64,000 nt of DNA from Lacisediminihabitans profunda (GTDB lineage: Bacteria; Actinomycetota; Actinomycetes; Actinomycetales; Microbacteriaceae): assembly GCF_008040105.1 (NCBI RefSeq), contig NZ_VRMG01000008.1, forward strand, positions 124,001 through 188,000. Direction: 5' to 3'. The notes under the pieces were generated by a model, which worked only from the letters and a program-made list of their open reading frames with translations, ran no database searches and had not been told where the DNA came from. The translations under genes and the position numbers were made by a program. Positions 1-64,000 of the stretch are shown here, piece after piece; the stretch's first letter is position 1, and each line of letters begins with the position of its first letter.

Positions 1-1378
1 GGACATTGACCATGCCACCGCGGAATTGGGTTTGCCCCTGATTCGCGAGAAGGGCCTCGCGTTCCTCACGTACGACCGCCAGTTCAGCTTCAACGCGTCC
101 GACGGCGTGGTGCAGTTCGTCGACCATTCGCGCATGGTCTTCCTCGATTCGTGGACCGCTCAGGTAGTCGAAGAACCACTGTGTGACGTGCTGCTCGGCT
201 GCGGTCGCGGTGATCGACGCTCCCGCCGGACATGCTCCTGCGCCGTAGATGCGGTTGGCCTTGCACCGGTACACGTATCGAATCGGGCGTTGCCCGTCCG
301 GCCCTGGTTTTTGCGACTGCGCGACACCGTGTAAGGGGCGACCGCATGGGCAGGTGAGGAGGCCGGTCAGCAACCACGCGCGGCTCCCCCACCCGTTCCG
401 GGCAACCGTGCCGCGAGAGGAGAGCGCTTCTTGCACGCGCATCCAGGTCGGGAAGTCACACACCGGCTCCTGGCTGATCACCGGCTCGCCCTCGGGAGTT
501 CGCGCAATGTAATCCAGCAGCTCGACCTTCACTCCGGCCCGATGCTCAGGGACAAGATGTGGGCGGTAGCCGAGCATTCGCGGTGAGGTGACCGCGCGTC
601 TGACCATCTCCTCCGCGACCAGGCCGCCAGATGGTCCCCTGATGCCATAGGTCGAATACCAGTGTGTCGCCACCTGACGAAGGCCGGCCCCACCCAAGAG
701 CAAGGTGACCGCATCCTTCAACGCCGGATGCTCGACCGGGTCGGGCACAAGCCGGCGCCCGGACCTGCCGACCGCGTCAACGATCCGGGGTCCTGGCTGC
801 CAGCCGAACGGCGGCCGGCCACCGTTCATGAACCCCGCCGGTGCCGCGTGCCTTTTCGCAGCACGCTGACGTTCGCTCATCGTGTCTGTCTCCGCCTCAG
901 CCAACAAAGCTTTCACACCGGTCACGAGCTTCGCGCCCGCGGCGACACTGTTGAGTTCCTCGCTGGAGTCCTGATGAGACAGGAGCGTCACACCGCGGCG
1001 CTGGCATTGAGCAACCCATTCCAGGCACCGTGCGGCGATCCTGCTCGTGCGATCCAACTTCCAAAACGCCACCGCCTCCACCCGACCGGAGGTGATTGCT
1101 GCGTTCAACGCCCGCCACCCGCGGCGCTCCCGCGTCGCGTAACTACTCGCCGAGTCACGGTCGACGTACTCCCCCATGATCGTCCACCCGCCTTCACCGG
1201 TGAGCATTCTGGTTAAGTCGATGCGTTGTCGTTCGATCGCATCCTGACCATCCCCATGCGCCCGTGAAAGACGCAGATACAGGAACACCGGTCGAGTGCC
1301 GGGAGATGCTACTTCGGGGCCAGTCCACCGAAACGGGAGATGGCGTGAGGGCACGTTAGTTACGGCTGGCCTCTTCAT
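1..1378 (-). CDS. Large serine recombinase, 3' end outside window
   Basis: The reverse strand stays open from ATG at 1378 to the window edge (about 459 codons, no stop), so the C-terminus is missing. The N-terminus carries the resolvase catalytic motif YLRLSR with the nucleophilic Ser near residue 38, followed by the resolvase-type stretch VAFWKLDRTSR. A recombinase-domain segment (RPPFGW) and a zinc-ribbon (CPCG ... YRCKAN ... GACPAG) come next, then the start of a coiled region. This domain order is that of large serine integrases and transposon recombinases that join attP and attB without accessory factors. It probably integrates or excises the element in this window; which element it serves cannot be shown without the left end. 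No recognisable att site or tRNA lies in the visible flank. Confidence 0.9.
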   Translation of the reverse strand, partial: MKRPAVTNVPSRHLPFRWTGPEVASPGTRPVFLYLRLSRAHGDGQDAIERQRIDLTRMLTGEGGWTIMGEYVDRDSASSYATRERRGWRALNAAITSGRVEAVAFWKLDRTSRIAARCLEWVAQCQRRGVTLLSHQDSSEELNSVAAGAKLVTGVKALLAEAETDTMSERQRAAKRHAAPAGFMNGGRPPFGWQPGPRIVDAVGRSGRRLVPDPVEHPALKDAVTLLLGGAGLRQVATHWYSTYGIRGPSGGLVAEEMVRRAVTSPRMLGYRPHLVPEHRAGVKVELLDYIARTPEGEPVISQEPVCDFPTWMRVQEALSSRGTVARNGWGSRAWLLTGLLTCPCGRPLHGVAQSQKPGPDGQRPIRYVYRCKANRIYGAGACPAGASITATAAEQHVTQWFFDYLSGPRIEEDHARMVDELHHAVGRVEAELAVVREEREALLANQGQTQFRGGMVNV

Positions 1379-1460
1379 GAAAATAGTCTGTCGCAGACCC
1401 ATGACGCGGGATTGTGCATAACTTTGCCCAGCCATCAACGCGGTTCACTACCCTGACCGC

Positions 1461-1628
1461 ATGGGCGGGGTGACATTCGATGGGATCTACGGCGAAGCCG
1501 ATACCTGGCTTCCATCAGAAGAAGTAGCAGCTGCCCTCGAAGAATCCGATCGGATGGGCGGACCGCCATCGGACATTGACGACCTCCGCGACCTAGACGA
1601 ATACCGCTTTCGACAGCGGCGTATCTAG
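1461..1628 (+). CDS. Small acidic hypothetical protein (55 aa)
   Basis: An ATG-to-TAG frame of 55 codons lies between the recombinase and the Gabija genes. The product is acidic in its C-terminal half (PPSDIDDLRDLDEYRFRQRR) and ends in a basic tail. Codon third positions are GC-rich as in neighbouring genes, but there is no strong Shine-Dalgarno site. I do not recognise a family. The acidic body with basic tail recalls small regulators or directionality factors, but that is only a guess. Confidence 0.4.
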   Translation: MGGVTFDGIYGEADTWLPSEEVAAALEESDRMGGPPSDIDDLRDLDEYRFRQRRI

Positions 1629-1770
1629 TCGCCGCCGCTCGCCATCAGAGCGCGTTTCGACTCCACCTGTTCGTGGGCTACAGGAACTGTGCCCTCACCG
1701 GCACAATGGCAGTGCACGCGCTTTCAAGTCTCGCTCCGGGAGACGTGGTGTGAGCAAGGAGGACCCGCTG

Positions 1771-3414
1771 ATGCGTCTCGTCAAGATCACTGTGAACAAC
1801 TACGCACGGTTGCAGGATCTCGACGTCGCCGTCCGCGGTCATCTCGTCGTCGTCGGCGCCAACGATGTCGGAAAAACCTCGCTCCTGCGCCTCCTCAATC
1901 TCCTGTTCGGCGCGACCGCACAGTTGTACCAGGGACTCTCAATCCGGGACCTACGCGACCCCAACACGCCGCTCACCATCAACGCGACCTTCAATGCGTT
2001 CAGCGAAGATGAACGAACCCTGTTCCATCGCGAGATCGACATTGATCCGGCAGATAAGTCAGAGTCGCTTGACGTTCGACTGGAAGTCCAGGTCGATCCT
2101 GAGGACCCGGAATCGGTGCTGATCTCCCGATGGTGCCCCGGCCGAGGGGAGGTGCGCCCACCCTCCCGCGAACAACTCGTCGCCTTTGGTTGGCGTTACC
2201 TTCCAGCCGTCCGGACCTCATCGGCAAACCAACTGGAGGGCTCCAACGGGGCCGTTCAAGTTCTGCTCAAAGCCGTCGAGTCCGAACTCGGAGATGAGAA
2301 AGCCGCACTCGGAAGCCTGCTGGACTCGTTCAACGACAAGCTGGAGGAGAGCAAAGCGTTGACGACCCTCCGTGAAGGCATGGCTGAACACCTGTCGAAC
2401 TCAATGCCGCGATCGATCGACGCGAACGACCTGTCCATCCGAACCTCCGCGGATCCCACCGAATCCGTTCTCGAAAACGTATCCATGTACTTCTCCCGGG
2501 AAGGCGCATTCGTTCCCTTGTCGGAACAGTCCGACGGAATCAGACAGCTGATCTCGATGACCCTGTTCGATCTCGCCGAGGGGGCTGCGAACGTCATCGC
2601 GATCGATGAGCCGGAACTGCACCTGCACCCGCTGAGTCAGCGCACCGTCGCCGAACTTCTCACACAGCAGGTCAACCAGAAGATCCTCGTGACCCACTCG
2701 CCCTACGTGGTGCAAAAGTTCGACCCGACCCAAGTGGTGGCCGTCAGCCCAGACGGCACTTGCCACCAAATCGACCCTGCCCAGTTCTCAGTAGAAGAAC
2801 GAACACAAGCCCACTGGTGGTCACCCCGCATGCTCGAGGCGCTCACCGCTCGATTCGCAATCCTCGTCGAGGGCATCGCGGACCGACTCATCGTCGAAGC
2901 GGTCGCCCACGCCCGCGGGCTTTCTCTCGACCGAATTGGGGCAATCGTTTTCGAACTCGGCGGGGCCGAGAACTTCCCAACCGTATACAAACTGCTCGGC
3001 CCTCACGGGTTCAATGTTCAGGTGTTGGGGCTGGTCGATGAAGCCGAAAGCCCGAGATGGGTTGGCGCCGTTGGCGGAAAGCCGAAGCACGTCATCGGCC
3101 GCGACGTGTTCATCTCCAAAGTCGACCTCGAGGAAGAATATTGCCGTGCACTGGGCGCCCCCGAAGTGGCACAGCGGCTCATCACCGCCCGAGTAGCCCA
3201 AGAATCAGGCGTTCTGTCCTCATGCGGAGTGAGCACACTCGCCGATGTCGGAGTCACCGAATTGGCCAAATTTTGCCGCTCCAGCACCAAGACCGCGAAC
3301 CGGAAAGTCCCCGCGGCGCTGGCGATCTCGAAATCGCTTACCGCCGACGATGCATTGAAGATCGACAGCGTGTCGTCGCTGGTGGCACGCCTTCAGACAC
3401 TCTCAAGCAAATGA
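1771..3414 (+). CDS. gajA: Gabija protein GajA: OLD-family ATPase with TOPRIM nuclease domain
   Basis: This 547-residue protein has the OLD layout. An ABC-type ATPase contains Walker A (GANDVGKTS, about residue 29), a signature-like segment (LSEQSDGIRQ), Walker B (VIAIDEPELHLHP, about 274) and the switch His (VTHSPY). A C-terminal TOPRIM domain has LVEGIADR (about 365), LVDEAE (about 421) and DLEEEY (about 451). GajA of known Gabija systems is a DNA-nicking endonuclease controlled by nucleotides, and it assembles with GajB. I chose ATG 1771 because a perfect AAGGAGG lies 7 bases upstream; GTG 1750 is in frame but contains that site. The stop overlaps the next start by four bases (ATGA), so the two are translationally coupled. 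The TOPRIM DxD motif reads D-E-A here, which is atypical. Length is close to the usual 550-600 residues. Confidence 0.87.
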   Translation: MRLVKITVNNYARLQDLDVAVRGHLVVVGANDVGKTSLLRLLNLLFGATAQLYQGLSIRDLRDPNTPLTINATFNAFSEDERTLFHREIDIDPADKSESLDVRLEVQVDPEDPESVLISRWCPGRGEVRPPSREQLVAFGWRYLPAVRTSSANQLEGSNGAVQVLLKAVESELGDEKAALGSLLDSFNDKLEESKALTTLREGMAEHLSNSMPRSIDANDLSIRTSADPTESVLENVSMYFSREGAFVPLSEQSDGIRQLISMTLFDLAEGAANVIAIDEPELHLHPLSQRTVAELLTQQVNQKILVTHSPYVVQKFDPTQVVAVSPDGTCHQIDPAQFSVEERTQAHWWSPRMLEALTARFAILVEGIADRLIVEAVAHARGLSLDRIGAIVFELGGAENFPTVYKLLGPHGFNVQVLGLVDEAESPRWVGAVGGKPKHVIGRDVFISKVDLEEEYCRALGAPEVAQRLITARVAQESGVLSSCGVSTLADVGVTELAKFCRSSTKTANRKVPAALAISKSLTADDALKIDSVSSLVARLQTLSSK

Positions 3415-5075
3415 CTGACTCCACCGCGTTCAATGATGCCGTCACCTCGCCCGCGCAAAATCTGTTAGTGATCGCCCCTCCGGGCTGCGGAAAGACCGAA
3501 CTGCTGGCGCGACGTGCGGAACTCCTCATCCCGACCCTCCGCCCGCATCAGAAAATCCTCGCCCTCACCTTCTCGAACAAAGCAAAAGCCAACCTCAATA
3601 GCCGCCTCGTGAGTGTTCTCGGTGCCGAACGGAAACGTCGTTACATCACCGTTCACAACTTCCATGGTCACGCCGCGGAGATTGTCCGCTCCCACGGTCT
3701 AACACTCGCCGTTGAGCCCGGATTTGAGATGCCAGACAAGCGATCTCAAGCTGATGCGATCGCACCATTCCTCGAGGGCTTATCGGAGGCAGACGCAAGC
3801 GAACTGAGCAGACGTATCGAAGACGATCTCCGCGACGCAAAGCAACGCCCACACGACGACGCCCAAGTGCTGCAAACACTTCGAGCGACCGGGATCAGCC
3901 AGTCTCAAACCATCGAAGAGGCACGACAGGCCGGTGACATCCTTTTTTTCGACGACCTACTCCGGCACGCCCAACGCTTGCTACGCGTGAATGAGATAGC
4001 GGCCCTCTACCGCAATCACTATGGCGCGATCCTGGTCGATGAGTTTCAGGATCTTTCACCGCAGCAGCTCGACCTCGCCCTGCGAAGCTCCGAGCAGAGC
4101 CGCACCTTCGTGGGCGACCCTCTTCAGGGCATCTACAGCTGGACGGGAGCTAGACCGGTAGAGGTGGAGAGGCTGCTCCGGAAGCTCAGCGGCGACCCGC
4201 TCGGTCTTGGAGTTTCCTACCGATCGTCGCCGCGAGTACTCGACCTGCTCAACACCGTTTCCGTTGGTCTTGGCGGCCAACCGCTCGAGCCTGACGATCC
4301 GGACGCCTGGCATGACGGTGGAATCACCAGCGGGCTCACGTTCGACACCGGCGCAGAAGAGGCAAAATTCATCGAAGCAACCTCTGCACGGATATTGGCA
4401 AAGCAACCGAACGCAACCATCGGGGTCATCTGTCGGTCCGGGTGGCGACGAAAGCCCATCGATGCGGTGTTCGCGACGTCGGACGTCCGAAGCACTAGAT
4501 GGGATCTCACAGTCGACGACGCACGAATCATCGAACTGCTCAATGAGGGAGTTACGCGGCTCGGAGGAGCCCCCACATTCGAGGCACTGAGGACTGACGT
4601 CATCGGACGGATCGATTCCGCAGACGTGGACACTGCCGCAGACGTGATCGACGCTCTCGAGCAACTTGAGGGGCTGGCCGAAGAGGCGGGATCAATCGGG
4701 GCCGCAATGGCTCAACTGCGAATCCTCGAGGAAGGCGAAGAAGCCATCGGGCCAGGAGTGCACCTACTCAACGCTCACACCGGGAAGGGCCAACAATTCG
4801 ACTGGGTCTTTATCCCAGGATTCGAGAAGGGCAACATTCCCAGCTTCCTCGCGAAAGGGAAAGCACAGATCGAGGAAGAACATCGGGTTCTTCTCGTCAT
4901 GTTGTCCCGCGCCCGTCACGGTGTGATTCTGACCCGCGCCAAATCGCTCATTTCCAAGCGTGGAAACCCTTACGGCACAACAATCAGCCCTTGGGCACAA
5001 GAGGTGCGCCCGGCGCTGATCGCGAACAGCACGCAACTGCTCGACCACATTGAGAACCTGACTCCGGCACAGTAG
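3411..5075 (+). CDS. gajB: Gabija protein GajB: UvrD/PcrA-like helicase
   Basis: This 554-residue superfamily 1 helicase shows Walker A (APPGCGKTE, about residue 22), motif Ia (LTFSNKAKANL), motif II (ILVDEFQDLSP, about 208), motif III (VGDPLQGIYSWTGA), motif V (TGKGQQFDWVFIPG) and motif VI (VMLSRARHGV). GajB is the UvrD-like partner of GajA in Gabija anti-phage defence. It is thought to respond to DNA ends made by GajA or by phage. The start ATG overlaps the gajA stop, so I reject a longer in-frame extension running back inside gajA. The pairing of an OLD nuclease with a UvrD helicase in this order defines Gabija. Confidence 0.87.
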   Translation: MTDSTAFNDAVTSPAQNLLVIAPPGCGKTELLARRAELLIPTLRPHQKILALTFSNKAKANLNSRLVSVLGAERKRRYITVHNFHGHAAEIVRSHGLTLAVEPGFEMPDKRSQADAIAPFLEGLSEADASELSRRIEDDLRDAKQRPHDDAQVLQTLRATGISQSQTIEEARQAGDILFFDDLLRHAQRLLRVNEIAALYRNHYGAILVDEFQDLSPQQLDLALRSSEQSRTFVGDPLQGIYSWTGARPVEVERLLRKLSGDPLGLGVSYRSSPRVLDLLNTVSVGLGGQPLEPDDPDAWHDGGITSGLTFDTGAEEAKFIEATSARILAKQPNATIGVICRSGWRRKPIDAVFATSDVRSTRWDLTVDDARIIELLNEGVTRLGGAPTFEALRTDVIGRIDSADVDTAADVIDALEQLEGLAEEAGSIGAAMAQLRILEEGEEAIGPGVHLLNAHTGKGQQFDWVFIPGFEKGNIPSFLAKGKAQIEEEHRVLLVMLSRARHGVILTRAKSLISKRGNPYGTTISPWAQEVRPALIANSTQLLDHIENLTPAQ

Positions 5076-5179
5076 CGCAGCGATCTCCTTCGGCCGACCG
5101 GACAATCCTGCCCACCCCCCGCGACGGATCGGAGGCAGGGCGCCGGCTCGGCGTCACACGATTGTGGTTTCCTACCATT

Positions 5180-5752
5180 ATGGGAACCGGAACCGAAGAC
5201 GAGGAGGACTGGCGTCCGATCTGGCCTACGGCTGAGGGCAGTGACGACCCCGCCGAAGGATGGAGGACGCCCTGGCCGCCGATGGCCAATACCGCCTTGC
5301 GCGCGGTGTCGGAGATCATCGAGCAGCTCGCACTCAACGACCGTCATCCGAATACACCGTTTCTTGCTGGCACCGCCGCATTCTGGTTGATCGCCATCCA
5401 CGAAGGACGTCGTGATCGAAACCCACGCTATGACAAGTCGCGCCTTGCTAATCCGGACGGACGTGTGCTCGACGGCCTGACCTTGGCCCGCAACGCCGTC
5501 GCCCACGGGCAGGTGATTGTCTCCCGCTCGGAAGGCCTCAAGTGGCCGTTGCAATTTCCCATGGACTTCGGACCATGGGTGTGGGCGCCGAGTAGGGAAT
5601 GGCCATGGCGGCCACGCCCGTCGCGATTCCTCGAGCGGCAGCAGGAGTCCTACGCCGAGCACTTCGCTGGCAAGCTTGTCGCTGGACCACTTAAACAAGC
5701 GCTGGTCTGCTTGGGTCGAGGCCATGAGAGCACATCGTCCAGGAAGGTTTGA
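5180..5752 (+). CDS. HEPN-motif hypothetical protein
   Basis: A 190-residue protein with a predicted helical centre and the motif LARNAVAHGQ (Arg about 104, His about 109). This matches R-N-x3-H (RX4H), the catalytic signature of HEPN-superfamily ribonucleases. The C-terminal third is rich in Trp, Pro and Arg. I chose ATG 5180 over TTG 5162; neither has a strong ribosome site. It lies 104 bases downstream of gajB on the same strand and 2 bases before the next small gene, so it may be a Gabija accessory or a separate HEPN unit. I do not recognise a named family. The HEPN assignment rests on one motif and the helical context. Confidence 0.6.
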   Translation: MGTGTEDEEDWRPIWPTAEGSDDPAEGWRTPWPPMANTALRAVSEIIEQLALNDRHPNTPFLAGTAAFWLIAIHEGRRDRNPRYDKSRLANPDGRVLDGLTLARNAVAHGQVIVSRSEGLKWPLQFPMDFGPWVWAPSREWPWRPRPSRFLERQQESYAEHFAGKLVAGPLKQALVCLGRGHESTSSRKV

Positions 5753-5754
5753 AA

Positions 5755-5949
5755 ATGGCACGAACGATCGAAGCTACCTTCCTTGGCGGCCCGAGTGCGG
5801 GAAACAGGCCCGTCGAAGTTACCAACAGCGGCCGGCTGCCTGAATTGATCGCACATGGCGCCGGTGTGTACAAGCTCAGTCCCAGCCCAACTACTTGGGA
5901 TGGCGATTACCACTATCAGAACGCCGAATACCGCTGGTCCGAAAAATGA
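5755..5949 (+). CDS. Small hypothetical protein paired with HEPN-motif gene
   Basis: A 64-residue frame starts at ATG 5755, two bases after the upstream stop, with AGGAAGG about seven bases before it. An in-frame TTG at 5749 overlaps the upstream stop and is less likely. The sequence begins MARTIEATFLGGP and is rich in Gly, Tyr and Trp, with predicted beta strands. HEPN toxins often have a small partner, and the tight spacing suggests co-translation; an antitoxin role is only an inference. No family recognised. Confidence 0.55.
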   Translation: MARTIEATFLGGPSAGNRPVEVTNSGRLPELIAHGAGVYKLSPSPTTWDGDYHYQNAEYRWSEK

Positions 5950-6151
5950 AAAATTTACCAACCGACCTAGCCCTGACGGCGAGCGTCGATCAGTCAGTAA
6001 GAGTTCCTGGAGGCACGCCCACGAGCGTCAAGGTTGGCAACCATATCCGTCGGACCCCGAAATCGCTTGCGCGAATCACCATGCTTCCGAGCTGGAGGAC
6101 CAGACCGGCGCGCCCTCGATACTTTTGGCGGACTCGCGCGATCCTAATTTC

Positions 6152-7897
6152 ATGAGCGAGCAGCGACGAAAGGATACGCCGCCCGAGTCGTCCGAGGCAG
6201 AAGTTGAGCATCCCGCGCCGACCGTGTCGACCATCAAGGAGCTCTACTCGCATGCCTTCAGCTGCGCTAAGCCCGACTGCCGCGAATGGCTCTACAGACA
6301 AGACGGGGACTCAGTTGAGCCGGTGCTCAATAGTCGGGTCGCGCACATTCACGCGCGTAGCCCCGGTGGTCCGAGATGGAAGCCGGGCATGTCCGCCGAG
6401 GAAAATCGGAGCAGTGGGAATTTGCTGCTGCTGTGCATTCCCCACTCGTATGAGGTTGACGAGCATTCCGAGCGATATTCAGCGGAAATGCTGAACCAGT
6501 GGCGAGTCGATCAGCGCGAAGAGCACGACCGGCTGCGGAAGGCGTGGCCGTTGAGCGACGAAGAAGCTCGGCTGGTCGGCAACCGGTCGTTTGACACTCC
6601 CGCACTTGTCTCACCGGTACTAGCTGACATAGCTCGAGCTGCCGAGCGGCTCGCGACTAGCGCCGAATCGTCTCGCCCTGCCATCGTGGCGGAGGCTGGA
6701 GCATGGCGCGCAATGTGGGACCGGGTGCGCGCCTCGACAACGGTTTGGGATGGGGACGGCGAGCGGCTTTACGTCGAGCCGTCCCGAATGGAGACCACAC
6801 GGTACCGGGAGGCGCTCCTTGCCGCTCTCGCTACGGCAAATGCGGCGCTGGAGCCCTTGGTCCAGGATCTGAAGGCAGAAGCCGCAGTGGCCCGCGCGGC
6901 GGTGCCTCGGTCAATCCCATGGAGCGATTGGCTCGCGCGCTCCGCTGAGAATGTGATGACGGCCGCTTCCACGTGGCCCGGGCCTCCCCCTGCAGTAGAT
7001 GACGATGGGCTATCTGATGCCGTCGCAGAACTGCGCGAATCCGCCGGCGCCCTCGCCGCTGTGCTGCGTGGTGACCCCGCCATGGCGCCCCCGGCGGTTC
7101 CTCAGTCGAAGCCGTCCGATCCCACACCGACAGTGGAGGACGATCCCCTCCGCGAGCATCAAGAGCTCCTGGAGCGTGCGCGGCCATTCGCTCGAGTAAA
7201 TCACCGTCCTTATGAGCCCGACCTAAGGGCTCGGCTAGTGGTTGCCGCTCGCAACGCATCGACGATCCCGCCCGTTGTAAATGCGTCCGGTATCGACTTG
7301 AGGGCCACGGCTGCGCTCACTGCGGCTGTCACGCGCAACGCCGAGCGTGCGCAACTCGAGGGTCTGATCGATCAGGACCGGGCGCGTCGGCCACTCTGCA
7401 TGGCCGTCCTGTTGCTGTACCAGCTTCGAATGGTTCTTATCGAGCAGGGCCACGCGGATCTTGGGCAACGTGCGGCCGACGCCATCATCGGCGAAATCGA
7501 AGCAACCAATTGGTCTCAAGCCTCCGCATGGGTAGGCAACGAGCATTACGGGCGAGCGATCTTCGACGCTTGGGCGACGCTGGCCTCCCCTGAAGAGCCT
7601 CGCGGTCGACTCGCCGTTACGTTGCGGGAGGAGCCCGGCCGCATAGCTGAACTGACCGTGTGCTGCGCCGGGTGGGTGCAGCACGAAAACCAACAGACTG
7701 GTGAAGTGCGCTACGAACGCATTTATAGGCAGTTGCCCCCTTGGTTCCCGGTCCATGAGATCGCCACAGCCGCCGCTGCGGCATTTCCCTATGTCGCTCC
7801 AGCAGTCGATGAGTATGACGACCGACCCGAAGAGATCGAACGACTGCTCGGCCAGGTACTGCGTCTGCGCGCCGCGAGCGACCAAACGACGGACTGA
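6152..7897 (+). CDS. HNH-type endonuclease domain protein with long helical C-terminus
   Basis: A protein of about 581 residues. The N-terminal 120 residues form an HNH-like zinc finger: two Cys (FSCAKPDC), the catalytic RVAHIHARSPGG (about residue 62), the Asn in SSGNLLLLC, and the final His in IPHSYEVD. This order (C..C, AHI, N, C..H) is found in HNH nucleases of defence loci, including N-terminal domains of CBASS effectors. The remaining 450 residues are Ala- and Arg-rich, probably helical, and contain no motif I recognise. No cyclic-nucleotide synthase is nearby, so a CBASS role is not supported. The start is uncertain because the frame is open upstream; ATG 6152 is the last plausible one before the conserved region. 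It stands alone, with over 200 bases before it and 347 after it. Confidence 0.65.
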   Translation: MSEQRRKDTPPESSEAEVEHPAPTVSTIKELYSHAFSCAKPDCREWLYRQDGDSVEPVLNSRVAHIHARSPGGPRWKPGMSAEENRSSGNLLLLCIPHSYEVDEHSERYSAEMLNQWRVDQREEHDRLRKAWPLSDEEARLVGNRSFDTPALVSPVLADIARAAERLATSAESSRPAIVAEAGAWRAMWDRVRASTTVWDGDGERLYVEPSRMETTRYREALLAALATANAALEPLVQDLKAEAAVARAAVPRSIPWSDWLARSAENVMTAASTWPGPPPAVDDDGLSDAVAELRESAGALAAVLRGDPAMAPPAVPQSKPSDPTPTVEDDPLREHQELLERARPFARVNHRPYEPDLRARLVVAARNASTIPPVVNASGIDLRATAALTAAVTRNAERAQLEGLIDQDRARRPLCMAVLLLYQLRMVLIEQGHADLGQRAADAIIGEIEATNWSQASAWVGNEHYGRAIFDAWATLASPEEPRGRLAVTLREEPGRIAELTVCCAGWVQHENQQTGEVRYERIYRQLPPWFPVHEIATAAAAAFPYVAPAVDEYDDRPEEIERLLGQVLRLRAASDQTTD

Positions 7898-8244
7898 CCC
7901 AAAGCCACCTACCCGTCTTGGAGCATCGGAATGGGCCGAAGTAATTCGTAGGTGCACCACCCATTTGGTCACTTCTGTTTACTTCGCCAGGCTCACCTCG
8001 TCCTCGGGTTCAACGTCTGGGACCCAAACCGTCGTCCGGAAGTTCTCGACGCGAAGACGTTGCCTGCATGAAGGACCGTCTGGTGCTCATGCGTTCTCAA
8101 CCTCGCGTGTGTCGGCCTGCGCGTCCACCGATTCATCTCGTCGAAGCGCCGGTATCGTCAGGCATGAGGTTGGGTTTGGACTCACTTCCGAGGCGCCTGG
8201 TGGTCCGGGATACGCACCGTGCGTCCTGTGTGGAGGGAGAGAGT
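7898..8244. other. Intergenic region without recognisable gene
   Basis: This 347-base stretch lies between the HNH gene and the YobI-like gene. Short frames cross it but none has a start with a ribosome site or a recognisable product. It ends with a good Shine-Dalgarno (GGAGGGAGAG) for the next gene and probably holds that gene's promoter. Confidence 0.6.
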
Positions 8245-11200
8245 ATGTCGGTTGAAAGCGTCGATGGGGCCGCCGGTGCTGAGCTCCGATGGACAACGCG
8301 GTGGCGTAAGCGCATTTCGGAGCTGGTGATGTTGCGTGGATCGAAATCGAAGCGTGACGTCGGCCCCCTGCTCCTGCGACCGCTTACGCCAACACCGGTT
8401 ACAGACCAACACGCAATCTACAGCTCGGAACTCGTCGCGCTGCTGCGCAATCGCAAACGGCGGAAGAACGTCTGGAACATCGCCCTGACTGGCGGCTACG
8501 GCAGCGGCAAAAGCAGCATCCTTGCGGCGGTCCGCGATCGACTTCAACGGCGCGTGGTGGAGGTCTCACTATCGTCGCTAAGCGATATCGGCGTCCAAGC
8601 AGATGCGTCCGATGAAGAAACTAACAACCTCATCCAAAAGGAGATCGTCAAGCAACTCCTTTACCGCGAGCGACCAAGCAAGGTGCCCGGTTCGCGGTTC
8701 CACAGAATCAGCAGGCTGCCATTTTGGCGCGCTGTCGGTGTCTCTATCCTTGTCGGGGGAATCGTAGCTGGGTTGTTCTGGCTTACGGGCTGGGGCGTTC
8801 CGCTTCAGCTCCCCACCGGACGCGGAAGCGAGCGCATTTGGCTACTGGTTGGCATCGGTGCCGGTACCAGTGTTCTTGCCCTCCTCCTCCAAGCTCTCCT
8901 CCACAATCGCGTCCGCATTGACAAGCTCGGGACCGCCTCCACGTCGATATCCCTAAAGACCGACGGCTCCGACGCAGAAGACTCGTTCTTCGATAAGTAC
9001 CTCGACGAAATCGTCTACTTCTTTGAGATGACCCGGCGCAACATTGTGATCGTTGAGGATCTTGATCGTTTCGAAAATCCTGCCATCTACGCCTCGCTAC
9101 GTGCGCTCAACACTGTTCTCAATACTTCACGGCAGCTGCGCCGACGCCCCATGCACTTTATCTACGCCGTACGCGACAGCATCTTTGAGGACCTCACAAA
9201 CGCGAAGCCGCCGACCACTGAGCCAGCGGACAACGACGAGCCCGCAATTTCGACTGAATCGGATAAGTCCGGAGTTTGGCAGGCCGACCGTGCGCTATCG
9301 GGTCCTCCAACGCAACGCACCAAATTCTTCGACCTGGTGATCCCCATCGTCCCGTTCATTACCTACCGCACTTCGCGCGATCTCCTCGTGAAAGCGATGG
9401 AGAGCGTGGACTCGTCTGTGACGGCTGACGCCCTGAGCATTGTTGCGAAGCACATCACCGACATGCGTTTGCTGCTGAACATCATCAACGAATATCGCGT
9501 CTTCCGCGCCCGCGTCCTCACCCCCAATAAGCTCCAAGGCCTCACCGCAAGCGGCCTGTTCGCGATGATGGCATTCAAGAACACCCGGCTGGCAGACTTT
9601 GAGCTTGTCCGAGTCGGTGACAGCACGCTGGATCGGCTCTACCGCGCGACGCGCGACATCATCGACGGCGGCTTGACAGACGTCACTGCTGAGATCGCCG
9701 CTCTTGAGGAGAAACGTGAGCCGGTTGCAGAAACCCGCGCGCGAGCCGAGCAACTGGGTGCCGAGCTGCAGACGCTCACCGCGCGCTGGCTACCGAGGGT
9801 CGACAAAGCCGCTCAGAACATCCAATTCCGAACCAACAACCAGGTTCGCACCACAACCGAGATCGCCACACCGGCCTTTTGGGAGAGCGTGGTCGACGAA
9901 CAAGTCGAGATTGAGGTATTGGCCTCATCTCAAATCGCGTTTCACATCGACGCCGCAGGATTGCGCGCCGAGCTCGGAAAGACCGTACCCGAACGGTGGG
10001 CCGCGCAGGACAACGCCGCACATCGCAGCGAACTCCAGCGACTCAGGGGCCAGCAGCAATGGCTACGCTCCGCAGATTTCCGACAGCTCACGGAACCAAT
10101 GCGGCCACTCCAGCGCGCCGGCAAACCGATCGACTTCCGTAAAGACTTCCTCGACCCGTTGAGCGATCCGCTCTTGATCGACCTCCTCGCCGGGGGCTAC
10201 ATCGATCGCAACTTCCACCTTTACACCTCCGAATTCCACGGGGAGGTCACCTCCGCCAACGCAATGAACTTTCTGGTCCAGCACGTCCAAGCCGAGACAC
10301 CTTCCTACCGCTACGAACTGACGCCGGAGGAAGTCCTTGCCGTCCTCCGAGAAGGCGGCCCGGAGGTGTTCGGCTCCATCGGGCTGTTCAACGTCGCGAT
10401 CTACGACGAACTTCTTCGCTCGGAGGATGTTCGGCTCGACCGCAATATCAAGCTCCTCAACTGGGTGCGCCCCTCCGGGATCGAGTTTTTAGACATCTAC
10501 GCAACCGAAGGGAAACACAAGGAGGAGTTGTTTCGACGGCTCTCGCCTCACTGGCCCGGCATTTTCGAACACATTGCGATGCGCGCGAAGGATGCATCCG
10601 ACGGACTAGAAGCACTCACACTCGCCGCCTTCGAAGGCGCTGATCCTGACCAGGAATACCCCGCAAACGACCTCATCCGCGAACAGATTGCAACCGGCTA
10701 CGAGAAGCTTCGCGAACTCACCGCGGACGACAACGACCCGAGCAGAGCGATCAAAATCCTTCAACGTCTCGGAGTGCGACTGCCGTCCCTGCGAGAGTTG
10801 TCTCCGACGGCGATAGCAGGGATGATCGCCGCACGACAGTATGTGATCACTGCCGAGAGTATTCGAACAGCACTCGGCGAGTCGGACAGCATCGGCCTCG
10901 ATGTCGTCCTGAGCACTGGCGAGGTTGTATTCGACCACGTCATCGCCCACTTCGAGGAATACTTATCAGCCCTCGACAGTACGACTCCTCCGCAACCCAG
11001 CCTTAAAGACATCGGGGTCCTCGTCGAGATTATGTCGGCCGTGGAACAGGCAGAGGCCGGAAAGTCGATAGAAATACTCATGCGTATGCCCGAAGGCAAT
11101 CGAGTCGATGATCTTGACGGCGTACCGGACAACGTCAAGGAGGTCCTGGCTCGGGGTCAGCGCTTCAGCCTCACTCTCCGCAATGTCAACGCGTATATCA

Positions 11201-12003
11201 GCGCGTTATCCATCGACGAGCCGCTGGCGCGCTTCCTCGAGGCCGAACGTGCCATCGACGCCGCAGGCGCGGAATCCACGGAACAAGAAACCCTGGCTTC
11301 TCAACTACTCAACGAGAAACAGCTGACCGTTGAAGCTCGTCTGCTGCTGGCGAAGTCTCTGACCGCAGCGCCCATCGCGATCAACAAGATCTCGGCTAGG
11401 GAGCCCGAACTTATTCAGTCCCTCGTCGAGGAGGGCCTTATTGAAGACGACCCAAGTACATTTGCCGCGCTAAACAGGCCCGAGGCCCAGGTGGCCTACA
11501 TCGTTGGATCGAAGGAGGCGCCCACATATTTCGCTCAGCTCAGTCCGAGCAGCGCGGTCCTCGAGCAACTTATTCGAAGCGAAAACGTCGGCGACGAGAT
11601 CAAGAACCAAATTGCACTTGGTTTGCCTCAGATGCCACAAAACGCCACTCCGGAAGTGCTGGAAGCGCTGGTCTCCTGGAGCTTGGACATCTCAACCCCA
11701 CTGCCTCCCGAGACAATCCAGGCAGTTCAGTCCAGCGGCGTGCGGACCTCCGCGAAAATTGAGGCACTCGCAATCGCCGCACCAACCCTCCCTGCCAGCG
11801 AGGTCCTCTCCTACGTACAGCTGCTACCCGATCCGTATCCAGCCGTGCTCGAACGCAGCACTAAACCAGTCGACCTGCCGTTGGCTCCAAATATGGACAA
11901 CGTACTCACGATCATCGAGGCTAACGGTTCGGGCCCCGTTTCATCGTGGGACCAAGTGGGCGAAGTCTTGCGAGTTTGGATGAGACACCCTCCGAAAGAC
12001 TGA
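8245..12003 (+). CDS. YobI-like membrane-associated P-loop NTPase (giant)
   Basis: A 1252-residue protein. The NTPase region has NIALTGGYGSGKSS (Walker A, about residue 82), VIVEDLDRFENP (Walker B, about 272), FIYAVRD (about 305) and KFFDLVIPIVPF (about 361). This motif set is typical of the YobI family of P-loop NTPases, which are STAND/KAP-like ATPases linked to conflict loci. Two hydrophobic segments near residues 160-185 and 200-225 sit inside the NTPase domain, so it probably faces the cytoplasm from the membrane, as in KAP NTPases. The last 800 residues are helical and solenoid-like with no known catalytic motif. ATG 8245 has a strong ribosome site; the frame is open further upstream but without one. 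It could be a stand-alone sensor/effector or a transport-type NTPase. No partner gene is evident. Confidence 0.7.
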   Translation: MSVESVDGAAGAELRWTTRWRKRISELVMLRGSKSKRDVGPLLLRPLTPTPVTDQHAIYSSELVALLRNRKRRKNVWNIALTGGYGSGKSSILAAVRDRLQRRVVEVSLSSLSDIGVQADASDEETNNLIQKEIVKQLLYRERPSKVPGSRFHRISRLPFWRAVGVSILVGGIVAGLFWLTGWGVPLQLPTGRGSERIWLLVGIGAGTSVLALLLQALLHNRVRIDKLGTASTSISLKTDGSDAEDSFFDKYLDEIVYFFEMTRRNIVIVEDLDRFENPAIYASLRALNTVLNTSRQLRRRPMHFIYAVRDSIFEDLTNAKPPTTEPADNDEPAISTESDKSGVWQADRALSGPPTQRTKFFDLVIPIVPFITYRTSRDLLVKAMESVDSSVTADALSIVAKHITDMRLLLNIINEYRVFRARVLTPNKLQGLTASGLFAMMAFKNTRLADFELVRVGDSTLDRLYRATRDIIDGGLTDVTAEIAALEEKREPVAETRARAEQLGAELQTLTARWLPRVDKAAQNIQFRTNNQVRTTTEIATPAFWESVVDEQVEIEVLASSQIAFHIDAAGLRAELGKTVPERWAAQDNAAHRSELQRLRGQQQWLRSADFRQLTEPMRPLQRAGKPIDFRKDFLDPLSDPLLIDLLAGGYIDRNFHLYTSEFHGEVTSANAMNFLVQHVQAETPSYRYELTPEEVLAVLREGGPEVFGSIGLFNVAIYDELLRSEDVRLDRNIKLLNWVRPSGIEFLDIYATEGKHKEELFRRLSPHWPGIFEHIAMRAKDASDGLEALTLAAFEGADPDQEYPANDLIREQIATGYEKLRELTADDNDPSRAIKILQRLGVRLPSLRELSPTAIAGMIAARQYVITAESIRTALGESDSIGLDVVLSTGEVVFDHVIAHFEEYLSALDSTTPPQPSLKDIGVLVEIMSAVEQAEAGKSIEILMRMPEGNRVDDLDGVPDNVKEVLARGQRFSLTLRNVNAYISALSIDEPLARFLEAERAIDAAGAESTEQETLASQLLNEKQLTVEARLLLAKSLTAAPIAINKISAREPELIQSLVEEGLIEDDPSTFAALNRPEAQVAYIVGSKEAPTYFAQLSPSSAVLEQLIRSENVGDEIKNQIALGLPQMPQNATPEVLEALVSWSLDISTPLPPETIQAVQSSGVRTSAKIEALAIAAPTLPASEVLSYVQLLPDPYPAVLERSTKPVDLPLAPNMDNVLTIIEANGSGPVSSWDQVGEVLRVWMRHPPKD

Positions 12004-12130
12004 CGGCGCTCCACTCGCGCTCTCCAGAAAGACTCAGTTGGCGTCAGCGAAAATCGCGCGGGTGAAAGAAGCAAGAGAAAAGGCGAAAGGTACATCGAGT
12101 AGCGGCAGTGTCAATGGAATCACCTGAGCG

Positions 12131-12829
12131 TCAGGGGACATTGCGCCACCTCGTCTCTGCCCTCAGTTTCTTGTCCCGACGCAGCGACTTCGAGAATTGC
12201 CACCAGTCGGGAAAGGACTCTGCTCGCCGCGTCCCGAGCTCCGGAACCGGCCGGTAGTAGTCCCGATTGTTCGGACCGAACGGCACCGACTTGCCTTCTC
12301 GGTAGGTGATGTAGTCGTACGGTTGACGCCCCGGAGCACGGTGGCGGACGAAGAAGATCGCTGAGCCGTCAAACTCATCCCCGTCAGGAGCAATGTCTTC
12401 GATCCATGTCCAAGGGATGTGTCCGCACTCGATTACGTTCGGTGCCGGGTTGGAAGTCCGGGCGAGGGTGCGTCGGTTCTCCGCGTCGAAGTAGCTCTCG
12501 ACTCCCCTAACGATCACTTCGATCCCGCCGTGGCCGATCTCGATAATCTCAGGCCCCGTGAAGGCGTAGCCTCGCCACGTCATATTGTTGCTGCCGTCGT
12601 AACCGCGCTTGTAGCGAGCCACATTCATCACGATGATCTTGCTGTTCAGACCCTTCGTACGGATCGGGCCGAGGACCTCCCACGCCTTCGCTTCAAGCTC
12701 GCGAACGCGCTCGCGTTGTTGTCGGAATGACAGACGGCGGCCGAGAAGGAAGATCGCGACGGTGACTCCGAGCGCAGCTACCGCGACGGCCAAAGCCGCG
12801 AGGTCCACCCACGAGAACGTGCCGGTCAT
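12131..12829 (-). CDS. Membrane-anchored hypothetical protein
   Basis: A 232-residue protein with one N-terminal transmembrane helix (about residues 8-30, LAALAVAVAALGVTVAIFLL), a short basic coiled stretch (RRLSFRQQRERVRELEAKAW) and a soluble cytoplasmic domain rich in aromatic residues. I chose the internal ATG at 12829 because it begins just before the membrane helix. It lies downstream of the Lamassu-like nuclease gene on the same strand and convergent with the YobI-like gene. No family recognised. Confidence 0.55.
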   Translation of the reverse strand: MTGTFSWVDLAALAVAVAALGVTVAIFLLGRRLSFRQQRERVRELEAKAWEVLGPIRTKGLNSKIIVMNVARYKRGYDGSNNMTWRGYAFTGPEIIEIGHGGIEVIVRGVESYFDAENRRTLARTSNPAPNVIECGHIPWTWIEDIAPDGDEFDGSAIFFVRHRAPGRQPYDYITYREGKSVPFGPNNRDYYRPVPELGTRRAESFPDWWQFSKSLRRDKKLRAETRWRNVP

Positions 12830-13013
12830 CGAACAAGCGTACCGACGGCACAGAGTGAGCCAACCGTCGACCAACACGCGTCATGTAGGGCTTTGTTTCG
12901 CATCATCGCCCGATGGAAAGTACACCCCACGTACCTACAACAATTTTACCGCGCGTCCGCGCATTCGCACGACAGCGGCAACGCAGGCGATCCGAATTCG
13001 CGCATCCGGGTTG

Positions 13014-14966
13014 TTAGCGCATCGCGCTAGGCGTCGGCCTGTTCCCACGCACGACCGCAACGACCGTGCTGTTCGTCACCGTGCCAGCTGCATCTCGTCG
13101 GTGGGCGACCCATATCGAGTCGTTGATGTGCGGTGTGCCGTCCGTGTGGTCGGTGAGGTCCAGCACGAGCAGCTGCCCGAGAGGCTCGTTCGTCGATTGG
13201 TATTCGACAGCCTGAGCCAAATACGCCGCCTCCAGGCTCGCTCTTGCCGCGTTGCTGAGTTCCCGCTTGACCTCAGTGACGTACCGCCGCGCCCCGTCGA
13301 AGGTGGCAATGACGTCCGCGCGACCACCCGCAATGTTCGAGTGCTCCTTTCCAACGCGGCCCGCCAGGTCCGATGCATTGAGGAACTCGTGGAAATGGTT
13401 CTGGATGTCCGCTTCAAGCGGCGGAGCACCGCCTTGAGGGATTCGCGCGGTGTACGGCTGCGAGTTATCCCCGACGTGGACGAGAAACCGAACGGTGTTG
13501 ACGACGAGAAGTGAGAAGTCTGCCTTTGCCATGCCTACGAAAGCCGGGTTCTCGCTGAGGTTTGCTACGAGGCCAGCGCAAAGGCGGTCGATGAGCTCGT
13601 TCGTTGGTCGATCACCGGCAAAGCTGCCAACGAACGTTTGACGGGCTGCTTCCTCGAGTCGCGCTCGATGAGGGCTTTCGAGGTCACCCAGCAAAGTGGA
13701 TGCCGGCCCCAACAGCGCTCGGAGGTATGGCTCACTAGGAGATGACTCCTCAGGTGCGTCACTCGGTTCGCGCCTGGCTGCGCGACCGAGGTGAACGAGA
13801 TCCAAGAGTTCGTAAATCTCTGGCGGGAGCTCAGGCTCATCTCGCCGCCTATCGATAGTGACGGCCCGCTCAAGCTGGTGTGCCATCGCTTCGCGTTGAG
13901 CGATCTCGTTCACAAGCCTTGGCTGAATGATCGAGGTCACCGTCCGGAGGTTGGTGAACTGCCGGTCAGCCTCGTATACCTTGATGATCGCGTCGACCGC
14001 GACCCAGGTGTCGAGGAACGCGTCCTCTTCGAGCTCGGTCGCGGCGGTCTCCAGCTGCCATGCCAGGGAAATCCATGCCAGTTGCGCACTGTGGCGCGCG
14101 GTGGCCTGGTGTCGACTGTGCATGCCGTAGGTGAGCAGGGCCCTTTGATCTGCGATAGCTCGAGCTGCCTGCGCCGACATGGAAAGTGTCGTCTTGTCTA
14201 CCTCGTCGAAGGCGATGAGAGCGGTGCAGGTTTGCGCAAACGCAGCGGCGTCCTCCCGTCCTTCGATCTGACGAGCGATCGCCTCGAATCCGTCCCGAGC
14301 ATCGCGAATCTTGCCGACAAGCTCTTCTTTGCCCGTCTGCATCAGAGCATCTCGGAGTTGCCCAACAGCACTCTCATACGCGGCGTCCTCACTGCCTCGC
14401 TCAGCCAGCGTGGCTAGCGCCCCAGCGAAGCGTGCTCGCTCCGCGGGAGTTGTCCAGATGTCCGCGGCAACGCCAAGTGCCCGGGCCAGAGGGTCATTGA
14501 AGTCTTCCGGGTAGTCCTGAACTGGACCCGTGAGCAGCGCCAGAAGCCGGTACGGAGCAACCGTCGTCTTGGCCGCTACTTCGAGAGCGATATCGAGCTG
14601 CAGTCCCGCGAGCAATGGACTCGACGCGATGGCCACTTCTCCAGGAAGTAAGGCGTCGTGCAGTGTGGCGGCCACGAGACTCAGGGCCCGCTCGTCGTCG
14701 AGCAAGATGTCTGCTGTTTCACGCAGAGCAAGGTAGCTGTGCTGGTGCGCCAGACCCGCGGCAAAGCTCAGGAGCGCCTCGGCGTGCTCGTCCGTCCACA
14801 ATCCGTCTCGTAGCTGCGAGCAAAAGGCATACGCCAGGTATGGAGCAAGGGGGTCGGCAGCCAGCCCAGAGGCTTCGGCGGCTATTTCGGCAACGGTCCC
14901 GAGCGAATCCAGAGTTACGGCGCTGGGGTCCGTCTTCGCTTCGGCAAGGTATTCAGCGATCGACAC
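13014..14966 (-). CDS. Large helical protein with C-terminal PD-(D/E)XK nuclease domain (Lamassu LmuA-like)
   Basis: A 650-residue protein. The first ~500 residues are almost entirely helical, Ala- and Glu-rich, and lack a known catalytic motif. The C-terminus has the PD-(D/E)XK pattern: RADVIATF (catalytic Asp about 550), then TEVKRE about 15 residues later (Glu and Lys), then a helix and strand (QLLVLDLT). It is the last gene of a three-gene run with a middle-component protein and an SMC-like ATPase. That arrangement is shared by ABC-three-component and Lamassu/Ddm systems, where a nuclease effector is held by the SMC complex. In typical LmuA/DdmA the nuclease domain is N-terminal, so this order is unusual. 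I prefer GTG 14966, five bases after GGGAGG; GTG 14972 is the alternative. Confidence 0.6.
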   Translation of the reverse strand: MSIAEYLAEAKTDPSAVTLDSLGTVAEIAAEASGLAADPLAPYLAYAFCSQLRDGLWTDEHAEALLSFAAGLAHQHSYLALRETADILLDDERALSLVAATLHDALLPGEVAIASSPLLAGLQLDIALEVAAKTTVAPYRLLALLTGPVQDYPEDFNDPLARALGVAADIWTTPAERARFAGALATLAERGSEDAAYESAVGQLRDALMQTGKEELVGKIRDARDGFEAIARQIEGREDAAAFAQTCTALIAFDEVDKTTLSMSAQAARAIADQRALLTYGMHSRHQATARHSAQLAWISLAWQLETAATELEEDAFLDTWVAVDAIIKVYEADRQFTNLRTVTSIIQPRLVNEIAQREAMAHQLERAVTIDRRRDEPELPPEIYELLDLVHLGRAARREPSDAPEESSPSEPYLRALLGPASTLLGDLESPHRARLEEAARQTFVGSFAGDRPTNELIDRLCAGLVANLSENPAFVGMAKADFSLLVVNTVRFLVHVGDNSQPYTARIPQGGAPPLEADIQNHFHEFLNASDLAGRVGKEHSNIAGGRADVIATFDGARRYVTEVKRELSNAARASLEAAYLAQAVEYQSTNEPLGQLLVLDLTDHTDGTPHINDSIWVAHRRDAAGTVTNSTVVAVVRGNRPTPSAMR

Positions 14967-15003
14967 CGTCACCTCCCAGGATGTCTGTCATTTGGCTGGA
15001 TCT

Positions 15004-16989
15004 TTAGAAGAGCGTTGTCCGGTTTGGTTTCGGCTCGATCGTGCCGGACACCCCCGACACGGCTGCTGCGAGGGACTTATCCGCTGTCGTCACAAGGATT
15101 TGCAGTCCAGGTTCTTCGGCCGCAGCGGTGACCAAGCCTTGGAGGAGGGTCTGTGCGTGGTCGTCCTGCACTTCTTCGGCTTTGAGGCTGTCGAGCAATA
15201 GGAGGCCTGGGTGTCCCGCGATATCGCGAGTGCGTGCTGTGCGCAGCAGCGCGACGACGAGGGCGTAGCGCAGACGAAGGCGTTCGCCCGGACTCTGCGA
15301 GCTGAAGCTTGACCGCGCGCCTCCACCCTTGGTGACGTCCATGTTGCCGTTGCCTTTGATCTTGATGCTCTCTAGCTCGCTAATTCCGAAGGCAAGGGCA
15401 AGGTCGCGGGTGGCATCGCTCAGATCGGAGTAGAGCGCGGCGCTTACCTGCGCGATCTCATCTTTGAGAATTTCGCTTGCGGCGCTGAGCACGACGACAG
15501 ATACGGGTGGTTCGGCCTCTTCAGGAGTCATCGCCTGGAGCGCTTCAACGACGGCCGTGGCGGCGGCGAATTCGTGTTCTGCTTCGATCCGCTCGGTCAT
15601 TTGTCGCACGCTTTGTGCTTGGGCGATCCGCCCGTCAACCGAGTTGAGGTCGTCCTGCGCGGCGCTGAAGTCGTAGTGCGACTTATTCTTCGCCGCGTCT
15701 AGGGCCTTCTCGGCTGCGCGCGTCGCCGCGAGAGCTTCGATTGCTTGAGTCTCGCGCTCGGCGTAGTCGTCTTCTTCGTCGAGGTGAAGCGTTGTGTCGC
15801 AGACAGCGCAGTGATGGTCGTCGTGCTCTCGCGAGCGACGCTGAGCGCTGATTGGGGTCTCGCATCGGGGACAGAACTGCGGATTCAGGCCGTGGAACAG
15901 GGCGCTTGCCGCTTTCGACTCGCGGAGACCGTTGAGGGCCTTTTCGTCGGCAACACGGGCGATCTGCGCATCGCCGAAGGCAGTGGCTGCTGCTTCCACC
16001 GCCTGTCTGGCAGCGGCGACGCGAGCGCCTGCGTCAGCGGCGAGTCCGATCAAGTCCTGCAGGCTTTCGGCTGGAATCTGATTGCTAAGAGCTTCGAGGC
16101 GGGTCTCGGCACTCGCGCTTCGGTCCCGTGCGTCTTGAAGTTGTTTCGCGATGGCTGTATTCGTGTCACGACCCCGGCGTTGTTCTGCCTTGAACTCGCT
16201 GTCGAGACGCTGAGCGAGCGCCCTGACCCGCATCGAGCGCGTTGCCTCGGGCATGTCGAGGAAGACCTGCATCATTCTTACGGGCAGTTGATCACCCGCC
16301 GTGCTGCCGAGCAAGATCGTATCTGCGCCGGACGGCGGATACAGGACGCCGAAGTACGCGGGCCAGCCGTGCGACTTGATGATGCCGGCTTCGTCGTCGT
16401 TGCGTGCTCGATTGAAGACTTGCATCTCTTCGAGCCCGAGTTGGGTCATCATGAACGCGCCAACTTGCTCGGCCCATTCGTCGCTGCTCTGGGCGCTCGC
16501 CAGCTCGGTCGTGCCTGCTGCGATCGAGTCATCGCTTGCTGCCAGATCTGCGATCGTACCCGCCAAGATGCGGCCTTCAGTAACCTCGGACGTGTCCAGC
16601 GAGAGCCGGAATCCGATCGGTTGACCGTTGATGTGCACGTCAAGCGAGACCTCTTTGAGCCAGGACAGTACGTCGGCTTGTAGATTGCGTGGCTCTCCTC
16701 TGAGGACAAGCGTGAGCACTTCGAGGATGCTGGTTTTGCCTCGGAGATTGTCAGCTGCGATGACCGTGACCCCGAGTCCAAAGTCAAAGGTCTCGTCGAA
16801 AGCACCTGCTTCGACTGCCCCGGCCTTGTCGCCACGGACTCTTAGACGATCTAGCCGAATGCTGCGCCGGCGTCGGTTGCTCGTCGTCAGATTCAACCCG
16901 TAGTCGTTGAGGGTCTGTTCGACGATTTCCTGGGAGCACTCGGCAGCGGAAGCGATCCGCTCGATGAGGGTGGTGCTTGCTTCGCTCAC
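15004..16989 (-). CDS. SMC/Rad50-like ATPase with zinc motif (Lamassu LmuB / ABC-3C-like)
   Basis: A 661-residue protein with split ABC ATPase halves: Walker A AADNLRGKTSILE (about residue 80) at the N-terminus, and a signature SPGERLRLRYALV (about 563) plus Walker B GLLLLDSLKAEE (about 596) at the C-terminus. Between them are two coiled-coil arms and a zinc motif (CPRC ... CAVC, about 370-395) at the predicted hinge. This is the compact SMC/Rad50 layout of Lamassu LmuB (DdmC) and ABC-3C ATPases, which sense unusual DNA such as ends or plasmids. GTG 16989 shares a base with the upstream TAG, so translation is coupled to the middle component. A Rad50-like repair ATPase is less likely because no Mre11 is present. 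Confidence 0.72.
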   Translation of the reverse strand: MSEASTTLIERIASAAECSQEIVEQTLNDYGLNLTTSNRRRRSIRLDRLRVRGDKAGAVEAGAFDETFDFGLGVTVIAADNLRGKTSILEVLTLVLRGEPRNLQADVLSWLKEVSLDVHINGQPIGFRLSLDTSEVTEGRILAGTIADLAASDDSIAAGTTELASAQSSDEWAEQVGAFMMTQLGLEEMQVFNRARNDDEAGIIKSHGWPAYFGVLYPPSGADTILLGSTAGDQLPVRMMQVFLDMPEATRSMRVRALAQRLDSEFKAEQRRGRDTNTAIAKQLQDARDRSASAETRLEALSNQIPAESLQDLIGLAADAGARVAAARQAVEAAATAFGDAQIARVADEKALNGLRESKAASALFHGLNPQFCPRCETPISAQRRSREHDDHHCAVCDTTLHLDEEDDYAERETQAIEALAATRAAEKALDAAKNKSHYDFSAAQDDLNSVDGRIAQAQSVRQMTERIEAEHEFAAATAVVEALQAMTPEEAEPPVSVVVLSAASEILKDEIAQVSAALYSDLSDATRDLALAFGISELESIKIKGNGNMDVTKGGGARSSFSSQSPGERLRLRYALVVALLRTARTRDIAGHPGLLLLDSLKAEEVQDDHAQTLLQGLVTAAAEEPGLQILVTTADKSLAAAVSGVSGTIEPKPNRTTLF

Positions 16990-17675
16990 TATTGTTGTCC
17001 GCCCTCTGCGCTCGCCAGCGCATCCTTAAGTCGTTGTCTTGCGCGGGCTGCGATACCTGCGATGTGAGTTCCGAGCGCGGCATCGGCGTACTCAGGCTGG
17101 AGGTACTGAATGTCACGCAGTGCACTGCCGCGCCGGCCTGCGGCAAGATCGGCCACGAGCGTCGACCGCTCGACGTAGTAAGAAAGGTCCGGTGCCGTAT
17201 CGACGATCGTCTGCGCTGCAGTTCGGCCAGAGGAGGTGAGGTAGTAGTCATGCTGCGTGATGTGACCGTTGCTGCCTTGCTTCCGGCGGATCACAAGTCC
17301 AGGAGTACGTAGCACTGATAGCGCTTCATCGAGTGGCTCGTACGCGCCGAAAAGATAGCGAAGCATCTGGTAGGAACGGACCTCGGGCTCGTCACTCTCC
17401 AGGATGTGGCGAGCTAGGTCGAGATCCTCTGGGTTGCTGTCGCGCTCGTAGCGCGAGATCAGCTCGTCGGCGAGGTAGTCCGGATTGCGAAGCCAGAAGT
17501 CGAGCTTCTGGAGCAAGACTTGAGAGTGAAGAACCGCAACTGCGTCCGACGGAGCGTCTGTCGGCATCGGCTCGGAAAGAGGCTCGGCTGCCGCAGCGAT
17601 GAGAAGCAAGAGGCGAACGGCATCTTGATAGACACTGGTCGTACGCCCATCCGCCACCACCTCAAAGTTCACCAC
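16989..17675 (-). CDS. ABC-3C middle component / Lamassu LmuC-like protein
   Basis: A 228-residue, mostly helical protein with a probable winged-helix segment near the C-terminal third (VIRRKQGSNGHITQHDYYLT followed by SSGRTAA). It is directly upstream of and overlapping the SMC-like ATPase gene, the usual place and size of the middle component of ABC-3C and Lamassu systems, which bridges ATPase and effector. The start is GTG 17675. The function is inferred from context, size and fold pattern, not from a catalytic motif. Confidence 0.55.
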   Translation of the reverse strand: MVNFEVVADGRTTSVYQDAVRLLLLIAAAAEPLSEPMPTDAPSDAVAVLHSQVLLQKLDFWLRNPDYLADELISRYERDSNPEDLDLARHILESDEPEVRSYQMLRYLFGAYEPLDEALSVLRTPGLVIRRKQGSNGHITQHDYYLTSSGRTAAQTIVDTAPDLSYYVERSTLVADLAAGRRGSALRDIQYLQPEYADAALGTHIAGIAARARQRLKDALASAEGGQQ

Positions 17676-17764
17676 AGAACTGAGGTTAGTGGGCTGCCGT
17701 GTCTCTGCGAGGGAGGCTCGGCATGCCTAGCTGAGCGACTAGCTGGTGCAGGGCGCGCCCGACT

Positions 17765-18574
17765 CTAGGTGTCCGGCGCAAGAACAGCGTGGTCAATCCG
17801 CCGATGGATCATTGAGAGTGTCCCAAGGACGTCTAGGGCATCTTGCTCTGTGAGCGTCCACTCGATGCGAGGCTCGTGTGCGGCGGGATTTCAGAATGCG
17901 CTGAACAGCCCCTTCGCGAGGTTCGCCACACCGAGCTGTTCGTCGCGTTGTGTCCTCGTTTGGAGGGCATTGATGCGGAGCATGGGCGAGCTGCCAGCCA
18001 TGGCTGATTCGACGAGGCCATAACCGTCCGCGTCGAGACCGGTCAACTGCCGCATCCTGCTCCCGAGCCCCTTGATCGCCTCGAACACTGCCTCGTAATA
18101 ATCCTTACGGAGAAGCTCAGAGCGGCAGTACGCGAGAACCTCTTGGTGTGCCCCTCGATTTCGCAACAGAGTTTGCAGGCGCTCCGTGCGATCGCGCGCC
18201 TCGTCGGTTGTCTGCGCTCTTGTGGTGTGGGCGACTTTGCCGTCGTCTCTGACCCGAAGGCCGACTAGCGAGAGGACTTGGTTGAGCTCGTCGCGTGATT
18301 GGTGCGCGGCATCTGCTCGATCGAAGATGCGGTCTGGGCGCATCGACGCAGTGATGAGCGCGATCAGAGCGTTCCCGGAACCCGTGGCGGCCTGGTTGCT
18401 GCTCACAGCGAAGGCAAGCCTGCGCCACTTTGTGTTTCCTTCGCCAGGATCGTTCTTCAATGGGATCTCAGCCATGATGCGGGTGAGTTCCGAGCCGCTA
18501 TAGAGATCACCGATCAGCTTGCAGGTTTGCTCGAGTGCGCCGGATGGGAAGGGCGGGTGTTTTGCGGCTGTCAC
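17765..18574 (-). pseudogene. TIGR02391/Ymh-family HEPN-type protein interrupted by in-frame TGA
   Basis: The frame runs 227 codons from ATG 18574 and stops at TGA 17893-17891 after KGLFSAF. Reading straight through the stop in the same frame gives NPAAHEPRIEW, then DALDVLGTLSMIHRRIDHAV, and ends at TAG 17767-17765. In the Ymh family this place reads FRNPxAHE, so TGA replaces the expected Arg of the R-N-P-x-x-H (RX4H) HEPN-like active site, consistent with one C-to-T change in a CGA codon. The conserved SPMLRINALQT segment precedes it. The gene overlaps the helicase stop by four bases (ATGA) and belongs to that operon. The truncated product lacks the catalytic motif. A sequencing error or readthrough is possible. 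Confidence 0.8.
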
Positions 18575-21156
18575 GCCTGTGACTCGTTCTTCTCGCCAAC
18601 GGGGTCGAACGTAAGGCGCTCGTGGATCTGTGACGGCAGCACGCCTCGACTGTTGAAGGTGCCACCGACGAGCTGCCTCAATTCCGAGGCGGATCGTCCA
18701 GCGCTCTTCGTGAGCAGTTCATCCCAAGCCGATCCGACGTCGTAGGCCAACTCGGAGAGGATTGACGGTGGGACGAGATGAACATGGGATTCGGCTCCCT
18801 TGATGCCATCATCATGCACGCCGGGCTTAGGGGAGATGACGATGGTGGCGCTGTCGACGGGCGACATTTCGACACCTCTGTCCGCGGCCAGCAGTCGGAG
18901 TTGATCGTTGGCCTGACGAATGTCCTTATGCGGTACGACCCCGGTCGGTTCGTGATCGCTCTTGGCCTCCAGTGCGAGCCAGAGTTCGTTATCCCAGCAC
19001 CATGTTGAGTCGCAACGCCCCGTGCCCGCCGGCTTTTCAGCCGTTGCGCCGACCAGTGTCCCCAACTTCGTCAACGCAGGTTCATACAAGCTCGGTTTGC
19101 GCTCTTGAAGGCCTGCATGGATCTCGCCGAGACGGCGATGGATCTTTCCCTGATTGACGCCGGCTTCTAGTTCAGCCGCCACCACGTTGACGGCGTAGGC
19201 ATCGACGGAGTTGAGCGCCGAGCGTTGCATGGCAGGGAACGGCGCCATTTGTCGTACCCACGATCCGAGCCCCATGACTTGCTCGGCGAGTCGGACGAGG
19301 GTGCCGGCTGCGGCGCGCCCCGACGCGTCGTTGGTCTGGTCGGCGGCTTGGTCTGCCCAGGCGGCCTGAAGGTAGATCCAGAACGCGCGATATCCGACGG
19401 TGCTCGTGCCGCCGGCCCCGACCAAGCGGGCGACCTCGTGAGCGTGCTGTGCCGCCTCCGCCCACGCGCCGATCGTGGCCGCGGCCCATGCCTGGATCTC
19501 GTACTCTACGCACGATGAAAGAGAGGCTGTGCCGGCCGGCATCTGTTGTGCCATCTCGCGGCGGTAGTCGGTGAGGGCTGGCTCCGCGTTGATGCGCCAG
19601 CTTTCGTCGGTGTCCTGGTGGAGGAAGGCCCGCACATTGGTGAGTACATCTGCTGGAGAGCCAGCTTGCGAGTTCTCACGCCCGAATCGGATCTCGGCCT
19701 GTAGCTCCGAATCAAGGGCCGCGACAACCTCGGGTCGGGTCAGATAGCGCGAGAGGTCAGAGCCTAAGACTAGGACGACGGCGGTGTCCTCGGGACCTCG
19801 GGTGCATCGTCCAGCGCCCTGCACTACACGAGTGCGCACGCGAGCTGCCAATGCCGCTCCAGCGCGTGCGCGGGATTGGAGGAATCGCTCTTGGAGGTTG
19901 TCCTGATCGGGCACGCCATCGAGGCCAACCAGGCGGCAGGCATCTCCGGGAAGATCCAGCCCGTCGTACCGCGCCGCCAATCCGCACACACCATGTTCCA
20001 GGGCCGCGAACGGAGCCATGCTGTCGCTGACCTGGTCGACGCCCCAGACTGGCCAGCCCGGCTGGGCGAGTTCTTTGGCGTCGGCCATCGCAACCTCTGT
20101 CCGTGGGGCCAAGACGAGTGCTTTGCCGGCCTCTTCCACGACGGCTCGGCTCAGTTCTCCGACATCCACGTTCTCGACGAACTCGGGGAACACGAAGAAT
20201 CGCCGCCCGTAGCGTGGGGCGGTGCTGGGTTGCGCGAGACGCAGCATTCCTGCCCGCCCGAATGCCCGTTCGAGTTCTCCGCCTTCTCCAAGAGTGGCTG
20301 ACAGGTAGACCCGCTGGCGGGCACCAGTAAAGAGAGGGTTCTGGTATGTCGGCGGGACATACGGGCGGATCAAGATTCCGGAGTAGGCGACGTAGACCAG
20401 GCACGAGGCCAGACCCGCGCGGATCATCGAGTAACGATAGCTGTGCGGAGAGGCGAATGAACTAAGCACAGCGTCGAGATTCGCGGTCATGCCCGCTTGC
20501 CGGAGAGGGATCACGAGGCGCACGTCGCCGCTGATTCCAGGGTCAGGTTGGTCACTGCGCAATCGTTCGAGAAAGACGCCATCGAGTGCCGGTGCGATCG
20601 CCTCAAGCGCCGCGGCGTATTCATTGGGAGCCTTCCATCGCCCCAAATCGACGCCATATGCTTCGCCGACGTATTGCTCGCCGGCATGCGCATCATCGAA
20701 CAAAATCAGGTCAGCGTCTGCCAGGTGCGGGTTGCTGTTGAAGATGCTGCTGTAGGTCGTGACGGCGATCGCGTCCGCGGCGTCGTAGGACGCGTGCGCG
20801 GCGACGGGCCATTCCGCATGGCGCCCGACGAGAACAGCTGTATCGATCCCTTCGCGGTATGCCGACGCCGCAACCTGTCGAGCAAGCTGCTGTGTGGGGC
20901 ATGCGTAAATAACTCGCGCTTTGCGGCTACGACGCGTCCACTCAGCGATCAGCAAACCGGTCACAGTCTTCCCAGTTCCGGTGGGAAGCTCCAACGCAAC
21001 ATCCGAGGCGTTCGACTGTGCCGTGAAGGTCTGGAGCATCTCAGACTGATGCGCCCAGAGCCCAGGCACAGCTCCTGGACGGCGAGGAAGGTCTCTATAC
21101 AGCTCGCCCGGTGACGAGTAGCTCGCAGAACTCGCTGCCGTTCGCACGAATGCCAT
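18571..21156 (-). CDS. DEAD/DEAH-like helicase with C-terminal nuclease-like domain
   Basis: An 861-residue protein. The helicase core has Walker A ELPTGTGKTVTG (about residue 60), motif Ib-like YACPTQQLARQ, motif II LILFDDAHAGE (DDAH instead of DEAH, about 150), YLSATLG (motif III) and a late VVQGAGRCTRG (motif VI), resembling XPD/DinG-type helicases. After a helical middle, residues near 715-745 (DSTWCWDN ... LALEAKSDHEP ... DIRQANDQL) fit a PD-(D/E)XK nuclease with an E-A-K core. ATG 21156 is preceded by GAGGAGG; the upstream in-frame extension lacks this support. Its stop overlaps the Ymh-type gene, so helicase and HEPN protein are co-translated. Helicase-nuclease fusions of this type are common in defence loci; the exact family is unknown to me. 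Confidence 0.72.
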   Translation of the reverse strand: MAFVRTAASSASYSSPGELYRDLPRRPGAVPGLWAHQSEMLQTFTAQSNASDVALELPTGTGKTVTGLLIAEWTRRSRKARVIYACPTQQLARQVAASAYREGIDTAVLVGRHAEWPVAAHASYDAADAIAVTTYSSIFNSNPHLADADLILFDDAHAGEQYVGEAYGVDLGRWKAPNEYAAALEAIAPALDGVFLERLRSDQPDPGISGDVRLVIPLRQAGMTANLDAVLSSFASPHSYRYSMIRAGLASCLVYVAYSGILIRPYVPPTYQNPLFTGARQRVYLSATLGEGGELERAFGRAGMLRLAQPSTAPRYGRRFFVFPEFVENVDVGELSRAVVEEAGKALVLAPRTEVAMADAKELAQPGWPVWGVDQVSDSMAPFAALEHGVCGLAARYDGLDLPGDACRLVGLDGVPDQDNLQERFLQSRARAGAALAARVRTRVVQGAGRCTRGPEDTAVVLVLGSDLSRYLTRPEVVAALDSELQAEIRFGRENSQAGSPADVLTNVRAFLHQDTDESWRINAEPALTDYRREMAQQMPAGTASLSSCVEYEIQAWAAATIGAWAEAAQHAHEVARLVGAGGTSTVGYRAFWIYLQAAWADQAADQTNDASGRAAAGTLVRLAEQVMGLGSWVRQMAPFPAMQRSALNSVDAYAVNVVAAELEAGVNQGKIHRRLGEIHAGLQERKPSLYEPALTKLGTLVGATAEKPAGTGRCDSTWCWDNELWLALEAKSDHEPTGVVPHKDIRQANDQLRLLAADRGVEMSPVDSATIVISPKPGVHDDGIKGAESHVHLVPPSILSELAYDVGSAWDELLTKSAGRSASELRQLVGGTFNSRGVLPSQIHERLTFDPVGEKNESQA

Positions 21157-21311
21157 ATCGCCTCCTCGTCTAGTGAACGCAAGCGCGGAGCCTGCCGTCA
21201 ATCCAAGTGTGTCGTACGGGCTGGGGTCTTAGGTCGTTTTCTAGAACCGTTCTGCGAGCACGCACCACAACGGCGGTGCCGTCTACCTGAGGGTCAGCGG
21301 GACATCGTTCG

Positions 21312-22466
21312 TCAGCTATCGAAGTCGGGCCTGCCGGAGCACCAGGACGCGTCAATGCCAAGGGCGTCGAATGCCGGAGGACGACCCAGCGATTGCGGGT
21401 CACGCCCGCAGACGTTTACGGGGTCTGCCCACACGATGTCGGCGACGATAGCCGCCGACGGGTCCAAGGTAGTCCACAAGGCCGGCGTCACCGAAGCCAA
21501 GTTGTGGAGCGTCAGACCGGCAGCGACGATCACGTTCGGGTTGTGAGAACGTCGCCAACCATTCTTCGTACGCCAATGCCCGTCGGTGTGAAGGTCTGCC
21601 GGATCCTCGACACTAGCGGGTGGTGATGCGCTGAGGCCGTACAAGGCGGCGGACACGTCGTAGTCACGCGTTGGGAACTCCGTGTTGCTAAGTACAGCGG
21701 TCACCAAGGGGTGCGGCAGCTGCGTTCCGTATTTGTTCGCCTTCGAGTCAAGAGCTCGTCCGAGGCCGGTGGTGTTATCTACCCCCTTAGCCCGTCCCTC
21801 TCCGCGAATCCCGATCAGCGGCGATCTGCCCTTCGTCGGCAAAGCCTCGAAAGACAGCGCCCAACCGTCATCCTCGAAACGGAAGGATGGACGGAATGCG
21901 TGGAGTTCAAAGGCATCACTCCGCCAACCCAACGCTGACGTGTCCAGCGAGTCGATCCATCGGACGAGCCGGTCCCTTAACTTGGCGGCACGAATCGGCT
22001 TGGCGCCGACCCGGTGATACTCGAACATCAAGGTGATCCCGGCGACGCGGACTTGGTCGAGGACCGCCTCGACATCTCGCAATCGTTTTTCGGTAGCGAC
22101 GTGTTCTGGCGAACGGCCGACTGAGATCGCTTCTAAGTAGTACGAAGTCGCGGCATGCACCAGAAAGTCTGGATGCTTAGACGTGCCGGGAACGTCAGGA
22201 TGAATCTCAACACGGTCACCGGTACCAGTCGCGGCGGCGTACAGGTATAACTCCCAAAAGGCGCTCTCGAACTTGTCGTCGCCGCTCGTGAGGTTGCCAA
22301 CGATTCCGGCACGATGCTCGGCTGGGATGTCATCAACCCACTTTTCGAGCAAGTCCCGTATGGGCGCGAAATAAGCCGAGCCTGTGCGATCCAGGAAGCT
22401 GAACGTTGTCTCGTTCGCCTTCCTCGGCGACCTGTCCGAGCGAGCCCTGTTAGTGAAGATCGTCAC
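21312..22466 (-). CDS. PD-(D/E)XK-superfamily-like hypothetical protein
   Basis: A 384-residue protein. Its N-terminal third reads FESAFWELYLYAAAT (Glu about 68-72), SKHPDFLVHA (Asp about 98) and YYLEAISVG (Glu about 112), the spacing of a restriction-endonuclease-like fold with PD and E-A elements. The usual Lys of E-x-K is replaced by Ile, so activity is uncertain. The C-terminal half has further beta-rich segments without known motifs. It lies 155 bases upstream of the helicase gene on the same strand and may belong to the same transcript. The function is unknown. Confidence 0.6.
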   Translation of the reverse strand: MTIFTNRARSDRSPRKANETTFSFLDRTGSAYFAPIRDLLEKWVDDIPAEHRAGIVGNLTSGDDKFESAFWELYLYAAATGTGDRVEIHPDVPGTSKHPDFLVHAATSYYLEAISVGRSPEHVATEKRLRDVEAVLDQVRVAGITLMFEYHRVGAKPIRAAKLRDRLVRWIDSLDTSALGWRSDAFELHAFRPSFRFEDDGWALSFEALPTKGRSPLIGIRGEGRAKGVDNTTGLGRALDSKANKYGTQLPHPLVTAVLSNTEFPTRDYDVSAALYGLSASPPASVEDPADLHTDGHWRTKNGWRRSHNPNVIVAAGLTLHNLASVTPALWTTLDPSAAIVADIVWADPVNVCGRDPQSLGRPPAFDALGIDASWCSGRPDFDS

Positions 22467-22638
22467 CTGCTCACGCTAACGGCCAGCCAGTCCGCATGAT
22501 GCGTAGAGAGGACGACGCACTGCGAAGCGGACCGGGCGGTGCGCCGCCCTTCTCAATCAAACTCCACTATCACCTACACCCTCCGGAATAACTCTCTCCG
22601 CTCTTGCGGCTCGGTGGGCGTTCACTGCATCGTGATCG

Positions 22639-23475
22639 TCAGCTAGCTGTCACGAGGTCGCAACGCTCCATCCATCGGGCGAGCAAGCTCAGAGTAGCCA
22701 GCCTTTCCAGTGCGTCCTGCGGCTCCATCTCTTGTTCGCCGTGCGCGGCTGAGTTGCGAATCGTCATTTGGACGCCGGGAGCGAACTGTCTCAGCCCGTC
22801 ATTCATGGTCTTGACTGCGCGGTCGTTCGGCTCGCCGGGCCAGCGCAACCGCGGCTTCCCGGGTGTGGGTTCGGCGTTAGAGAATGCTTCCTGCCATAAC
22901 GCTGTTTCCGCAATGTCATTGCGCCGCGTCAGGGCCTTCACTTGCCCGACCACCGCCTCTGCTGCAGCTGCGACCGCTTGCTGGAAGTGCTCGTCGAGCC
23001 ACAGCTTGCGGGCCGCGCCCCACACCAGCGGGTGCATTGCTTCCACGCCTGTGGTTGGAGGCGCTGCGGCTTCGGCTTGACTGATGAGCGCCTGGAGCCG
23101 GCCGATCGTGCTGTCGGCAGCGGAAATGACATTGGGTGGTTCGAGGAGGGGTTTCGGGTCGGCGATGGTGGACCAAGCTGCGATCGGGTCGATTTCGCCG
23201 ATCCCTGCAACGCCGATCTTGATGCCCGTCAGCAGTGTGGCGTTGGCTGCCGCCCCGGCCGCTTGGTCGACGGCTGAGCGACGCGTTGCTACATCCGCCG
23301 GGTCGGCATCGTCTCGCGGCACCACCGCAGGCAGGAGCCCTCGCCCGAATCCGGCATCCTTCGTTTCTACTTGGAGTTCGAGGAACTCCGCGAGGGCTGT
23401 CTTGAACTGTTCGACCGCGTTAATGAGCGAACGAAGGTAGTCCGGGTTTCGGTTCAAGTTCATGAACTCGAGCAT
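22639..23475 (-). CDS. TIGR02391/Ymh-family HEPN-type protein (intact)
   Basis: A 278-residue protein. The C-terminal half carries the Ymh pattern: MHPLVWGAARKLW, VVGQVKALT, a central stretch of conserved Trp and Pro, then QMTIRNSAAHG (Arg about 239, His about 244) and DALERLATLSLLARWMERCD. RNSAAH is an intact R-N-x3-H HEPN-like site. It is a distant paralogue of the broken gene at 17765-18574. ATG 23475 or ATG 23463 could start it; the former has GAGGG about ten bases upstream. It heads the minus-strand defence run and shares its promoter region with the divergent small gene at 23630. Confidence 0.65.
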   Translation of the reverse strand: MLEFMNLNRNPDYLRSLINAVEQFKTALAEFLELQVETKDAGFGRGLLPAVVPRDDADPADVATRRSAVDQAAGAAANATLLTGIKIGVAGIGEIDPIAAWSTIADPKPLLEPPNVISAADSTIGRLQALISQAEAAAPPTTGVEAMHPLVWGAARKLWLDEHFQQAVAAAAEAVVGQVKALTRRNDIAETALWQEAFSNAEPTPGKPRLRWPGEPNDRAVKTMNDGLRQFAPGVQMTIRNSAAHGEQEMEPQDALERLATLSLLARWMERCDLVTAS

Positions 23476-23596
23476 GACAGGAAGCCCTCGCCGAGCAGCA
23501 GCGGGCGCTCCGTGAGCGGGCCTGAGAATTTAGCATCATTCGCTATTGCAGAACCTTTACTAGCGTGTCGCGCGAACCTTGGCTACTCTCGTTCAA

Positions 23597-23612
23597 TCGA
23601 ATATATGTTCGA
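23597..23612 (+). promoter_or_regulatory. Candidate LexA/SOS box
   Basis: TCGAATATATGTTCGA differs by one base from the actinobacterial SOS consensus TCGAAC-N4-GTTCGA, and an outer 8-base inverted repeat (CAATCGAA / TTCGATTG, 23594-23615) surrounds it. It lies 17 bases before the ATG at 23630 and about 120 bases before the divergent Ymh-type gene. Confidence 0.6.
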
Positions 23613-23629
23613 TTGTTTCTGAGGTGATC

Positions 23630-23896
23630 ATGATGACGACGATCATGGCGAGTATTGCGGTGTGGACGAACGAGCGGGGTGTCCCGGAAGGGCTTTTTTG
23701 GGACGAGCGACGATTCAAAGGCACTGACACTCCTGCGTTGCTTGAGTCGGATTACGAGTTCGTCGCGATGCATCCCCCGACAGTTCACCCCGGATGGCGA
23801 CTTCAAGGTACGGATGATGACGGCCGAAGTTTGGTCTTCGATGTCCGCTATGTCGCCAGCCGGTGCGAGTGGATTCTCCTTCGGATGTACGACTGA
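23630..23896 (+). CDS. Small hypothetical protein behind a LexA-like box
   Basis: An 88-residue protein starting at ATG 23630 (GAGGTG upstream; a second ATG follows directly). The sequence is soluble, with predicted beta strands (SIAVWTNERGVPEGLFWD; SLVFDVRYVASRCEWILL) and no catalytic motif. It precedes another small gene by nine bases. The LexA-like palindrome immediately upstream suggests SOS control. No family recognised. Confidence 0.6.
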   Translation: MMTTIMASIAVWTNERGVPEGLFWDERRFKGTDTPALLESDYEFVAMHPPTVHPGWRLQGTDDDGRSLVFDVRYVASRCEWILLRMYD

Positions 23897-23905
23897 GGGT
23901 GCGAG

Positions 23906-24187
23906 ATGGTTGAGTTGCGTTTCATGATTCCGAAGCGGAGGGGTGACCGGCCCGAGTGGGAGGTCAGCCGGGACGGGAGGATCGTTGGCTGGGTTGCCGA
24001 GCACACCATTGGCCGTAGCAGCGCGGTGTTCTATCGGGCGATCGCAGTGCACCCGGATACTGGCGAATTAGTGAACTTGGAGAACTCGACCGACCGGGGT
24101 GAACGGGTAGCCAGGATAGAAGATTTCCTTGACGATCCGAGCAAGTACCGTGGCGTCCATTGGCATCCGGCGGGTGGGGATCGCTAG
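23906..24187 (+). CDS. Small hypothetical protein
   Basis: A 93-residue soluble protein with beta-rich character (WEVSRDGRIVGWVAEHT; FYRAIAVHPDTGELVNLENS). It follows the LexA-box gene by nine bases and probably shares its transcript. Its TAG stop lies within CTAG shared with the stop of the convergent membrane-protein gene, so the two frames overlap by four bases. No family recognised. Confidence 0.6.
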   Translation: MVELRFMIPKRRGDRPEWEVSRDGRIVGWVAEHTIGRSSAVFYRAIAVHPDTGELVNLENSTDRGERVARIEDFLDDPSKYRGVHWHPAGGDR

Positions 24188-24525
24188 ACGGTCAAGTGGG
24201 CCGAGGACGATTGCTTGCGCTGTCGCGATTCCCGCAATCGAATCACGCCGAGCCGTATGAGGCTGATCGGGCCGAAGGCGAGGAACTTGAGTCCGTTCCA
24301 GATCCCGAGGGCGACAAGGAGGTTGAGCCAGCTGGGACCGCCGTGTTGCAGCCAGGTGGCCAGAAGTGCGGCGGTCAACAGATAGGTGGCGCCCAGGAGC
24401 ATGAATGGGATCCCCCATTTCAGCCCGCGGCGGGAGCGCAGCCAGCGCAGGAGCAGGTTGGTGGGAGCGTATTGGAGCAGGTTGTGGAGCCCGATGGCGG
24501 CGCGCATGAAGAGATAGAGAAGCAC
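24184..24525 (-). CDS. Small integral membrane protein
   Basis: A 113-residue protein starting at GTG 24525, with an AGGA site upstream. It has two or three predicted membrane helices (WGIPFMLLGATYLLTAALLA; LNLLVALGIWNGLKFLAFG) and a Ser/basic tail. It lies downstream of the relaxase on the same strand. Similar short proteins near actinobacterial relaxase genes are often loosely labelled as permeases; I see no evidence for a transport substrate. Its role may be in transfer or entry exclusion, which is an inference only. Confidence 0.6.
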   Translation of the reverse strand: MLLYLFMRAAIGLHNLLQYAPTNLLLRWLRSRRGLKWGIPFMLLGATYLLTAALLATWLQHGGPSWLNLLVALGIWNGLKFLAFGPISLIRLGVIRLRESRQRKQSSSAHLTV

Positions 24526-24697
24526 GGTGGTGTCCTAACGGTCGCGGTTGTTGGCCGGTGGTAGTGGCGGTTTCGTTAGGCACCCAGGTGGGAGAAGCGT
24601 CGCCCAGGCTGAAGTGCTGGGTCGACTCATATGGATTGCTACCAGAATGGATTTTACCCCTCCGCTCAGACGAGCAACAGGGTGAACACTGCGCCGC

Positions 24698-27600
24698 TCA
24701 CAGCGACGGCGACGTCCGCTCTGTTGCTGATCTGCTCGGCTCGTGTGCGGCGGGACCGTCCTTGGCGATCCGCTGCGCGGTCCGGATGGCTGCCTGCGCG
24801 CGGGCGTGGTCGAGTCGTGACTGCGGGCTTGGTTCGCCGCCGAGCGGCTTCGGGTCGGTGATTTGATAGCGGTCTCGGTATGCCGCGATCACACGCACCT
24901 GTCGAAGCCATTGCTGACGCTGCTTCTCCCCTGCCGGAGCCGGGCCGAGCGTCACCGTCCACGGGACGCCGGCCGTGGTGTCAGTTTCGGCGATGGTCAT
25001 CGCGCGCTTCTCGATCAGGGCTTTGCGTTCGTTCAGTGCGGCACGCATCTCGATGGTCATCTGTCCGGTGGCTTCCGGGATGAGGCCAACGATCAGTGGC
25101 GAGCTGCCGCGTCTGCGGGTGCTCCCGGTTTGGTTTGCGGTGGCGTGTTGGATGCGTTGTCGGATGACCGCGCCCAGGTCGTCTGCGTCATCGAGGCCCC
25201 GAGCGGCGATCAGTCGTGGGAGGAGAAGGTCGACGTTGCGTTGGGTGGCTTCGGCGCGACGCAACTCAGCCATGAGGGGGCCGAACGACTCCGATTCGAT
25301 GATCTGATCGACCTGTCCCGGAGTAAGGATCGTGTGTTCGAGAAGGCTCACCCACCGCTCGTACTGGGCGGTTTGAGCGATCGTCTCGTACTCTGCTGCG
25401 AGCTGTCCGATCCCTGCCCAGGTGTTCTGTTCGATCGTGATGGTTTCGTGCGCGCTCTTCTCCGCCCCCTCGTGGTTGAGGACCGCGGCGAGGATGGTCG
25501 TGGCTGTGACGTCGCTGTCGGGGAGTAGTTGGTGTTCCTCGAGTTGGGTCTGGTCGGTGGCGACGTAGGCGGCGTTCGCGTCGCGTCCACGGGTCATGGA
25601 TACGTAAAAGGTTTCGCGGGTCATCTGGGTGGAGTGGACAATCGCGTGCGCGGTGTCCACGGTTGAGCCCTGTGCCCGGTGGGCGGTAACCGCGTAGGCG
25701 AGTTCCACGTTCTCGGCAACGTAGGTCGCGGGCAGCCTGATCGAAGCACCCGTGCGTCTTCCGGGGCGCCGCACGGTGATGGAGCCGTCGTTGTGGGTGG
25801 CGGTGATGGTCCAGCGGTCGCCGTTCTTCACCCACCCGGTGCCGGTGGTGAGGGTGCGGTCATTCTTTCTGGTGATGACAAGATCGCCGGAGCTGGCTTC
25901 GGTCTCGTCGTGAAGGGTGATGGCACCGGCTGCCTTGACTTGACCGGTGATGATGCGGTCCAGGCGGGCTCGTTCGTTGAGGGCGGTGACGGTCTCGTTG
26001 GTCTCGGCGATCATCACCGAGGCTTTCCCTGCGGCAAGGTCCTGTTGCCAGGCCGTGTATGCGGCGTCGAGCATGCCGTCCAGAGGGCCTTCAGCGATGC
26101 GCCGACGTTGGAGGTAGGTATCGATGATGGTGGTGTCGCCAAGGCGAAGTTGGAGACTCGCGTTCTTCTCCCACTCGTTGCGGAACCGGCGGACGTCGAG
26201 CAGTTCGGCGGCTGGTTCCATGTCGCGGGCGACCATCGCGAACGCTCCCCCGGTTTCCACCGCGGACAACTGTGCCCAGTCCCCAACCAGCAATAGTTTC
26301 GCCCCGACGCTGGCGGCGTGCGAGGCGATGGTGTCGAGGGTGAATGTGCCGGCGAGGGATGCCTCGTCGATGATCACCAGTTGCTCTGCCTCGAACGTCC
26401 ACCCGTTGTGCTGATGGGCGTGGACCCATTTGGCGGTGTTCTCGGTTGCGATGTCGAGTTCGTCGGCGAGGACCTGTGCGGCGGCAGCGGACGGCGCGAG
26501 TCCGATCACGGATCCTCGACCGTGCTCGGATTCCCACGCCTTCCGGAGAGCGTGCAAAGTCGTGGTCTTCCCGGTCCCGGCAGGACCGACGAGAACGTCA
26601 ACGGTTCGCCCAGAGACCGCGACGTGGGCGACAGCGGCCAACTGGTCCTCCGATAGGGAGATTCCGCGGGCATCCGTTCTGCTCGTCTCCCGCTCCACCG
26701 ACTCGAGATCAAGCGTCGGGGCGTTCGTCCTGTGGGCGAGGGCGAGGAGGCGGTCTTCCGCGGCGAGCAGTTCGGCGGAGGAGAACAGGGCACCGTGTTT
26801 GGGACGGAACGTGCTGGATCCGTCGCCGCGTCGGAACTCCGCCGGCGATGAGGCGAGCTCCGGCGGAGTGAGTCGCAAAGACCCATGCTCTGCGGCATCC
26901 ACGATCAACCCCAACACCGCTTCCCGATCGACGGTTGACACGAAGCGAACGCCCATCAGCTGACGCGACGCTTCCGCGTGCAGGTTCCACCTGCGCCAGG
27001 TCGACCGCTTCGACCCCACTACCTCGACGACCGTGCTGCCGATCTGTTCCGCCACATCCAGGGGCACATCGTCGGCGCGTAGTAGGGCTGGTTGACTGCT
27101 TCGGGCGAGGAGGTTGGTCGCCCATGTGGTGCTGTCTTCTCCGAGGATCGTGTTGGCGCGGCTGCGCCATTCGTCGGTCAGGTCCGCCAGGGAGTGGATC
27201 GTCTTCTCTGGTCGGGTCGAGAGGGTCGCTTCGGCGCGGAGTCGAAGGATTGTTCTCGCAGATGGTTGACGCCCGTGTTTCTCGACGTAGTCGGCGATTA
27301 GGGTGTCGGCGGCGACCTCGATGTTGCGGGAGCGGGAAGAGAACGCGCCGATCAGATCGTCCCTCACGCCGATGATTTCGAACGCGGGGTTGCGGCGTTC
27401 GCCGCGTTCCCGTGACTCCCATCCGATGCCGAGGTCGCGGGCGAGATGGTCGGCGAGGATCGCGTTGTAGTGCTCTGACAGGGCGACCACGGCGGCGTGC
27501 ATCGGCCGTCCGTCGAGGGTGCGCCACTTCCCGTCGTGTGCGCCCTGCACCTTGTTCGCAATCACCACATGGGTGTGCAATTGCGGGTCCGATGCGCGGG

Positions 27601-28249
27601 AGTCGTAATGGTCATACGCTGTTGCAACCAGTCCGCGAACCTCGACTTGCGCGACCGAGCCGTTGCCGGCATCCGCACCGACGCGAGTCATTGCAACGTC
27701 GCGTTCCATCAGATCGAGGATCTCTGCAACGGCGTTGTGGTGCGCTTGCACGATGAGGGATTGCGTGCCCCCGTCCGCAACGGCCCACAAGGTGCTCACG
27801 CTCTTCGGGACAGAGAAGGTGAGATCGAACCCGGCAACAGCGCGCCGCCTCGTGCGGGCTCGCTCCTCGTTCTCGATGGCGGTGATGGCTTCCGCCCGCT
27901 GCGCAACATTCAACTCCGCGGGCAGGTTTCTGATGCGGGCCTCGATTCGCTCGGCCGCTGTCTTGAAAGTCGGCCACGCTTTCCCCAACGGCTCGCCCGT
28001 CACCGGGTCGCACCCCAAGCCGAGGAGAAGCTGAAGCTGCGACTCAGTCACCTCGGCACCCGGCACCAATTCCCCATGACGGAGTCCGGCAATGCCGGAC
28101 CCGAGCCAGAAACCGGGTGGCGTCCCCTTCTCTTGGTAGTACCGCGTCAGAGCAGTCGTGAGACTACGGTTTCCGTCGCCTGCGGCGACAGTTTTCAGAA
28201 GGTAGCGGTATCCGTCACCCGCGGACATGACACGCATTGACACCGTCAC
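24698..28249 (-). CDS. MobF-family conjugative relaxase (TrwC/TraI-like) with helicase domain
   Basis: An 1183-residue protein. The N-terminal relaxase domain has an early Tyr (GDGYRYLLKT) and the three-His HUH motif DPQLHTHVVI (about residue 225). The helicase half has Walker A VGPAGTGKTTTLH (about 558), Walker B VIIDEASLAG (about 625), GDWAQLSAVE, and late motifs AYAVTAHRAQGSTVD and YVSMTRGRD, as in TraI/RecD2-type SF1 helicases. It would nick oriT, bind the 5' end covalently and unwind the transferred strand. The start is GTG 28249 behind GAGGTGATCGC. Two hairpins lie within 71 bases upstream. It probably works with the VirD4 and T4SS genes at the right of the window. Confidence 0.92.
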   Translation of the reverse strand: MTVSMRVMSAGDGYRYLLKTVAAGDGNRSLTTALTRYYQEKGTPPGFWLGSGIAGLRHGELVPGAEVTESQLQLLLGLGCDPVTGEPLGKAWPTFKTAAERIEARIRNLPAELNVAQRAEAITAIENEERARTRRRAVAGFDLTFSVPKSVSTLWAVADGGTQSLIVQAHHNAVAEILDLMERDVAMTRVGADAGNGSVAQVEVRGLVATAYDHYDSRASDPQLHTHVVIANKVQGAHDGKWRTLDGRPMHAAVVALSEHYNAILADHLARDLGIGWESRERGERRNPAFEIIGVRDDLIGAFSSRSRNIEVAADTLIADYVEKHGRQPSARTILRLRAEATLSTRPEKTIHSLADLTDEWRSRANTILGEDSTTWATNLLARSSQPALLRADDVPLDVAEQIGSTVVEVVGSKRSTWRRWNLHAEASRQLMGVRFVSTVDREAVLGLIVDAAEHGSLRLTPPELASSPAEFRRGDGSSTFRPKHGALFSSAELLAAEDRLLALAHRTNAPTLDLESVERETSRTDARGISLSEDQLAAVAHVAVSGRTVDVLVGPAGTGKTTTLHALRKAWESEHGRGSVIGLAPSAAAAQVLADELDIATENTAKWVHAHQHNGWTFEAEQLVIIDEASLAGTFTLDTIASHAASVGAKLLLVGDWAQLSAVETGGAFAMVARDMEPAAELLDVRRFRNEWEKNASLQLRLGDTTIIDTYLQRRRIAEGPLDGMLDAAYTAWQQDLAAGKASVMIAETNETVTALNERARLDRIITGQVKAAGAITLHDETEASSGDLVITRKNDRTLTTGTGWVKNGDRWTITATHNDGSITVRRPGRRTGASIRLPATYVAENVELAYAVTAHRAQGSTVDTAHAIVHSTQMTRETFYVSMTRGRDANAAYVATDQTQLEEHQLLPDSDVTATTILAAVLNHEGAEKSAHETITIEQNTWAGIGQLAAEYETIAQTAQYERWVSLLEHTILTPGQVDQIIESESFGPLMAELRRAEATQRNVDLLLPRLIAARGLDDADDLGAVIRQRIQHATANQTGSTRRRGSSPLIVGLIPEATGQMTIEMRAALNERKALIEKRAMTIAETDTTAGVPWTVTLGPAPAGEKQRQQWLRQVRVIAAYRDRYQITDPKPLGGEPSPQSRLDHARAQAAIRTAQRIAKDGPAAHEPSRSATERTSPSL

Positions 28250-28454
28250 GCGATCACCTCAGATTCGTGTCGTTCGACCTGAACGAAGGTGCGTCTCCGG
28301 TCTCCCGAAATGGGAGCCGGGCCTGGACTGCAAGAGGTGTGTTCCGATCTGAGCGAGATCTGATGGAGATGGAGACAGGCTGCTATAGAACGGGAGCGGA
28401 GGAGAGTCGATGGCCGGAGACCCGACGATGTTCGCCGTACATTGAAGAACGCGA
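28250..28454. other. Gene-free region upstream of relaxase with inverted repeats (candidate oriT)
   Basis: Two hairpins are visible: TCGTTC-GACCT-GAACGA (28270-28286), and CCGG-t-CTCCC / GGGAG-CCGG with a GAAAT loop (28297-28320). No coding frame with a ribosome site covers them. Hairpins just upstream of a MobF relaxase gene are a usual setting for oriT, but no nic site can be named from sequence alone. Confidence 0.35.
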
Positions 28455-28488
28455 AAGAGGGATGCCACTATGTGGTGGCATCCCTCTT
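28455..28488 (-). terminator. Strong 14-bp hairpin after dprA
   Basis: AAGAGGGATGCCAC and GTGGCATCCCTCTT form a perfect 14-bp stem with a six-base loop, starting 18 bases beyond the dprA stop. Only a short T run follows, so it may be a terminator or an RNA-stabilising hairpin between dprA and the relaxase gene. Confidence 0.65.
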
Positions 28489-28505
28489 CGGTGGTGGACC
28501 TGGTC

Positions 28506-29435
28506 CTATGCGGTGATGATGAGTTGGTCGATCTCGTCCGCGTTCGTGACAAGTTCTGCGACGTGTTCGCGGATGAGACGATGACAGCCAGCGCTGGCTG
28601 CGCTGGTCACCGGGCCGGGAACCGCGCCGACAGGTCGGCCGAGGCCGTGGGCGTGGCCCGCAGTGTTCAGCGATCCCGAGCGGTACCCGGCCTCAATGAC
28701 GACGGTTACGGCGCTGACGGCGGCGACCAGTCTGTTGCGTTGCAGAAACCTCCACTTCGTGGGTGAGGCTCCCGGTGGCAACTCCGACACGATCAGCCCG
28801 GACTCCGCGATACGTTGCAGGAGTGCGTCGTTCCCAGCGGGGTAGAAGCGGTCCACTCCCCCGGCAAGAATTGCGACAGCGTGCCCACCAGCGGCGAGTG
28901 TTGCACGGTGTGCGATTGCGTCAATGCCATAGGCAGCACCCGACACGATGGTGCGCCCGCGCTCGCTGAGAGCCGCCGCAATCTCCATCGTCACGTGCTC
29001 CCCATAGTCGGTGGCTGCGCGTGACCCGACGATCGCAACACGGTTCGTCAGCGGCCCCGCGAGCAATTCAGCACGACCCCTCGTCCAAAGCGCGATGGGT
29101 TGATGCACGCCCAGATCGGAGAGCGCTCCCGGCCACTCGGGATCGCCGGGGATCAACACACTCGCCCCGATCGTTTCCGTTGCCTGGTGGGCGCGCTCGA
29201 GTTCAACATCGTTCACGCGTGGTGTGACACGCTGCCGGAACACAGCGATCATGTCGGCATCATTGGAACTGCCTTCCTCCAAGCCGAGCGCAATGCGTGC
29301 GGTCGTGGTCGGGCCGTATTGGGCAATCAGGGTTCCGACTATCGTCTCGCCAGGCTCGCTGAACAGCGCCAAGGCGATCCGGGACAGGCGGGCGTCGCGG
29401 CCTTGCTCGACCGTCCGCATGAGTGCGGTAGTCAT
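28506..29435 (-). CDS. dprA: DprA/Smf-family DNA-processing protein
   Basis: A 309-residue Rossmann-fold protein with NRVAIVGSRAATDYG, TIVSGAAYGIDAIAHRATL and ILAGGVDRFYPAGN, the DprA/Smf motifs, followed by SGLIVSELPPG and KWRFLQRNR. DprA binds single-stranded DNA and loads RecA; on conjugative elements it may protect the incoming strand. ATG 29435 has AAGGAG upstream; an in-frame extension running back into the parB-like gene is rejected. It sits between the ParB-like gene and the relaxase in one minus-strand run. It lacks a clear C-terminal winged-helix domain, as is common in element-borne copies. Confidence 0.85.
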   Translation of the reverse strand: MTTALMRTVEQGRDARLSRIALALFSEPGETIVGTLIAQYGPTTTARIALGLEEGSSNDADMIAVFRQRVTPRVNDVELERAHQATETIGASVLIPGDPEWPGALSDLGVHQPIALWTRGRAELLAGPLTNRVAIVGSRAATDYGEHVTMEIAAALSERGRTIVSGAAYGIDAIAHRATLAAGGHAVAILAGGVDRFYPAGNDALLQRIAESGLIVSELPPGASPTKWRFLQRNRLVAAVSAVTVVIEAGYRSGSLNTAGHAHGLGRPVGAVPGPVTSAASAGCHRLIREHVAELVTNADEIDQLIITA

Positions 29436-29496
29436 GGTCTGGGTTCTCCTTTCCGGGTCAGGGGTGCCGCTCTTCGCGGGGCGGCACCCGGTTCCC

Positions 29497-31017
29497 TTAT
29501 TCGTCGCCGAACTCCGACGGGGTTTCCTCGACCTGCTCCGGCCCGTCGCCAGCCTGAACCTCCTCTGGCTCGGTCTCACGAGTGGCACTTTCGTCTGCCT
29601 CTCCCTCAACTCCGGATTCTCCTTCTGCGGGCGTCTGGGCTGGCTCCTCGTCGGCATCGACAGCGATGGGCGTGATGCCGAGAACGAGGTTTTCTACCTC
29701 AGATAAGGTGTAGCCCCACCCTTGAAGGGTTGTGAAGTAGAACACATCGTCGGCGTCGGGGCTGCGCCACGTGCTCTTGCTCGTATTACCCTCCATCGCC
29801 GCAACCGCGACCGCCAACAGAACCGTTGTAGTCTTGGCGGGGTTGTGCTCGATCAGGGTTACCAGCGGGTTGGTGGTGCCCCACTTGTACTCGTAGCCGA
29901 ACAGTTCCAGCGCCAACCCGTGGTGATCATCCAGCGCGGAACGCACCTGCCCGGTGTTCTCCACAAGTACCCTCGCGGCGAACGAGAGGGCGTTCTTCGG
30001 CAGTGTGCGGCGGGAAAGAAACGACGCGAGCCATTCCCTCCGGACAACCTCCGCGCTGCCCCACGCCTTGTTGTTGGCGATCAGGGTGCGGCGCTCGGCC
30101 TTCTCCGCGTCCGTCCACTTCCCGACCGGCGCTCCGGACGCTGAGGGCTTGCGCAGTCCGTGGGTTTTGAAGTCGGTGACGAAGTGGCCGAACTCGACGC
30201 CCCGCCACGACTCCCGCACCGCGACCGCATGGCCGGGGCGCCCCTCGTAGCTGTCGTCACCGTCGATAGTCAGCAGTTTCCCGTCAGCGTCCTGCAAGTC
30301 CTCGACGGCTGCGACGGTTTTGTCGTCCCAGCTGGGCCAGTCGATCACCCGGATTCCCCGCTTGTCGAATCCCTCGATCAGGCTTGCAATCTGCCGCTCG
30401 GTGTCACGCTGGTCGCGCAGCCTCTGGGCGTAGTGGGCGAACCCGTCCGGATTCTTCCGCGCCGTCTCCTGCAAAGCCTTCACGAGTTTCGGGTCGTCCT
30501 CGAACTCAATCAGCACGAGCGCCTGATCCAGCGTCAACTGATGCTCGGCCACCGCGTTTGTCGCGACCTCGCTGTCGACCACAGCAAGACCGGCCTTGAC
30601 CCGCTTCGGCTTCTCGCTCAACTCCCTGGCGATTGCCGTCACGGACAGACCATCCAACTCCAACTGCTTCCACGCCGCCGCACGCTCCCCATCGGTCAGT
30701 TCGGCGCGCTGGTCGTTGGCGATCAACTGGCGGATGATGCGGATCGCCTCCGTGTCAGAGGCCGGGACGATGTAGGCGGGAACCTCGAACCGTTCCGCCT
30801 CAATCGCTCCGAGGATGCGGCGCTGGCCCTCCTCGACCGTCACCCGCCCCTCCTCACCCGGGTGGCCGATCACCGGGACGATGACGCCGTGACGTTTGAT
30901 GCTGGCAACGAATTCGCGGGTCAGGTTCACGTCCGTGCGGACGTTCGCCTTGATCACGACCTCGCGGGGGTCGACGTACTGGACGCGGATGCTGGTCCCG
31001 GTTTCTGTGTTGCTCAT
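29497..31017 (-). CDS. ParB/RepB-family nuclease-domain protein
   Basis: A 506-residue protein. The N-terminal ParB domain contains IKANVRTDVNL, IKRHGVIVPVI, and VTVEEGQRRILGAIEAE (the ExxRR box), followed by a helix-turn-helix region (LSVTAIARELSEKPKRVKAG). A long middle region has no motif I know, and the C-terminus is acidic and Glu-rich (residues about 455-506). ParB proteins bind parS-like sites and use CTP; no ParA ATPase is encoded nearby, so it may instead regulate transfer or stability. It opens the minus-strand relaxase operon, with GGGAGC before ATG 31017. Confidence 0.8.
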   Translation of the reverse strand: MSNTETGTSIRVQYVDPREVVIKANVRTDVNLTREFVASIKRHGVIVPVIGHPGEEGRVTVEEGQRRILGAIEAERFEVPAYIVPASDTEAIRIIRQLIANDQRAELTDGERAAAWKQLELDGLSVTAIARELSEKPKRVKAGLAVVDSEVATNAVAEHQLTLDQALVLIEFEDDPKLVKALQETARKNPDGFAHYAQRLRDQRDTERQIASLIEGFDKRGIRVIDWPSWDDKTVAAVEDLQDADGKLLTIDGDDSYEGRPGHAVAVRESWRGVEFGHFVTDFKTHGLRKPSASGAPVGKWTDAEKAERRTLIANNKAWGSAEVVRREWLASFLSRRTLPKNALSFAARVLVENTGQVRSALDDHHGLALELFGYEYKWGTTNPLVTLIEHNPAKTTTVLLAVAVAAMEGNTSKSTWRSPDADDVFYFTTLQGWGYTLSEVENLVLGITPIAVDADEEPAQTPAEGESGVEGEADESATRETEPEEVQAGDGPEQVEETPSEFGDE

Positions 31018-31526
31018 TTCGTGTTGCTCCCTCTGATTTCAGACGGAGGCTCCCGGGAACGTGGGGGTCACGTCCCTCTCAGAACCTCAGTGCCTTTCGG
31101 CACCTGCCGAAATTCGGGATCACGAGGGAATGGTCAAGCCCGAAGAACGAAAATCTTCGACTTAAAAGCGAAGCGGTTTGGTCGAAAAATTTCGTGTGGC
31201 TTGACCAGGAAGGAATGATCCCGAACAATCACCAGCCGAAAAGAACCCTGGTGCCCTTTGTAATTGCCGCGCACAAGAACGTCGATTCCAAAGCCCTCGC
31301 GAGACGGATACGAGCCGCGGGTTACGCTTGGCATGGATAAAACCCTGCGAGTCACCTGCGTCGACGACGTACCTGGACACTCCCTTCGTCCCTACCTGCA
31401 GCTTGTGGCCAGCGTGGGCATAGTGACCGCGCTCCTCCGGAAGTCAGAGAGTCATCGGTTACTCCAATCTGATCGACCCGCCGGCGAACCTGCCCCCTGC
31501 GTCGGACCAGAGTCGCGATCATGGGG
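31018..31526. other. Inverted-repeat-rich intergenic region at left edge of cargo
   Basis: This 509-base stretch separates the parB-like gene from manA. It contains TTTCGG-CACCTG-CCGAAA (31095-31112), GGTCAAGCC / GGCTTGACC arms 57 bases apart (31132-31140 and 31198-31206), and between them CGAAGA-N7-TCTTCG (31141-31159). It looks locally more AT-rich than its flanks. A weak 66-codon reverse frame (31334 to 31134) crosses it without a ribosome site. It may hold the operon promoter, a ParB-binding site or a cargo junction. Confidence 0.5.
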
Positions 31527-32687
31527 TTACCCGTTCTGTCCCCCGGGGTCGTTGTTGTTGCGCTCTACTCCCGTTGATGCGATGACGGCTCGATCGCCGC
31601 GTACGGTGAATGGCCCGTCCGCGTTAGTCATCAATGCGCACTGCCCCTTGAGCAAAGTGATCGTTTGTTTCGCTGTCCCGATCGAGACTCCGGCCGAGAG
31701 CGCGAGAACCAATTGGGGTCCTCGCGACTCGCTGAAACTAACTCCACCCAGGTGGGACATGAGTTGGAACTCTTCCACTTTTGGCGCAAAGATCACTGAC
31801 GTTCCCCGGCCTCTCAATATCTCGGCCGGGTGGGTTATGAGGTTAGCTAGGACTTCGGGGACGTCCACGGCCTTCGACGTGAGGCCAGCACGGAAGACAT
31901 TGTCGGAGCTGGCCATGATCTCGACTGCGAGACCCGAGAGATATGCGTGCGGAACTCCCGAGTCAACGAAAACTGCCTCGCCGTCACGAAGGTGCACTCG
32001 CGTGAGGAGAAGAGACACAAGCGCCCCTGCATCCCCCGGATACTGAGCGATCAGTTGTCTGAATGTGTCGAACGCCTCGTGCTCAGCCACTCTTCCGGCC
32101 ATCCGACCCGCAATGGTCTCCACATCGTGGGCATTCACTCGCGCAAGCGAGGCGAATGCGGCACGAAGGCCCGCGTCCGGATCGGTGTTCCTGAGAGCGA
32201 CCTCGGCCGATGCCAGCAACGGCTCGTCCAGTCTCGCCAGCAGTTCGCGAGCCTCCTGTAAAGGCCGCAGCCCGACCAGCCCATCAAACTCCCCGATTGC
32301 GAGGACCATTTCCGGCTTGTGGTACGGGTCGACGAACGTAGAAGCAGACTGCGCCCGATCACCGTTGTTGCGGAAGCGTTGCCGCGCTCGTACCCCGTTG
32401 GGATGCACCTGTATGGAGACGGCGCGACCAGGTGCGAGAAGTTTCATCAGGAACGGTAGCCTGTCGCCAAATCGCCTTCTGTGATTCGGGCCGAGAACCT
32501 CCTGCGGGCTACCCGCTATCGCCTCGCCGAGTCTCGTGCCATCGGGCAGTGTGGAGGGGCCGGCGGGGTGTGCGCCGTACCACACCTCCGCCAGCGGAAC
32601 CGATTGATCTCCCTCAGCGAGGAATTCCTGGATCGCATGGTGAGAACCCCAGTCGTATCGCTTCTGAAATCCGGTGACTATCTGCAT
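31527..32687 (-). CDS. manA: Mannose-6-phosphate isomerase, class I
   Basis: A 386-residue cupin-type phosphomannose isomerase. It starts MQIVTGFQKRYDWGSH and has the zinc-site segments FLMKLLAPGRAVSIQVHPN, YHKPEMVLAI and VFVDSGVPHAYLSG, with the active-site Arg region AEIMASSDN-like (EIMASSDNVFRAGLT). It interconverts mannose-6-phosphate and fructose-6-phosphate with zinc. ATG 32687 is preferred to TTG 32690. It is the last gene of the eight-gene Amadori-type operon and would feed the released hexose phosphate into glycolysis, or indicates a mannose-configured substrate. Confidence 0.85.
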   Translation of the reverse strand: MQIVTGFQKRYDWGSHHAIQEFLAEGDQSVPLAEVWYGAHPAGPSTLPDGTRLGEAIAGSPQEVLGPNHRRRFGDRLPFLMKLLAPGRAVSIQVHPNGVRARQRFRNNGDRAQSASTFVDPYHKPEMVLAIGEFDGLVGLRPLQEARELLARLDEPLLASAEVALRNTDPDAGLRAAFASLARVNAHDVETIAGRMAGRVAEHEAFDTFRQLIAQYPGDAGALVSLLLTRVHLRDGEAVFVDSGVPHAYLSGLAVEIMASSDNVFRAGLTSKAVDVPEVLANLITHPAEILRGRGTSVIFAPKVEEFQLMSHLGGVSFSESRGPQLVLALSAGVSIGTAKQTITLLKGQCALMTNADGPFTVRGDRAVIASTGVERNNNDPGGQNG

Positions 32688-32727
32688 CAATCGCGCCTAC
32701 GCGCCAGCGTGTCGATACTGCGCGGCT

Positions 32728-33495
32728 TCACGCGGGGAAATTGGATTGTGCGCTATATCCGAAATCGGCTACAAGCGGATGTCCATTGATCGTTGCGGTG
32801 ACAGGAGAAATGAGCAAAGTCAGATACCGGGCAATGTCCTCCGGCGAGTGCACTGGGTAGTCCACGTTTGCATAGCCCCCCTCGACGATGCCGAGCGCAG
32901 CTCTCGACTGGGGCGTGTCGACGACGCTAGGGCAAACGCAGTTCACGCGGATGTTGTCGGGGCGAAGGTCTACAGCCAACCCTTTGGTGAGCATCAGGAC
33001 TGCTCCCTTAGTAGCCTCGTACGCCGTATTGAGTGGGGCAGCAAATAGTGCCGAGTCGGACGCGACGATCGAAATTGCTGCCGCCCGCGAGCTCGCGCGA
33101 AGACTGGGCAGCGCGAATTTGACTGGAAGCCATTGACCGCGGACGTTCACTCCGAATTCTCGGTCCCACGCAGCTGCGCCGATTTCGTCGACTCCTTTCC
33201 CGAACAGCGTCGAAATACCAGCGCAGAGTACGAGATAGTCGATACCGCCAAACGTGGCTGCCGCTTCGGCAATGGCCTCCCCGGTCGAATTCTCATCGCT
33301 AAGGTCAACCCGGATCGCCGCCGCTTGACCTCCCTCGGTCGAGATCTCGCGAGCGTTCTGTTCCGCAGCTTCCAAATCGATGTCAAGTAGAACGACTTTG
33401 ACACCTTCGGCGGCGAGATATTTCGCCGTCGCTCTTCCGATACCTGATCCGGCACCTGTTACCACCGCAATGCCTTCGGCGAGTTGTAGATCCAT
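32728..33495 (-). CDS. Short-chain dehydrogenase/reductase
   Basis: A 255-residue SDR with the NAD(P)-binding TGAGSGIG near the N-terminus, Asp in VVLLDIDLE suggesting NAD preference, LVLCAG, the Ser region SIVASDS, and AYEATKGA carrying the Tyr-x3-Lys pair. ATG 33495 has AAGGAAG upstream. It lies 40 bases before manA and 320 bases after the permease gene, in the same direction. It probably oxidises or reduces a sugar or sugar-acid intermediate; the substrate is unknown. Confidence 0.75.
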   Translation of the reverse strand: MDLQLAEGIAVVTGAGSGIGRATAKYLAAEGVKVVLLDIDLEAAEQNAREISTEGGQAAAIRVDLSDENSTGEAIAEAAATFGGIDYLVLCAGISTLFGKGVDEIGAAAWDREFGVNVRGQWLPVKFALPSLRASSRAAAISIVASDSALFAAPLNTAYEATKGAVLMLTKGLAVDLRPDNIRVNCVCPSVVDTPQSRAALGIVEGGYANVDYPVHSPEDIARYLTLLISPVTATINGHPLVADFGYSAQSNFPA

Positions 33496-33815
33496 GTGTT
33501 CTTCCTTTTCTGTTGGCTCATCTAAAACGAACGTGGAGTTCTGTCCGCTCGAGCAGTGTTGGTCCAATCGAGGACATTCGAGATCGCGACGTTACCGGGA
33601 AGCTCCATGCACACCGGTGTCCCGTGTACGCAGTTTGCGCTTGCGCTTTTTGTTGTCACTCCGCTTCGGACGAGGACGTCGCCCGGGTTGCCAACATCAG
33701 CCCGGTCTGGATCGTCTCGCTCGTGCTCGGTCGCCGAGCGTTCCGAAGATCGTGAGATCGACTTCGTCGTGGCGCAGTGATGATGGCTGCGTTCATGGCT
33801 GACTCCGTGTTCTGC
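33496..33815. other. Intergenic region with possible LacI-type HTH relic
   Basis: This 320-base gap lies inside the otherwise tight minus-strand operon. On the plus strand at about 33667-33756 a short open stretch reads DEDVARVANISP then VSLVLGRR, similar to a LacI-family helix-turn-helix but with one extra residue between the helices and a stop soon after. No start site or full gene is present. It could be a decayed regulator or coincidence. Confidence 0.3.
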
Positions 33816-34637
33816 TTATTCGCGGACGGCACCCATGCCCAGCCCCGAAAGAAGGTGGCGTTGAGCGAAGGCGATGAGGAGGAGGATCGGTATTAGTGAG
33901 ATGACGCTGGTGGCGGCGATGGAACTCCACAGGACCTGTTTGTCCGTTTGGAATCCGGCTATGGTGACTGGAATCGTCACTACCTGGTTGCCTGCGAGAA
34001 CAAGCACGAATAGGAACTCGTTCCAAATCAGCACGAATGTCACGACTGCACTTGCCGCAAGCCCCGGTCGGGCTACTGGCAAGATGACTTGCCACAGAAT
34101 TCTTAGGAAGCCTGCGCCGTCAATGCGCGCCGCTTCGTCCAACGATTGCGGAATGCCGCCGAAGATGCGGTACATGATCAAAGCCGAAAGCGGGACTTGA
34201 AAGGCGACCAGGGCGAGCACGAGGCCCGCCATCGTGTCCAGCAGATTGAGCTGCCGGTAGATGTAGAAGGTCGGCACGACGATCGCGAAAGTTGGGACGA
34301 GACGGCTCAGCGCGAACATGAATGTCAGGCCAGTCGCACCCGGCACCTTGTACCGCGACAATGCGTAGCCACCCATCGCGCCGAACAGTACGCATAGCGC
34401 CGTCGCGATAACGGCGAGTTGCACGCTGTTTGCCAACGACGCAAGGAAGCTCGGGTCGGCGAACAGCTTCCCGTAGGTGCCGAACTGGGGAACAAAAATC
34501 CAGTTGGTTGGTGATTGGTATGCGCTGCTGTCGCTTTGCAACGACACGACGATCAGCCAGGCGACCGGATAGATGCTGACCACAATGAGCGCGATCGCGA
34601 TAATGAAATTGCCTACGTGCGCGAGTCCCTTAACCAA
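33816..34637 (-). CDS. Sugar ABC transporter permease (MalG type)
   Basis: A 273-residue membrane protein with six predicted helices. The permease EAA loop reads SLDEAARIDGAGFLRILWQV, which docks on the ATPase. The N-terminal helix (FIIAIALIVVSIYPVAWLIV) and the segment GYALSRYKVPG fit the MalG/CUT1 class. I chose TTG 34637, which overlaps the preceding stop and follows GAGGAA; the longer open frame upstream is a shadow of the other permease gene. Together with the MalF-type permease and the binding protein it forms a sugar importer. Confidence 0.85.
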   Translation of the reverse strand: MVKGLAHVGNFIIAIALIVVSIYPVAWLIVVSLQSDSSAYQSPTNWIFVPQFGTYGKLFADPSFLASLANSVQLAVIATALCVLFGAMGGYALSRYKVPGATGLTFMFALSRLVPTFAIVVPTFYIYRQLNLLDTMAGLVLALVAFQVPLSALIMYRIFGGIPQSLDEAARIDGAGFLRILWQVILPVARPGLAASAVVTFVLIWNEFLFVLVLAGNQVVTIPVTIAGFQTDKQVLWSSIAATSVISLIPILLLIAFAQRHLLSGLGMGAVRE

Positions 34638-35586
34638 GGCCGGAGTTCCTCTCGCGCGAACGGCTACGGCTACGCATGATCGAAAATGCAATGAGCGCGA
34701 GCGCCGCAAGGAACACCACGATGACAGTGACGGCAGCGGAGGTCTGCCCGATTTGGAACTGTCTGAATCCGAATTGGTAGAGGTACAGGTTGATGACCGA
34801 GGTGAGCCGTCCAGGGCCACCGCCGGTGAGTACGTAGACCTCATCGAACAGCTGGATTGCGTCCATGGCTCGAAGCACGAGCACAGCGCCGAGGATCGGG
34901 AGCAGGTCTGGTAGGACGATGTGAACAAAGCGCTGCCAGGCGTTGGCCCCGTCCACCATGGAGGCTTCGAGCGGATCGGGTGACATTCCGGCGAGACCGG
35001 CAAGACATAGCAGTGCGACGAAGGGCGTGGTGTGCCAAACCTCGAGAGCCACGACCGCCCAGCGCACTGTTGCGGGATCGGTAAGCCACGCGTGCGCCGG
35101 TAGCCCGACCAGACTGAGGTAGTAGTTCAGCTGTCCGAACTGAGCGCTGTAAAACATGCGGAAGAAGTTGCCGATTACGACTGGAACGAGCAGGTATGGC
35201 AGCAAGGTCACGGCACGCATTCCCCTCGCATAGCGTCGTGGTCGGTTCAACCACAGCGCGATTCCCACACCGAGCACCATCTCGATGACGACCGCGGGGA
35301 TGATGATCCAGCAGGTCGTTGACACTGCTGAGCTGAAGTCGGTGGATGTCAGGACGCTTGCGTAGTTATTCAGTCCGACGTTGTGAACCGGAGCCCCAAC
35401 CGCGTTCGACAGATTGGTGTCAGTGAAGCTGAGATAGAGCGCGACAAGCATGGGGACAACGCGGAGGCCGAGCACAAGAATTGCGGCTGGCAGCAAGAGG
35501 AGGAGAGGCGCAACAAGTGCTCGAGCGGGGCCACGCCGCGCGCGGCGTGGCCCCGGAGTGCTTGTGACGAGGAGAGAGTTCGTCAA
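34630..35586 (-). CDS. Sugar ABC transporter permease (MalF type)
   Basis: A 318-residue inner-membrane protein with six predicted helices, an Arg-rich N-terminus (GPRRARRGPARALV), and the EAA loop PLEASMVDGANAWQRFVHIV. TNLSNAVGAPVHNVGLNNY is typical of the MalF/UgpA periplasm-facing entry segment. The start is TTG 35586 with AGGAA nine bases upstream. It overlaps the next permease start by eight bases. No cognate ATPase gene is in the operon, so a shared MsiK/MsmX-type ATPase encoded elsewhere must energise it. Confidence 0.85.
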   Translation of the reverse strand: MTNSLLVTSTPGPRRARRGPARALVAPLLLLLPAAILVLGLRVVPMLVALYLSFTDTNLSNAVGAPVHNVGLNNYASVLTSTDFSSAVSTTCWIIIPAVVIEMVLGVGIALWLNRPRRYARGMRAVTLLPYLLVPVVIGNFFRMFYSAQFGQLNYYLSLVGLPAHAWLTDPATVRWAVVALEVWHTTPFVALLCLAGLAGMSPDPLEASMVDGANAWQRFVHIVLPDLLPILGAVLVLRAMDAIQLFDEVYVLTGGGPGRLTSVINLYLYQFGFRQFQIGQTSAAVTVIVVFLAALALIAFSIMRSRSRSRERNSGLG

Positions 35587-35597
35587 GAGCTGTGTTC

Positions 35598-36869
35598 CTA
35601 CTTTTCTTTTGCGATCTCGGCATCGAGCCGCTGCGACGACTGGCTGAAGGCTTCATCCGTCGAGATCTGACCATTCAACGCGGACGAGAGCGGAGGAGCC
35701 ATTGCTGCTTCCCAGTCGACCCAGTGCGATGTCACCGGGAAAAACACAGCGTTCTTGTAGTTGGTCAGCGCTGCCTCGTAGTAGGGGTACTTGGCCTGAT
35801 TCTGAGGGTTCGAGAGCACGGAGATCCGGCTCGCCGATCCACCGTTGGCAAGACCGGCCTGCTGCTGTTTGGCTGCGGTAGCCCAAGCGACGAAATCAAA
35901 TGCTTCCTGCCGGTGTGTGGACTTCGCGGAGACGCCGAGGCCCCATCCGCCTAGGTTCGGGGTACTTTTGCCGGTTGGGCCGGCCGGGAGTGGCGCGAAT
36001 CCAACATTGTCCTTCACCTTTGATGTACCGGAAATGAGGGAATCAGAGGTGTCAGAAAAATTGATCATCATGGCGGTCTTACCCTCCGCGAATGCAGCGG
36101 CGGCAGCAGGCCAGTCGGCCGACAGCGCGTCACCTGGTGCGTAGGGAGCGACCTTCTTCCAGACGTCGAATGCCTGACGCGCTTCTGGCGAGTCCATCGA
36201 GCTGTGTTTCCCATCCTTTGTGATGTCGGCACCGTACGACCAAGCGATGCTCCAGTACTCGTCGAGCAGAGGGTCGTCTCGTTTGCCGATCAATGTCGTG
36301 CCGGTGACGCCCGTCTTCTCCTGGAGCGTTTGTGCAGCTTTGGCGTACTCGTCCCACGTCTTCGGAACTTCGACACCCGCCTGCTGCAACAGGTCCTTGC
36401 GGTAATACAGCATGTAGACAGCGCCAAACCATGGCAGTGCGTACTGCTGCTTGTCGATCGTGCCCCAGTCGACGTAAGCCTGGATGTAGTCGTTCATGTC
36501 GATCGACTTCGCGCTCGATTTGACCATGCCGTTGAGCGGTTCAAGATAGCCGCTATCGACATACTGCTTTTCCCAGGCGTAGTCCATACCGATCACGTCG
36601 TAGCTGTTTTTGCCTGAACTGAAGCCGAGGACGGTGCGCTCTCGCGTCGCATCATAGTCAAAGAGGTCAACGTTGACTTTTGTGGCGTGAGACTTGTTCC
36701 AGACCTTTGCGGCGTCGGCGAGCGCGGTTCCTGGTCCGCCGGTTTGGGCGATCACGCGAATCGTGTCGCTTCCGCCTCCGTTGGCGGAAACTGCACATCC
36801 GGACAGTGCTGTGCCGGCGACCAGAACGGTTACCGCGGCTATCAGCCGAGTGGTGATGCGTCGATTCAT
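35598..36869 (-). CDS. Sugar ABC transporter substrate-binding lipoprotein
   Basis: A 423-residue binding protein. The signal peptide ends in the lipobox LSGC (Cys about 28), followed by the mature part beginning with a Gly/Ser linker. Family-1 extracellular solute-binding features include WNKSHATKVNVDLFDYDA, ALPWFGAVYMLYYRKDLL and GGWGLGVSAKSTH. It would be anchored to the outside of the membrane and deliver a sugar conjugate to the two permeases encoded 11 bases downstream. ATG 36869 has GAAAGGG upstream; the long upstream extension of the frame has no support. Confidence 0.87.
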   Translation of the reverse strand: MNRRITTRLIAAVTVLVAGTALSGCAVSANGGGSDTIRVIAQTGGPGTALADAAKVWNKSHATKVNVDLFDYDATRERTVLGFSSGKNSYDVIGMDYAWEKQYVDSGYLEPLNGMVKSSAKSIDMNDYIQAYVDWGTIDKQQYALPWFGAVYMLYYRKDLLQQAGVEVPKTWDEYAKAAQTLQEKTGVTGTTLIGKRDDPLLDEYWSIAWSYGADITKDGKHSSMDSPEARQAFDVWKKVAPYAPGDALSADWPAAAAAFAEGKTAMMINFSDTSDSLISGTSKVKDNVGFAPLPAGPTGKSTPNLGGWGLGVSAKSTHRQEAFDFVAWATAAKQQQAGLANGGSASRISVLSNPQNQAKYPYYEAALTNYKNAVFFPVTSHWVDWEAAMAPPLSSALNGQISTDEAFSQSSQRLDAEIAKEK

Positions 36870-36886
36870 GATTCCCTTTCTTTGTT

Positions 36887-37603
36887 TTAAGTACGGTCGA
36901 CGGTGAAGCCGAGATGGGCTCCGCCGCTGACGGTGAGGAACGAACCGGTCATGTACCGGCTCGGGTCTGTGACGAGGAATAGCGCGGTGCTGGCGATCTC
37001 CTCGGGTTCTGCAACGCGTCCTAATGGAGTGGTGCGTTCGTACTCGGCGAAGACTTGCTCGGGGGTCATCCCGCGTAGCTGTCCTTCCCAGGCGAGTTCG
37101 CGGGTCTCCATCGGCGTGCGTACATACATTGGACAGATGCCGTTGATACGTACGTCGTCGACGGCGAGCTCCGGTGTGACTGCCTCGATGAGACCAGTGA
37201 CAGCGAACTTCGATGCGGAGTACGCGCTCAAATATGGTGCGCCGCGCAAGCCGGCCATGGAATCGATGACGGCGATGGCGCTGCCAGGTCGAAGTACGGG
37301 GGCGAGCGCGCGAAGGCAATTGAAAACGCCGAATGCGTTGACGTTCATCTGGAAATGCCAGTCGTCATCGGTTGTCTCGAGCAGGGGTGCCATGCGCGAC
37401 ACTCCGGCGGCGAGCACGACAGCGTCGAGAGGTCCGTCGAGTCGCGCGACCGCGTCTGCGACGGAAGCTGAATTTGTCACGTCAACGGGTTCCTCGCCGG
37501 CGAGGTCCCACGACACGACGTCGAAGCCGTCTGCGGTCAACGCTTGGGCGCATGCGCGTCCGATGCCGCTTGCTGCTCCTGTTACCACTGCCGTTTTACT
37601 CAT
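36887..37603 (-). CDS. Short-chain dehydrogenase/reductase
   Basis: A 238-residue SDR with TGAASGIG, VVSWDLAG (acidic residue favouring NAD), VVLAAGVSRM, the Ser region AVIDSMAGLRG and AYSASKFA holding the Tyr-x3-Lys pair; the C-terminus has SGGAHLG. ATG 37603 lies inside the end of the kinase gene (eight-base overlap) and follows GGAAC. It is a second, divergent SDR of the operon; two dehydrogenases suggest an oxidation-reduction or epimerisation of the sugar part. Substrate unknown. Confidence 0.78.
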   Translation of the reverse strand: MSKTAVVTGAASGIGRACAQALTADGFDVVSWDLAGEEPVDVTNSASVADAVARLDGPLDAVVLAAGVSRMAPLLETTDDDWHFQMNVNAFGVFNCLRALAPVLRPGSAIAVIDSMAGLRGAPYLSAYSASKFAVTGLIEAVTPELAVDDVRINGICPMYVRTPMETRELAWEGQLRGMTPEQVFAEYERTTPLGRVAEPEEIASTALFLVTDPSRYMTGSFLTVSGGAHLGFTVDRT

Positions 37604-38387
37604 GAATTGTTCCTGTCTGCGGGAAGCCACCGCGATGTCCGCAGGTAACGGAAGCCCACCGGGCACCGTTGACGAGCGCCGCCGCAGTGTCTGATCCGGT
37701 CGCGCAAGCCGCAATGAATCCGGCGATGAAACTGTCGCCAGCACCGGTGGTGTCGACGACCACAGCGGGTGCCGCGTCGATAGTGATCGGTTCTCCGCTA
37801 GTGGGGATAGCGATCGCACCGAGGGCTCCCCGAGTCACGACTGTGAGCTCCGCACCGCCTGCACGGGCGGTCCTCGCGAATTGCGCCGGATCGTCGTCGC
37901 CGACCGAACCAAACGCGACCGTTAGGCCGTCGAATCCCGAAGACACCGCGCAGTCTTGACCAATTCTGGTTGCCGGCAATTGCGCGCGGAGGGCGCTGGC
38001 GTCCGCTAGCATCCCGATTTGAACCCAGTCGGCCTTGGCGATCTCGCGAACTTGTGCGGCCGTGGGCGCATAGTTGGCGGTCACGCCGAAGTCTTCGTGT
38101 TCAAATACTCGGTCGCCGTTGCGTTGCACGCGAACGATCGTCACGGCGGTAGTGCCAGGCAGCTGGATGAGGCCACGTACGTCCACTCCGGCGTCGAGGA
38201 GGACGGCGCGAATGCGTGCGCCGTCCTCGTCGTTGGCAACGGCCCCGTAGTATCGAACGTTTTCGCCGGCGAGAGCGAGTTGGGCGGCGACGTTGGCGGC
38301 ATTGCCGCCAACGAAGCTCTCATGCTCGGCGCCGATGTACCGGTCGATAGTGTTGTCGCCGACAACGGCGAACAGGGGGCGGGTCAT
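37596..38387 (-). CDS. PfkB-family sugar kinase, FrlD-like (fructoselysine/fructosamine 6-kinase type)
   Basis: A 263-residue ribokinase-fold kinase. It starts with VVGDNTIDRYIG, has FVGGNAANVAAQLA (signature 1), VTRGALGAIAI, and the anion-hole motif DTTGAGDSFIAGFIA with catalytic Asp. The GDNxxD start and overall length are close to FrlD, which phosphorylates fructoselysine at C6. It sits directly after a SIS deglycase gene, the same pair as frlB-frlD and fraB-fraD. I infer phosphorylation of an Amadori compound; other sugar substrates of the family cannot be excluded. Confidence 0.72.
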   Translation of the reverse strand: MTRPLFAVVGDNTIDRYIGAEHESFVGGNAANVAAQLALAGENVRYYGAVANDEDGARIRAVLLDAGVDVRGLIQLPGTTAVTIVRVQRNGDRVFEHEDFGVTANYAPTAAQVREIAKADWVQIGMLADASALRAQLPATRIGQDCAVSSGFDGLTVAFGSVGDDDPAQFARTARAGGAELTVVTRGALGAIAIPTSGEPITIDAAPAVVVDTTGAGDSFIAGFIAACATGSDTAAALVNGARWASVTCGHRGGFPQTGTIHE

Positions 38388-38391
38388 TGGC

Positions 38392-39405
38392 CTAGTACGC
38401 GACTTGGCGGTAGTAGCGACGTGTCGTCAGCGGGTGCTGGGTAAGTTCTTCAAGGTGTGCACTCACACGCTCCAGCAATGTCGAGATCACCACTGGGGAG
38501 ATAAGGGCGCGCACGTCGGCGCTGATCCCTGGAAGGTTCACCTCGGCGGTGTCGATCGTTCGAACGCTGCGGGAGATATCGGGCGCCCATGCCTCGACGC
38601 GCTCAACGATCGCGCGAGACGCGTCCTCGCCCTTGAATAGAAGGAGGCTGGTGTTTTCTTCCAGAAGCTCGAGGGTGCCATGGAAGAAGTCCGCCGCGTG
38701 AATGGGCCGAGTCTTGATCCACTGCATCTCTTCCAGAATGCAAGTTCCGTAGTACCACGCCTCTGGCCAGGTGGAGCCTGCACCGCTGATGATGTGGAAG
38801 TCATGTGCCTGGATATGTGTCGCGAATTCGACCGAGGTCGGCTCATAGGCACGCTTGGCCTCGAGAAGCAGCCGCGGAAGGGTACGGAGCTCGGCGGCGA
38901 CTCGGTCGTAGTGCTGGTAGTCGCCGGTTGCTTCAAGCAGTGCAAGAACGAGCAGAAGGGACTGGAGGTAGAACGACTCTGAGGATGTGTCATCCTCGGC
39001 GAAGACGGTGAAGTTGTGGTCAGCTTCTTGAGCCACCGGGGTGTCCTCATGACCGGTGAGAGTAATCACCGTGGCCCCCTTGGACTTCGCAAAGCGCAGG
39101 ACGTCGAGCGCTTCGCGGGTGGTGCCGGATAGGGACGGGATGACGACGATCGAATGGGATCCGAGCGGTACTGCGTCCGTCGCCAGAATCTCGGCCGCTT
39201 GAACTACCTGGGCTGGGAATGTGCTTAGACGCTGTACGAGCTGCGCCGCAGGCTCCATTAGAACTCCAGCGCCTCCAGCGCCCAAGAAATAAAGGTTCTG
39301 TGCGCCATCACGCACCAGAGCAGTCACCAGTTCGCGCAAGGCCACGCCCGCCTCGACGGCGTTGCTCTGGATTGTCACGAATCGCGGTTCGTCGAAATTG
39401 AACAT
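38392..39405 (-). CDS. SIS-domain sugar isomerase/deglycase, FrlB/FraB-like
   Basis: A 337-residue protein with two SIS domains. Motifs include LYFLGAGGAGVLM, IPSLSGTTREALDVL (Ser/Thr-rich phosphate loop), EEMQWIKTRPIHAADFFHGTLE-type active-site segment (FFHGTLELLEE), and the C-terminus RRYYRQVAY, recalling the end of FrlB. FrlB/FraB split 6-phosphofructosyl-amino acids to glucose-6-phosphate and the free amino acid. It is the first gene of the operon, with GAGGA before ATG 39405, divergent from the GntR regulator. The exact amine part is not determined by sequence. Confidence 0.72.
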   Translation of the reverse strand: MFNFDEPRFVTIQSNAVEAGVALRELVTALVRDGAQNLYFLGAGGAGVLMEPAAQLVQRLSTFPAQVVQAAEILATDAVPLGSHSIVVIPSLSGTTREALDVLRFAKSKGATVITLTGHEDTPVAQEADHNFTVFAEDDTSSESFYLQSLLLVLALLEATGDYQHYDRVAAELRTLPRLLLEAKRAYEPTSVEFATHIQAHDFHIISGAGSTWPEAWYYGTCILEEMQWIKTRPIHAADFFHGTLELLEENTSLLLFKGEDASRAIVERVEAWAPDISRSVRTIDTAEVNLPGISADVRALISPVVISTLLERVSAHLEELTQHPLTTRRYYRQVAY

Positions 39406-39432
39406 GGAGTCCTCAGGGATAAATTGATAGTT

Positions 39433-39464
39433 AGTTGTCTGACATGTGGATCAGTTATCTGACA
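39433..39464. promoter_or_regulatory. Direct-repeat operator candidate for the GntR/HutC regulator
   Basis: AGTTGTCTGACA (39433-39444) and AGTTATCTGACA (39453-39464) are 12-base direct repeats with one mismatch, spaced 20 bases (two helical turns) in the divergent promoter region. A further inverted repeat, CGCTA-TCGT-TAGCG, lies at 39513-39526 close to the regulator gene. Confidence 0.5.
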
Positions 39465-39558
39465 ACCATAGGGATGAGGCGCACTCTGCGCAAGATCCAG
39501 ATCATTCGATCTCGCTATCGTTAGCGTTCTGATATGGTCAACGGACGTGGGGAGAGAC

Positions 39559-40305
39559 ATGTCAGACAAGGAACGGCGCCCGGGCTCGGCTAAGCAGACC
39601 ATGGTTGAGCAGCTGCGCCAGGAGATCCTCGATCTAATTGCAGAGCGGGGTCTCGACGCCGGTGACAAACTCGATGCGGAAAGCGCCTTGTCAAAGCGTT
39701 TCGGTGTTTCACGCCCCACCGTCCGAGAAGCCCTCAAGAGCCTTGAGCAAGAGGGTGTGCTCAATGCCGTGCAAGGCCAGGGGCGGTTCATTTCGTCCAT
39801 GGGTTCGCTCGCGGTCGAGCGCCCCATCACTCGGTACGAGAGCATCACCGAGGTACTGACCGCGTTGGGCTATGAGATCGTAACTGCAGTCCTCGGCGTT
39901 GCCGAGGGCGAGGCAACGGCGGTCGAGGCGAAGGCGCTGAGGCTGGAAGAAGGTGCGCCAGTCATCCGTTTGGCACGAATCCGCTACGGCAACGACGAGC
40001 CGCTTGTCGTCAATCTGAACACAATTGTTCGCGATGCGCTCCCGGGGTCTCCGGCACATCGCGACTGGAGCGCATCGCTGACTTCCGCTCTTGAAGCTCA
40101 CGGGCATCACATCACTTCCTCCGTTGCACGCATTACCGCAACCGAGCTCCCTCCCGAGTTCGTTCAACGCCACGCTCTCAGCGACCTCGGCCCCTGGCTC
40201 TTGGTCCAAGAGACCTGCCTAACGACATCTGGACGCCGTGTCCTCTACGCGGAGGATTATCATCGCGGCGATGCGATCGCGTTCAATGTGCTCCGCCATA
40301 GGTGA
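39559..40305 (+). CDS. GntR-family transcriptional regulator, HutC/UTRA subfamily
   Basis: A 248-residue regulator. The N-terminal winged helix reads LDAESALSKRFGVSRPTVREALKSLEQEGVL (in parts: SRPTVREALKSL and QGQGRFIS), and the C-terminal UTRA domain has EGAPVIRLARIRYGNDEPL and YAEDYHRGDAIAFNV. UTRA domains bind small sugar phosphates or amino-acid-like ligands. ATG 39559 follows GGGGAGAG. It is divergent from the Amadori-type operon and probably represses it until the phosphorylated sugar conjugate binds, as FrlR does. Confidence 0.85.
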   Translation: MSDKERRPGSAKQTMVEQLRQEILDLIAERGLDAGDKLDAESALSKRFGVSRPTVREALKSLEQEGVLNAVQGQGRFISSMGSLAVERPITRYESITEVLTALGYEIVTAVLGVAEGEATAVEAKALRLEEGAPVIRLARIRYGNDEPLVVNLNTIVRDALPGSPAHRDWSASLTSALEAHGHHITSSVARITATELPPEFVQRHALSDLGPWLLVQETCLTTSGRRVLYAEDYHRGDAIAFNVLRHR

Positions 40306-40509
40306 CTGTTGACCAGAGTGGCCTGCTGTACACCTCCAACTCCATAGGCAACCCCGCCGATTTCTGACAACTCAACAAGCAGGCACCCGGCCCCAGCGGA
40401 CCATCATCGAAGTAGAGACCTTGCATCCCCTCTTCTGCGACTAATTCACAGCGTCTGCGAGCGACGACCTGGCCCCGGTCCAGCGCTAGACTTTTCGTCC
40501 CTGAGTGGC

Positions 40510-41853
40510 TCAAAACCGAAGTAGGGCTGTCACGTCCTCGACTTGCTCGAGCTGCAACAGTCCGCTGAGCAGTTCTTCTGAGCGGTCGTCGCCTAGTACG
40601 GGCACGACCAACGAGCGGTACTTCTGGAGTAGCTCGTCCTCGGTGAGCGGATTGCGGACGTTTCCTTTAGCGAAGTCGCGGCTGAGATGGATTGATCTGC
40701 CGTTTTCGAGGGTGATGTCGATCTTTACCGGTGCGTCGGCGGTGAAGTTTCGTGTAGCGAGTTCGTCATCCACCCGGGTCCTCACCCGCTCCATCAGCGG
40801 ACCGATCGCTGGGTTATTGAGGAACGCCTCATCATTGAACACTTCGACGCTCGCGCGCCGGAAGGTGAGTGCCGCAGCGACCGCATACTCCATGGAGAAC
40901 TTGGTTTCAGTAACACGAGAAGGCGAATGGTAGATGAGTTCGTTGTAGGACCAAGGGCTCTGGCCGACGTCCACCGCGACGATGTCTGCGGGGTTGAGCC
41001 CGGCGATCTCGTCAGACTCCAACAGAGCGTCGAGCGCTGACCCCATGCTTGAGCAGCAGGCGTATCGCTTGAAGTTGAAGCCAGGGTCAAGAATGCTCCA
41101 GGTCTGGCTTGACGAATATGTGACCGTGTCTGGTGCCAACCCGCCGAATAGCTGGAAGAACCCATCGAGACCTTCGATGATCCCCGCGGACGGGCGAAGT
41201 CCAGCTTTGGCGAGTTCGGCGCACCAGATGCCCGTGCGAGCGGCCATGCCGCAGTGTAAGGGCTTGACTGGCGAGCCAAAGTTGCCGCGGAGACCACTAG
41301 CTTCGGAGGCTGCGATTCCGAGGGCTGCAGCTATCTCATCCGCCGGGAGTCGGGTGGAGAGTCCGGCGGCCACGCTGGCTCCGAGTACTCCGAAGACCCC
41401 GGTGGTATGCCACCCCTGGTCACTGGTGAAAGGCAGGCATTGTCGACCGATGCGGTACATGGCCTCTCCTGCCAGGAGGTATGACCGAAGCACCTCTTGC
41501 CCGGAGCCGCCCAAGGACTCTGCGATCGAGAAAGCCGCGGGCGCTACGGGGGCGGTTGGGTGGTTGATGATGGAATAGTCGTCGTAATCGTAGATGTGCG
41601 CCGCAAAGCCGTTGTGGAGAGCCGCATAGTCCGGGCTCGCCCGGAGCTGGGTTCCCAACAGAGCTGCATTGCGGGTTGAGTTTTTGGCCGCGGAGAGCCT
41701 TGCGACACCTTGCAAGTCGGGATGTTGGCTCCCGGCGATGGTTACTGCAAAGTAGTCGATTAGCGCACGTTTGGCGGTTTCGACCGCCTCGGGCGGAATC
41801 TGGCTGAACGATTTGCTGGTCAGATCGTCGCAGATGTCATTCAAGTAAGCCAT
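40510..41853 (-). CDS. MmgE/PrpD family protein
   Basis: A 447-residue protein with ALIDYFAVTIAGSQHPDLQ, AAHIYDYDDYSIINHPTAP, WHTTGVFGVLGASVAAGLS, FGSPVKPLHCGMAARTG and RYACCSSMGSALD. These are conserved stretches of the MmgE/PrpD fold, which covers 2-methylcitrate dehydratase, cis-aconitate decarboxylase and iminodisuccinate epimerase. ATG 41853 has AAGGAGG upstream. As last gene of an amino-acid-type operon beside an aspartase-like lyase, an epimerase or dehydratase acting on a succinate-type compound is more likely than propionate metabolism, because no prpB/prpC is present. Confidence 0.8.
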   Translation of the reverse strand: MAYLNDICDDLTSKSFSQIPPEAVETAKRALIDYFAVTIAGSQHPDLQGVARLSAAKNSTRNAALLGTQLRASPDYAALHNGFAAHIYDYDDYSIINHPTAPVAPAAFSIAESLGGSGQEVLRSYLLAGEAMYRIGRQCLPFTSDQGWHTTGVFGVLGASVAAGLSTRLPADEIAAALGIAASEASGLRGNFGSPVKPLHCGMAARTGIWCAELAKAGLRPSAGIIEGLDGFFQLFGGLAPDTVTYSSSQTWSILDPGFNFKRYACCSSMGSALDALLESDEIAGLNPADIVAVDVGQSPWSYNELIYHSPSRVTETKFSMEYAVAAALTFRRASVEVFNDEAFLNNPAIGPLMERVRTRVDDELATRNFTADAPVKIDITLENGRSIHLSRDFAKGNVRNPLTEDELLQKYRSLVVPVLGDDRSEELLSGLLQLEQVEDVTALLRF

Positions 41854-41904
41854 CTCGACCTCCTTTTCTATTTGGCGGTAAAGGGCAGGCATCTTGGTAC
41901 GGAT

Positions 41905-42759
41905 TCACTCCGGCTCCATCCCGAATGCGCGAGCAAGTCTCTGGATCTCTTCAGCCCGCCGAAGGCGGGGCAGGTCGCTGCCATCCCGGATCTCACGACC
42001 CCCCGCTTCAAACAAGGAAAGGAAATCCTGCGCCCAGGCGATGTCCGAGGGTGTAGGTGCCAGCGCCTCGTTAACGATCGCCAGCTGGTCAATGTTGAGG
42101 CACAGTCGGCCGGTCATCCCGAGGGCGACGGCGACGTTACTTTGCTCTCGCAACGTGGGGTGGCTTGTTCCGATGGTCGGTCCGTCTATGGGTCCGGGGA
42201 GATTGCCGACTCGGCTTGCGATGACGAGCCGAGAGCGAGGGTATGCCATCGCCAGGTTGTCGGCAGCGGTGCCGGTGTCGCGGCGGTAGTCGCCACTCCC
42301 GAATGCGAGCCGGAATGTGCCGCGTGCTTTAGCCATACTGACTGCTTCTTCAATGCCCAGGGCGGACTCAATCAGCGCGATCACAGGGGACTGTCCGTGC
42401 ATGCGGTCGAAGGTTTCGGTGACGTGTGCAGCCGACTCAGTCTTTGCAAGCATGACGCCATCGATGCCGGGTAGACCGACGAGTGCGGCGACGTCATCTG
42501 CCCAGTATTTGGTGCTGCGGTCATTGATGCGGACCCAACCGGTACCGCCGCTTCGGAACCATTCCACGACTGATTGGCGGGCATCATTTTTGCGCGCTGG
42601 GTCGACTGCGTCCTCTATGTCAAGAAGTATCTGATCGGCAGGCGAGGCTGCTGCTGGGCCAAAAGTCTCGGGCCTGGCGCCATTCACCAGCAGCCAAGAC
42701 CGCGAAAGAGCCGGTGAAATGCTTCGCCTCTTACCCACCTCATGGATGTTCGGTGTCAT
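41905..42759 (-). CDS. HpcH/HpaI aldolase / citrate lyase beta (CitE-like) protein
   Basis: A 284-residue TIM-barrel protein with SWLLVNGARPE, LLDIEDAVDP (metal-binding Glu and Asp), VRINDRST, VMLAKTESA, ALIESALGIEEA and LAFGSGDYRRDTG. CitE-like enzymes cleave or hydrolyse acyl-CoA or malyl-type substrates using Mg. No CitD, CitF or CoA-ligase gene is nearby, so it is not a complete citrate lyase. ATG 42759 has GGAG upstream. It lies between the MmgE/PrpD and aspartase-like genes in a tight operon and may cleave a C4-derived intermediate. Confidence 0.78.
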   Translation of the reverse strand: MTPNIHEVGKRRSISPALSRSWLLVNGARPETFGPAAASPADQILLDIEDAVDPARKNDARQSVVEWFRSGGTGWVRINDRSTKYWADDVAALVGLPGIDGVMLAKTESAAHVTETFDRMHGQSPVIALIESALGIEEAVSMAKARGTFRLAFGSGDYRRDTGTAADNLAMAYPRSRLVIASRVGNLPGPIDGPTIGTSHPTLREQSNVAVALGMTGRLCLNIDQLAIVNEALAPTPSDIAWAQDFLSLFEAGGREIRDGSDLPRLRRAEEIQRLARAFGMEPE

Positions 42760-42801
42760 TGCGTCTCCGGATTCATAGCTTCGCCTGCGTATCCGACACG
42801 T

Positions 42802-44271
42802 CTAGGTCACCGATCGCTGAATGCGATTTGCTGTCTCTGAGGTCTCGCTTGGCACGAAGCCGCTTAGCCGTTCGGGCGAGAGCAGCGTTGCAACTTGCTC
42901 AGCCGTCATCAGACCGTTGTTGACCACGAGCTCGGCGATTGAGGCATTCGATGTAAGCGCGGTGTGAGCCAGAGCGGCGGACGCGCTGTAGCCGATGTAC
43001 GGGGTGAGTGCCGTGACTACTCCGACGCTCGATGCGACCTGTGCAGAGAGATGATCAAGATTTGCTTGGACGCCGTCGATGCAGTTGACACGCAGCGTCT
43101 GGCAGGCATTCGTCATCCAGTCGAGCGATTGGAGGATGCTGTGTGCGATGACGGGTTCGAAGGCGTTGAGTTGGAGTTGGCCGGCTTCAGCTGCGGCAGT
43201 CACCGTGGCGTCGGCGCCGATGACGCTGAACGCGACCTGGTTGACGACTTCCGGGATGACCGGATTCACCTTGCCAGGCATGATGCTGGACCCGGCCTGG
43301 CGGGCCGGGAGAAAGATCTCAGCGAAACCAGCCTGAGGGCCAGACGAGAGCAGCCGGAGGTCGTTGCAAATCTTCGACAATTTCACAGCCGCACGTTTGA
43401 GCGTTCCTGAGAGGGTCATGAACACACCGACGTCTGAGGTGGCTTCGACGAGATCTTGTGCGGTGACGATCCTGACGCCTGTGAGATCTTCAAGCTCGCC
43501 TCGGACCGCTTCGGCGTAGCGCGGGTCTGCGGTGATGCCGGTACCGATCGCGGTTGCTCCGAGATTGACTTCGGAAAGCCAGGCAAGTACCTCTCCCAAC
43601 CGGTCATAGTCCTCGCGGAGTGTGGTCGCGAATCCGCTGAACTCCTGGCCGAGTGTCATCGGGACTGCGTCTTGGAGTTGGGTGCGCCCAATCTTGAGAA
43701 CCCTCGCGAACTCCCGGCCTTTTATTTCAAAGGCGGCAGCAAGTTGGGCGTGTTCTGCTCGGAGCCGTTGGACGCTCCAGATCATGGCGAGCTTGATCGC
43801 TGTGGGGTAAACGTCATTGGTCGATTGGCTTCGGTTGACGTCATCGATGGGGTGCAACGCTGTGTAGTCGCCTCGGGGCCTGTTCATCTGTTCGAGGCCG
43901 GCATTCGCGATCACCTCATTGGTGTTCATGTTCGTACTGGTGCCGGCTCCGCCCTGTATGACACCCACAACGAACTGATCATGGAACTTTCCAGCCACGA
44001 TCCGTTCGCAAACGTCATCGATGGTCTGAGCCTTAATCGAGTCGAGGACACCGAGTTTGGCGTTTGCGCGGGCAGAAGCCTGCTTGACCCGAGCAAGAGC
44101 ACGTATCAGGTCAGGATAATCACTGATCGTGCGCCGAGAAATTGGGAAGTTGATAAGTGCTCGGGCGGTGTGAATTCCCCAGTAGGCGTCAGCCGGAACT
44201 TCCTGCGACCCAAGAGAGTCGTGCTCGATCCGGACGGGGGGAGAGTCGTCGCTCACTGCAAGGATTGTCAT
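42802..44271 (-). CDS. Aspartate ammonia-lyase-like enzyme (aspartase/fumarase superfamily)
   Basis: A 489-residue protein with RIEHDSLGSQEVPADAYWG, GGAGTSTNMNTNEVIAN, DVNRSQSTNDVYPTA and the superfamily signature GSSIMPGKVNPVIPE, followed by EAGQLQLNAFEPV. These match aspartase closely; aspartase splits L-aspartate into fumarate and ammonia. The same superfamily contains C-N lyases for iminodisuccinate and EDDS. GSS holds the catalytic Ser loop. The start at 44271 has only a weak ribosome site. It is flanked by RidA and CitE-like genes in the importer operon. Confidence 0.83.
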   Translation of the reverse strand: MTILAVSDDSPPVRIEHDSLGSQEVPADAYWGIHTARALINFPISRRTISDYPDLIRALARVKQASARANAKLGVLDSIKAQTIDDVCERIVAGKFHDQFVVGVIQGGAGTSTNMNTNEVIANAGLEQMNRPRGDYTALHPIDDVNRSQSTNDVYPTAIKLAMIWSVQRLRAEHAQLAAAFEIKGREFARVLKIGRTQLQDAVPMTLGQEFSGFATTLREDYDRLGEVLAWLSEVNLGATAIGTGITADPRYAEAVRGELEDLTGVRIVTAQDLVEATSDVGVFMTLSGTLKRAAVKLSKICNDLRLLSSGPQAGFAEIFLPARQAGSSIMPGKVNPVIPEVVNQVAFSVIGADATVTAAAEAGQLQLNAFEPVIAHSILQSLDWMTNACQTLRVNCIDGVQANLDHLSAQVASSVGVVTALTPYIGYSASAALAHTALTSNASIAELVVNNGLMTAEQVATLLSPERLSGFVPSETSETANRIQRSVT

Positions 44272-44391
44272 AGCTGGTTTCGGAGCTCGCGCGGCGCCCC
44301 GTATCGACGATGGGCCGCTAATCGGGTTTGTGGGTCCGTCGCAGCCGGTCGGTGGGCTGGGGCGCCGCGCAGGAGGTGGAATTGTGCTCGA

Positions 44392-44805
44392 TTAGATCTG
44401 GACGGTCGTGGTGTCTGCGTCCCGGATTCCCCGGTAGGCAGTGACCTCGATCTCGACGTGGTACTCCGGCCCGCCAAGGGGGCTGCAGATCACCGTGTTA
44501 GTCGCGTTTGCGTTGGTAAAGCGCTCACCGACGATGCGCATGACCTCGACGGCGTTGGCCGGGTCCGGGATCGTGACGACACGACGCACGACATCCTCGA
44601 GCGAAGAACCGAGAGCCTCGAGCGAGCGTGAGATGTTGTCGAGGGCCTGGTTGGTCTGGCCTTCGACGGTGCTGGACATCTCCTGCTTGTCATAGTCGCG
44701 GCCAGAAGTGTTCGACACGAGGATCAAGTCGTCGATAGCGAGCGCACGTACGAAGCTCTCGCTGACCTCGTAACGGCTGGCTGTGCGGACGATTTGGCGT
44801 TCCAT
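44392..44805 (-). CDS. RidA/YjgF-family enamine/imine deaminase
   Basis: A 137-residue RidA-fold protein with LILVSNTSG, GQTNQALDNISRSLEALG, RRVVTIPDPANAVEVMRIVG and TVICSPLGGPEYHVEIEVTA. Members hydrolyse reactive enamines and imines. Here it would handle the imine released by the FAD oxidase encoded next to it. The usual active-site Arg near the C-terminus is not where archetypal RidA has it (the segment reads SPLGGPEYHVEIE), so it may belong to a Rid subgroup with another role. ATG 44805 follows AAGGAG. Confidence 0.8.
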   Translation of the reverse strand: MERQIVRTASRYEVSESFVRALAIDDLILVSNTSGRDYDKQEMSSTVEGQTNQALDNISRSLEALGSSLEDVVRRVVTIPDPANAVEVMRIVGERFTNANATNTVICSPLGGPEYHVEIEVTAYRGIRDADTTTVQI

Positions 44806-44906
44806 TTTTTCTCCTTGTTGGGGTGGTGAGTCAGGCTAGAGAATTCGACGTCGGCGCCTGGATGCGCACACGAGATTCTCGGGCGGTAGCGGTTTAGAAC
44901 GGCGAC

Positions 44907-46037
44907 CTAGTCGACGAAGAATCGAGCTGGATCTGCGAATCGCACGCCGTCGTCACCTGAACCGGTGATGGCGTCGGCGACCAGCTTTCCGACGCCGGAA
45001 GACATTTTGAAACCTTTTCCGGAGAACCCTGTCGCGAGGTAGGCACCAGTTCCGGGGTCACGTCCGATCAGAGGTTGGTAGTCAGCGGTGTAGAGCTCCG
45101 GGAAAGCATCGGAGCGCACGACGTCAGGGATGACGGTGGTGAACCCCTCTGCGACAGCTCTGGTGACTCGGTACAGCTCGTCCGCGTCGAGGGACTGCCG
45201 GACATCATCAGGCGAGGCGGTCGCCCGCGCTTCGGACAGGGCGATCTTGATCATGGCGCCGTCCGTGGCCGGTGCTCCGTAGATGTCGATGCCTTCGGTG
45301 ACCCGCTTAAACACGGGGAACCGGTCAGGCGTATAAGCGTCCGGGTCAGACAGACCGAACCACATCAGCGCGGTTCTACGCGGTTCGGTAAATACGCGCA
45401 GTTCGGGCGAGAGCAGCGTTCCGCTCCAGCTTCCGGCGGCGATGATGACGTCTCCCGCGGCGAACACCGATGTGGCGGTCGTCACTGTGTATCCACCAGA
45501 TCGCGATCGCGTGATCCTTTGTACCGGGTCGTGCTTGATGACTTCCGCCCCTGCCTCGACGGCGAGAGCAACAGAAGACTGCACGGCCGAGTCGGTGCGA
45601 ATGAAGCCGCCCAGTGGGTCGTAGATGATGATGTCGTCATCGATCAGGCGGTGCTGGGGATAGCGACGTGCATCGGTATCGCTGAGGCGTTCGGCGGCTG
45701 CACCGGTCTTTGTGGTGCTGCTGAGGAGGCCTTGTATGTAGGAGTTCTCTTCGCTGCCGATGTAAAGGCATCCGGTTTGCTCGTAGATTGCGCGTCCCGT
45801 TCGCTCGTTCAGTGCGTTCCACTGATCGAGCGACTCAGAGATGATCCGGTGGTACTGCGGCCCCTCAGGTAGGGCGTAGCGGAACAGGCGGGTGTCACCC
45901 CCCACTGCAGTGCGGGTGTAGGCCGGGCTGAACTGCTCGATGCCAAGAACAGTTCCGGCGTTCTTTTCCGCTAGGTGCCGGATGATCTGGGAGCCGACAC
46001 TGCCGAGGCCGATGACGACCCAATCAACGGACTTCAT
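44907..46037 (-). CDS. FAD-dependent amine/amino-acid oxidase (DAO/sarcosine oxidase-like)
   Basis: A 376-residue protein with the dinucleotide motif [19 protein letters not shown], ending with [20 protein letters not shown], the MSOX/SolA-type motif. [12 protein letters not shown] and [16 protein letters not shown] fit monomeric sarcosine oxidase, N-methyl-tryptophan oxidase and fructosyl-amino-acid oxidase relatives. It would oxidise a secondary amine to an imine, making hydrogen peroxide. Its ATG overlaps the ATPase stop by four bases. Substrate choice among N-substituted amino acids is inferred from the importer operon. Confidence 0.8.
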
Positions 46038-46822
46038 CGCTCAAGAACTCTCTGCAGGAACTGCTGGGTGCGGACGTTGATTGGTGAGGTGAAAACGCCC
46101 CGAGCGGCGCCGGACTCGACGATCTCGCCACCTTCCATGAAGATGACGCGGTCGCAGACATCTCGAGCGAAGCCCATCTCGTGAGTGACGACGATCATCG
46201 TGAACCCTCGGGTCGCGAGGTCTTTCAGCACCCGAATCACTTCACCCACGAGCTCAGGATCTAGTGCGCTGGTCGGTTCGTCGAAGAGCATGACGCTCGG
46301 CTCCATCGCGAGAGCCCGAGCGATCGCGACACGTTGTTGCTGCCCACCAGATAGCGTCCTCGGGTATCGGTCAGCGAAGTCCGCCATAGCGACTGCGCCT
46401 AGGTGTTCCAGCGCGCTTGCTCGGGCCTTCTCAGCCGAGAGACCTAGAACGGTGCGCGGCGCGAGAGTGACGTTCTCCAGGACGGTCATGGAGGGGAACA
46501 GGTTGAATGATTGGAACACCATGCCGATGTGTGCACGCTGGCGGGCGAGCTCCTGGGGTTTCAGTTCCGCGTAGGGGTGCCGGCCGTTTGGGGTGGGTCG
46601 GCGTCCGATCTCCTCGCCATTGACGAGGATTGATCCGCCGTCGATCTTTTCGAGACCGTTTATGCAGCGCAGGAGAGTCGATTTCCCCGAGCCGCTGGGG
46701 CCGATGATCGCGACGACTTCGCCCTTCGTGATGTCCAGGCTGACACCATCCAGGACCGTGTTAGTGCCGAAGCGTTTCACGACCTTGTCAAGGGATACGG
46801 TTCCGTCATTCGGCTGCGTCAT
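46034..46822 (-). CDS. Polar amino-acid ABC transporter ATP-binding protein
   Basis: A 262-residue ATPase with Walker [16 protein letters not shown], the Q-loop [11 protein letters not shown], the signature [18 protein letters not shown], Walker [15 protein letters not shown] and the switch region [11 protein letters not shown]. These are the GlnQ/HisP-type (PAAT) features. ATG 46822 overlaps the permease stop by four bases; an upstream in-frame extension inside the permease gene is rejected. It powers the importer formed with the permease and binding protein encoded just before it. Confidence 0.92.
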
Positions 46823-47673
46823 CGCTTGACCGCCTTCTCGATTCTCCTCTGCACGATCGTCAATATGATCGAGATTGCTAGATACCACAGGCTCACAACG
46901 ATCAGCAGAGGGATGGTTTGATAAGTGCGGGCGTAGATCGCCTGGGCGCTGTAGAGCAGTTCGCTTGCACCAATGACGCTGATCAGCGAGGTGTTCTTGA
47001 GCATGCCGATCATCTGGTTCCACGTCGGTGGGACGACCACCGGAAGAAGTTGCGGGAGAACAACCCGCCGCACCTTCGTCCACCCGCTGAGTCCGAGTGC
47101 ATCGGCCGCTTCGATTTGACCTTTCGGCAGCCCGTTCAGGCCCCCTCGGAAGATCTCAGCCATGTAGGCGGCTTCGTTCAACGCGAGACCCATGATCGCC
47201 GCGCCAATCGGGGTGATGACCTGGTTCAGGTCGATATCAAGGAATTGCGGTCCGAACGGGATGCCGATGCCGAAGTTCGGGTAGAGGGCGGAAATGTTGT
47301 ACCAGAAGATCAGCTGCACCAGGAGGGGCGTGCCTCGGAAGAACACGATGTACACCTCAGCCGCACCGCGGACGTACGCGCTCTGAGCGAGGCCCATGAA
47401 GGCCAAGATCAGACCGAGTACGACCGCGATGACCATACAGACCAACGTGATCCAGAGGGTAACGAGCAGGCCCTGCAAAATCGACGGAGCCAACAGGTAC
47501 TGGGCGACAGTGGCCCACTGGTAGTTCGCATTCGTGACCAGGCTGAGAATCAGCAGGATCGCAACAATGGTGACGAGTACATAGAAGACGTACTGCTGTC
47601 GCGGCACGAACGACTTGGTCGACCCGTGCGAAAAGAGGGTACTCACGGGGCGTTCCTTTGTGGAGGACGGCAT
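46819..47673 (-). CDS. Polar amino-acid ABC transporter permease
   Basis: A 284-residue membrane protein of the HisMQ type. It has an N-terminal cytoplasmic leader, a first helix ([19 protein letters not shown]), the conserved [17 protein letters not shown] and [16 protein letters not shown], and the EAA loop [21 protein letters not shown] single permease suggests a homodimer. ATG 47673 is used; GTG 47643 with AAGGA is an alternative start. It lies three bases downstream of the binding-protein stop. Confidence 0.9.
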
Positions 47674-47676
47674 GAG

Positions 47677-48633
47677 CTAGTCCTGCTGCACGACGGTCGT
47701 CTGGGTGAGGCTGGTCTTGTCGAGCGCGTACTTCGGGATGCCCCACTTCTCCAGCACCTGCTCGTAGGAACCGTCGTCCATTAGTGACTGAAATGCCTCA
47801 GCGACCACGTCGGTCAGCGCGGATCCCTTGGGCAGTCCGATGTTGTCATGGCTCCACGAGTCGGTGAGAGTGAGCGACTTGAACACCTGAGGGTTCTGAG
47901 CCGCGGCGTAGGCGGAAACAGTCCCGTTGCCGATCCAGGCATCTTGCCGTTTGGATCCGAGCGCCAAGATCGCTTCGTTGTTGGTTCCATACGCCGTCGG
48001 GGTTGCAGCGGGCTTGCCTGCTGCCGCACACGCGGTGTTGATCTGCGGGATTTGAGTTGTCTCCTGATAGGAGCCCGAGAGCACTGCCAGTTTCAATCCG
48101 CACAGGCTCTCTGGCTTCCCGTTCACCTTCTTCGGGTTGGCGGCGGGTATTGCGATGCCGGCGCTACCTTGCATGTACTCGACCATGTCGAGCTGCGCCT
48201 CTCGCTCTGGATTGCGCGACAGATTGTTGATCGACAAGTCGTATCGCTTAGCCGCAAGCCCCGGGACGATCTGCGCCAGCGGCACGTTAACGATCTTGGC
48301 CTTCAGGCCGAGCTTCTCGGCCAGCAGGTTTGTGAAGTCAGCGTCGAATCCGGCCGGCTTCCCGTCCTTGTCGACGAGTCGAGCCGGTGGGCTGCTCAGG
48401 TCGATGGCGACGGTGAGTGTGTCTCCGAAGCCCGAGGGAAGCTTCGCGGCCAGCTTAGGGTCGATCTTCGTCGAGATGACCTTCGTGGGAATGTCAGTGA
48501 GTGCTGCTGGCGTTGGCGCACCGGTCTGCGAACCGCTCGAGGAAGACTTGGAGGGCTGTGCGCTACAGCCAGTCAGAGCGAATGCTCCAGTTACGACTAG
48601 AGCAAGGGGGATTGTGATGAAACGTGACCGCAT
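47677..48633 (-). CDS. Polar amino-acid ABC transporter substrate-binding lipoprotein
   Basis: A 318-residue family-3 solute-binding protein. The signal peptide carries the lipobox LTGC (Cys about 21) and the mature part has a Ser-rich linker, then LTVAIDLSSPPARLVDKDG, PAGFDADFTNLLAEKLGLK, YDLSINNLSRN and GKPESLCGLKLAVLSGS. Asn and Ser in these segments form the usual amino-acid pocket. First gene of the second operon; the promoter region upstream holds two palindromic LacI-type operator candidates. ATG 48633 is chosen because the signal peptide begins there. Confidence 0.88.
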   Translation of the reverse strand: MRSRFITIPLALVVTGAFALTGCSAQPSKSSSSGSQTGAPTPAALTDIPTKVISTKIDPKLAAKLPSGFGDTLTVAIDLSSPPARLVDKDGKPAGFDADFTNLLAEKLGLKAKIVNVPLAQIVPGLAAKRYDLSINNLSRNPEREAQLDMVEYMQGSAGIAIPAANPKKVNGKPESLCGLKLAVLSGSYQETTQIPQINTACAAAGKPAATPTAYGTNNEAILALGSKRQDAWIGNGTVSAYAAAQNPQVFKSLTLTDSWSHDNIGLPKGSALTDVVAEAFQSLMDDGSYEQVLEKWGIPKYALDKTSLTQTTVVQQD

Positions 48634-48698
48634 GTGTCGTCTTCTTTCAAACTCGGCGATGAGATGGGTGTGGTTTGGCGGTGCATGTGGGACAGTAT

Positions 48699-48738
48699 GG
48701 GTCCGGACTCGCAATAGAGTGTGAGTCCGGACTCGCAA
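48699..48738. promoter_or_regulatory. Tandem palindromic LacI-type operators
   Basis: GAGTCCGGACTC (48723-48734) is a perfect 12-base palindrome with the central CG-type symmetry of LacI operators; GGGTCCGGACTC (48699-48710) is a one-mismatch copy 24 bases away. Both are part of an exact 14-base direct repeat (GTCCGGACTCGCAA at 48701 and 48725). They lie between the binding-protein and regulator genes; TATAGT at 48752-48757 could be the regulator's -10 box. Confidence 0.65.
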
Positions 48739-48804
48739 CTGGGTTCGACTGTATAGTTCGAGTGCGCCCAGCGCAAGTTAATGCCTCGGATTCTTGGAGC
48801 TGAC

Positions 48805-49878
48805 GTGACCGATACCGTGCCCGGAAGGCCGCCTACGGCAGCCGATGTTGCGCTCCATGCGGGAGTGTCGAAGGCGACGGCGACCCGAGCGCTGGGCGAC
48901 TACGGCCGCATCAGCCAGAAAACAAAGCAGCGAGTACTCGCCGCGGCCGATGAGTTGGGCTATCGCCCAAACGCCGCAGCCCAAACAATGAATACAGGCA
49001 AATCGGGATCTCTTGGGATTGTGGCCCGCGGTATCACCAACCCCGTCTGGTCGGTGGCGTTCCAAGGCATCGTTGATGCCGCCCGCGAGAGCGGCAAGAC
49101 TGTGCTGTTCGCCGGGTCGGGATTCGACGTAGCGGAAGAACGCTCAGCAATCGACCTCTTCCTTGGCAAACAGGTTGACGGTCTCATCGTGTCTGCGGCG
49201 GATAACCAAGACGCAAGACATCTGCGCCGAGCCCGCGAACATGGAGTGCCTTTGGTTCTCTGGGAGCGGCGAGTACCCGGTCTCGACGCTCCCGTTGTGG
49301 AAGCCGACATGCGTAGCGCTAGCGCGGAACTCGCACGAGAACTCCTAAAGCGCGGCCATCGTCGAGTCGCTTTTGTGTCGACGCTTGCTCAGCCAACGAC
49401 GCATTATGAACGCAACTTGGCCCTGCCCGCCTCGATCATCTCCGACAAGATTGAAGGTCTTTTCGACGCCTTCGACGAGGCCAATGTCGCGGCGCCTGTT
49501 GACCTTGTCCGCTTCCCAAATCGAACATCCGAACACATCGCGAAGGCATTCGCAGAGGTGCTGGACCACACGGATCCGCCGACCGCTCTCGTGGCGTCAG
49601 ATAGTCAAGTCGCGGAGACGATGCTCGAGGTTGTTCGAGAGCGAGGGCTAAGAGTGCCGGGTGATGTGTCTCTGGCGATGTTCGACAATCTATCTTGGGC
49701 AAGATTCACCGTGCCCCCGCTTACGGTCGTAGCGCAGCCTGACTATGACATGGGTCGCCGAGCTGCGCAGCTCGCTATGGGCCAGATAGCACCGACCCAT
49801 CACTCATCAGGTTCGCCTCCGTTTGAAGCAAAGCTCATACTTCGCGCGAGTGTCGGCCCCGCCCCGCGCAACATTTGA
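48805..49878 (+). CDS. LacI-family transcriptional regulator
   Basis: A 357-residue regulator with an N-terminal helix-turn-helix (TAADVALHAGVSKATATRAL), hinge helix region (RVLAAADELGYRPNAAAQ) and a periplasmic-binding-like ligand domain (GIVARGITNPVWSVAFQGIV; ALVASDSQVAETMLEVV; SLAMFDNLSWARFTVPPLT). GTG 48805 follows GGAG at good spacing; ATG 48781 is in frame but without a ribosome site. It is divergent from the amino-acid importer operon and most likely represses it, and itself, through the palindromes between them. Confidence 0.85.
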   Translation: MTDTVPGRPPTAADVALHAGVSKATATRALGDYGRISQKTKQRVLAAADELGYRPNAAAQTMNTGKSGSLGIVARGITNPVWSVAFQGIVDAARESGKTVLFAGSGFDVAEERSAIDLFLGKQVDGLIVSAADNQDARHLRRAREHGVPLVLWERRVPGLDAPVVEADMRSASAELARELLKRGHRRVAFVSTLAQPTTHYERNLALPASIISDKIEGLFDAFDEANVAAPVDLVRFPNRTSEHIAKAFAEVLDHTDPPTALVASDSQVAETMLEVVRERGLRVPGDVSLAMFDNLSWARFTVPPLTVVAQPDYDMGRRAAQLAMGQIAPTHHSSGSPPFEAKLILRASVGPAPRNI

Positions 49879-50228
49879 TGCGCCGACTAATTGCCGTTGA
49901 CGTCCGTCAGACTGGGGTTCGGGTCTGGATTCTAAACAGCGGCCGCTCGTCGTACGAGCTTGACCTCGTCCATCACAACGGGATCCACACCGAACAATCG
50001 GCGGTTCAAAACGAATGAGCGTGCGGGGATAGGGGCCGGCATGATCTGTTCGGCCTGAGCGCTGTGGTCTTCGTATTGGAGCGCGCCGGTACAAATGCAC
50101 CCTTGAAAAAGGAGGCTGACCTCAAGTCCACCGCCACCATGACCGACGACGCCTCCCGCGGGCGCGTCGCTCAGCGCCCACGGGAGGAACCGTCGCGGGA
50201 TCTTTCTACGACAACAGCAAGGGGAAAA
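49879..50228. other. Intergenic region between cargo and transfer operon
   Basis: No recognisable gene is present in this 350-base stretch. An AAAAAGGAGG at about 50106 looks like a ribosome site, but no start codon follows at suitable distance. A T-loop-like string near 49915 has no tRNA around it. The promoter of the transfer operon may lie here. Confidence 0.5.
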
Positions 50229-50402
50229 ATGAAACGTCAGTTGGTCCGCACCTCAAGCCCCTGGGGAGGTCGGCACGACGAGGCGCGGCCGCAGGCGGAT
50301 TCGCTGGAGACCGGATATCGGCCCGGAGATTTTCGTAGATTCCCGAAAGGGCGAGTGTTGTTGTGCTCGCACATTTCTGGGAACGGCGGATTCACCTTGT
50401 GA
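50229..50402 (+). CDS. Small basic hypothetical protein (57 aa), tentative
   Basis: A 57-codon frame starts MKRQLVRTSSPWGGRHDE at ATG 50229, seven bases after AAGGGG, and ends 48 bases before the ArdC-like gene. It is basic and Gly-rich, with no family I recognise. It may be a leader peptide of the transfer operon or not expressed. Confidence 0.35.
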   Translation: MKRQLVRTSSPWGGRHDEARPQADSLETGYRPGDFRRFPKGRVLLCSHISGNGGFTL

Positions 50403-50449
50403 TCGGGAACTGGTCGCCAAAAGGGTCGGGCCGGGGAGAACGTTGCGCG

Positions 50450-51556
50450 ATGTCAGGAAGCAGGGCAGGTGGCGTCTACACCACTAGGGCAGGCAGCCTG
50501 GTCGCGATGCAGGCAAATCTTGCTGATGCGGTTGATGGCCTTGTTACAGGGTCGGATTGGATACACACGATGACCTTCGCTGCACGTTTTCGGTCGAGAT
50601 CCTTTGGAAACACGCTCCTGATCCAGGCTCAGCATCTAAAGGCGTTCGAGAACGGTCGGGTGCCCGAGCCATTCCCAACGTACGTCGCGGGATTCCACCG
50701 GTGGAAGCAACTCGATCATGCGGTGACGAAAGGCCAAGCCGGATACATGATCCCGGCTCCGGTGACGGCGCGGTTCGCGTCCGCAACCCCGTCAGAGGCC
50801 GGTTCGTGGCAGACGCTGGCACGCTCTGAGAAGCCACGCGCTGGTGAAGTTGTGCGGTCAAGGCTGATTGGTGTCAAGCCAGCGTATGTGTGGGACGTCT
50901 CCCAGACTAAGGGTGAGCCGATTCCTGAACGCCCCCGTCCGCAGCTATTGACAGGGCAGGCGCCAGCCGGGCTCTGGTATCGGCTGGCAGTGCTTGTTGA
51001 GGCGGCGGGCTTCGCGGTGTCCACTGTGTCGGATGCTGGGATGGTCGGCGGCGCGAACGGCGTCACCAATTTTTGCACCCGCATTGTCGCGGTTCGAGCC
51101 GATATGGACGATGCCGAGATGGTGAAGACTCTGGCACACGAGTTGGGCCACGTGCTGATGCACACTCCCGACGATACCGGCCGGCCCTCGCACCGGGGTA
51201 TCGGGGACGTTGAGCCCGAGTCCGTCGCTCTGATGGTCGCCGCGTCGTTCGGGATGGACACGGACGGGTACTCGGTCCCGTACGTGGCGTCGTGGTCTTC
51301 GTCGGTCGCGGGAATGGAGCCGTCGGCCGTGGTCCGCGCGACCGGAGAAAGGGTACGGAGGACGGCGCTGGTGATTCTCGACCAGCTTCCCGAACCATTG
51401 TTGGGCGATGGGACACCACCGGGCCTCGAACGAACGATTGCGACCAGAGTCGAGACCGTCATGCGAGTGGATCCTCGTCCAGCCGTGGGTGCAGAGGTCC
51501 GTGACTTCCGAAGTCCGCGTGCTGGGGCGGCGGTCGAAATCTCTGTGGGGATGTAA
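50450..51556 (+). CDS. ArdC-like antirestriction / zinc-metallopeptidase domain protein
   Basis: A 368-residue protein. The N-terminal half (GNTLLIQAQH, GFHRWKQLDHAVTKGQAG) matches the ssDNA-binding ArdC N-terminal domain, and the C-terminal half carries KTLAHELGHVLMH with the HExxH zinc site of ImmA/IrrE-type peptidases, followed by EPESVALMVAASFG (third ligand Glu). ArdC-type proteins protect incoming conjugative DNA from restriction. ATG 50450 has GGGGAGAA upstream. As first sizeable gene of the transfer operon it would be made early in a new host. Confidence 0.78.
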   Translation: MSGSRAGGVYTTRAGSLVAMQANLADAVDGLVTGSDWIHTMTFAARFRSRSFGNTLLIQAQHLKAFENGRVPEPFPTYVAGFHRWKQLDHAVTKGQAGYMIPAPVTARFASATPSEAGSWQTLARSEKPRAGEVVRSRLIGVKPAYVWDVSQTKGEPIPERPRPQLLTGQAPAGLWYRLAVLVEAAGFAVSTVSDAGMVGGANGVTNFCTRIVAVRADMDDAEMVKTLAHELGHVLMHTPDDTGRPSHRGIGDVEPESVALMVAASFGMDTDGYSVPYVASWSSSVAGMEPSAVVRATGERVRRTALVILDQLPEPLLGDGTPPGLERTIATRVETVMRVDPRPAVGAEVRDFRSPRAGAAVEISVGM

Positions 51557-51558
51557 CC

Positions 51559-52344
51559 ATGCCCGCAGAGAATTCGACTCCCGTCCCCGTAGCGACGGCC
51601 AACCCGGATTCGCGGTCGAGTCGGAAGGTTGTCGGGGTTGGGGTGGTCGGCAACGTGTTCATCGCAGCTGGTGCATTCCGGCTGAGTTTTGCAGCTCTCG
51701 CGGACCTTGCGCATCGTGCCGGCCTTGACGCAAGCGAGGCATGGGTTTGGCCGTTGATCGTCGACGGCGTGATCGTCGTCGCGACGGTCGCCGTGGTCGC
51801 GTTACATCAGCACGGACTTGTAGCAACCCGGTATCCATGGCTGCTATTGCTTGCTGCGACAGGAGTGTCGGTGACAGCAAACGCGACCCATGCGCTGGTC
51901 ACGGCAGACTCCTCCGTCCCTCCGATCGTCGCCGCGTGCGTTGCCGCGGTACCTCCGTTGGTGTTGTTGGCAACGACGCATCTGACGGTCGAGTTGATTC
52001 GCTGGTCCCGCAACCCGGTTAAGGACGACCCGCCGGTCCGGGTCGAGGCCAGTCCCCCCGATGTGTCGGGTGAACCGCGTAAGGCAACCGCCATGCGTCG
52101 CGGCCACGCGACGTTATCGAAGATGTCCGGTCCCGCGCCCGGACCTGCGGAAGCAGCACGGTTGCAGGGCGAGGGTTGGTCGAACCGGCGCATCGCAAAA
52201 CATCTGGGAGTGCATCCGTCCACGGTCGGACGGTGGGTAAACAGCCCTTCCGCTCCGCTCGGAAGCACGACCGTCAATGAGCTTGTCCCCGCCCTTGGGG
52301 AAAAGGTTGCCCGAGAAGGCGGGAGTCCGATCGGGCAGGACTAA
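51559..52344 (+). CDS. DUF2637 transfer-associated membrane protein with C-terminal HTH
   Basis: A 261-residue protein with four predicted helices in residues 25-150 (VVGVGVVGNVFIAAGAFRLS; WPLIVDGVIVVATVAVVAL; LLLLAATGVSVTANATHAL; VAAVPPLVLLATTHLTVEL), the DUF2637/SpdB-like pattern. The C-terminus has a helix-turn-helix (EGWSNRRIAKHLGVHPSTVG). DUF2637 proteins are common in actinobacterial plasmids and are linked to plasmid spread. It starts two bases after the ArdC-like stop. Confidence 0.72.
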   Translation: MPAENSTPVPVATANPDSRSSRKVVGVGVVGNVFIAAGAFRLSFAALADLAHRAGLDASEAWVWPLIVDGVIVVATVAVVALHQHGLVATRYPWLLLLAATGVSVTANATHALVTADSSVPPIVAACVAAVPPLVLLATTHLTVELIRWSRNPVKDDPPVRVEASPPDVSGEPRKATAMRRGHATLSKMSGPAPGPAEAARLQGEGWSNRRIAKHLGVHPSTVGRWVNSPSAPLGSTTVNELVPALGEKVAREGGSPIGQD

Positions 52345-52367
52345 CACGAATCAAAGGAGGACTTGTC

Positions 52368-52739
52368 ATGGCCGCTTATGACGTTCGATACGACCCGGCG
52401 AAGTATCTGGGTCAACAAACCGGATCGGACTCTACCGCGCACACGAAGCCGCGGTGGGAGTTGGCGCACCATCGCGACCCCTCGCTTGCCGAGGCTGGCA
52501 TCTTGAACGGTGGGCGGCGGGGTATCGAGTGGGTGCGTCCAACGGAGCTCGCCCACCGAGTCAGCACATCGGTGGTCGCGCAAGGCCTTGATCTGCATGG
52601 GCGCGCCCATGCATGGACCCGTGCGCAGTTCTGCGACTCGAACCCGACGGTCTCAGATCGCGTCGGCAGGCTGGCGCCGGTGTCCGCGTTCGGTCGTGGT
52701 GCTCACTCTGCGGCGTCACCTGACGCGGTGGGTCGCTAG
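52368..52739 (+). CDS. Hypothetical protein of transfer operon
   Basis: A 123-residue hydrophilic protein starting at ATG 52368 behind a strong AAAGGAGG. The sequence has no membrane helix and no known motif; the centre reads RGIEWVRPTELAHRVSTSVV. It lies between the DUF2637 and sigma-like genes. Its function is unknown. Confidence 0.6.
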   Translation: MAAYDVRYDPAKYLGQQTGSDSTAHTKPRWELAHHRDPSLAEAGILNGGRRGIEWVRPTELAHRVSTSVVAQGLDLHGRAHAWTRAQFCDSNPTVSDRVGRLAPVSAFGRGAHSAASPDAVGR

Positions 52740-52820
52740 CTTCAACCGTTCTTACGTACCCTGCTTGACCCGTGGTGCGGGGTGCGCTCCTCCCTCGTTA
52801 TCGAAGGAGGTCGAACTGTT

Positions 52821-53633
52821 ATGGGATCCACATCCAACGCAGAACATCCGTCCGTGCCGAGCTTCGCTAGTGCGGAGGGACTTCGTGCTGTCCTGAACCG
52901 GCTGCACGAAGCAGGACCGGGCGCATGGCGGAACGATCCGGAAGCCAGAGAACTGCTGCTCTTCGCCGTGCAAAAGTATCGACGGCTGGCGTTGAAATGG
53001 CATCGGGACGAAGCCGACGCGGCCCATGCTGCGTTCTTGGCAATGATCGCCTCTAACACCCGCCGCGCGGATGATCCGTGGGCGATCGTCACGACCGCCG
53101 TCAGTCGAACGTTGAAGGCGGAAACCCGCGCCGACCGCCACATGATCTCCACCGAACGGGCCCGGCACCCGCAGAAACTTGCCAAGGAGCCGCCAGTGCG
53201 CGCGGGAGAACACGAAGAGTTCGTCTTCGACATCCTCCGCGCCGCGCCCGTATCCGAAGAAGCTGGCGAACATCCGGACGAATCGGGAATCGCAGAAGCG
53301 GTGCGGTTCCTCAGCGCCCTGGGGTGGCCTGCGGATGTGGCGCAAGCCGGGGTCGAATATGTCACTGACCGGCTCGCCAGCGCCGGGAACCGGGATACCG
53401 CGTTCGAGTCGCTGCGGAGGGATGCCTCGATCCCGGCGCAACTGGACATTCCGCGGTCCTCGTGGACGAAGCTGGTGCGGCTCCTCCTTGGCGGGAAGAC
53501 CCGTCCCGGGGTTCCGTCCCAACGCGGCATCCTTCTGCGCGTCGTCTCGGGTGAAACGGCAGAGGTTCTCCTCACCGACGATGCGCTCGTGTTGGACGTT
53601 GTGGAAGCCACCGGAAGCGGGTGGTTGGAATGA
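52821..53633 (+). CDS. Hypothetical protein with sigma-region-2-like segment
   Basis: A 270-residue helical protein. Residues about 50-110 (VQKYRRLALKWHRDEADAAH, then DDPWAIVTTAVSRTL) resemble region 2 of sigma-70-family proteins, though the similarity is weak. The rest has a WPADVAQAGVEYV segment and a C-terminal winged-helix-like end. ATG 52821 has AAGGAGG; an upstream in-frame extension is rejected. Its stop overlaps the parB-like start by four bases, so they act together. I do not recognise a named family. Confidence 0.55.
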   Translation: MGSTSNAEHPSVPSFASAEGLRAVLNRLHEAGPGAWRNDPEARELLLFAVQKYRRLALKWHRDEADAAHAAFLAMIASNTRRADDPWAIVTTAVSRTLKAETRADRHMISTERARHPQKLAKEPPVRAGEHEEFVFDILRAAPVSEEAGEHPDESGIAEAVRFLSALGWPADVAQAGVEYVTDRLASAGNRDTAFESLRRDASIPAQLDIPRSSWTKLVRLLLGGKTRPGVPSQRGILLRVVSGETAEVLLTDDALVLDVVEATGSGWLE

Positions 53634-54670
53634 GCGACGGACATATAGAACTTGCCCGCGCCGTCGATTCCATCCGGGTCGGGCTGCGGTTCCGTCGTGA
53701 TTTCGGCGACCTAGATGAACTATGCGAATCCATTGGGCGGCTCGGACTGCTGCAGCCGATCACGATCAGTCCGGACGGGACACTGATCTGCGGCGCACGC
53801 CGCTACGCCGCTGTTCGCAAGCTCGGGTGGAAGACGATCAACGTGTGGGTGCGGTCCGGGATCTCCACCGACCTGGAACGTGCCCTGGCCGAACAGCACG
53901 AGAACACCATGCGGAAGCCCTTCACGCCCACAGAAGCCGCCCGGCTTTACACGGAACTCAAGCATCTCTACCAAGAGGATGCGGCACGACGGAAACAGAT
54001 CACCCAGTTCGCTTCTGGAGGGAAAGATGGCGAGTTTGCTGGTTCCGGAAATTTTCCGGGACCGCACGGCGAATCACGCGTCCAGGCGGCCCGAGCGATT
54101 GGTGCGGGTTCGTATCGCACTCTTGAACATGTTGCCGGAGTGCAAAGACTCGCGGACGACCCTGCCACACCGTTGGAACTCCGAGGGGTGGCGGTTCGTG
54201 AGCTGGCGGCGATGGACACCGAAGGGAAGGTCCACGGCCATTTCCTCACGGTGGAAGCAGCGGTAGCCACGACAGAACTTGGCCATCTGGCCGCCGATGC
54301 GACAGAGTCCCGCGACGTGCGTCAGGAGGCGGGCAGGGCGCTACGTCATTTGCACGCGGTCGAGAAACCCGCCGAGCTGGCATCGGCGGCGAGGGAAGCA
54401 CTCGCCCGGGCCAAAGCGGCACGGTCGAAGAAGCCGCCATCCTCGCCGACGACCCCTGAGGGGCGTCAGGTACCGGTGGATGTTCGCCCGTACGGGGTAC
54501 GGGCGTTCGTGATGACCATCTCCGAGACGGACTATTGGTGGTTGCACTACGACCCGGCAGAGATCGGTGCCGCGCTCACGCCAGCGCAATGGGAACAGTT
54601 CAACGACTGGGTCGACCAAGCACAAGCGTTCCGTGATACGGCCGCCTCCACGGCGAAAGACAGCGCCTAA
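53630..54670 (+). CDS. ParB-like nuclease-domain protein (transfer operon)
   Basis: A 346-residue protein. The N-terminal ParB domain shows ELARAVDSIRVG, SIGRLGLLQPITI, LICGARRYAAVRKLGW (GxRR box) and EQHENTMRKPFTPTEAARLY. The middle is Ala- and Arg-rich helical and the end contains FVMTISETDYWWLHYDPAE. ATG 53630 overlaps the sigma-like stop. It is the second ParB-like protein in the window and again has no ParA partner, so it may regulate the transfer operon. Confidence 0.75.
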   Translation: MSDGHIELARAVDSIRVGLRFRRDFGDLDELCESIGRLGLLQPITISPDGTLICGARRYAAVRKLGWKTINVWVRSGISTDLERALAEQHENTMRKPFTPTEAARLYTELKHLYQEDAARRKQITQFASGGKDGEFAGSGNFPGPHGESRVQAARAIGAGSYRTLEHVAGVQRLADDPATPLELRGVAVRELAAMDTEGKVHGHFLTVEAAVATTELGHLAADATESRDVRQEAGRALRHLHAVEKPAELASAAREALARAKAARSKKPPSSPTTPEGRQVPVDVRPYGVRAFVMTISETDYWWLHYDPAEIGAALTPAQWEQFNDWVDQAQAFRDTAASTAKDSA

Positions 54671-54708
54671 CCGTGGAGTCCTCCCGGTTCGGTTGAGACG
54701 ACACACCT

Positions 54709-55401
54709 GTGGTCAACGTCGTCCGCCAACTGCCGGGAGTTCCAGTGAAACCGATCCGTCGCCGCCTACTCGTCGCTCTCATCGCCACGGGTCTGATCGT
54801 TGCCGCTGTGGCGACGGTCGGCCTGTACGGATTCTCCCGCGGACCCGCCATCTCGAAATCGAGTCAATCGCCGGCAACCGGGGCCGCATCCGCCGACCCA
54901 TCGACGTCCGCGCCGACTCTGCCGCCGCTGCCGCACACCGACGATCCCCTCGCGTACTCTGACGCGGTCGCGCGCGCCTTGTTCGTGTGGGACACCCTGT
55001 CGGGGTTCACCCCGGACGACTATCAGTCGATCGTCAGCGAAGACGCCGACCCCGCAGGCATCGAGACCTCAGGGCTGGTCAACGATCTGGCGGTGTATCT
55101 GCCGACCACCACGCAGTGGCAACAGCTTCGCCTGTACAAGACCGCCGAGAGGCTGACGATCACCCGCTCCTACATTCCCGCCGCCTGGGCGAACGAGGTG
55201 GCCTCCGCGGAACCCTCTACGATCCGGCCGGGAACCACCGCAGTAACCATCGAGGCTGTCCGTCACCGCAGCGGGAGCTGGTACGGGTCACCCGCAACCA
55301 CGGCGGACGCCGTGTCGTTCACCGTGTTTGTCGCCTGCCAGCCGACGTTCCCGCGCTGCCACATCTTGCGGCTTTCCGGGCTGAACACCCCGCTGAAGTA
55401 G
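54709..55401 (+). CDS. VirB8/TcpC-like bitopic membrane protein
   Basis: A 230-residue protein with a basic N-terminus, one membrane helix (LLVALIATGLIVAAVATVGL), a Pro/Ser-rich linker and an outer domain of about 150 residues rich in Thr and aromatic residues with two Cys. This layout fits VirB8/TcpC-type conjugation proteins. The start is GTG 54709 or GTG 54742. It precedes the hydrolase gene by 11 bases. Confidence 0.5.
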   Translation: MVNVVRQLPGVPVKPIRRRLLVALIATGLIVAAVATVGLYGFSRGPAISKSSQSPATGAASADPSTSAPTLPPLPHTDDPLAYSDAVARALFVWDTLSGFTPDDYQSIVSEDADPAGIETSGLVNDLAVYLPTTTQWQQLRLYKTAERLTITRSYIPAAWANEVASAEPSTIRPGTTAVTIEAVRHRSGSWYGSPATTADAVSFTVFVACQPTFPRCHILRLSGLNTPLK

Positions 55402-55412
55402 GGGTACTTGCG

Positions 55413-56633
55413 ATGATGAAGGTGGTCCTCGGGATCATCACGGCGACGGCCGTTCTCTTCGGACCGGCGTTGACGATGATCGGGGTCGGGGTTCTGGTGA
55501 ACCCGGCACTTGTCAACACGGAGCTCTGTGCCACATCGACTATCACGCTCAGCGGCAGCATCCCCGCGAGCCTGACTGCGACCACGACTGGCGGGGCTGC
55601 TATGACGCTCGATCAGACTCAGCTCGACCGGGCCGCGACGATCATCACCGTCGGCAGCCACACCTCGGGCGTGGGGACCACCGGCCTGTTGATCGCCTTG
55701 ATGGCCGCTCTCACCGAGTCGAACCTGCGGATGCTTGCCAACACCACCGCCTACCCCGAATCCGCCGACTATCCACATGACGGTGACGGATCCGATCACG
55801 ATTCGTTGGGTTTGTTCCAGATGCGTCCCGCCGCGGGGTGGGGGTCAGTCGCGCAACTGATGGACGCTACCTATCAGGCGGCCGCGTTCTACGGCGGCCC
55901 CACCGGTCCCAACCACGGTTCCCCACGCGGGCTGCTCGACGTCCCGAACTGGAAGTCCCTCTCGTTGGGTGCGGCGGCTCAGGCGGTCGAAGTTTCGGCG
56001 TTCCCCGACCGGTACGCATCCTACGAACCGGTCGCCAGAACCATCCTCGCGGCCCTCACCGGGACAACCGCGACAGCCGCGACGGACGCGACGGACGCGG
56101 CATCGGGCGGCGGGTGTTCGGTGTCGGGCGACGCCCAGCAACTGGCGCAGACCCTGGTGGACGCTCACGCGAACGGCACCTTCAAAACCCTCGCACCGGA
56201 GATGTTCACCCAGGAGATCGAGCCGACCGCCAACGGCACGGTGACCACCAAATGTCGGATCGACACCCGGGTGCTTCAGATGATCGTGCTGACGTTGAAC
56301 AAGTTCGGCTCCGTCGGAATCAGCGACCTGGGAAGACCCTGCGTCGGCAGCACCCTCGACTGTCCCTCGTCCCCGCACTGCAGCACACCGGATCTCGCGG
56401 TGGACTTCACCAGCGTCGGCGGGCAGGCCCTGAACGGATCGAACTCGGCGGACGTTGCGCTGCTGCACTATCTGGACACGATTCTGCCGGACGGGTCCTG
56501 GGCCGGACAGTCGGAGTGCCGCACCTCTGCCGGCGACGCCGTGCAGCTCGACCACATCGGCCAGTTCCCCGACACCTGCAACCACCAGCACATCGACATC
56601 CGCAGCGCCGGCACCGCCCCCCTTTCCCCCTGA
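55413..56633 (+). CDS. Conjugation-associated peptidoglycan hydrolase (VirB1-like)
   Basis: A 406-residue protein with an N-terminal hydrophobic segment (signal or anchor), a lysozyme/transglycosylase-like domain (LLIALMAALTESNLRML with catalytic Glu, HDSLGLFQMRPAAGWG) and a C-terminal domain with several Cys and HIGQFPDTCNHQHIDI (metal-peptidase-like His residues). It would open the cell wall for the transfer channel. ATG 55413 is chosen; a longer in-frame extension is a shadow of the preceding gene. Confidence 0.75.
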   Translation: MMKVVLGIITATAVLFGPALTMIGVGVLVNPALVNTELCATSTITLSGSIPASLTATTTGGAAMTLDQTQLDRAATIITVGSHTSGVGTTGLLIALMAALTESNLRMLANTTAYPESADYPHDGDGSDHDSLGLFQMRPAAGWGSVAQLMDATYQAAAFYGGPTGPNHGSPRGLLDVPNWKSLSLGAAAQAVEVSAFPDRYASYEPVARTILAALTGTTATAATDATDAASGGGCSVSGDAQQLAQTLVDAHANGTFKTLAPEMFTQEIEPTANGTVTTKCRIDTRVLQMIVLTLNKFGSVGISDLGRPCVGSTLDCPSSPHCSTPDLAVDFTSVGGQALNGSNSADVALLHYLDTILPDGSWAGQSECRTSAGDAVQLDHIGQFPDTCNHQHIDIRSAGTAPLSP

Positions 56634-56693
56634 GAGGTCTGGCACTCGCACCTCACGAACATGCCTCATGCCACCCGTGAAGGAAACCCATCA

Positions 56694-56969
56694 ATGGCGA
56701 CAGCCGGCGTGTATCCAAACATTGGAGCCGTGGGCGGTCAGTCGACCCTCATTACGATCATCGGCGCGCTGCTGACAATCACCCTGATCGTGGCATGCCT
56801 GATGCTCATCATCTCGGCGGTCGCCTGGGCGATCGCAGCAGCACACGGCAACTACAACACTGTCGCCAAAGCCCGCACCGGTGTTCTGGTCGCCGTCGGC
56901 GCAGCAGCCCTGGCCGGGGCCGGGGTGGCGTGGATGAACTTCCTCCTCCACATCGGCAGCACCCTCTAA
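56694..56969 (+). CDS. VirB2-like small membrane protein 1
   Basis: A 91-residue protein with two membrane helices (TLITIIGALLTITLIVACLM and VLVAVGAAALAGAGVAWMNF) joined by a short basic loop (HGNYNTVAKARTG). Size and layout match VirB2/TrbC-type pilin-like subunits of actinobacterial T4SS. ATG 56694 follows GAAGGAAA; an upstream in-frame ATG at 56661 is less likely. A paralogue follows 95 bases downstream. Confidence 0.62.
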   Translation: MATAGVYPNIGAVGGQSTLITIIGALLTITLIVACLMLIISAVAWAIAAAHGNYNTVAKARTGVLVAVGAAALAGAGVAWMNFLLHIGSTL

Positions 56970-57064
56970 CCCGCTCCTTCGGCCCCGCGGGCGCGCTCGC
57001 GCACCTCGCAGTGAACCCCGCCACCCCTTTCCGCGCGGGCACGCACATCTGGGAGCCAGCGACC

Positions 57065-57391
57065 ATGCCTGTCATCGACCTCATCCACACCACGGCCACG
57101 ATCATCGGTGTCCTCCCTGCGGACATCAGCGTTCCCCCGAACGACACCGGCCTTCCCGGAATCGAGGCGCTGCGCACAATCGTCGGCGCGATCATGACCG
57201 TCGGCCTCATCCTCTCCGTCCTCGCGCTCCTTGTCGCGGCGATCGTGTGGGGGTTCGGCGCACACTCCTCCAACCCGCACCTTGCCGGCCGCGGCAAGAC
57301 CGGCGTCCTCGTCGCCTGCGGCGCCGCGGCGCTGTGCGGCGGGGCGGTAACCTTCATCAACTTCTTCTGGAACGTCGGCCAGGGCGTCTAG
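57065..57391 (+). CDS. VirB2-like small membrane protein 2
   Basis: A 108-residue protein with two helices (TIVGAIMTVGLILSVLALLV and VLVACGAAALCGGAVTFINF) and the same basic loop pattern (NPHLAGRGKTG) as the preceding gene, so it is a tandem paralogue. It has a longer polar N-terminus with IGVLPADISVPPNDTG. It may be a minor pilin or a channel subunit. Confidence 0.6.
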   Translation: MPVIDLIHTTATIIGVLPADISVPPNDTGLPGIEALRTIVGAIMTVGLILSVLALLVAAIVWGFGAHSSNPHLAGRGKTGVLVACGAAALCGGAVTFINFFWNVGQGV

Positions 57392-57415
57392 CCCCCATCG
57401 GAATAGGAGCATGTT

Positions 57416-58804
57416 GTGAGTGGAGTCTGTGACATCCCCGTCATCGCGACCGTCTGCCAGACCGCCGGGCAGGCCGCCGGCACCCTGGTCGAGGCACCCT
57501 TCGACTGGCTCGCCCAAGCCGCCGGGAACGCAGCCCAATGGATGTTCCAAGGCGTGTGGTCAGTGTTCGACACCACCACGCTGGTGGACGTCACCAGCGA
57601 CAACTACCTGAAGGTCTACAACGTCCTCTTCGGCATCGCGATCTTCATCATGCTGATCTTCTTCTGCCTGCAACTGATCACCGGCCTCATCCGCCGAGAC
57701 CCCAGCGCCCTGACCCGCGCTGCCCTCGGGCTGGCGAAATCGGTGCTCGGCTCTTTCCTGGTCATCACCCTCACCGCGACGCTGCTGCAGGTCGTCGACC
57801 AGCTCTGCGTCGGCATCGTCCAGGCAACCGGGACAACACTGGATGAGATGGGGGCGAAGATCGGAGCTCTCGCCATCGGACTGACCACAATCAACATCGC
57901 CAGCCCCGGGGTCGGGGCGATCATCACCATCTTCCTGTCGTTCCTCGCCATCGCCGCCGCCGCGATCGTCTGGTTCTCCCTCCTCGTCCGCAAGGCACTC
58001 CTCCTCGTCGGCATTGTCCTCGCCCCGATCGCCCTATCCGGGTCCGTGTGGGATGCCACGAAAGGGTGGGTAGGAAAATGGGCGGCGTTCGTCGTCGCGC
58101 TGATCGTCTCCAAACTGGTCATCGTGGTCGTGTTCCTCGTCGCCATCAACCAGCTGAACGCGCCGATCAACTTCGACCTCGCCTCGATTTCTGACCCCAT
58201 CGCTGGCATCGTCCTGATGTTCGTTGCCGCGTTCGCCCCCTACATGGCCTACAAGTTCGTGTCCTTCATGGGCTTCGACATCTACCATGCGATGTCCACA
58301 GAGCAGGAAGCCAAACAAGCCCTCAACCGGCCCGTCCCCGTGCCCGGCAAGCAGGCAGGGGGCGCCGCGAAATCGGTGCTCGACAGCGGAGGCGGAAACA
58401 CCAGCAGCGCAGGAGCCGGGAACGCTCCCCCGCCCACGGCTGCGTCTGGCGGCACGGCGACCGGGGCGGGAGCAGGAGAAGCTGGCGCGGCCACCGGCGC
58501 TGGAGCGAGCGGCGCTGGGGCGGGCGCCGCTGGTGCGAGCGGTTCGGGGGCTGCCGCAGCGGGAGCTGGGGCTGCCGCGGCCGGTCCCGCGGCCGCCGTC
58601 GTGATCGGCGCGCAGGTGGTCAAGGCCGCCGCGACCGCAGGCCCGAAAGCCGGCGCCGCACTCGGCGGCGCCGCCGACCAGCACCTCACTGCCAGTCAAC
58701 AGCCCAGCTCTCCACCGGCCACAACCGGAACAGCGTCCAGCTCTAGCGCTGCCCGGCCGACGGCACCGCCACCGTCGGCAAAGCCGACCGGGGGCGCGAA
58801 CTGA
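57416..58804 (+). CDS. VirB6/TrbL-like polytopic transfer protein
   Basis: A 462-residue protein with at least six membrane helices between residues 60 and 285 (for example VLFGIAIFIMLIFFCLQLI and WAAFVVALIVSKLVIVVVFL) and an Ala/Gly/Ser/Pro-rich, low-complexity cytoplasmic tail of about 150 residues (GAGAGEAGAATGAGASGAGA repeats). This is the VirB6/TrbL layout of Gram-positive T4SS. The start is GTG 57416 with GGAG upstream. Its TGA overlaps the next ATG by one base. Confidence 0.8.
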   Translation: MSGVCDIPVIATVCQTAGQAAGTLVEAPFDWLAQAAGNAAQWMFQGVWSVFDTTTLVDVTSDNYLKVYNVLFGIAIFIMLIFFCLQLITGLIRRDPSALTRAALGLAKSVLGSFLVITLTATLLQVVDQLCVGIVQATGTTLDEMGAKIGALAIGLTTINIASPGVGAIITIFLSFLAIAAAAIVWFSLLVRKALLLVGIVLAPIALSGSVWDATKGWVGKWAAFVVALIVSKLVIVVVFLVAINQLNAPINFDLASISDPIAGIVLMFVAAFAPYMAYKFVSFMGFDIYHAMSTEQEAKQALNRPVPVPGKQAGGAAKSVLDSGGGNTSSAGAGNAPPPTAASGGTATGAGAGEAGAATGAGASGAGAGAAGASGSGAAAAGAGAAAAGPAAAVVIGAQVVKAAATAGPKAGAALGGAADQHLTASQQPSSPPATTGTASSSSAARPTAPPPSAKPTGGAN

Positions 58805-60261
58805 TGGCCGACATGAGCCCTGAGTTCGAGTTGCGTCCGGTGAAGTTCTCCCGTCTCGCCCACCGCGGGACTCTCCTCGGCTTGTCCCTCCCCCAGCTCA
58901 TCACCGCGGCGATCGCGGCGGTGACCATCATCGGCGCCCTGTACTTCGCCGGTAGCGTGGGTCTGCTCTGGGTGTCTCCGATCTGGGTGATCGCGGTCGC
59001 CGCGACCTGGTTGCCGGTGGCCGGGCGGAAGGCGATCGAATGGGTTCCCATCGCCGGTCACTGGCGCATCCGAACCGCAGCGAAGCAGACCTCGTACCGG
59101 AGACGGATCGTGAAACCTCGCCCTGCCGGGACCCTCGCACTGCCCGGGGATGCGGCGTCCCTGCGCCAGTTCGAGGACCCGGAGACCGGGGCGGTGATGG
59201 TCCATGACCCGCACACGCAAACCCTCACCGCACTGCTTGAGGTCGGGCATCCGTCGTTCATTCTGTTGGACCCGACCGAGCAGGAACGCCGCGTGAGCGC
59301 CTGGGGACGAGTGCTGTCCACCACATGCCGTTCCGGACGCATCGCCCGCCTCCAGATCCTCGAGCGCACCCTCCCCGACTCCGGGACCGGCCTTGCCCAA
59401 TGGTGGGCGGAACACGGTCACGACGACGGATCCTGGGTGGCGACCACGTACCGGGAACTCATCGAACGGGCTGGACCCGCAGGAGAACGACATGTCTCGA
59501 CCATCAGCCTGTCCCTGGACATGCGGGCCGCCGCCCGCGCGATCCGCTCAGCCGGTGGTGGGGTGAAAGGTGCCGCGCAGGTGCTCCGACAAGACATGAC
59601 CACGCTCAGCACCGCCCTTCGCACAGCGGATTTGAAACCCACCGACTGGTACACACCCGATCAGCTCGCGTCGGTCCTGCGCTGCGCATACGACCCCGCC
59701 ATCGCCAGCACCCTGGACCGTACCGAGAATGTCGGCCGGGCCCTCGCCGATGCCGGACCCGTCGCGGTCGAGGAGTCGTGGGATCAGTTGCGGTCAGACT
59801 CAGCGTTCCATACGGTGCTGTGGATCAGCGAATGGCCTCGCAGCCTCGTCTACCCCGGGTTCCTTGCCCCCGTTCTGTTGTCGAGCGGGATCAGGAGGTC
59901 GTTCTCGTTGATCTGCGACCCGATCCGTGCCGACATCGCCGCCCGCGACATCCGAAAGAAGCGCACCGGATACGTCTCCGACGCGCACCAACGAGCGAAG
60001 ATCGGCCAGATCGAAGACCTCGGCCAAAGCGCCGAATACGACGACGTCCTCCAGCAGGAAGCAGACCTGACCGCCGGCCACGGACTCCTCCGATACACCG
60101 GTCTCATCGCTATCTCGGCTGCGTCCGAGAACGAGCTCGAGGCAGCGGTGTCAGCGATTGAACAGGCCGCGATTCAGGCCTCCTGCGAGACCCGGCGGCT
60201 CGTCGGACAACAGGCGCAAGCCTTCACCGCGGCAGCCCTGCCGCTCGGGCGGGGCATCTGA
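58804..60261 (+). CDS. SCO6880-family T4SS protein
   Basis: A 485-residue protein with two N-terminal membrane helices (LITAAIAAVTIIGALYFAG and WVSPIWVIAVAATWLPVAG), then a long cytoplasmic domain with segments such as FELRPVKFSRLAHRGTLLGL, ISLSLDMRAAARAIRSAGG and VEESWDQLRSDSAFHTVLWI. These are features of the SCO6880 family, the fused PrgI/VirB4-N-like component of actinobacterial conjugation. It lies directly before the VirB4 ATPase gene, which lacks that N-terminal domain. Confidence 0.8.
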   Translation: MADMSPEFELRPVKFSRLAHRGTLLGLSLPQLITAAIAAVTIIGALYFAGSVGLLWVSPIWVIAVAATWLPVAGRKAIEWVPIAGHWRIRTAAKQTSYRRRIVKPRPAGTLALPGDAASLRQFEDPETGAVMVHDPHTQTLTALLEVGHPSFILLDPTEQERRVSAWGRVLSTTCRSGRIARLQILERTLPDSGTGLAQWWAEHGHDDGSWVATTYRELIERAGPAGERHVSTISLSLDMRAAARAIRSAGGGVKGAAQVLRQDMTTLSTALRTADLKPTDWYTPDQLASVLRCAYDPAIASTLDRTENVGRALADAGPVAVEESWDQLRSDSAFHTVLWISEWPRSLVYPGFLAPVLLSSGIRRSFSLICDPIRADIAARDIRKKRTGYVSDAHQRAKIGQIEDLGQSAEYDDVLQQEADLTAGHGLLRYTGLIAISAASENELEAAVSAIEQAAIQASCETRRLVGQQAQAFTAAALPLGRGI

Positions 60262-60276
60262 CGCACCTTCCGTATA

Positions 60277-60298
60277 GGGCGCGCGGTTCCGCGCGCCC
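60277..60298 (+). other. GC-rich hairpin before virB4
   Basis: GGGCGCGC and GCGCGCCC form a perfect 8-bp stem with loop GGTTCC, 15 bases after the SCO6880 stop and 21 bases before the VirB4 start. No T run follows. It could be an RNA-processing or attenuation element tuning VirB4 relative to upstream subunits. Confidence 0.45.
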
Positions 60299-60319
60299 TG
60301 GACGAGGAAGGAACGATTC

Positions 60320-61795
60320 GTGGCAAAACAGCCCACCGTCTTGCACGCCAGCTCCTTGGTAACCCCAGCCAAGGAGACACGACGAGACAGGAATGCGCGC
60401 ACCCGCGCGACAGAGAAGATCCGCACCGACGCCCACACCCTCCACAAGGCTGAGGCGCGGGAACGATACGACGCTGAACGGGCCGAAGCACAAGCAACCA
60501 CCTACCTCCCGGCTGGAGGCGAGAGCGGCCCCGCAGCATTGAGGTCTTACCGCCGGCTCCGGGTGCCGACCCACCAGGACACCTCAGCCGCGCTGGCCGG
60601 GGCATACCCGTTCCTGGCCGAAGGCGGCATGGGCTCCGCCGGGGTGTTCGTCGGCCAAGACCTCTACTCGTCCGGATCGTTCGTCTACGACCCGTGGGAG
60701 CTATACCGGCAAGGGGTCATCACCGCCCCGAACATTGTGTTGGCAGGGATTGTCGGGGCCGGGAAGTCGTCCCTCGCCAAAAGCCTCTACACCCGATCAA
60801 TCCCGTTCGGACGCCGTGTCTATGTTCCCGGCGACCCGAAGGGCGAACACACCGCCATCGCCGAAGCCGTTGGCGGCAAAGCCATCGTCCTCGGCCACGG
60901 AATGATGAACCGCCTCAACCCGCTCGACGAAGGCCACCGTCCCTCCAACGTCTCCGATCAGGAATGGGCCAGCCAAGTCGCCTCCCGCCGCCGGGACCTG
61001 ATCGGCGCCCTCGCCGAAACGATCCTCGGACGGGCACTGACACCGCTGGAGCACACCGCAATCGACATCGCCCTCCTGGCCACCGTCGCCTCCACCACAG
61101 TCCCCGCGCTGCCCATTGTCGTCGACCGGATCCTTAGCCCCGACAAGGACCAGGATGGCCGGCTCGCCGAAGACGGGCGCCTGCTCGGACACGGACTGCG
61201 TCGACTCGTCTCCGGAGATCTCGCCGGACTGTTCGACGGCCCCTCCACCGTCACCTTCGACCCCTCGTTGCCGATGATCTCCCTCGACCTCTCCCGGGTC
61301 GCCGAGAACTCAGCCCTGATCTCAGTCCTGATGACCTGTTCCTCGGCGTGGATGGAATCCGCGCTGTTGGACCCGGCCGGTGGGCAGCGGTGGGTGATCT
61401 ACGACGAGGCCTGGCGGCTGATGCAATTCCCGGCCCTGCTGCGCCGGATGGACGCCCAGTGGCGGTTGGCCCGGCATCTGGGGATCGCGAACATGCTGAT
61501 CTTCCACAAACTCACCGACCTCGACAACGTCGGCGATTCGGGTACTGCCATGCGAGGACTTGCGAACAGTCTGCTGGCGAACGCGGAGACACGGATCATC
61601 TACCGGCAAGAAGCCGACCAACTCGGCAGTACCGCGAAAACCTTGAACCTCACCCGCACGGAACGAAACCTCCTCCCCGGGCTCGGGGTCGGGCAAGGGC
61701 TGTGGCGGATCAAAGAGAGATCCTTCGTCGTGCAACACCAACTGCACCCCGACGAACTCGCCGCCTTCGATACCACCGCACGAATGGTGGGCTGA
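60320..61795 (+). CDS. VirB4-like conjugation ATPase
   Basis: A 491-residue ATPase with Walker A VLAGIVGAGKSSLAKSL (about residue 143), Walker B RWVIYDEAWRLM (about 360), and the LANSLLANAETRIIYRQ and LPGLGVGQGLWRIKERS segments of the VirB4/TraC class. The N-terminal 60 residues are charged and coiled-like. It drives substrate translocation and pilus assembly. GTG 60320 has GAGGAAGGA upstream. Confidence 0.88.
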   Translation: MAKQPTVLHASSLVTPAKETRRDRNARTRATEKIRTDAHTLHKAEARERYDAERAEAQATTYLPAGGESGPAALRSYRRLRVPTHQDTSAALAGAYPFLAEGGMGSAGVFVGQDLYSSGSFVYDPWELYRQGVITAPNIVLAGIVGAGKSSLAKSLYTRSIPFGRRVYVPGDPKGEHTAIAEAVGGKAIVLGHGMMNRLNPLDEGHRPSNVSDQEWASQVASRRRDLIGALAETILGRALTPLEHTAIDIALLATVASTTVPALPIVVDRILSPDKDQDGRLAEDGRLLGHGLRRLVSGDLAGLFDGPSTVTFDPSLPMISLDLSRVAENSALISVLMTCSSAWMESALLDPAGGQRWVIYDEAWRLMQFPALLRRMDAQWRLARHLGIANMLIFHKLTDLDNVGDSGTAMRGLANSLLANAETRIIYRQEADQLGSTAKTLNLTRTERNLLPGLGVGQGLWRIKERSFVVQHQLHPDELAAFDTTARMVG

Positions 61796-61798
61796 CCG

Positions 61799-62296
61799 AT
61801 GCTCGAGGCCCCGCACCCTGACCAGCTCCCGCAGGTGATCATCAGCATCGGGGACGACAACACCATCACGGCCACCATGGACGGCGAGATGTTCCTCTCC
61901 GGCCCCATCGACCGCGACCTGATCGGACACGTCATCGGCTCCATCGCCGAACAACACGGCGGACCCATCCACGTCGACATCCGCGAAGTCGACGGCACCA
62001 GCCACACCGACATCGTCTCCCCACCACGCCCAGCCTCACCCGCTCGCCCCCAGCCCGGGCGGCCGCTCAGCCTGCCCGACGTCGCGCCGGCACCAGAACT
62101 GCTCGAGGTGGTCGGCGAAGGATTCATCCCCGGCGAGGATGTCGGCGTTGCAGTGATCCTCCGTCAGAATTCCGCCCGGGTGGACGGTCGAGCGCGCGGT
62201 GTCGTCGACCGCACCGAAGCTCCAGGGGGGATCACGGACATGATCTTGTTCGGGATGATCTCCGGCACCGTCGTCCGAGGCGACCACGACTCGTGA
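61799..62296 (+). CDS. Hypothetical protein between virB4 and virD4
   Basis: A 165-residue soluble protein beginning at ATG 61799, three bases after the VirB4 stop. The first 75 residues look like a beta-rich domain (VIISIGDDNTITATMDGEMF), then a Pro-rich linker and a C-terminal beta domain. Its stop overlaps the VirD4 start (GTGA). Its position suggests an accessory linking the VirB4 and VirD4 ATPases; no family recognised. Confidence 0.6.
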   Translation: MLEAPHPDQLPQVIISIGDDNTITATMDGEMFLSGPIDRDLIGHVIGSIAEQHGGPIHVDIREVDGTSHTDIVSPPRPASPARPQPGRPLSLPDVAPAPELLEVVGEGFIPGEDVGVAVILRQNSARVDGRARGVVDRTEAPGGITDMILFGMISGTVVRGDHDS

Positions 62297-64000
62297 GCGG
62301 ACAGCAGGTCAGACCAACAAACGACCATCTGTTGAACCTGGGGATCGGGGTAATGGCCGCCGGCTTCGCGTTCGCCCTCGTTCTCCGCGGGGCGGGCACT
62401 GTCACCGCCTGGCTGACCGGGCTTCCGGCGCCGACGGGCGGGATCGGTTCCGGCCTCGGAGTGTTCACCCACCCGTTGAGCCCCGGGACTCCGCTCGGCG
62501 CGCAGGGCCTGAACTGGGTCCTGTACTGGGGTGTCGTTGCGGTGACCCTGGCCGTCATCCTGGTGCCGACGATCTGGGCGGTGACGAAGATCCGCGCCCA
62601 CCGGCGGCAAGTCGACCCGCGAAAACTCGACGGCACCGCCAGCAGCGCCGAGGTTGCGCAGGTCGCATCGCCGAAGCTGCTGGTGAAACGAGCGCGAACG
62701 CTCCGCCCGTCCCTCGAGCACCCCACGGCGGCAGAAGTCGGATACCTTCTCGGGACAGCCCGGGGCAGGCAGGTATGGGCAACGGTCGAGGACTCCATCC
62801 TCCTCATCGGGCCACCACGCAGCGGCAAGGGACTCCACATCGTCATCAATGCCATCCTCGACGCCGCCGGCGCCGTCATCACCACCAGCACCAGACCCGA
62901 CAACCTCGCCGCCACCCTCCACGCCCGGGCACGGTCGGGACCGGTCGCGGTGTTCGACCCGCAACAGCTCGCCCCAGGACTCCCGGTGGGGTTGCGGTGG
63001 TCACCGGTGCGCGGCTGCGAAGACCCGCTCACTGCGATGATCCGCGCGACCGGCCTCGCCGCATCTACAGGACTCGGTGGCGGCGGGGTCGACAACGGAT
63101 CGTTTTGGGAAGGCAAAACGAGGGCAGCGATTCAATCCCTCCTGCACGCCGCAGCTCTCGACGGGAGAGACGCCCGCACCCTTTACCAGTGGGCGCTGAA
63201 CCCCACAGCAGCATCCGATGCCGTCCGCATCCTGCAAACCCACCCCAGTGCGGCGGACGGGTGGGCGGACTCCCTCGACTCGATGATTCAATCCGACCCG
63301 AGGACCCGCGACTCCATCTGGCAGGGCGTCGGCCTGGCTTTCCAAGCTCTCGCCGACCCCCGTGTCCTCGATGCCGTCACCCCACGCCCCGGCGAGGAAT
63401 TCGACCCCACCGACTTCCTCCAACACCACGGCACCCTCTACCTCCTCGCCACCGGCGCCGGGGCCGGCGCATCCGCGGCACTCGTCGCCGCGTTCATCGA
63501 GGACCTCGTCGAAGTCGCCCGGAAACTCGCCGCCCGCTCCCCCGGCGCACGACTCGACCCGCCGGTCCTGATGGCGCTTGACGAAATTGGCAACCTTGCA
63601 CCGCTGCCATCGTTGCCGACTCTGATGGCAGAGGGCGGCGGCACCGGGATCACGACCATGCCGGTCCTTCAATCCCTCGCCCAGGCGCGGGAGAAATGGG
63701 GCGACAACAACGCCAACGCCCTCTGGGACGCCAGCATCGTCAAAATCATCCTCGGCGGCGCCTCCAACAGCCGTGACCTCCAAGACCTCTCGACCCTCAT
63801 CGGTGAACGTGACGAGCAAACCGACTCCGTGTCCACCGACCAATACGGTGGCTACTCGTCCCAACGCTCACTGCGCCGAGTCCCCGTGATGCCACCGGAC
63901 ATCCTTCGCACCCTCCCGTTCGGCACCAGCGTTGTCATGCTCCGCACCTCCAGGCCCATCGTCGTCGATCTGCGCCCCTGGACCGCCCGACCCGACGCGC
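62293..64000 (+). CDS. VirD4/TraG-family coupling protein, 3' end outside window
   Basis: An open frame from GTG 62293 to the right edge (569 codons, no stop seen). It has two N-terminal membrane helices (IGVMAAGFAFALVLRGAG; WGVVAVTLAVILVPTIWAV), Walker A LLIGPPRSGKGLHIV (about residue 173), Walker B PVLMALDEIGNLAPLP (about 424) and GTGITTMPVLQSLAQAREKW followed by IVKIILGGASNSRDL, the VirD4/TraG/TraM-recognition pattern. It would connect the relaxase-DNA complex to the T4SS. The C-terminus lies outside the window. Confidence 0.88.
   Translation, partial: MSGQQVRPTNDHLLNLGIGVMAAGFAFALVLRGAGTVTAWLTGLPAPTGGIGSGLGVFTHPLSPGTPLGAQGLNWVLYWGVVAVTLAVILVPTIWAVTKIRAHRRQVDPRKLDGTASSAEVAQVASPKLLVKRARTLRPSLEHPTAAEVGYLLGTARGRQVWATVEDSILLIGPPRSGKGLHIVINAILDAAGAVITTSTRPDNLAATLHARARSGPVAVFDPQQLAPGLPVGLRWSPVRGCEDPLTAMIRATGLAASTGLGGGGVDNGSFWEGKTRAAIQSLLHAAALDGRDARTLYQWALNPTAASDAVRILQTHPSAADGWADSLDSMIQSDPRTRDSIWQGVGLAFQALADPRVLDAVTPRPGEEFDPTDFLQHHGTLYLLATGAGAGASAALVAAFIEDLVEVARKLAARSPGARLDPPVLMALDEIGNLAPLPSLPTLMAEGGGTGITTMPVLQSLAQAREKWGDNNANALWDASIVKIILGGASNSRDLQDLSTLIGERDEQTDSVSTDQYGGYSSQRSLRRVPVMPPDILRTLPFGTSVVMLRTSRPIVVDLRPWTARPDA

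Follow-up and report, generated by a model that had tools for sequence, protein, structure and literature searches.

Hna of S. meliloti has been described as a single-effector abortive system, an ATP-restrained dimer with 3'-5' ssDNA exonuclease activity that is switched on by phage SSB (PMC13381803). Lamassu (LmuABC; also ABC-3C or DdmABC) probably senses aberrant DNA via LmuB and then activates LmuA; in the review from which this is taken, the effector domain of LmuA is placed N-terminally, the Walker B motif of LmuB carries a Glu-to-Gln change from which poor hydrolysis is inferred, and the Vibrio Lamassu is stated to need the PriA helicase (PMC10586767). Elsewhere, Lamassu is reported to have gained an upstream accessory pair consisting of a nuclease with a protease (PMC12799240). 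PD-Lambda-3 has been associated with abortive infection (PMC13190303) and is tabulated with a PD-(D/E)XK nuclease domain (PMC10952713). Ymh proteins are described as HEPN domains with an active site, which occur either alone or within R-M operons (PMC3710099).

In the window, by which we mean the whole stretch of 64,000 nucleotides of Lacisediminihabitans profunda analysed here, two known and separate anti-phage units, one Hna-like and one Lamassu, very probably stand back to back in a defence island on a MobF-type element that appears to be integrated (Table 1). An earlier note on this DNA had proposed a composite five-gene system for the region 13014-21156, with two adjacent systems as an alternative, and it is the alternative that matches the evidence presented below. 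A seemingly new composite resolves into two known kinds of system within one island, and co-directional spacing easily misleads.

Table 1. Coordinates of the genes discussed, given as positions in the window.
Feature	Coordinates	Strand	Evidence
Gabija GajA (1750-3414) and GajB (ORF 3057-5075)	1750..5075	+	PADLOC E 1.1e-162 and 4.6e-140
LmuA effector, 652 aa, putative C-terminal PD-(D/E)XK nuclease site	13014..14972	-	PADLOC and invariant residues
LmuB, SMC/Rad50-like ABC ATPase, 661 aa	15004..16989	-	PADLOC and invariant residues
LmuC, Lamassu middle component, 228 aa	16989..17675	-	PADLOC and trio loci
3' part of the Ymh gene past the stop, 41 codons (NPAAHE...), ending in a second stop and containing the HEPN histidine	17765..17890	-	Comparison with Granulicoccus L003
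Ymh/HEPN gene (PF09509; PD-Lambda-3_B-like), 227 aa, predicted active site lost to an in-frame stop	17891..18574	-	Profiles and homologues
Most likely Hna-family SF2 helicase with C-terminal PD-(D/E)XK nuclease, 861 aa, ATG start	18571..21156	-	PADLOC, phmmer, Foldseek, conservation
TrwC/MobF relaxase of the carrying element	24698..28249	-	PF08751 E 2.1e-90

As the earlier note had it, the window's list of open reading frames holds five long co-directional ORFs here, all on the minus strand, transcribed from 21156 down to 13014 in the order helicase, Ymh, LmuC, LmuB, LmuA. Their best PADLOC matches (E 5.5e-57 to 1.5e-177) extend over nearly the full protein length, and these are thus not chance ORFs. 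Most of the junctions had been described correctly: the helicase and Ymh genes do overlap by four bases, though the sequence is GTGA and not ATGA, LmuC and LmuB share one base, and LmuB and LmuA are separated by 31 bases, a gap previously given as 31-38. The 89-base gap reported before the middle component does not stand, since the distance from the actual stop of the Ymh gene to the start of LmuC is 215 bases. Exactly 89 bases separate LmuC from the end of the continuing Ymh frame at 17765, which suggests that the stop had been overlooked. Two more minus-strand genes lie upstream of the helicase (22466-21312 and 23475-22639, with gaps of 155 and 172 bases), so that the choice of five genes is arbitrary and follows no natural boundary. 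Scans for promoter-like sites (0 against 1.3 expected) and terminator-like sites (5 against 5.3 expected, all five on the plus strand) stayed at or below the shuffle level and were uninformative. The two units may be on one common transcript.

The first gene most likely encodes a helicase-nuclease of the Hna family, as indicated by profile, PDB sequence match and fold ranking. Its product matched PADLOC PDC-S28 at E 1.4e-88 over near its full length as well as Pfam DEAD/ResIII, and its best phmmer match among PDB sequences was 10uj (E 4e-27, residues 49-497), the Hna monomer (PMC13381803). An AlphaFold model built from eight homologues was of low confidence (mean pLDDT 62.9, pTM 0.36); we disregarded the TM-scores of so weak a model and used the ranking of Foldseek hits alone, in which the top three were Hna chains (E 2.8e-25, 1.2e-18 and 1.2e-9; best hits 9yhn/9ykj), ahead of CasDinG and XPD. 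PDC-S28 is an unpublished PADLOC candidate to which another tool gives a different system name (PMC11811056); from the PADLOC, phmmer and Foldseek matches taken together, we infer that it is Hna.

The earlier description of this protein as a helicase with a PD-(D/E)XK-like end was well chosen. A DinG-type SF2 helicase core is present by Pfam, phmmer, alignment and Foldseek, and contains P58-TGTGKT64, DDxH (154-157), SAT (286-288) and QGxGR (446-450), which we take to be the helicase motifs and which are invariant in eight homologues; the nuclease residues D716 and E730xK732 are likewise invariant in the eight-sequence alignment. Sequence alignment of the nuclease end to 10uj is weak (1.7 bits), and we accepted the C-terminal PD-(D/E)XK domain mainly on residue conservation, together with PADLOC and Foldseek alignments that span nearly the whole protein. 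As encoded, the catalytic motifs are intact. The protein resembles S. meliloti Hna (PDB 10UJ/9YKJ) in its length (861 against 845 aa), its DinG-like SF2 core and its C-terminal PD-(D/E)XK domain, but differs from it in that identity in the structural alignment is only 18% and that the helicase is here coupled to a Ymh/HEPN gene.

This second gene belongs to the Hypoth_Ymh family (PF09509) and matched PADLOC PD-Lambda-3_B at E 5.5e-57 (residues 6-226), while an intact copy from Granulicoccus (L003) matched the same profile at E 4.4e-71. The earlier note named the family well and missed an in-frame TGA at 17893-17891. The active site of HEPN RNases is R-x4-6-H; it is intact in the Granulicoccus copy (RNPAAHE) and absent from the product in the window, where the stop falls at the arginine. 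The residue at this position is Arg, within an RNxxxH motif, in 15 of the 15 distinct homologues inspected, a set outside which most of the 103 plasmid matches fall (the homologue at locus L111 is frame-broken elsewhere). The HEPN active site is lost from the predicted product through a stop at the catalytic arginine. The gene is like subunit B of PD-Lambda-3 in matching its profile, and unlike it in having a helicase as partner and an active site cut off by the stop. PADLOC gave no match to PD-Lambda-3_A among the 20 window proteins scanned, the neighbours of Ymh included, and PD-Lambda-3 was for this reason rejected as the identity of the whole helicase-Ymh pair.

A second Ymh-domain gene lies upstream of the helicase (22639-23475, minus strand; PF09509 E 4.4e-24) and has an RNSAAHGE motif, identified by eye, so that the island has one intact-looking and one broken Ymh gene. 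A further instance of a damaged Ymh gene was seen in genome G396, where a homologue at L111 (8907-9561) is broken into three frames and immediately precedes an ORF for an AAA/OLD-type ATPase.

The last three genes constitute a complete predicted Lamassu operon in the order LmuC-LmuB-LmuA, and the earlier naming of a Lamassu/ABC-3C trio was apt. All three gave near-full-length PADLOC matches (LmuC, E 2.2e-88, residues 9-223; LmuB, E 1.5e-177, residues 1-655; LmuA, E 1e-146, residues 4-652), and none matched PDB sequences. Each was compared across ten sequences, that of the window included. In LmuB, the Walker A residues N81..GK85, the signature glycine and two CxxC motifs (373/376 and 394/397) were invariant in all ten. 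The Walker B motif of ABC ATPases usually ends in Asp-Glu; in its place, all ten LmuB sequences have Asp-Ser (D600-S601 in the window), the serine of which would act like the Gln of other Lamassu. The PD-(D/E)XK residues of LmuA (E543, GRxD553, E567xK569 and Q587, assigned by eye) were invariant in 10 of 10, and the predicted effector site is intact. The operon shares with other Lamassu its three components, its gene order (as in nine of nine further loci), the Zn-type cysteines and a degenerate Walker B. It departs from the reviewed systems in the C-terminal position of its LmuA nuclease site, where the review puts the effector domain N-terminally, and in having Ser instead of Glu in Walker B, where the review gives Gln (PMC10586767).

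Whether these parts travel together was gauged from their neighbourhoods in other genomes, which were scanned by tblastn (E <= 1e-3 and 38 bits or more) and then with our own profiles at E <= 0.01, over flanks of about 8-10 kb, some ended by contig edges. The 30 helicase loci comprised 7 from genome contigs, 4 from a phylum draw, 8 from a family draw and 11 from plasmid records. The phylum draw contributed those 4 of 38 other matching genomes with E < 1e-15, the rest being short helicase-core matches, and the family draw 8 of 39 at the same cut; the plasmid records examined were 11 of 220 (10 of the 20 with at least 80% coverage and an Embleya record at 79%), with the 209 others outside the tally. 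For the 15 Ymh loci, 5 of 103 plasmid records were used and the marginal genomes G408 and G409 were excluded, as was the G220 neighbourhood (L066), which had no match at the 38-bit cut; in L067 the Ymh match extends over 77 residues only. The nine Lamassu loci drew on 5 of 34 plasmid records, the Embleya locus among them, with the marginal genomes G529 and G578 excluded and with L063 counted, in which LmuA is split over two frames.

Ymh was adjacent to the helicase in one of the 30 helicase loci (Granulicoccus L003) and Lamassu was nearby in one (L068, an Embleya plasmid); neither was adjacent in the other 28, and it is the helicases of the window and of L003 that are coupled to Ymh. Among the Ymh loci, the helicase was found in 1/15 (L003) and Lamassu in 0/15. 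The Lamassu trio stood together in the same order in all nine of its loci, with a helicase near it in one (L068) and Ymh in none. The purpose-built profiles altered none of these calls and added one weak LmuB-profile match (L111, E 7e-5), to a protein that is an AAA/OLD-type ATPase. The closest helicase relative by identity (80%), in Gordonia otitidis (L002), has neither Ymh nor Lamassu adjacent, and its genome gave no LmuB match and no Ymh match. Across the whole genomes of L002-L008, Ymh occurred in one of seven and LmuB, for which the set has no positive control, in none. In the phylum draw of 396 genomes, no other genome was common to the matches for the helicase at E < 1e-15 (4), Ymh (7) and LmuB (3). 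On the other side of the balance, one genome of the window's family, G442, contains a helicase relative (E 7.8e-30) as well as the trio, though about 1.17 Mb apart; G214 (with LmuB) and G220 (with Ymh) gave weak, short helicase-core matches (E 5.7e-8 and 4.8e-4) that were not counted as relatives. DNA similarity between the window and the Gordonia locus covers the helicase alone (18590-21167), and that with the Granulicoccus locus covers helicase and Ymh (17799-21121), ending before LmuC. The trio occurs independently of the helicase and of Ymh.

The Granulicoccus locus raises the possibility that the helicase and Ymh form a true two-gene variant of Hna, in which a helicase-nuclease sensor would be joined to a HEPN RNase arm, independently of Lamassu and with the HEPN arm off in the window. 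This is compatible with the two-unit explanation and would refine its first unit; we regard it as a real possibility, if short of an even chance. The four-base overlap is conserved in both loci and the pair is 78%/77% identical between them, with the HEPN motif intact in Granulicoccus, but just these two loci show it, both on related elements with a homologous relaxase, and they may therefore represent one acquisition. Since the helicase occurs without Ymh in 29 of its 30 loci, Ymh would be an accessory, and 14 of the 15 Ymh loci are in turn without the helicase. The bolder form of this proposal, an undescribed variant whose ssDNA- and SSB-sensing helicase-nuclease also unleashes a HEPN RNase, with the RNase arm stopped here and Lamassu serving as a second suicide arm, we consider rather unlikely. 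No named Hna-HEPN pair was found in the titles and abstract starts of open-access PMC literature, and the novelty left at this locus, namely an Hna-HEPN coupling that is inactivated locally, is modest. Its value would lie in a natural pairing of Hna with HEPN in which the HEPN arm alone is lost and the helicase-nuclease is intact, and for which the intact Granulicoccus copy offers a comparison.

Past the TGA, the Ymh frame continues as NPAAHEPRIEW... as far as the second stop. The window's gene is identical to the Granulicoccus copy at 174 of 227 residues ahead of the stop and at 30 of the 35 compared beyond it, and the base differences past the stop fall mainly in third codon positions (5/1/21). 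Such a conserved frame indicates that the stop is recent or an assembly error, and a sequencing error could be responsible. The same conservation might be expected if the TGA were read through or recoded such that the HEPN protein is made, but recent mutation or sequencing error accounts for it equally well, and we rejected recoding, which appears very improbable, as none of the 15 inspected homologues has a stop at that site.

Also very improbable is a single five-gene system whose helicase would process DNA for Lamassu or load it, much as the Vibrio system needs PriA (PMC10586767), and whose HEPN protein would be a second effector. The shared strand and short spacing in the window would suit it, as would the acquisition of upstream accessory genes by Lamassu elsewhere (PMC12799240) and the Embleya plasmid (NZ_CP108778.1), whose 38%-identical helicase shares its strand with the trio and lies 3490 bases upstream of it, with four annotated genes intervening; yet the helicase is absent from 8 of 9 trio loci and Ymh from 9 of 9, Lamassu is missing from 29 of 30 helicase loci and 15 of 15 Ymh loci, the segment homologous to Granulicoccus stops before LmuC, and the HEPN component is broken in the window. 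The five-gene composite was rejected on these tallies: independent occurrence of the trio and of the helicase and Ymh is the outcome that the earlier note had itself said would refute it. In titles and abstract starts of open-access PMC literature, no helicase-HEPN pair joined to Lamassu was found.

For the two separate units, triggers, autoinhibition and outcome may be supposed to follow those of published relatives. If it works as S. meliloti Hna does, the helicase-nuclease would be held as an ATP-restrained dimer until phage SSB releases it, whereupon ssDNA would be degraded and abortive infection would follow. The RNase-like Ymh/HEPN gene, coupled to the helicase by its overlap, would be disabled here by the stop at the catalytic arginine. 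In the second unit, LmuB, as a Rad50/SMC-like protein with a degenerate Walker B, would sense aberrant DNA together with LmuC, and this sensing would release the PD-(D/E)XK nuclease LmuA. The Hna-like unit and Lamassu would, on these analogies, act independently, with the HEPN arm dead.

In Granulicoccus, too, the helicase-Ymh pair has a homologue of the relaxase in Table 1 nearby, and a second stretch of similarity with that locus covers 25139-28251 of the window. The pair would thus be carried by related MobF elements, with Lamassu as separate cargo next to it. A viral or prophage origin was rejected, as a scan of IMG/VR, which finds close relatives only, matched the helicase once, over a short stretch of 48 residues (E 5e-4), and Ymh, LmuC and LmuB not at all, and among 50,697 phage records the helicase was matched in one (44% covered) and Ymh in seven.

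Several other genes of the island deserve mention alongside Gabija, which is another of its defence systems. A 1311-aa YobI-like P-loop NTPase (8068-12003, plus strand; PF20693 E 8.7e-99, PADLOC Tmn E 6.2e-48) is probably a further defence gene. The 384-aa protein encoded directly upstream of the helicase (21312-22466, minus strand) was matched by PADLOC only weakly, to PD-T7-5 (E 1.2e-5) and to PD-T7-1 (E 0.0019), and a 680-aa protein (5855-7897, plus strand) matched PDC-M68A and HNH/DUF4263-type effectors in part, over residues ~132-228. Adjoining the relaxase, a DprA-like protein (28506-31017, minus strand; PADLOC ShosA E 1.6e-54) overlaps the end of a ParB_N-domain ORF.
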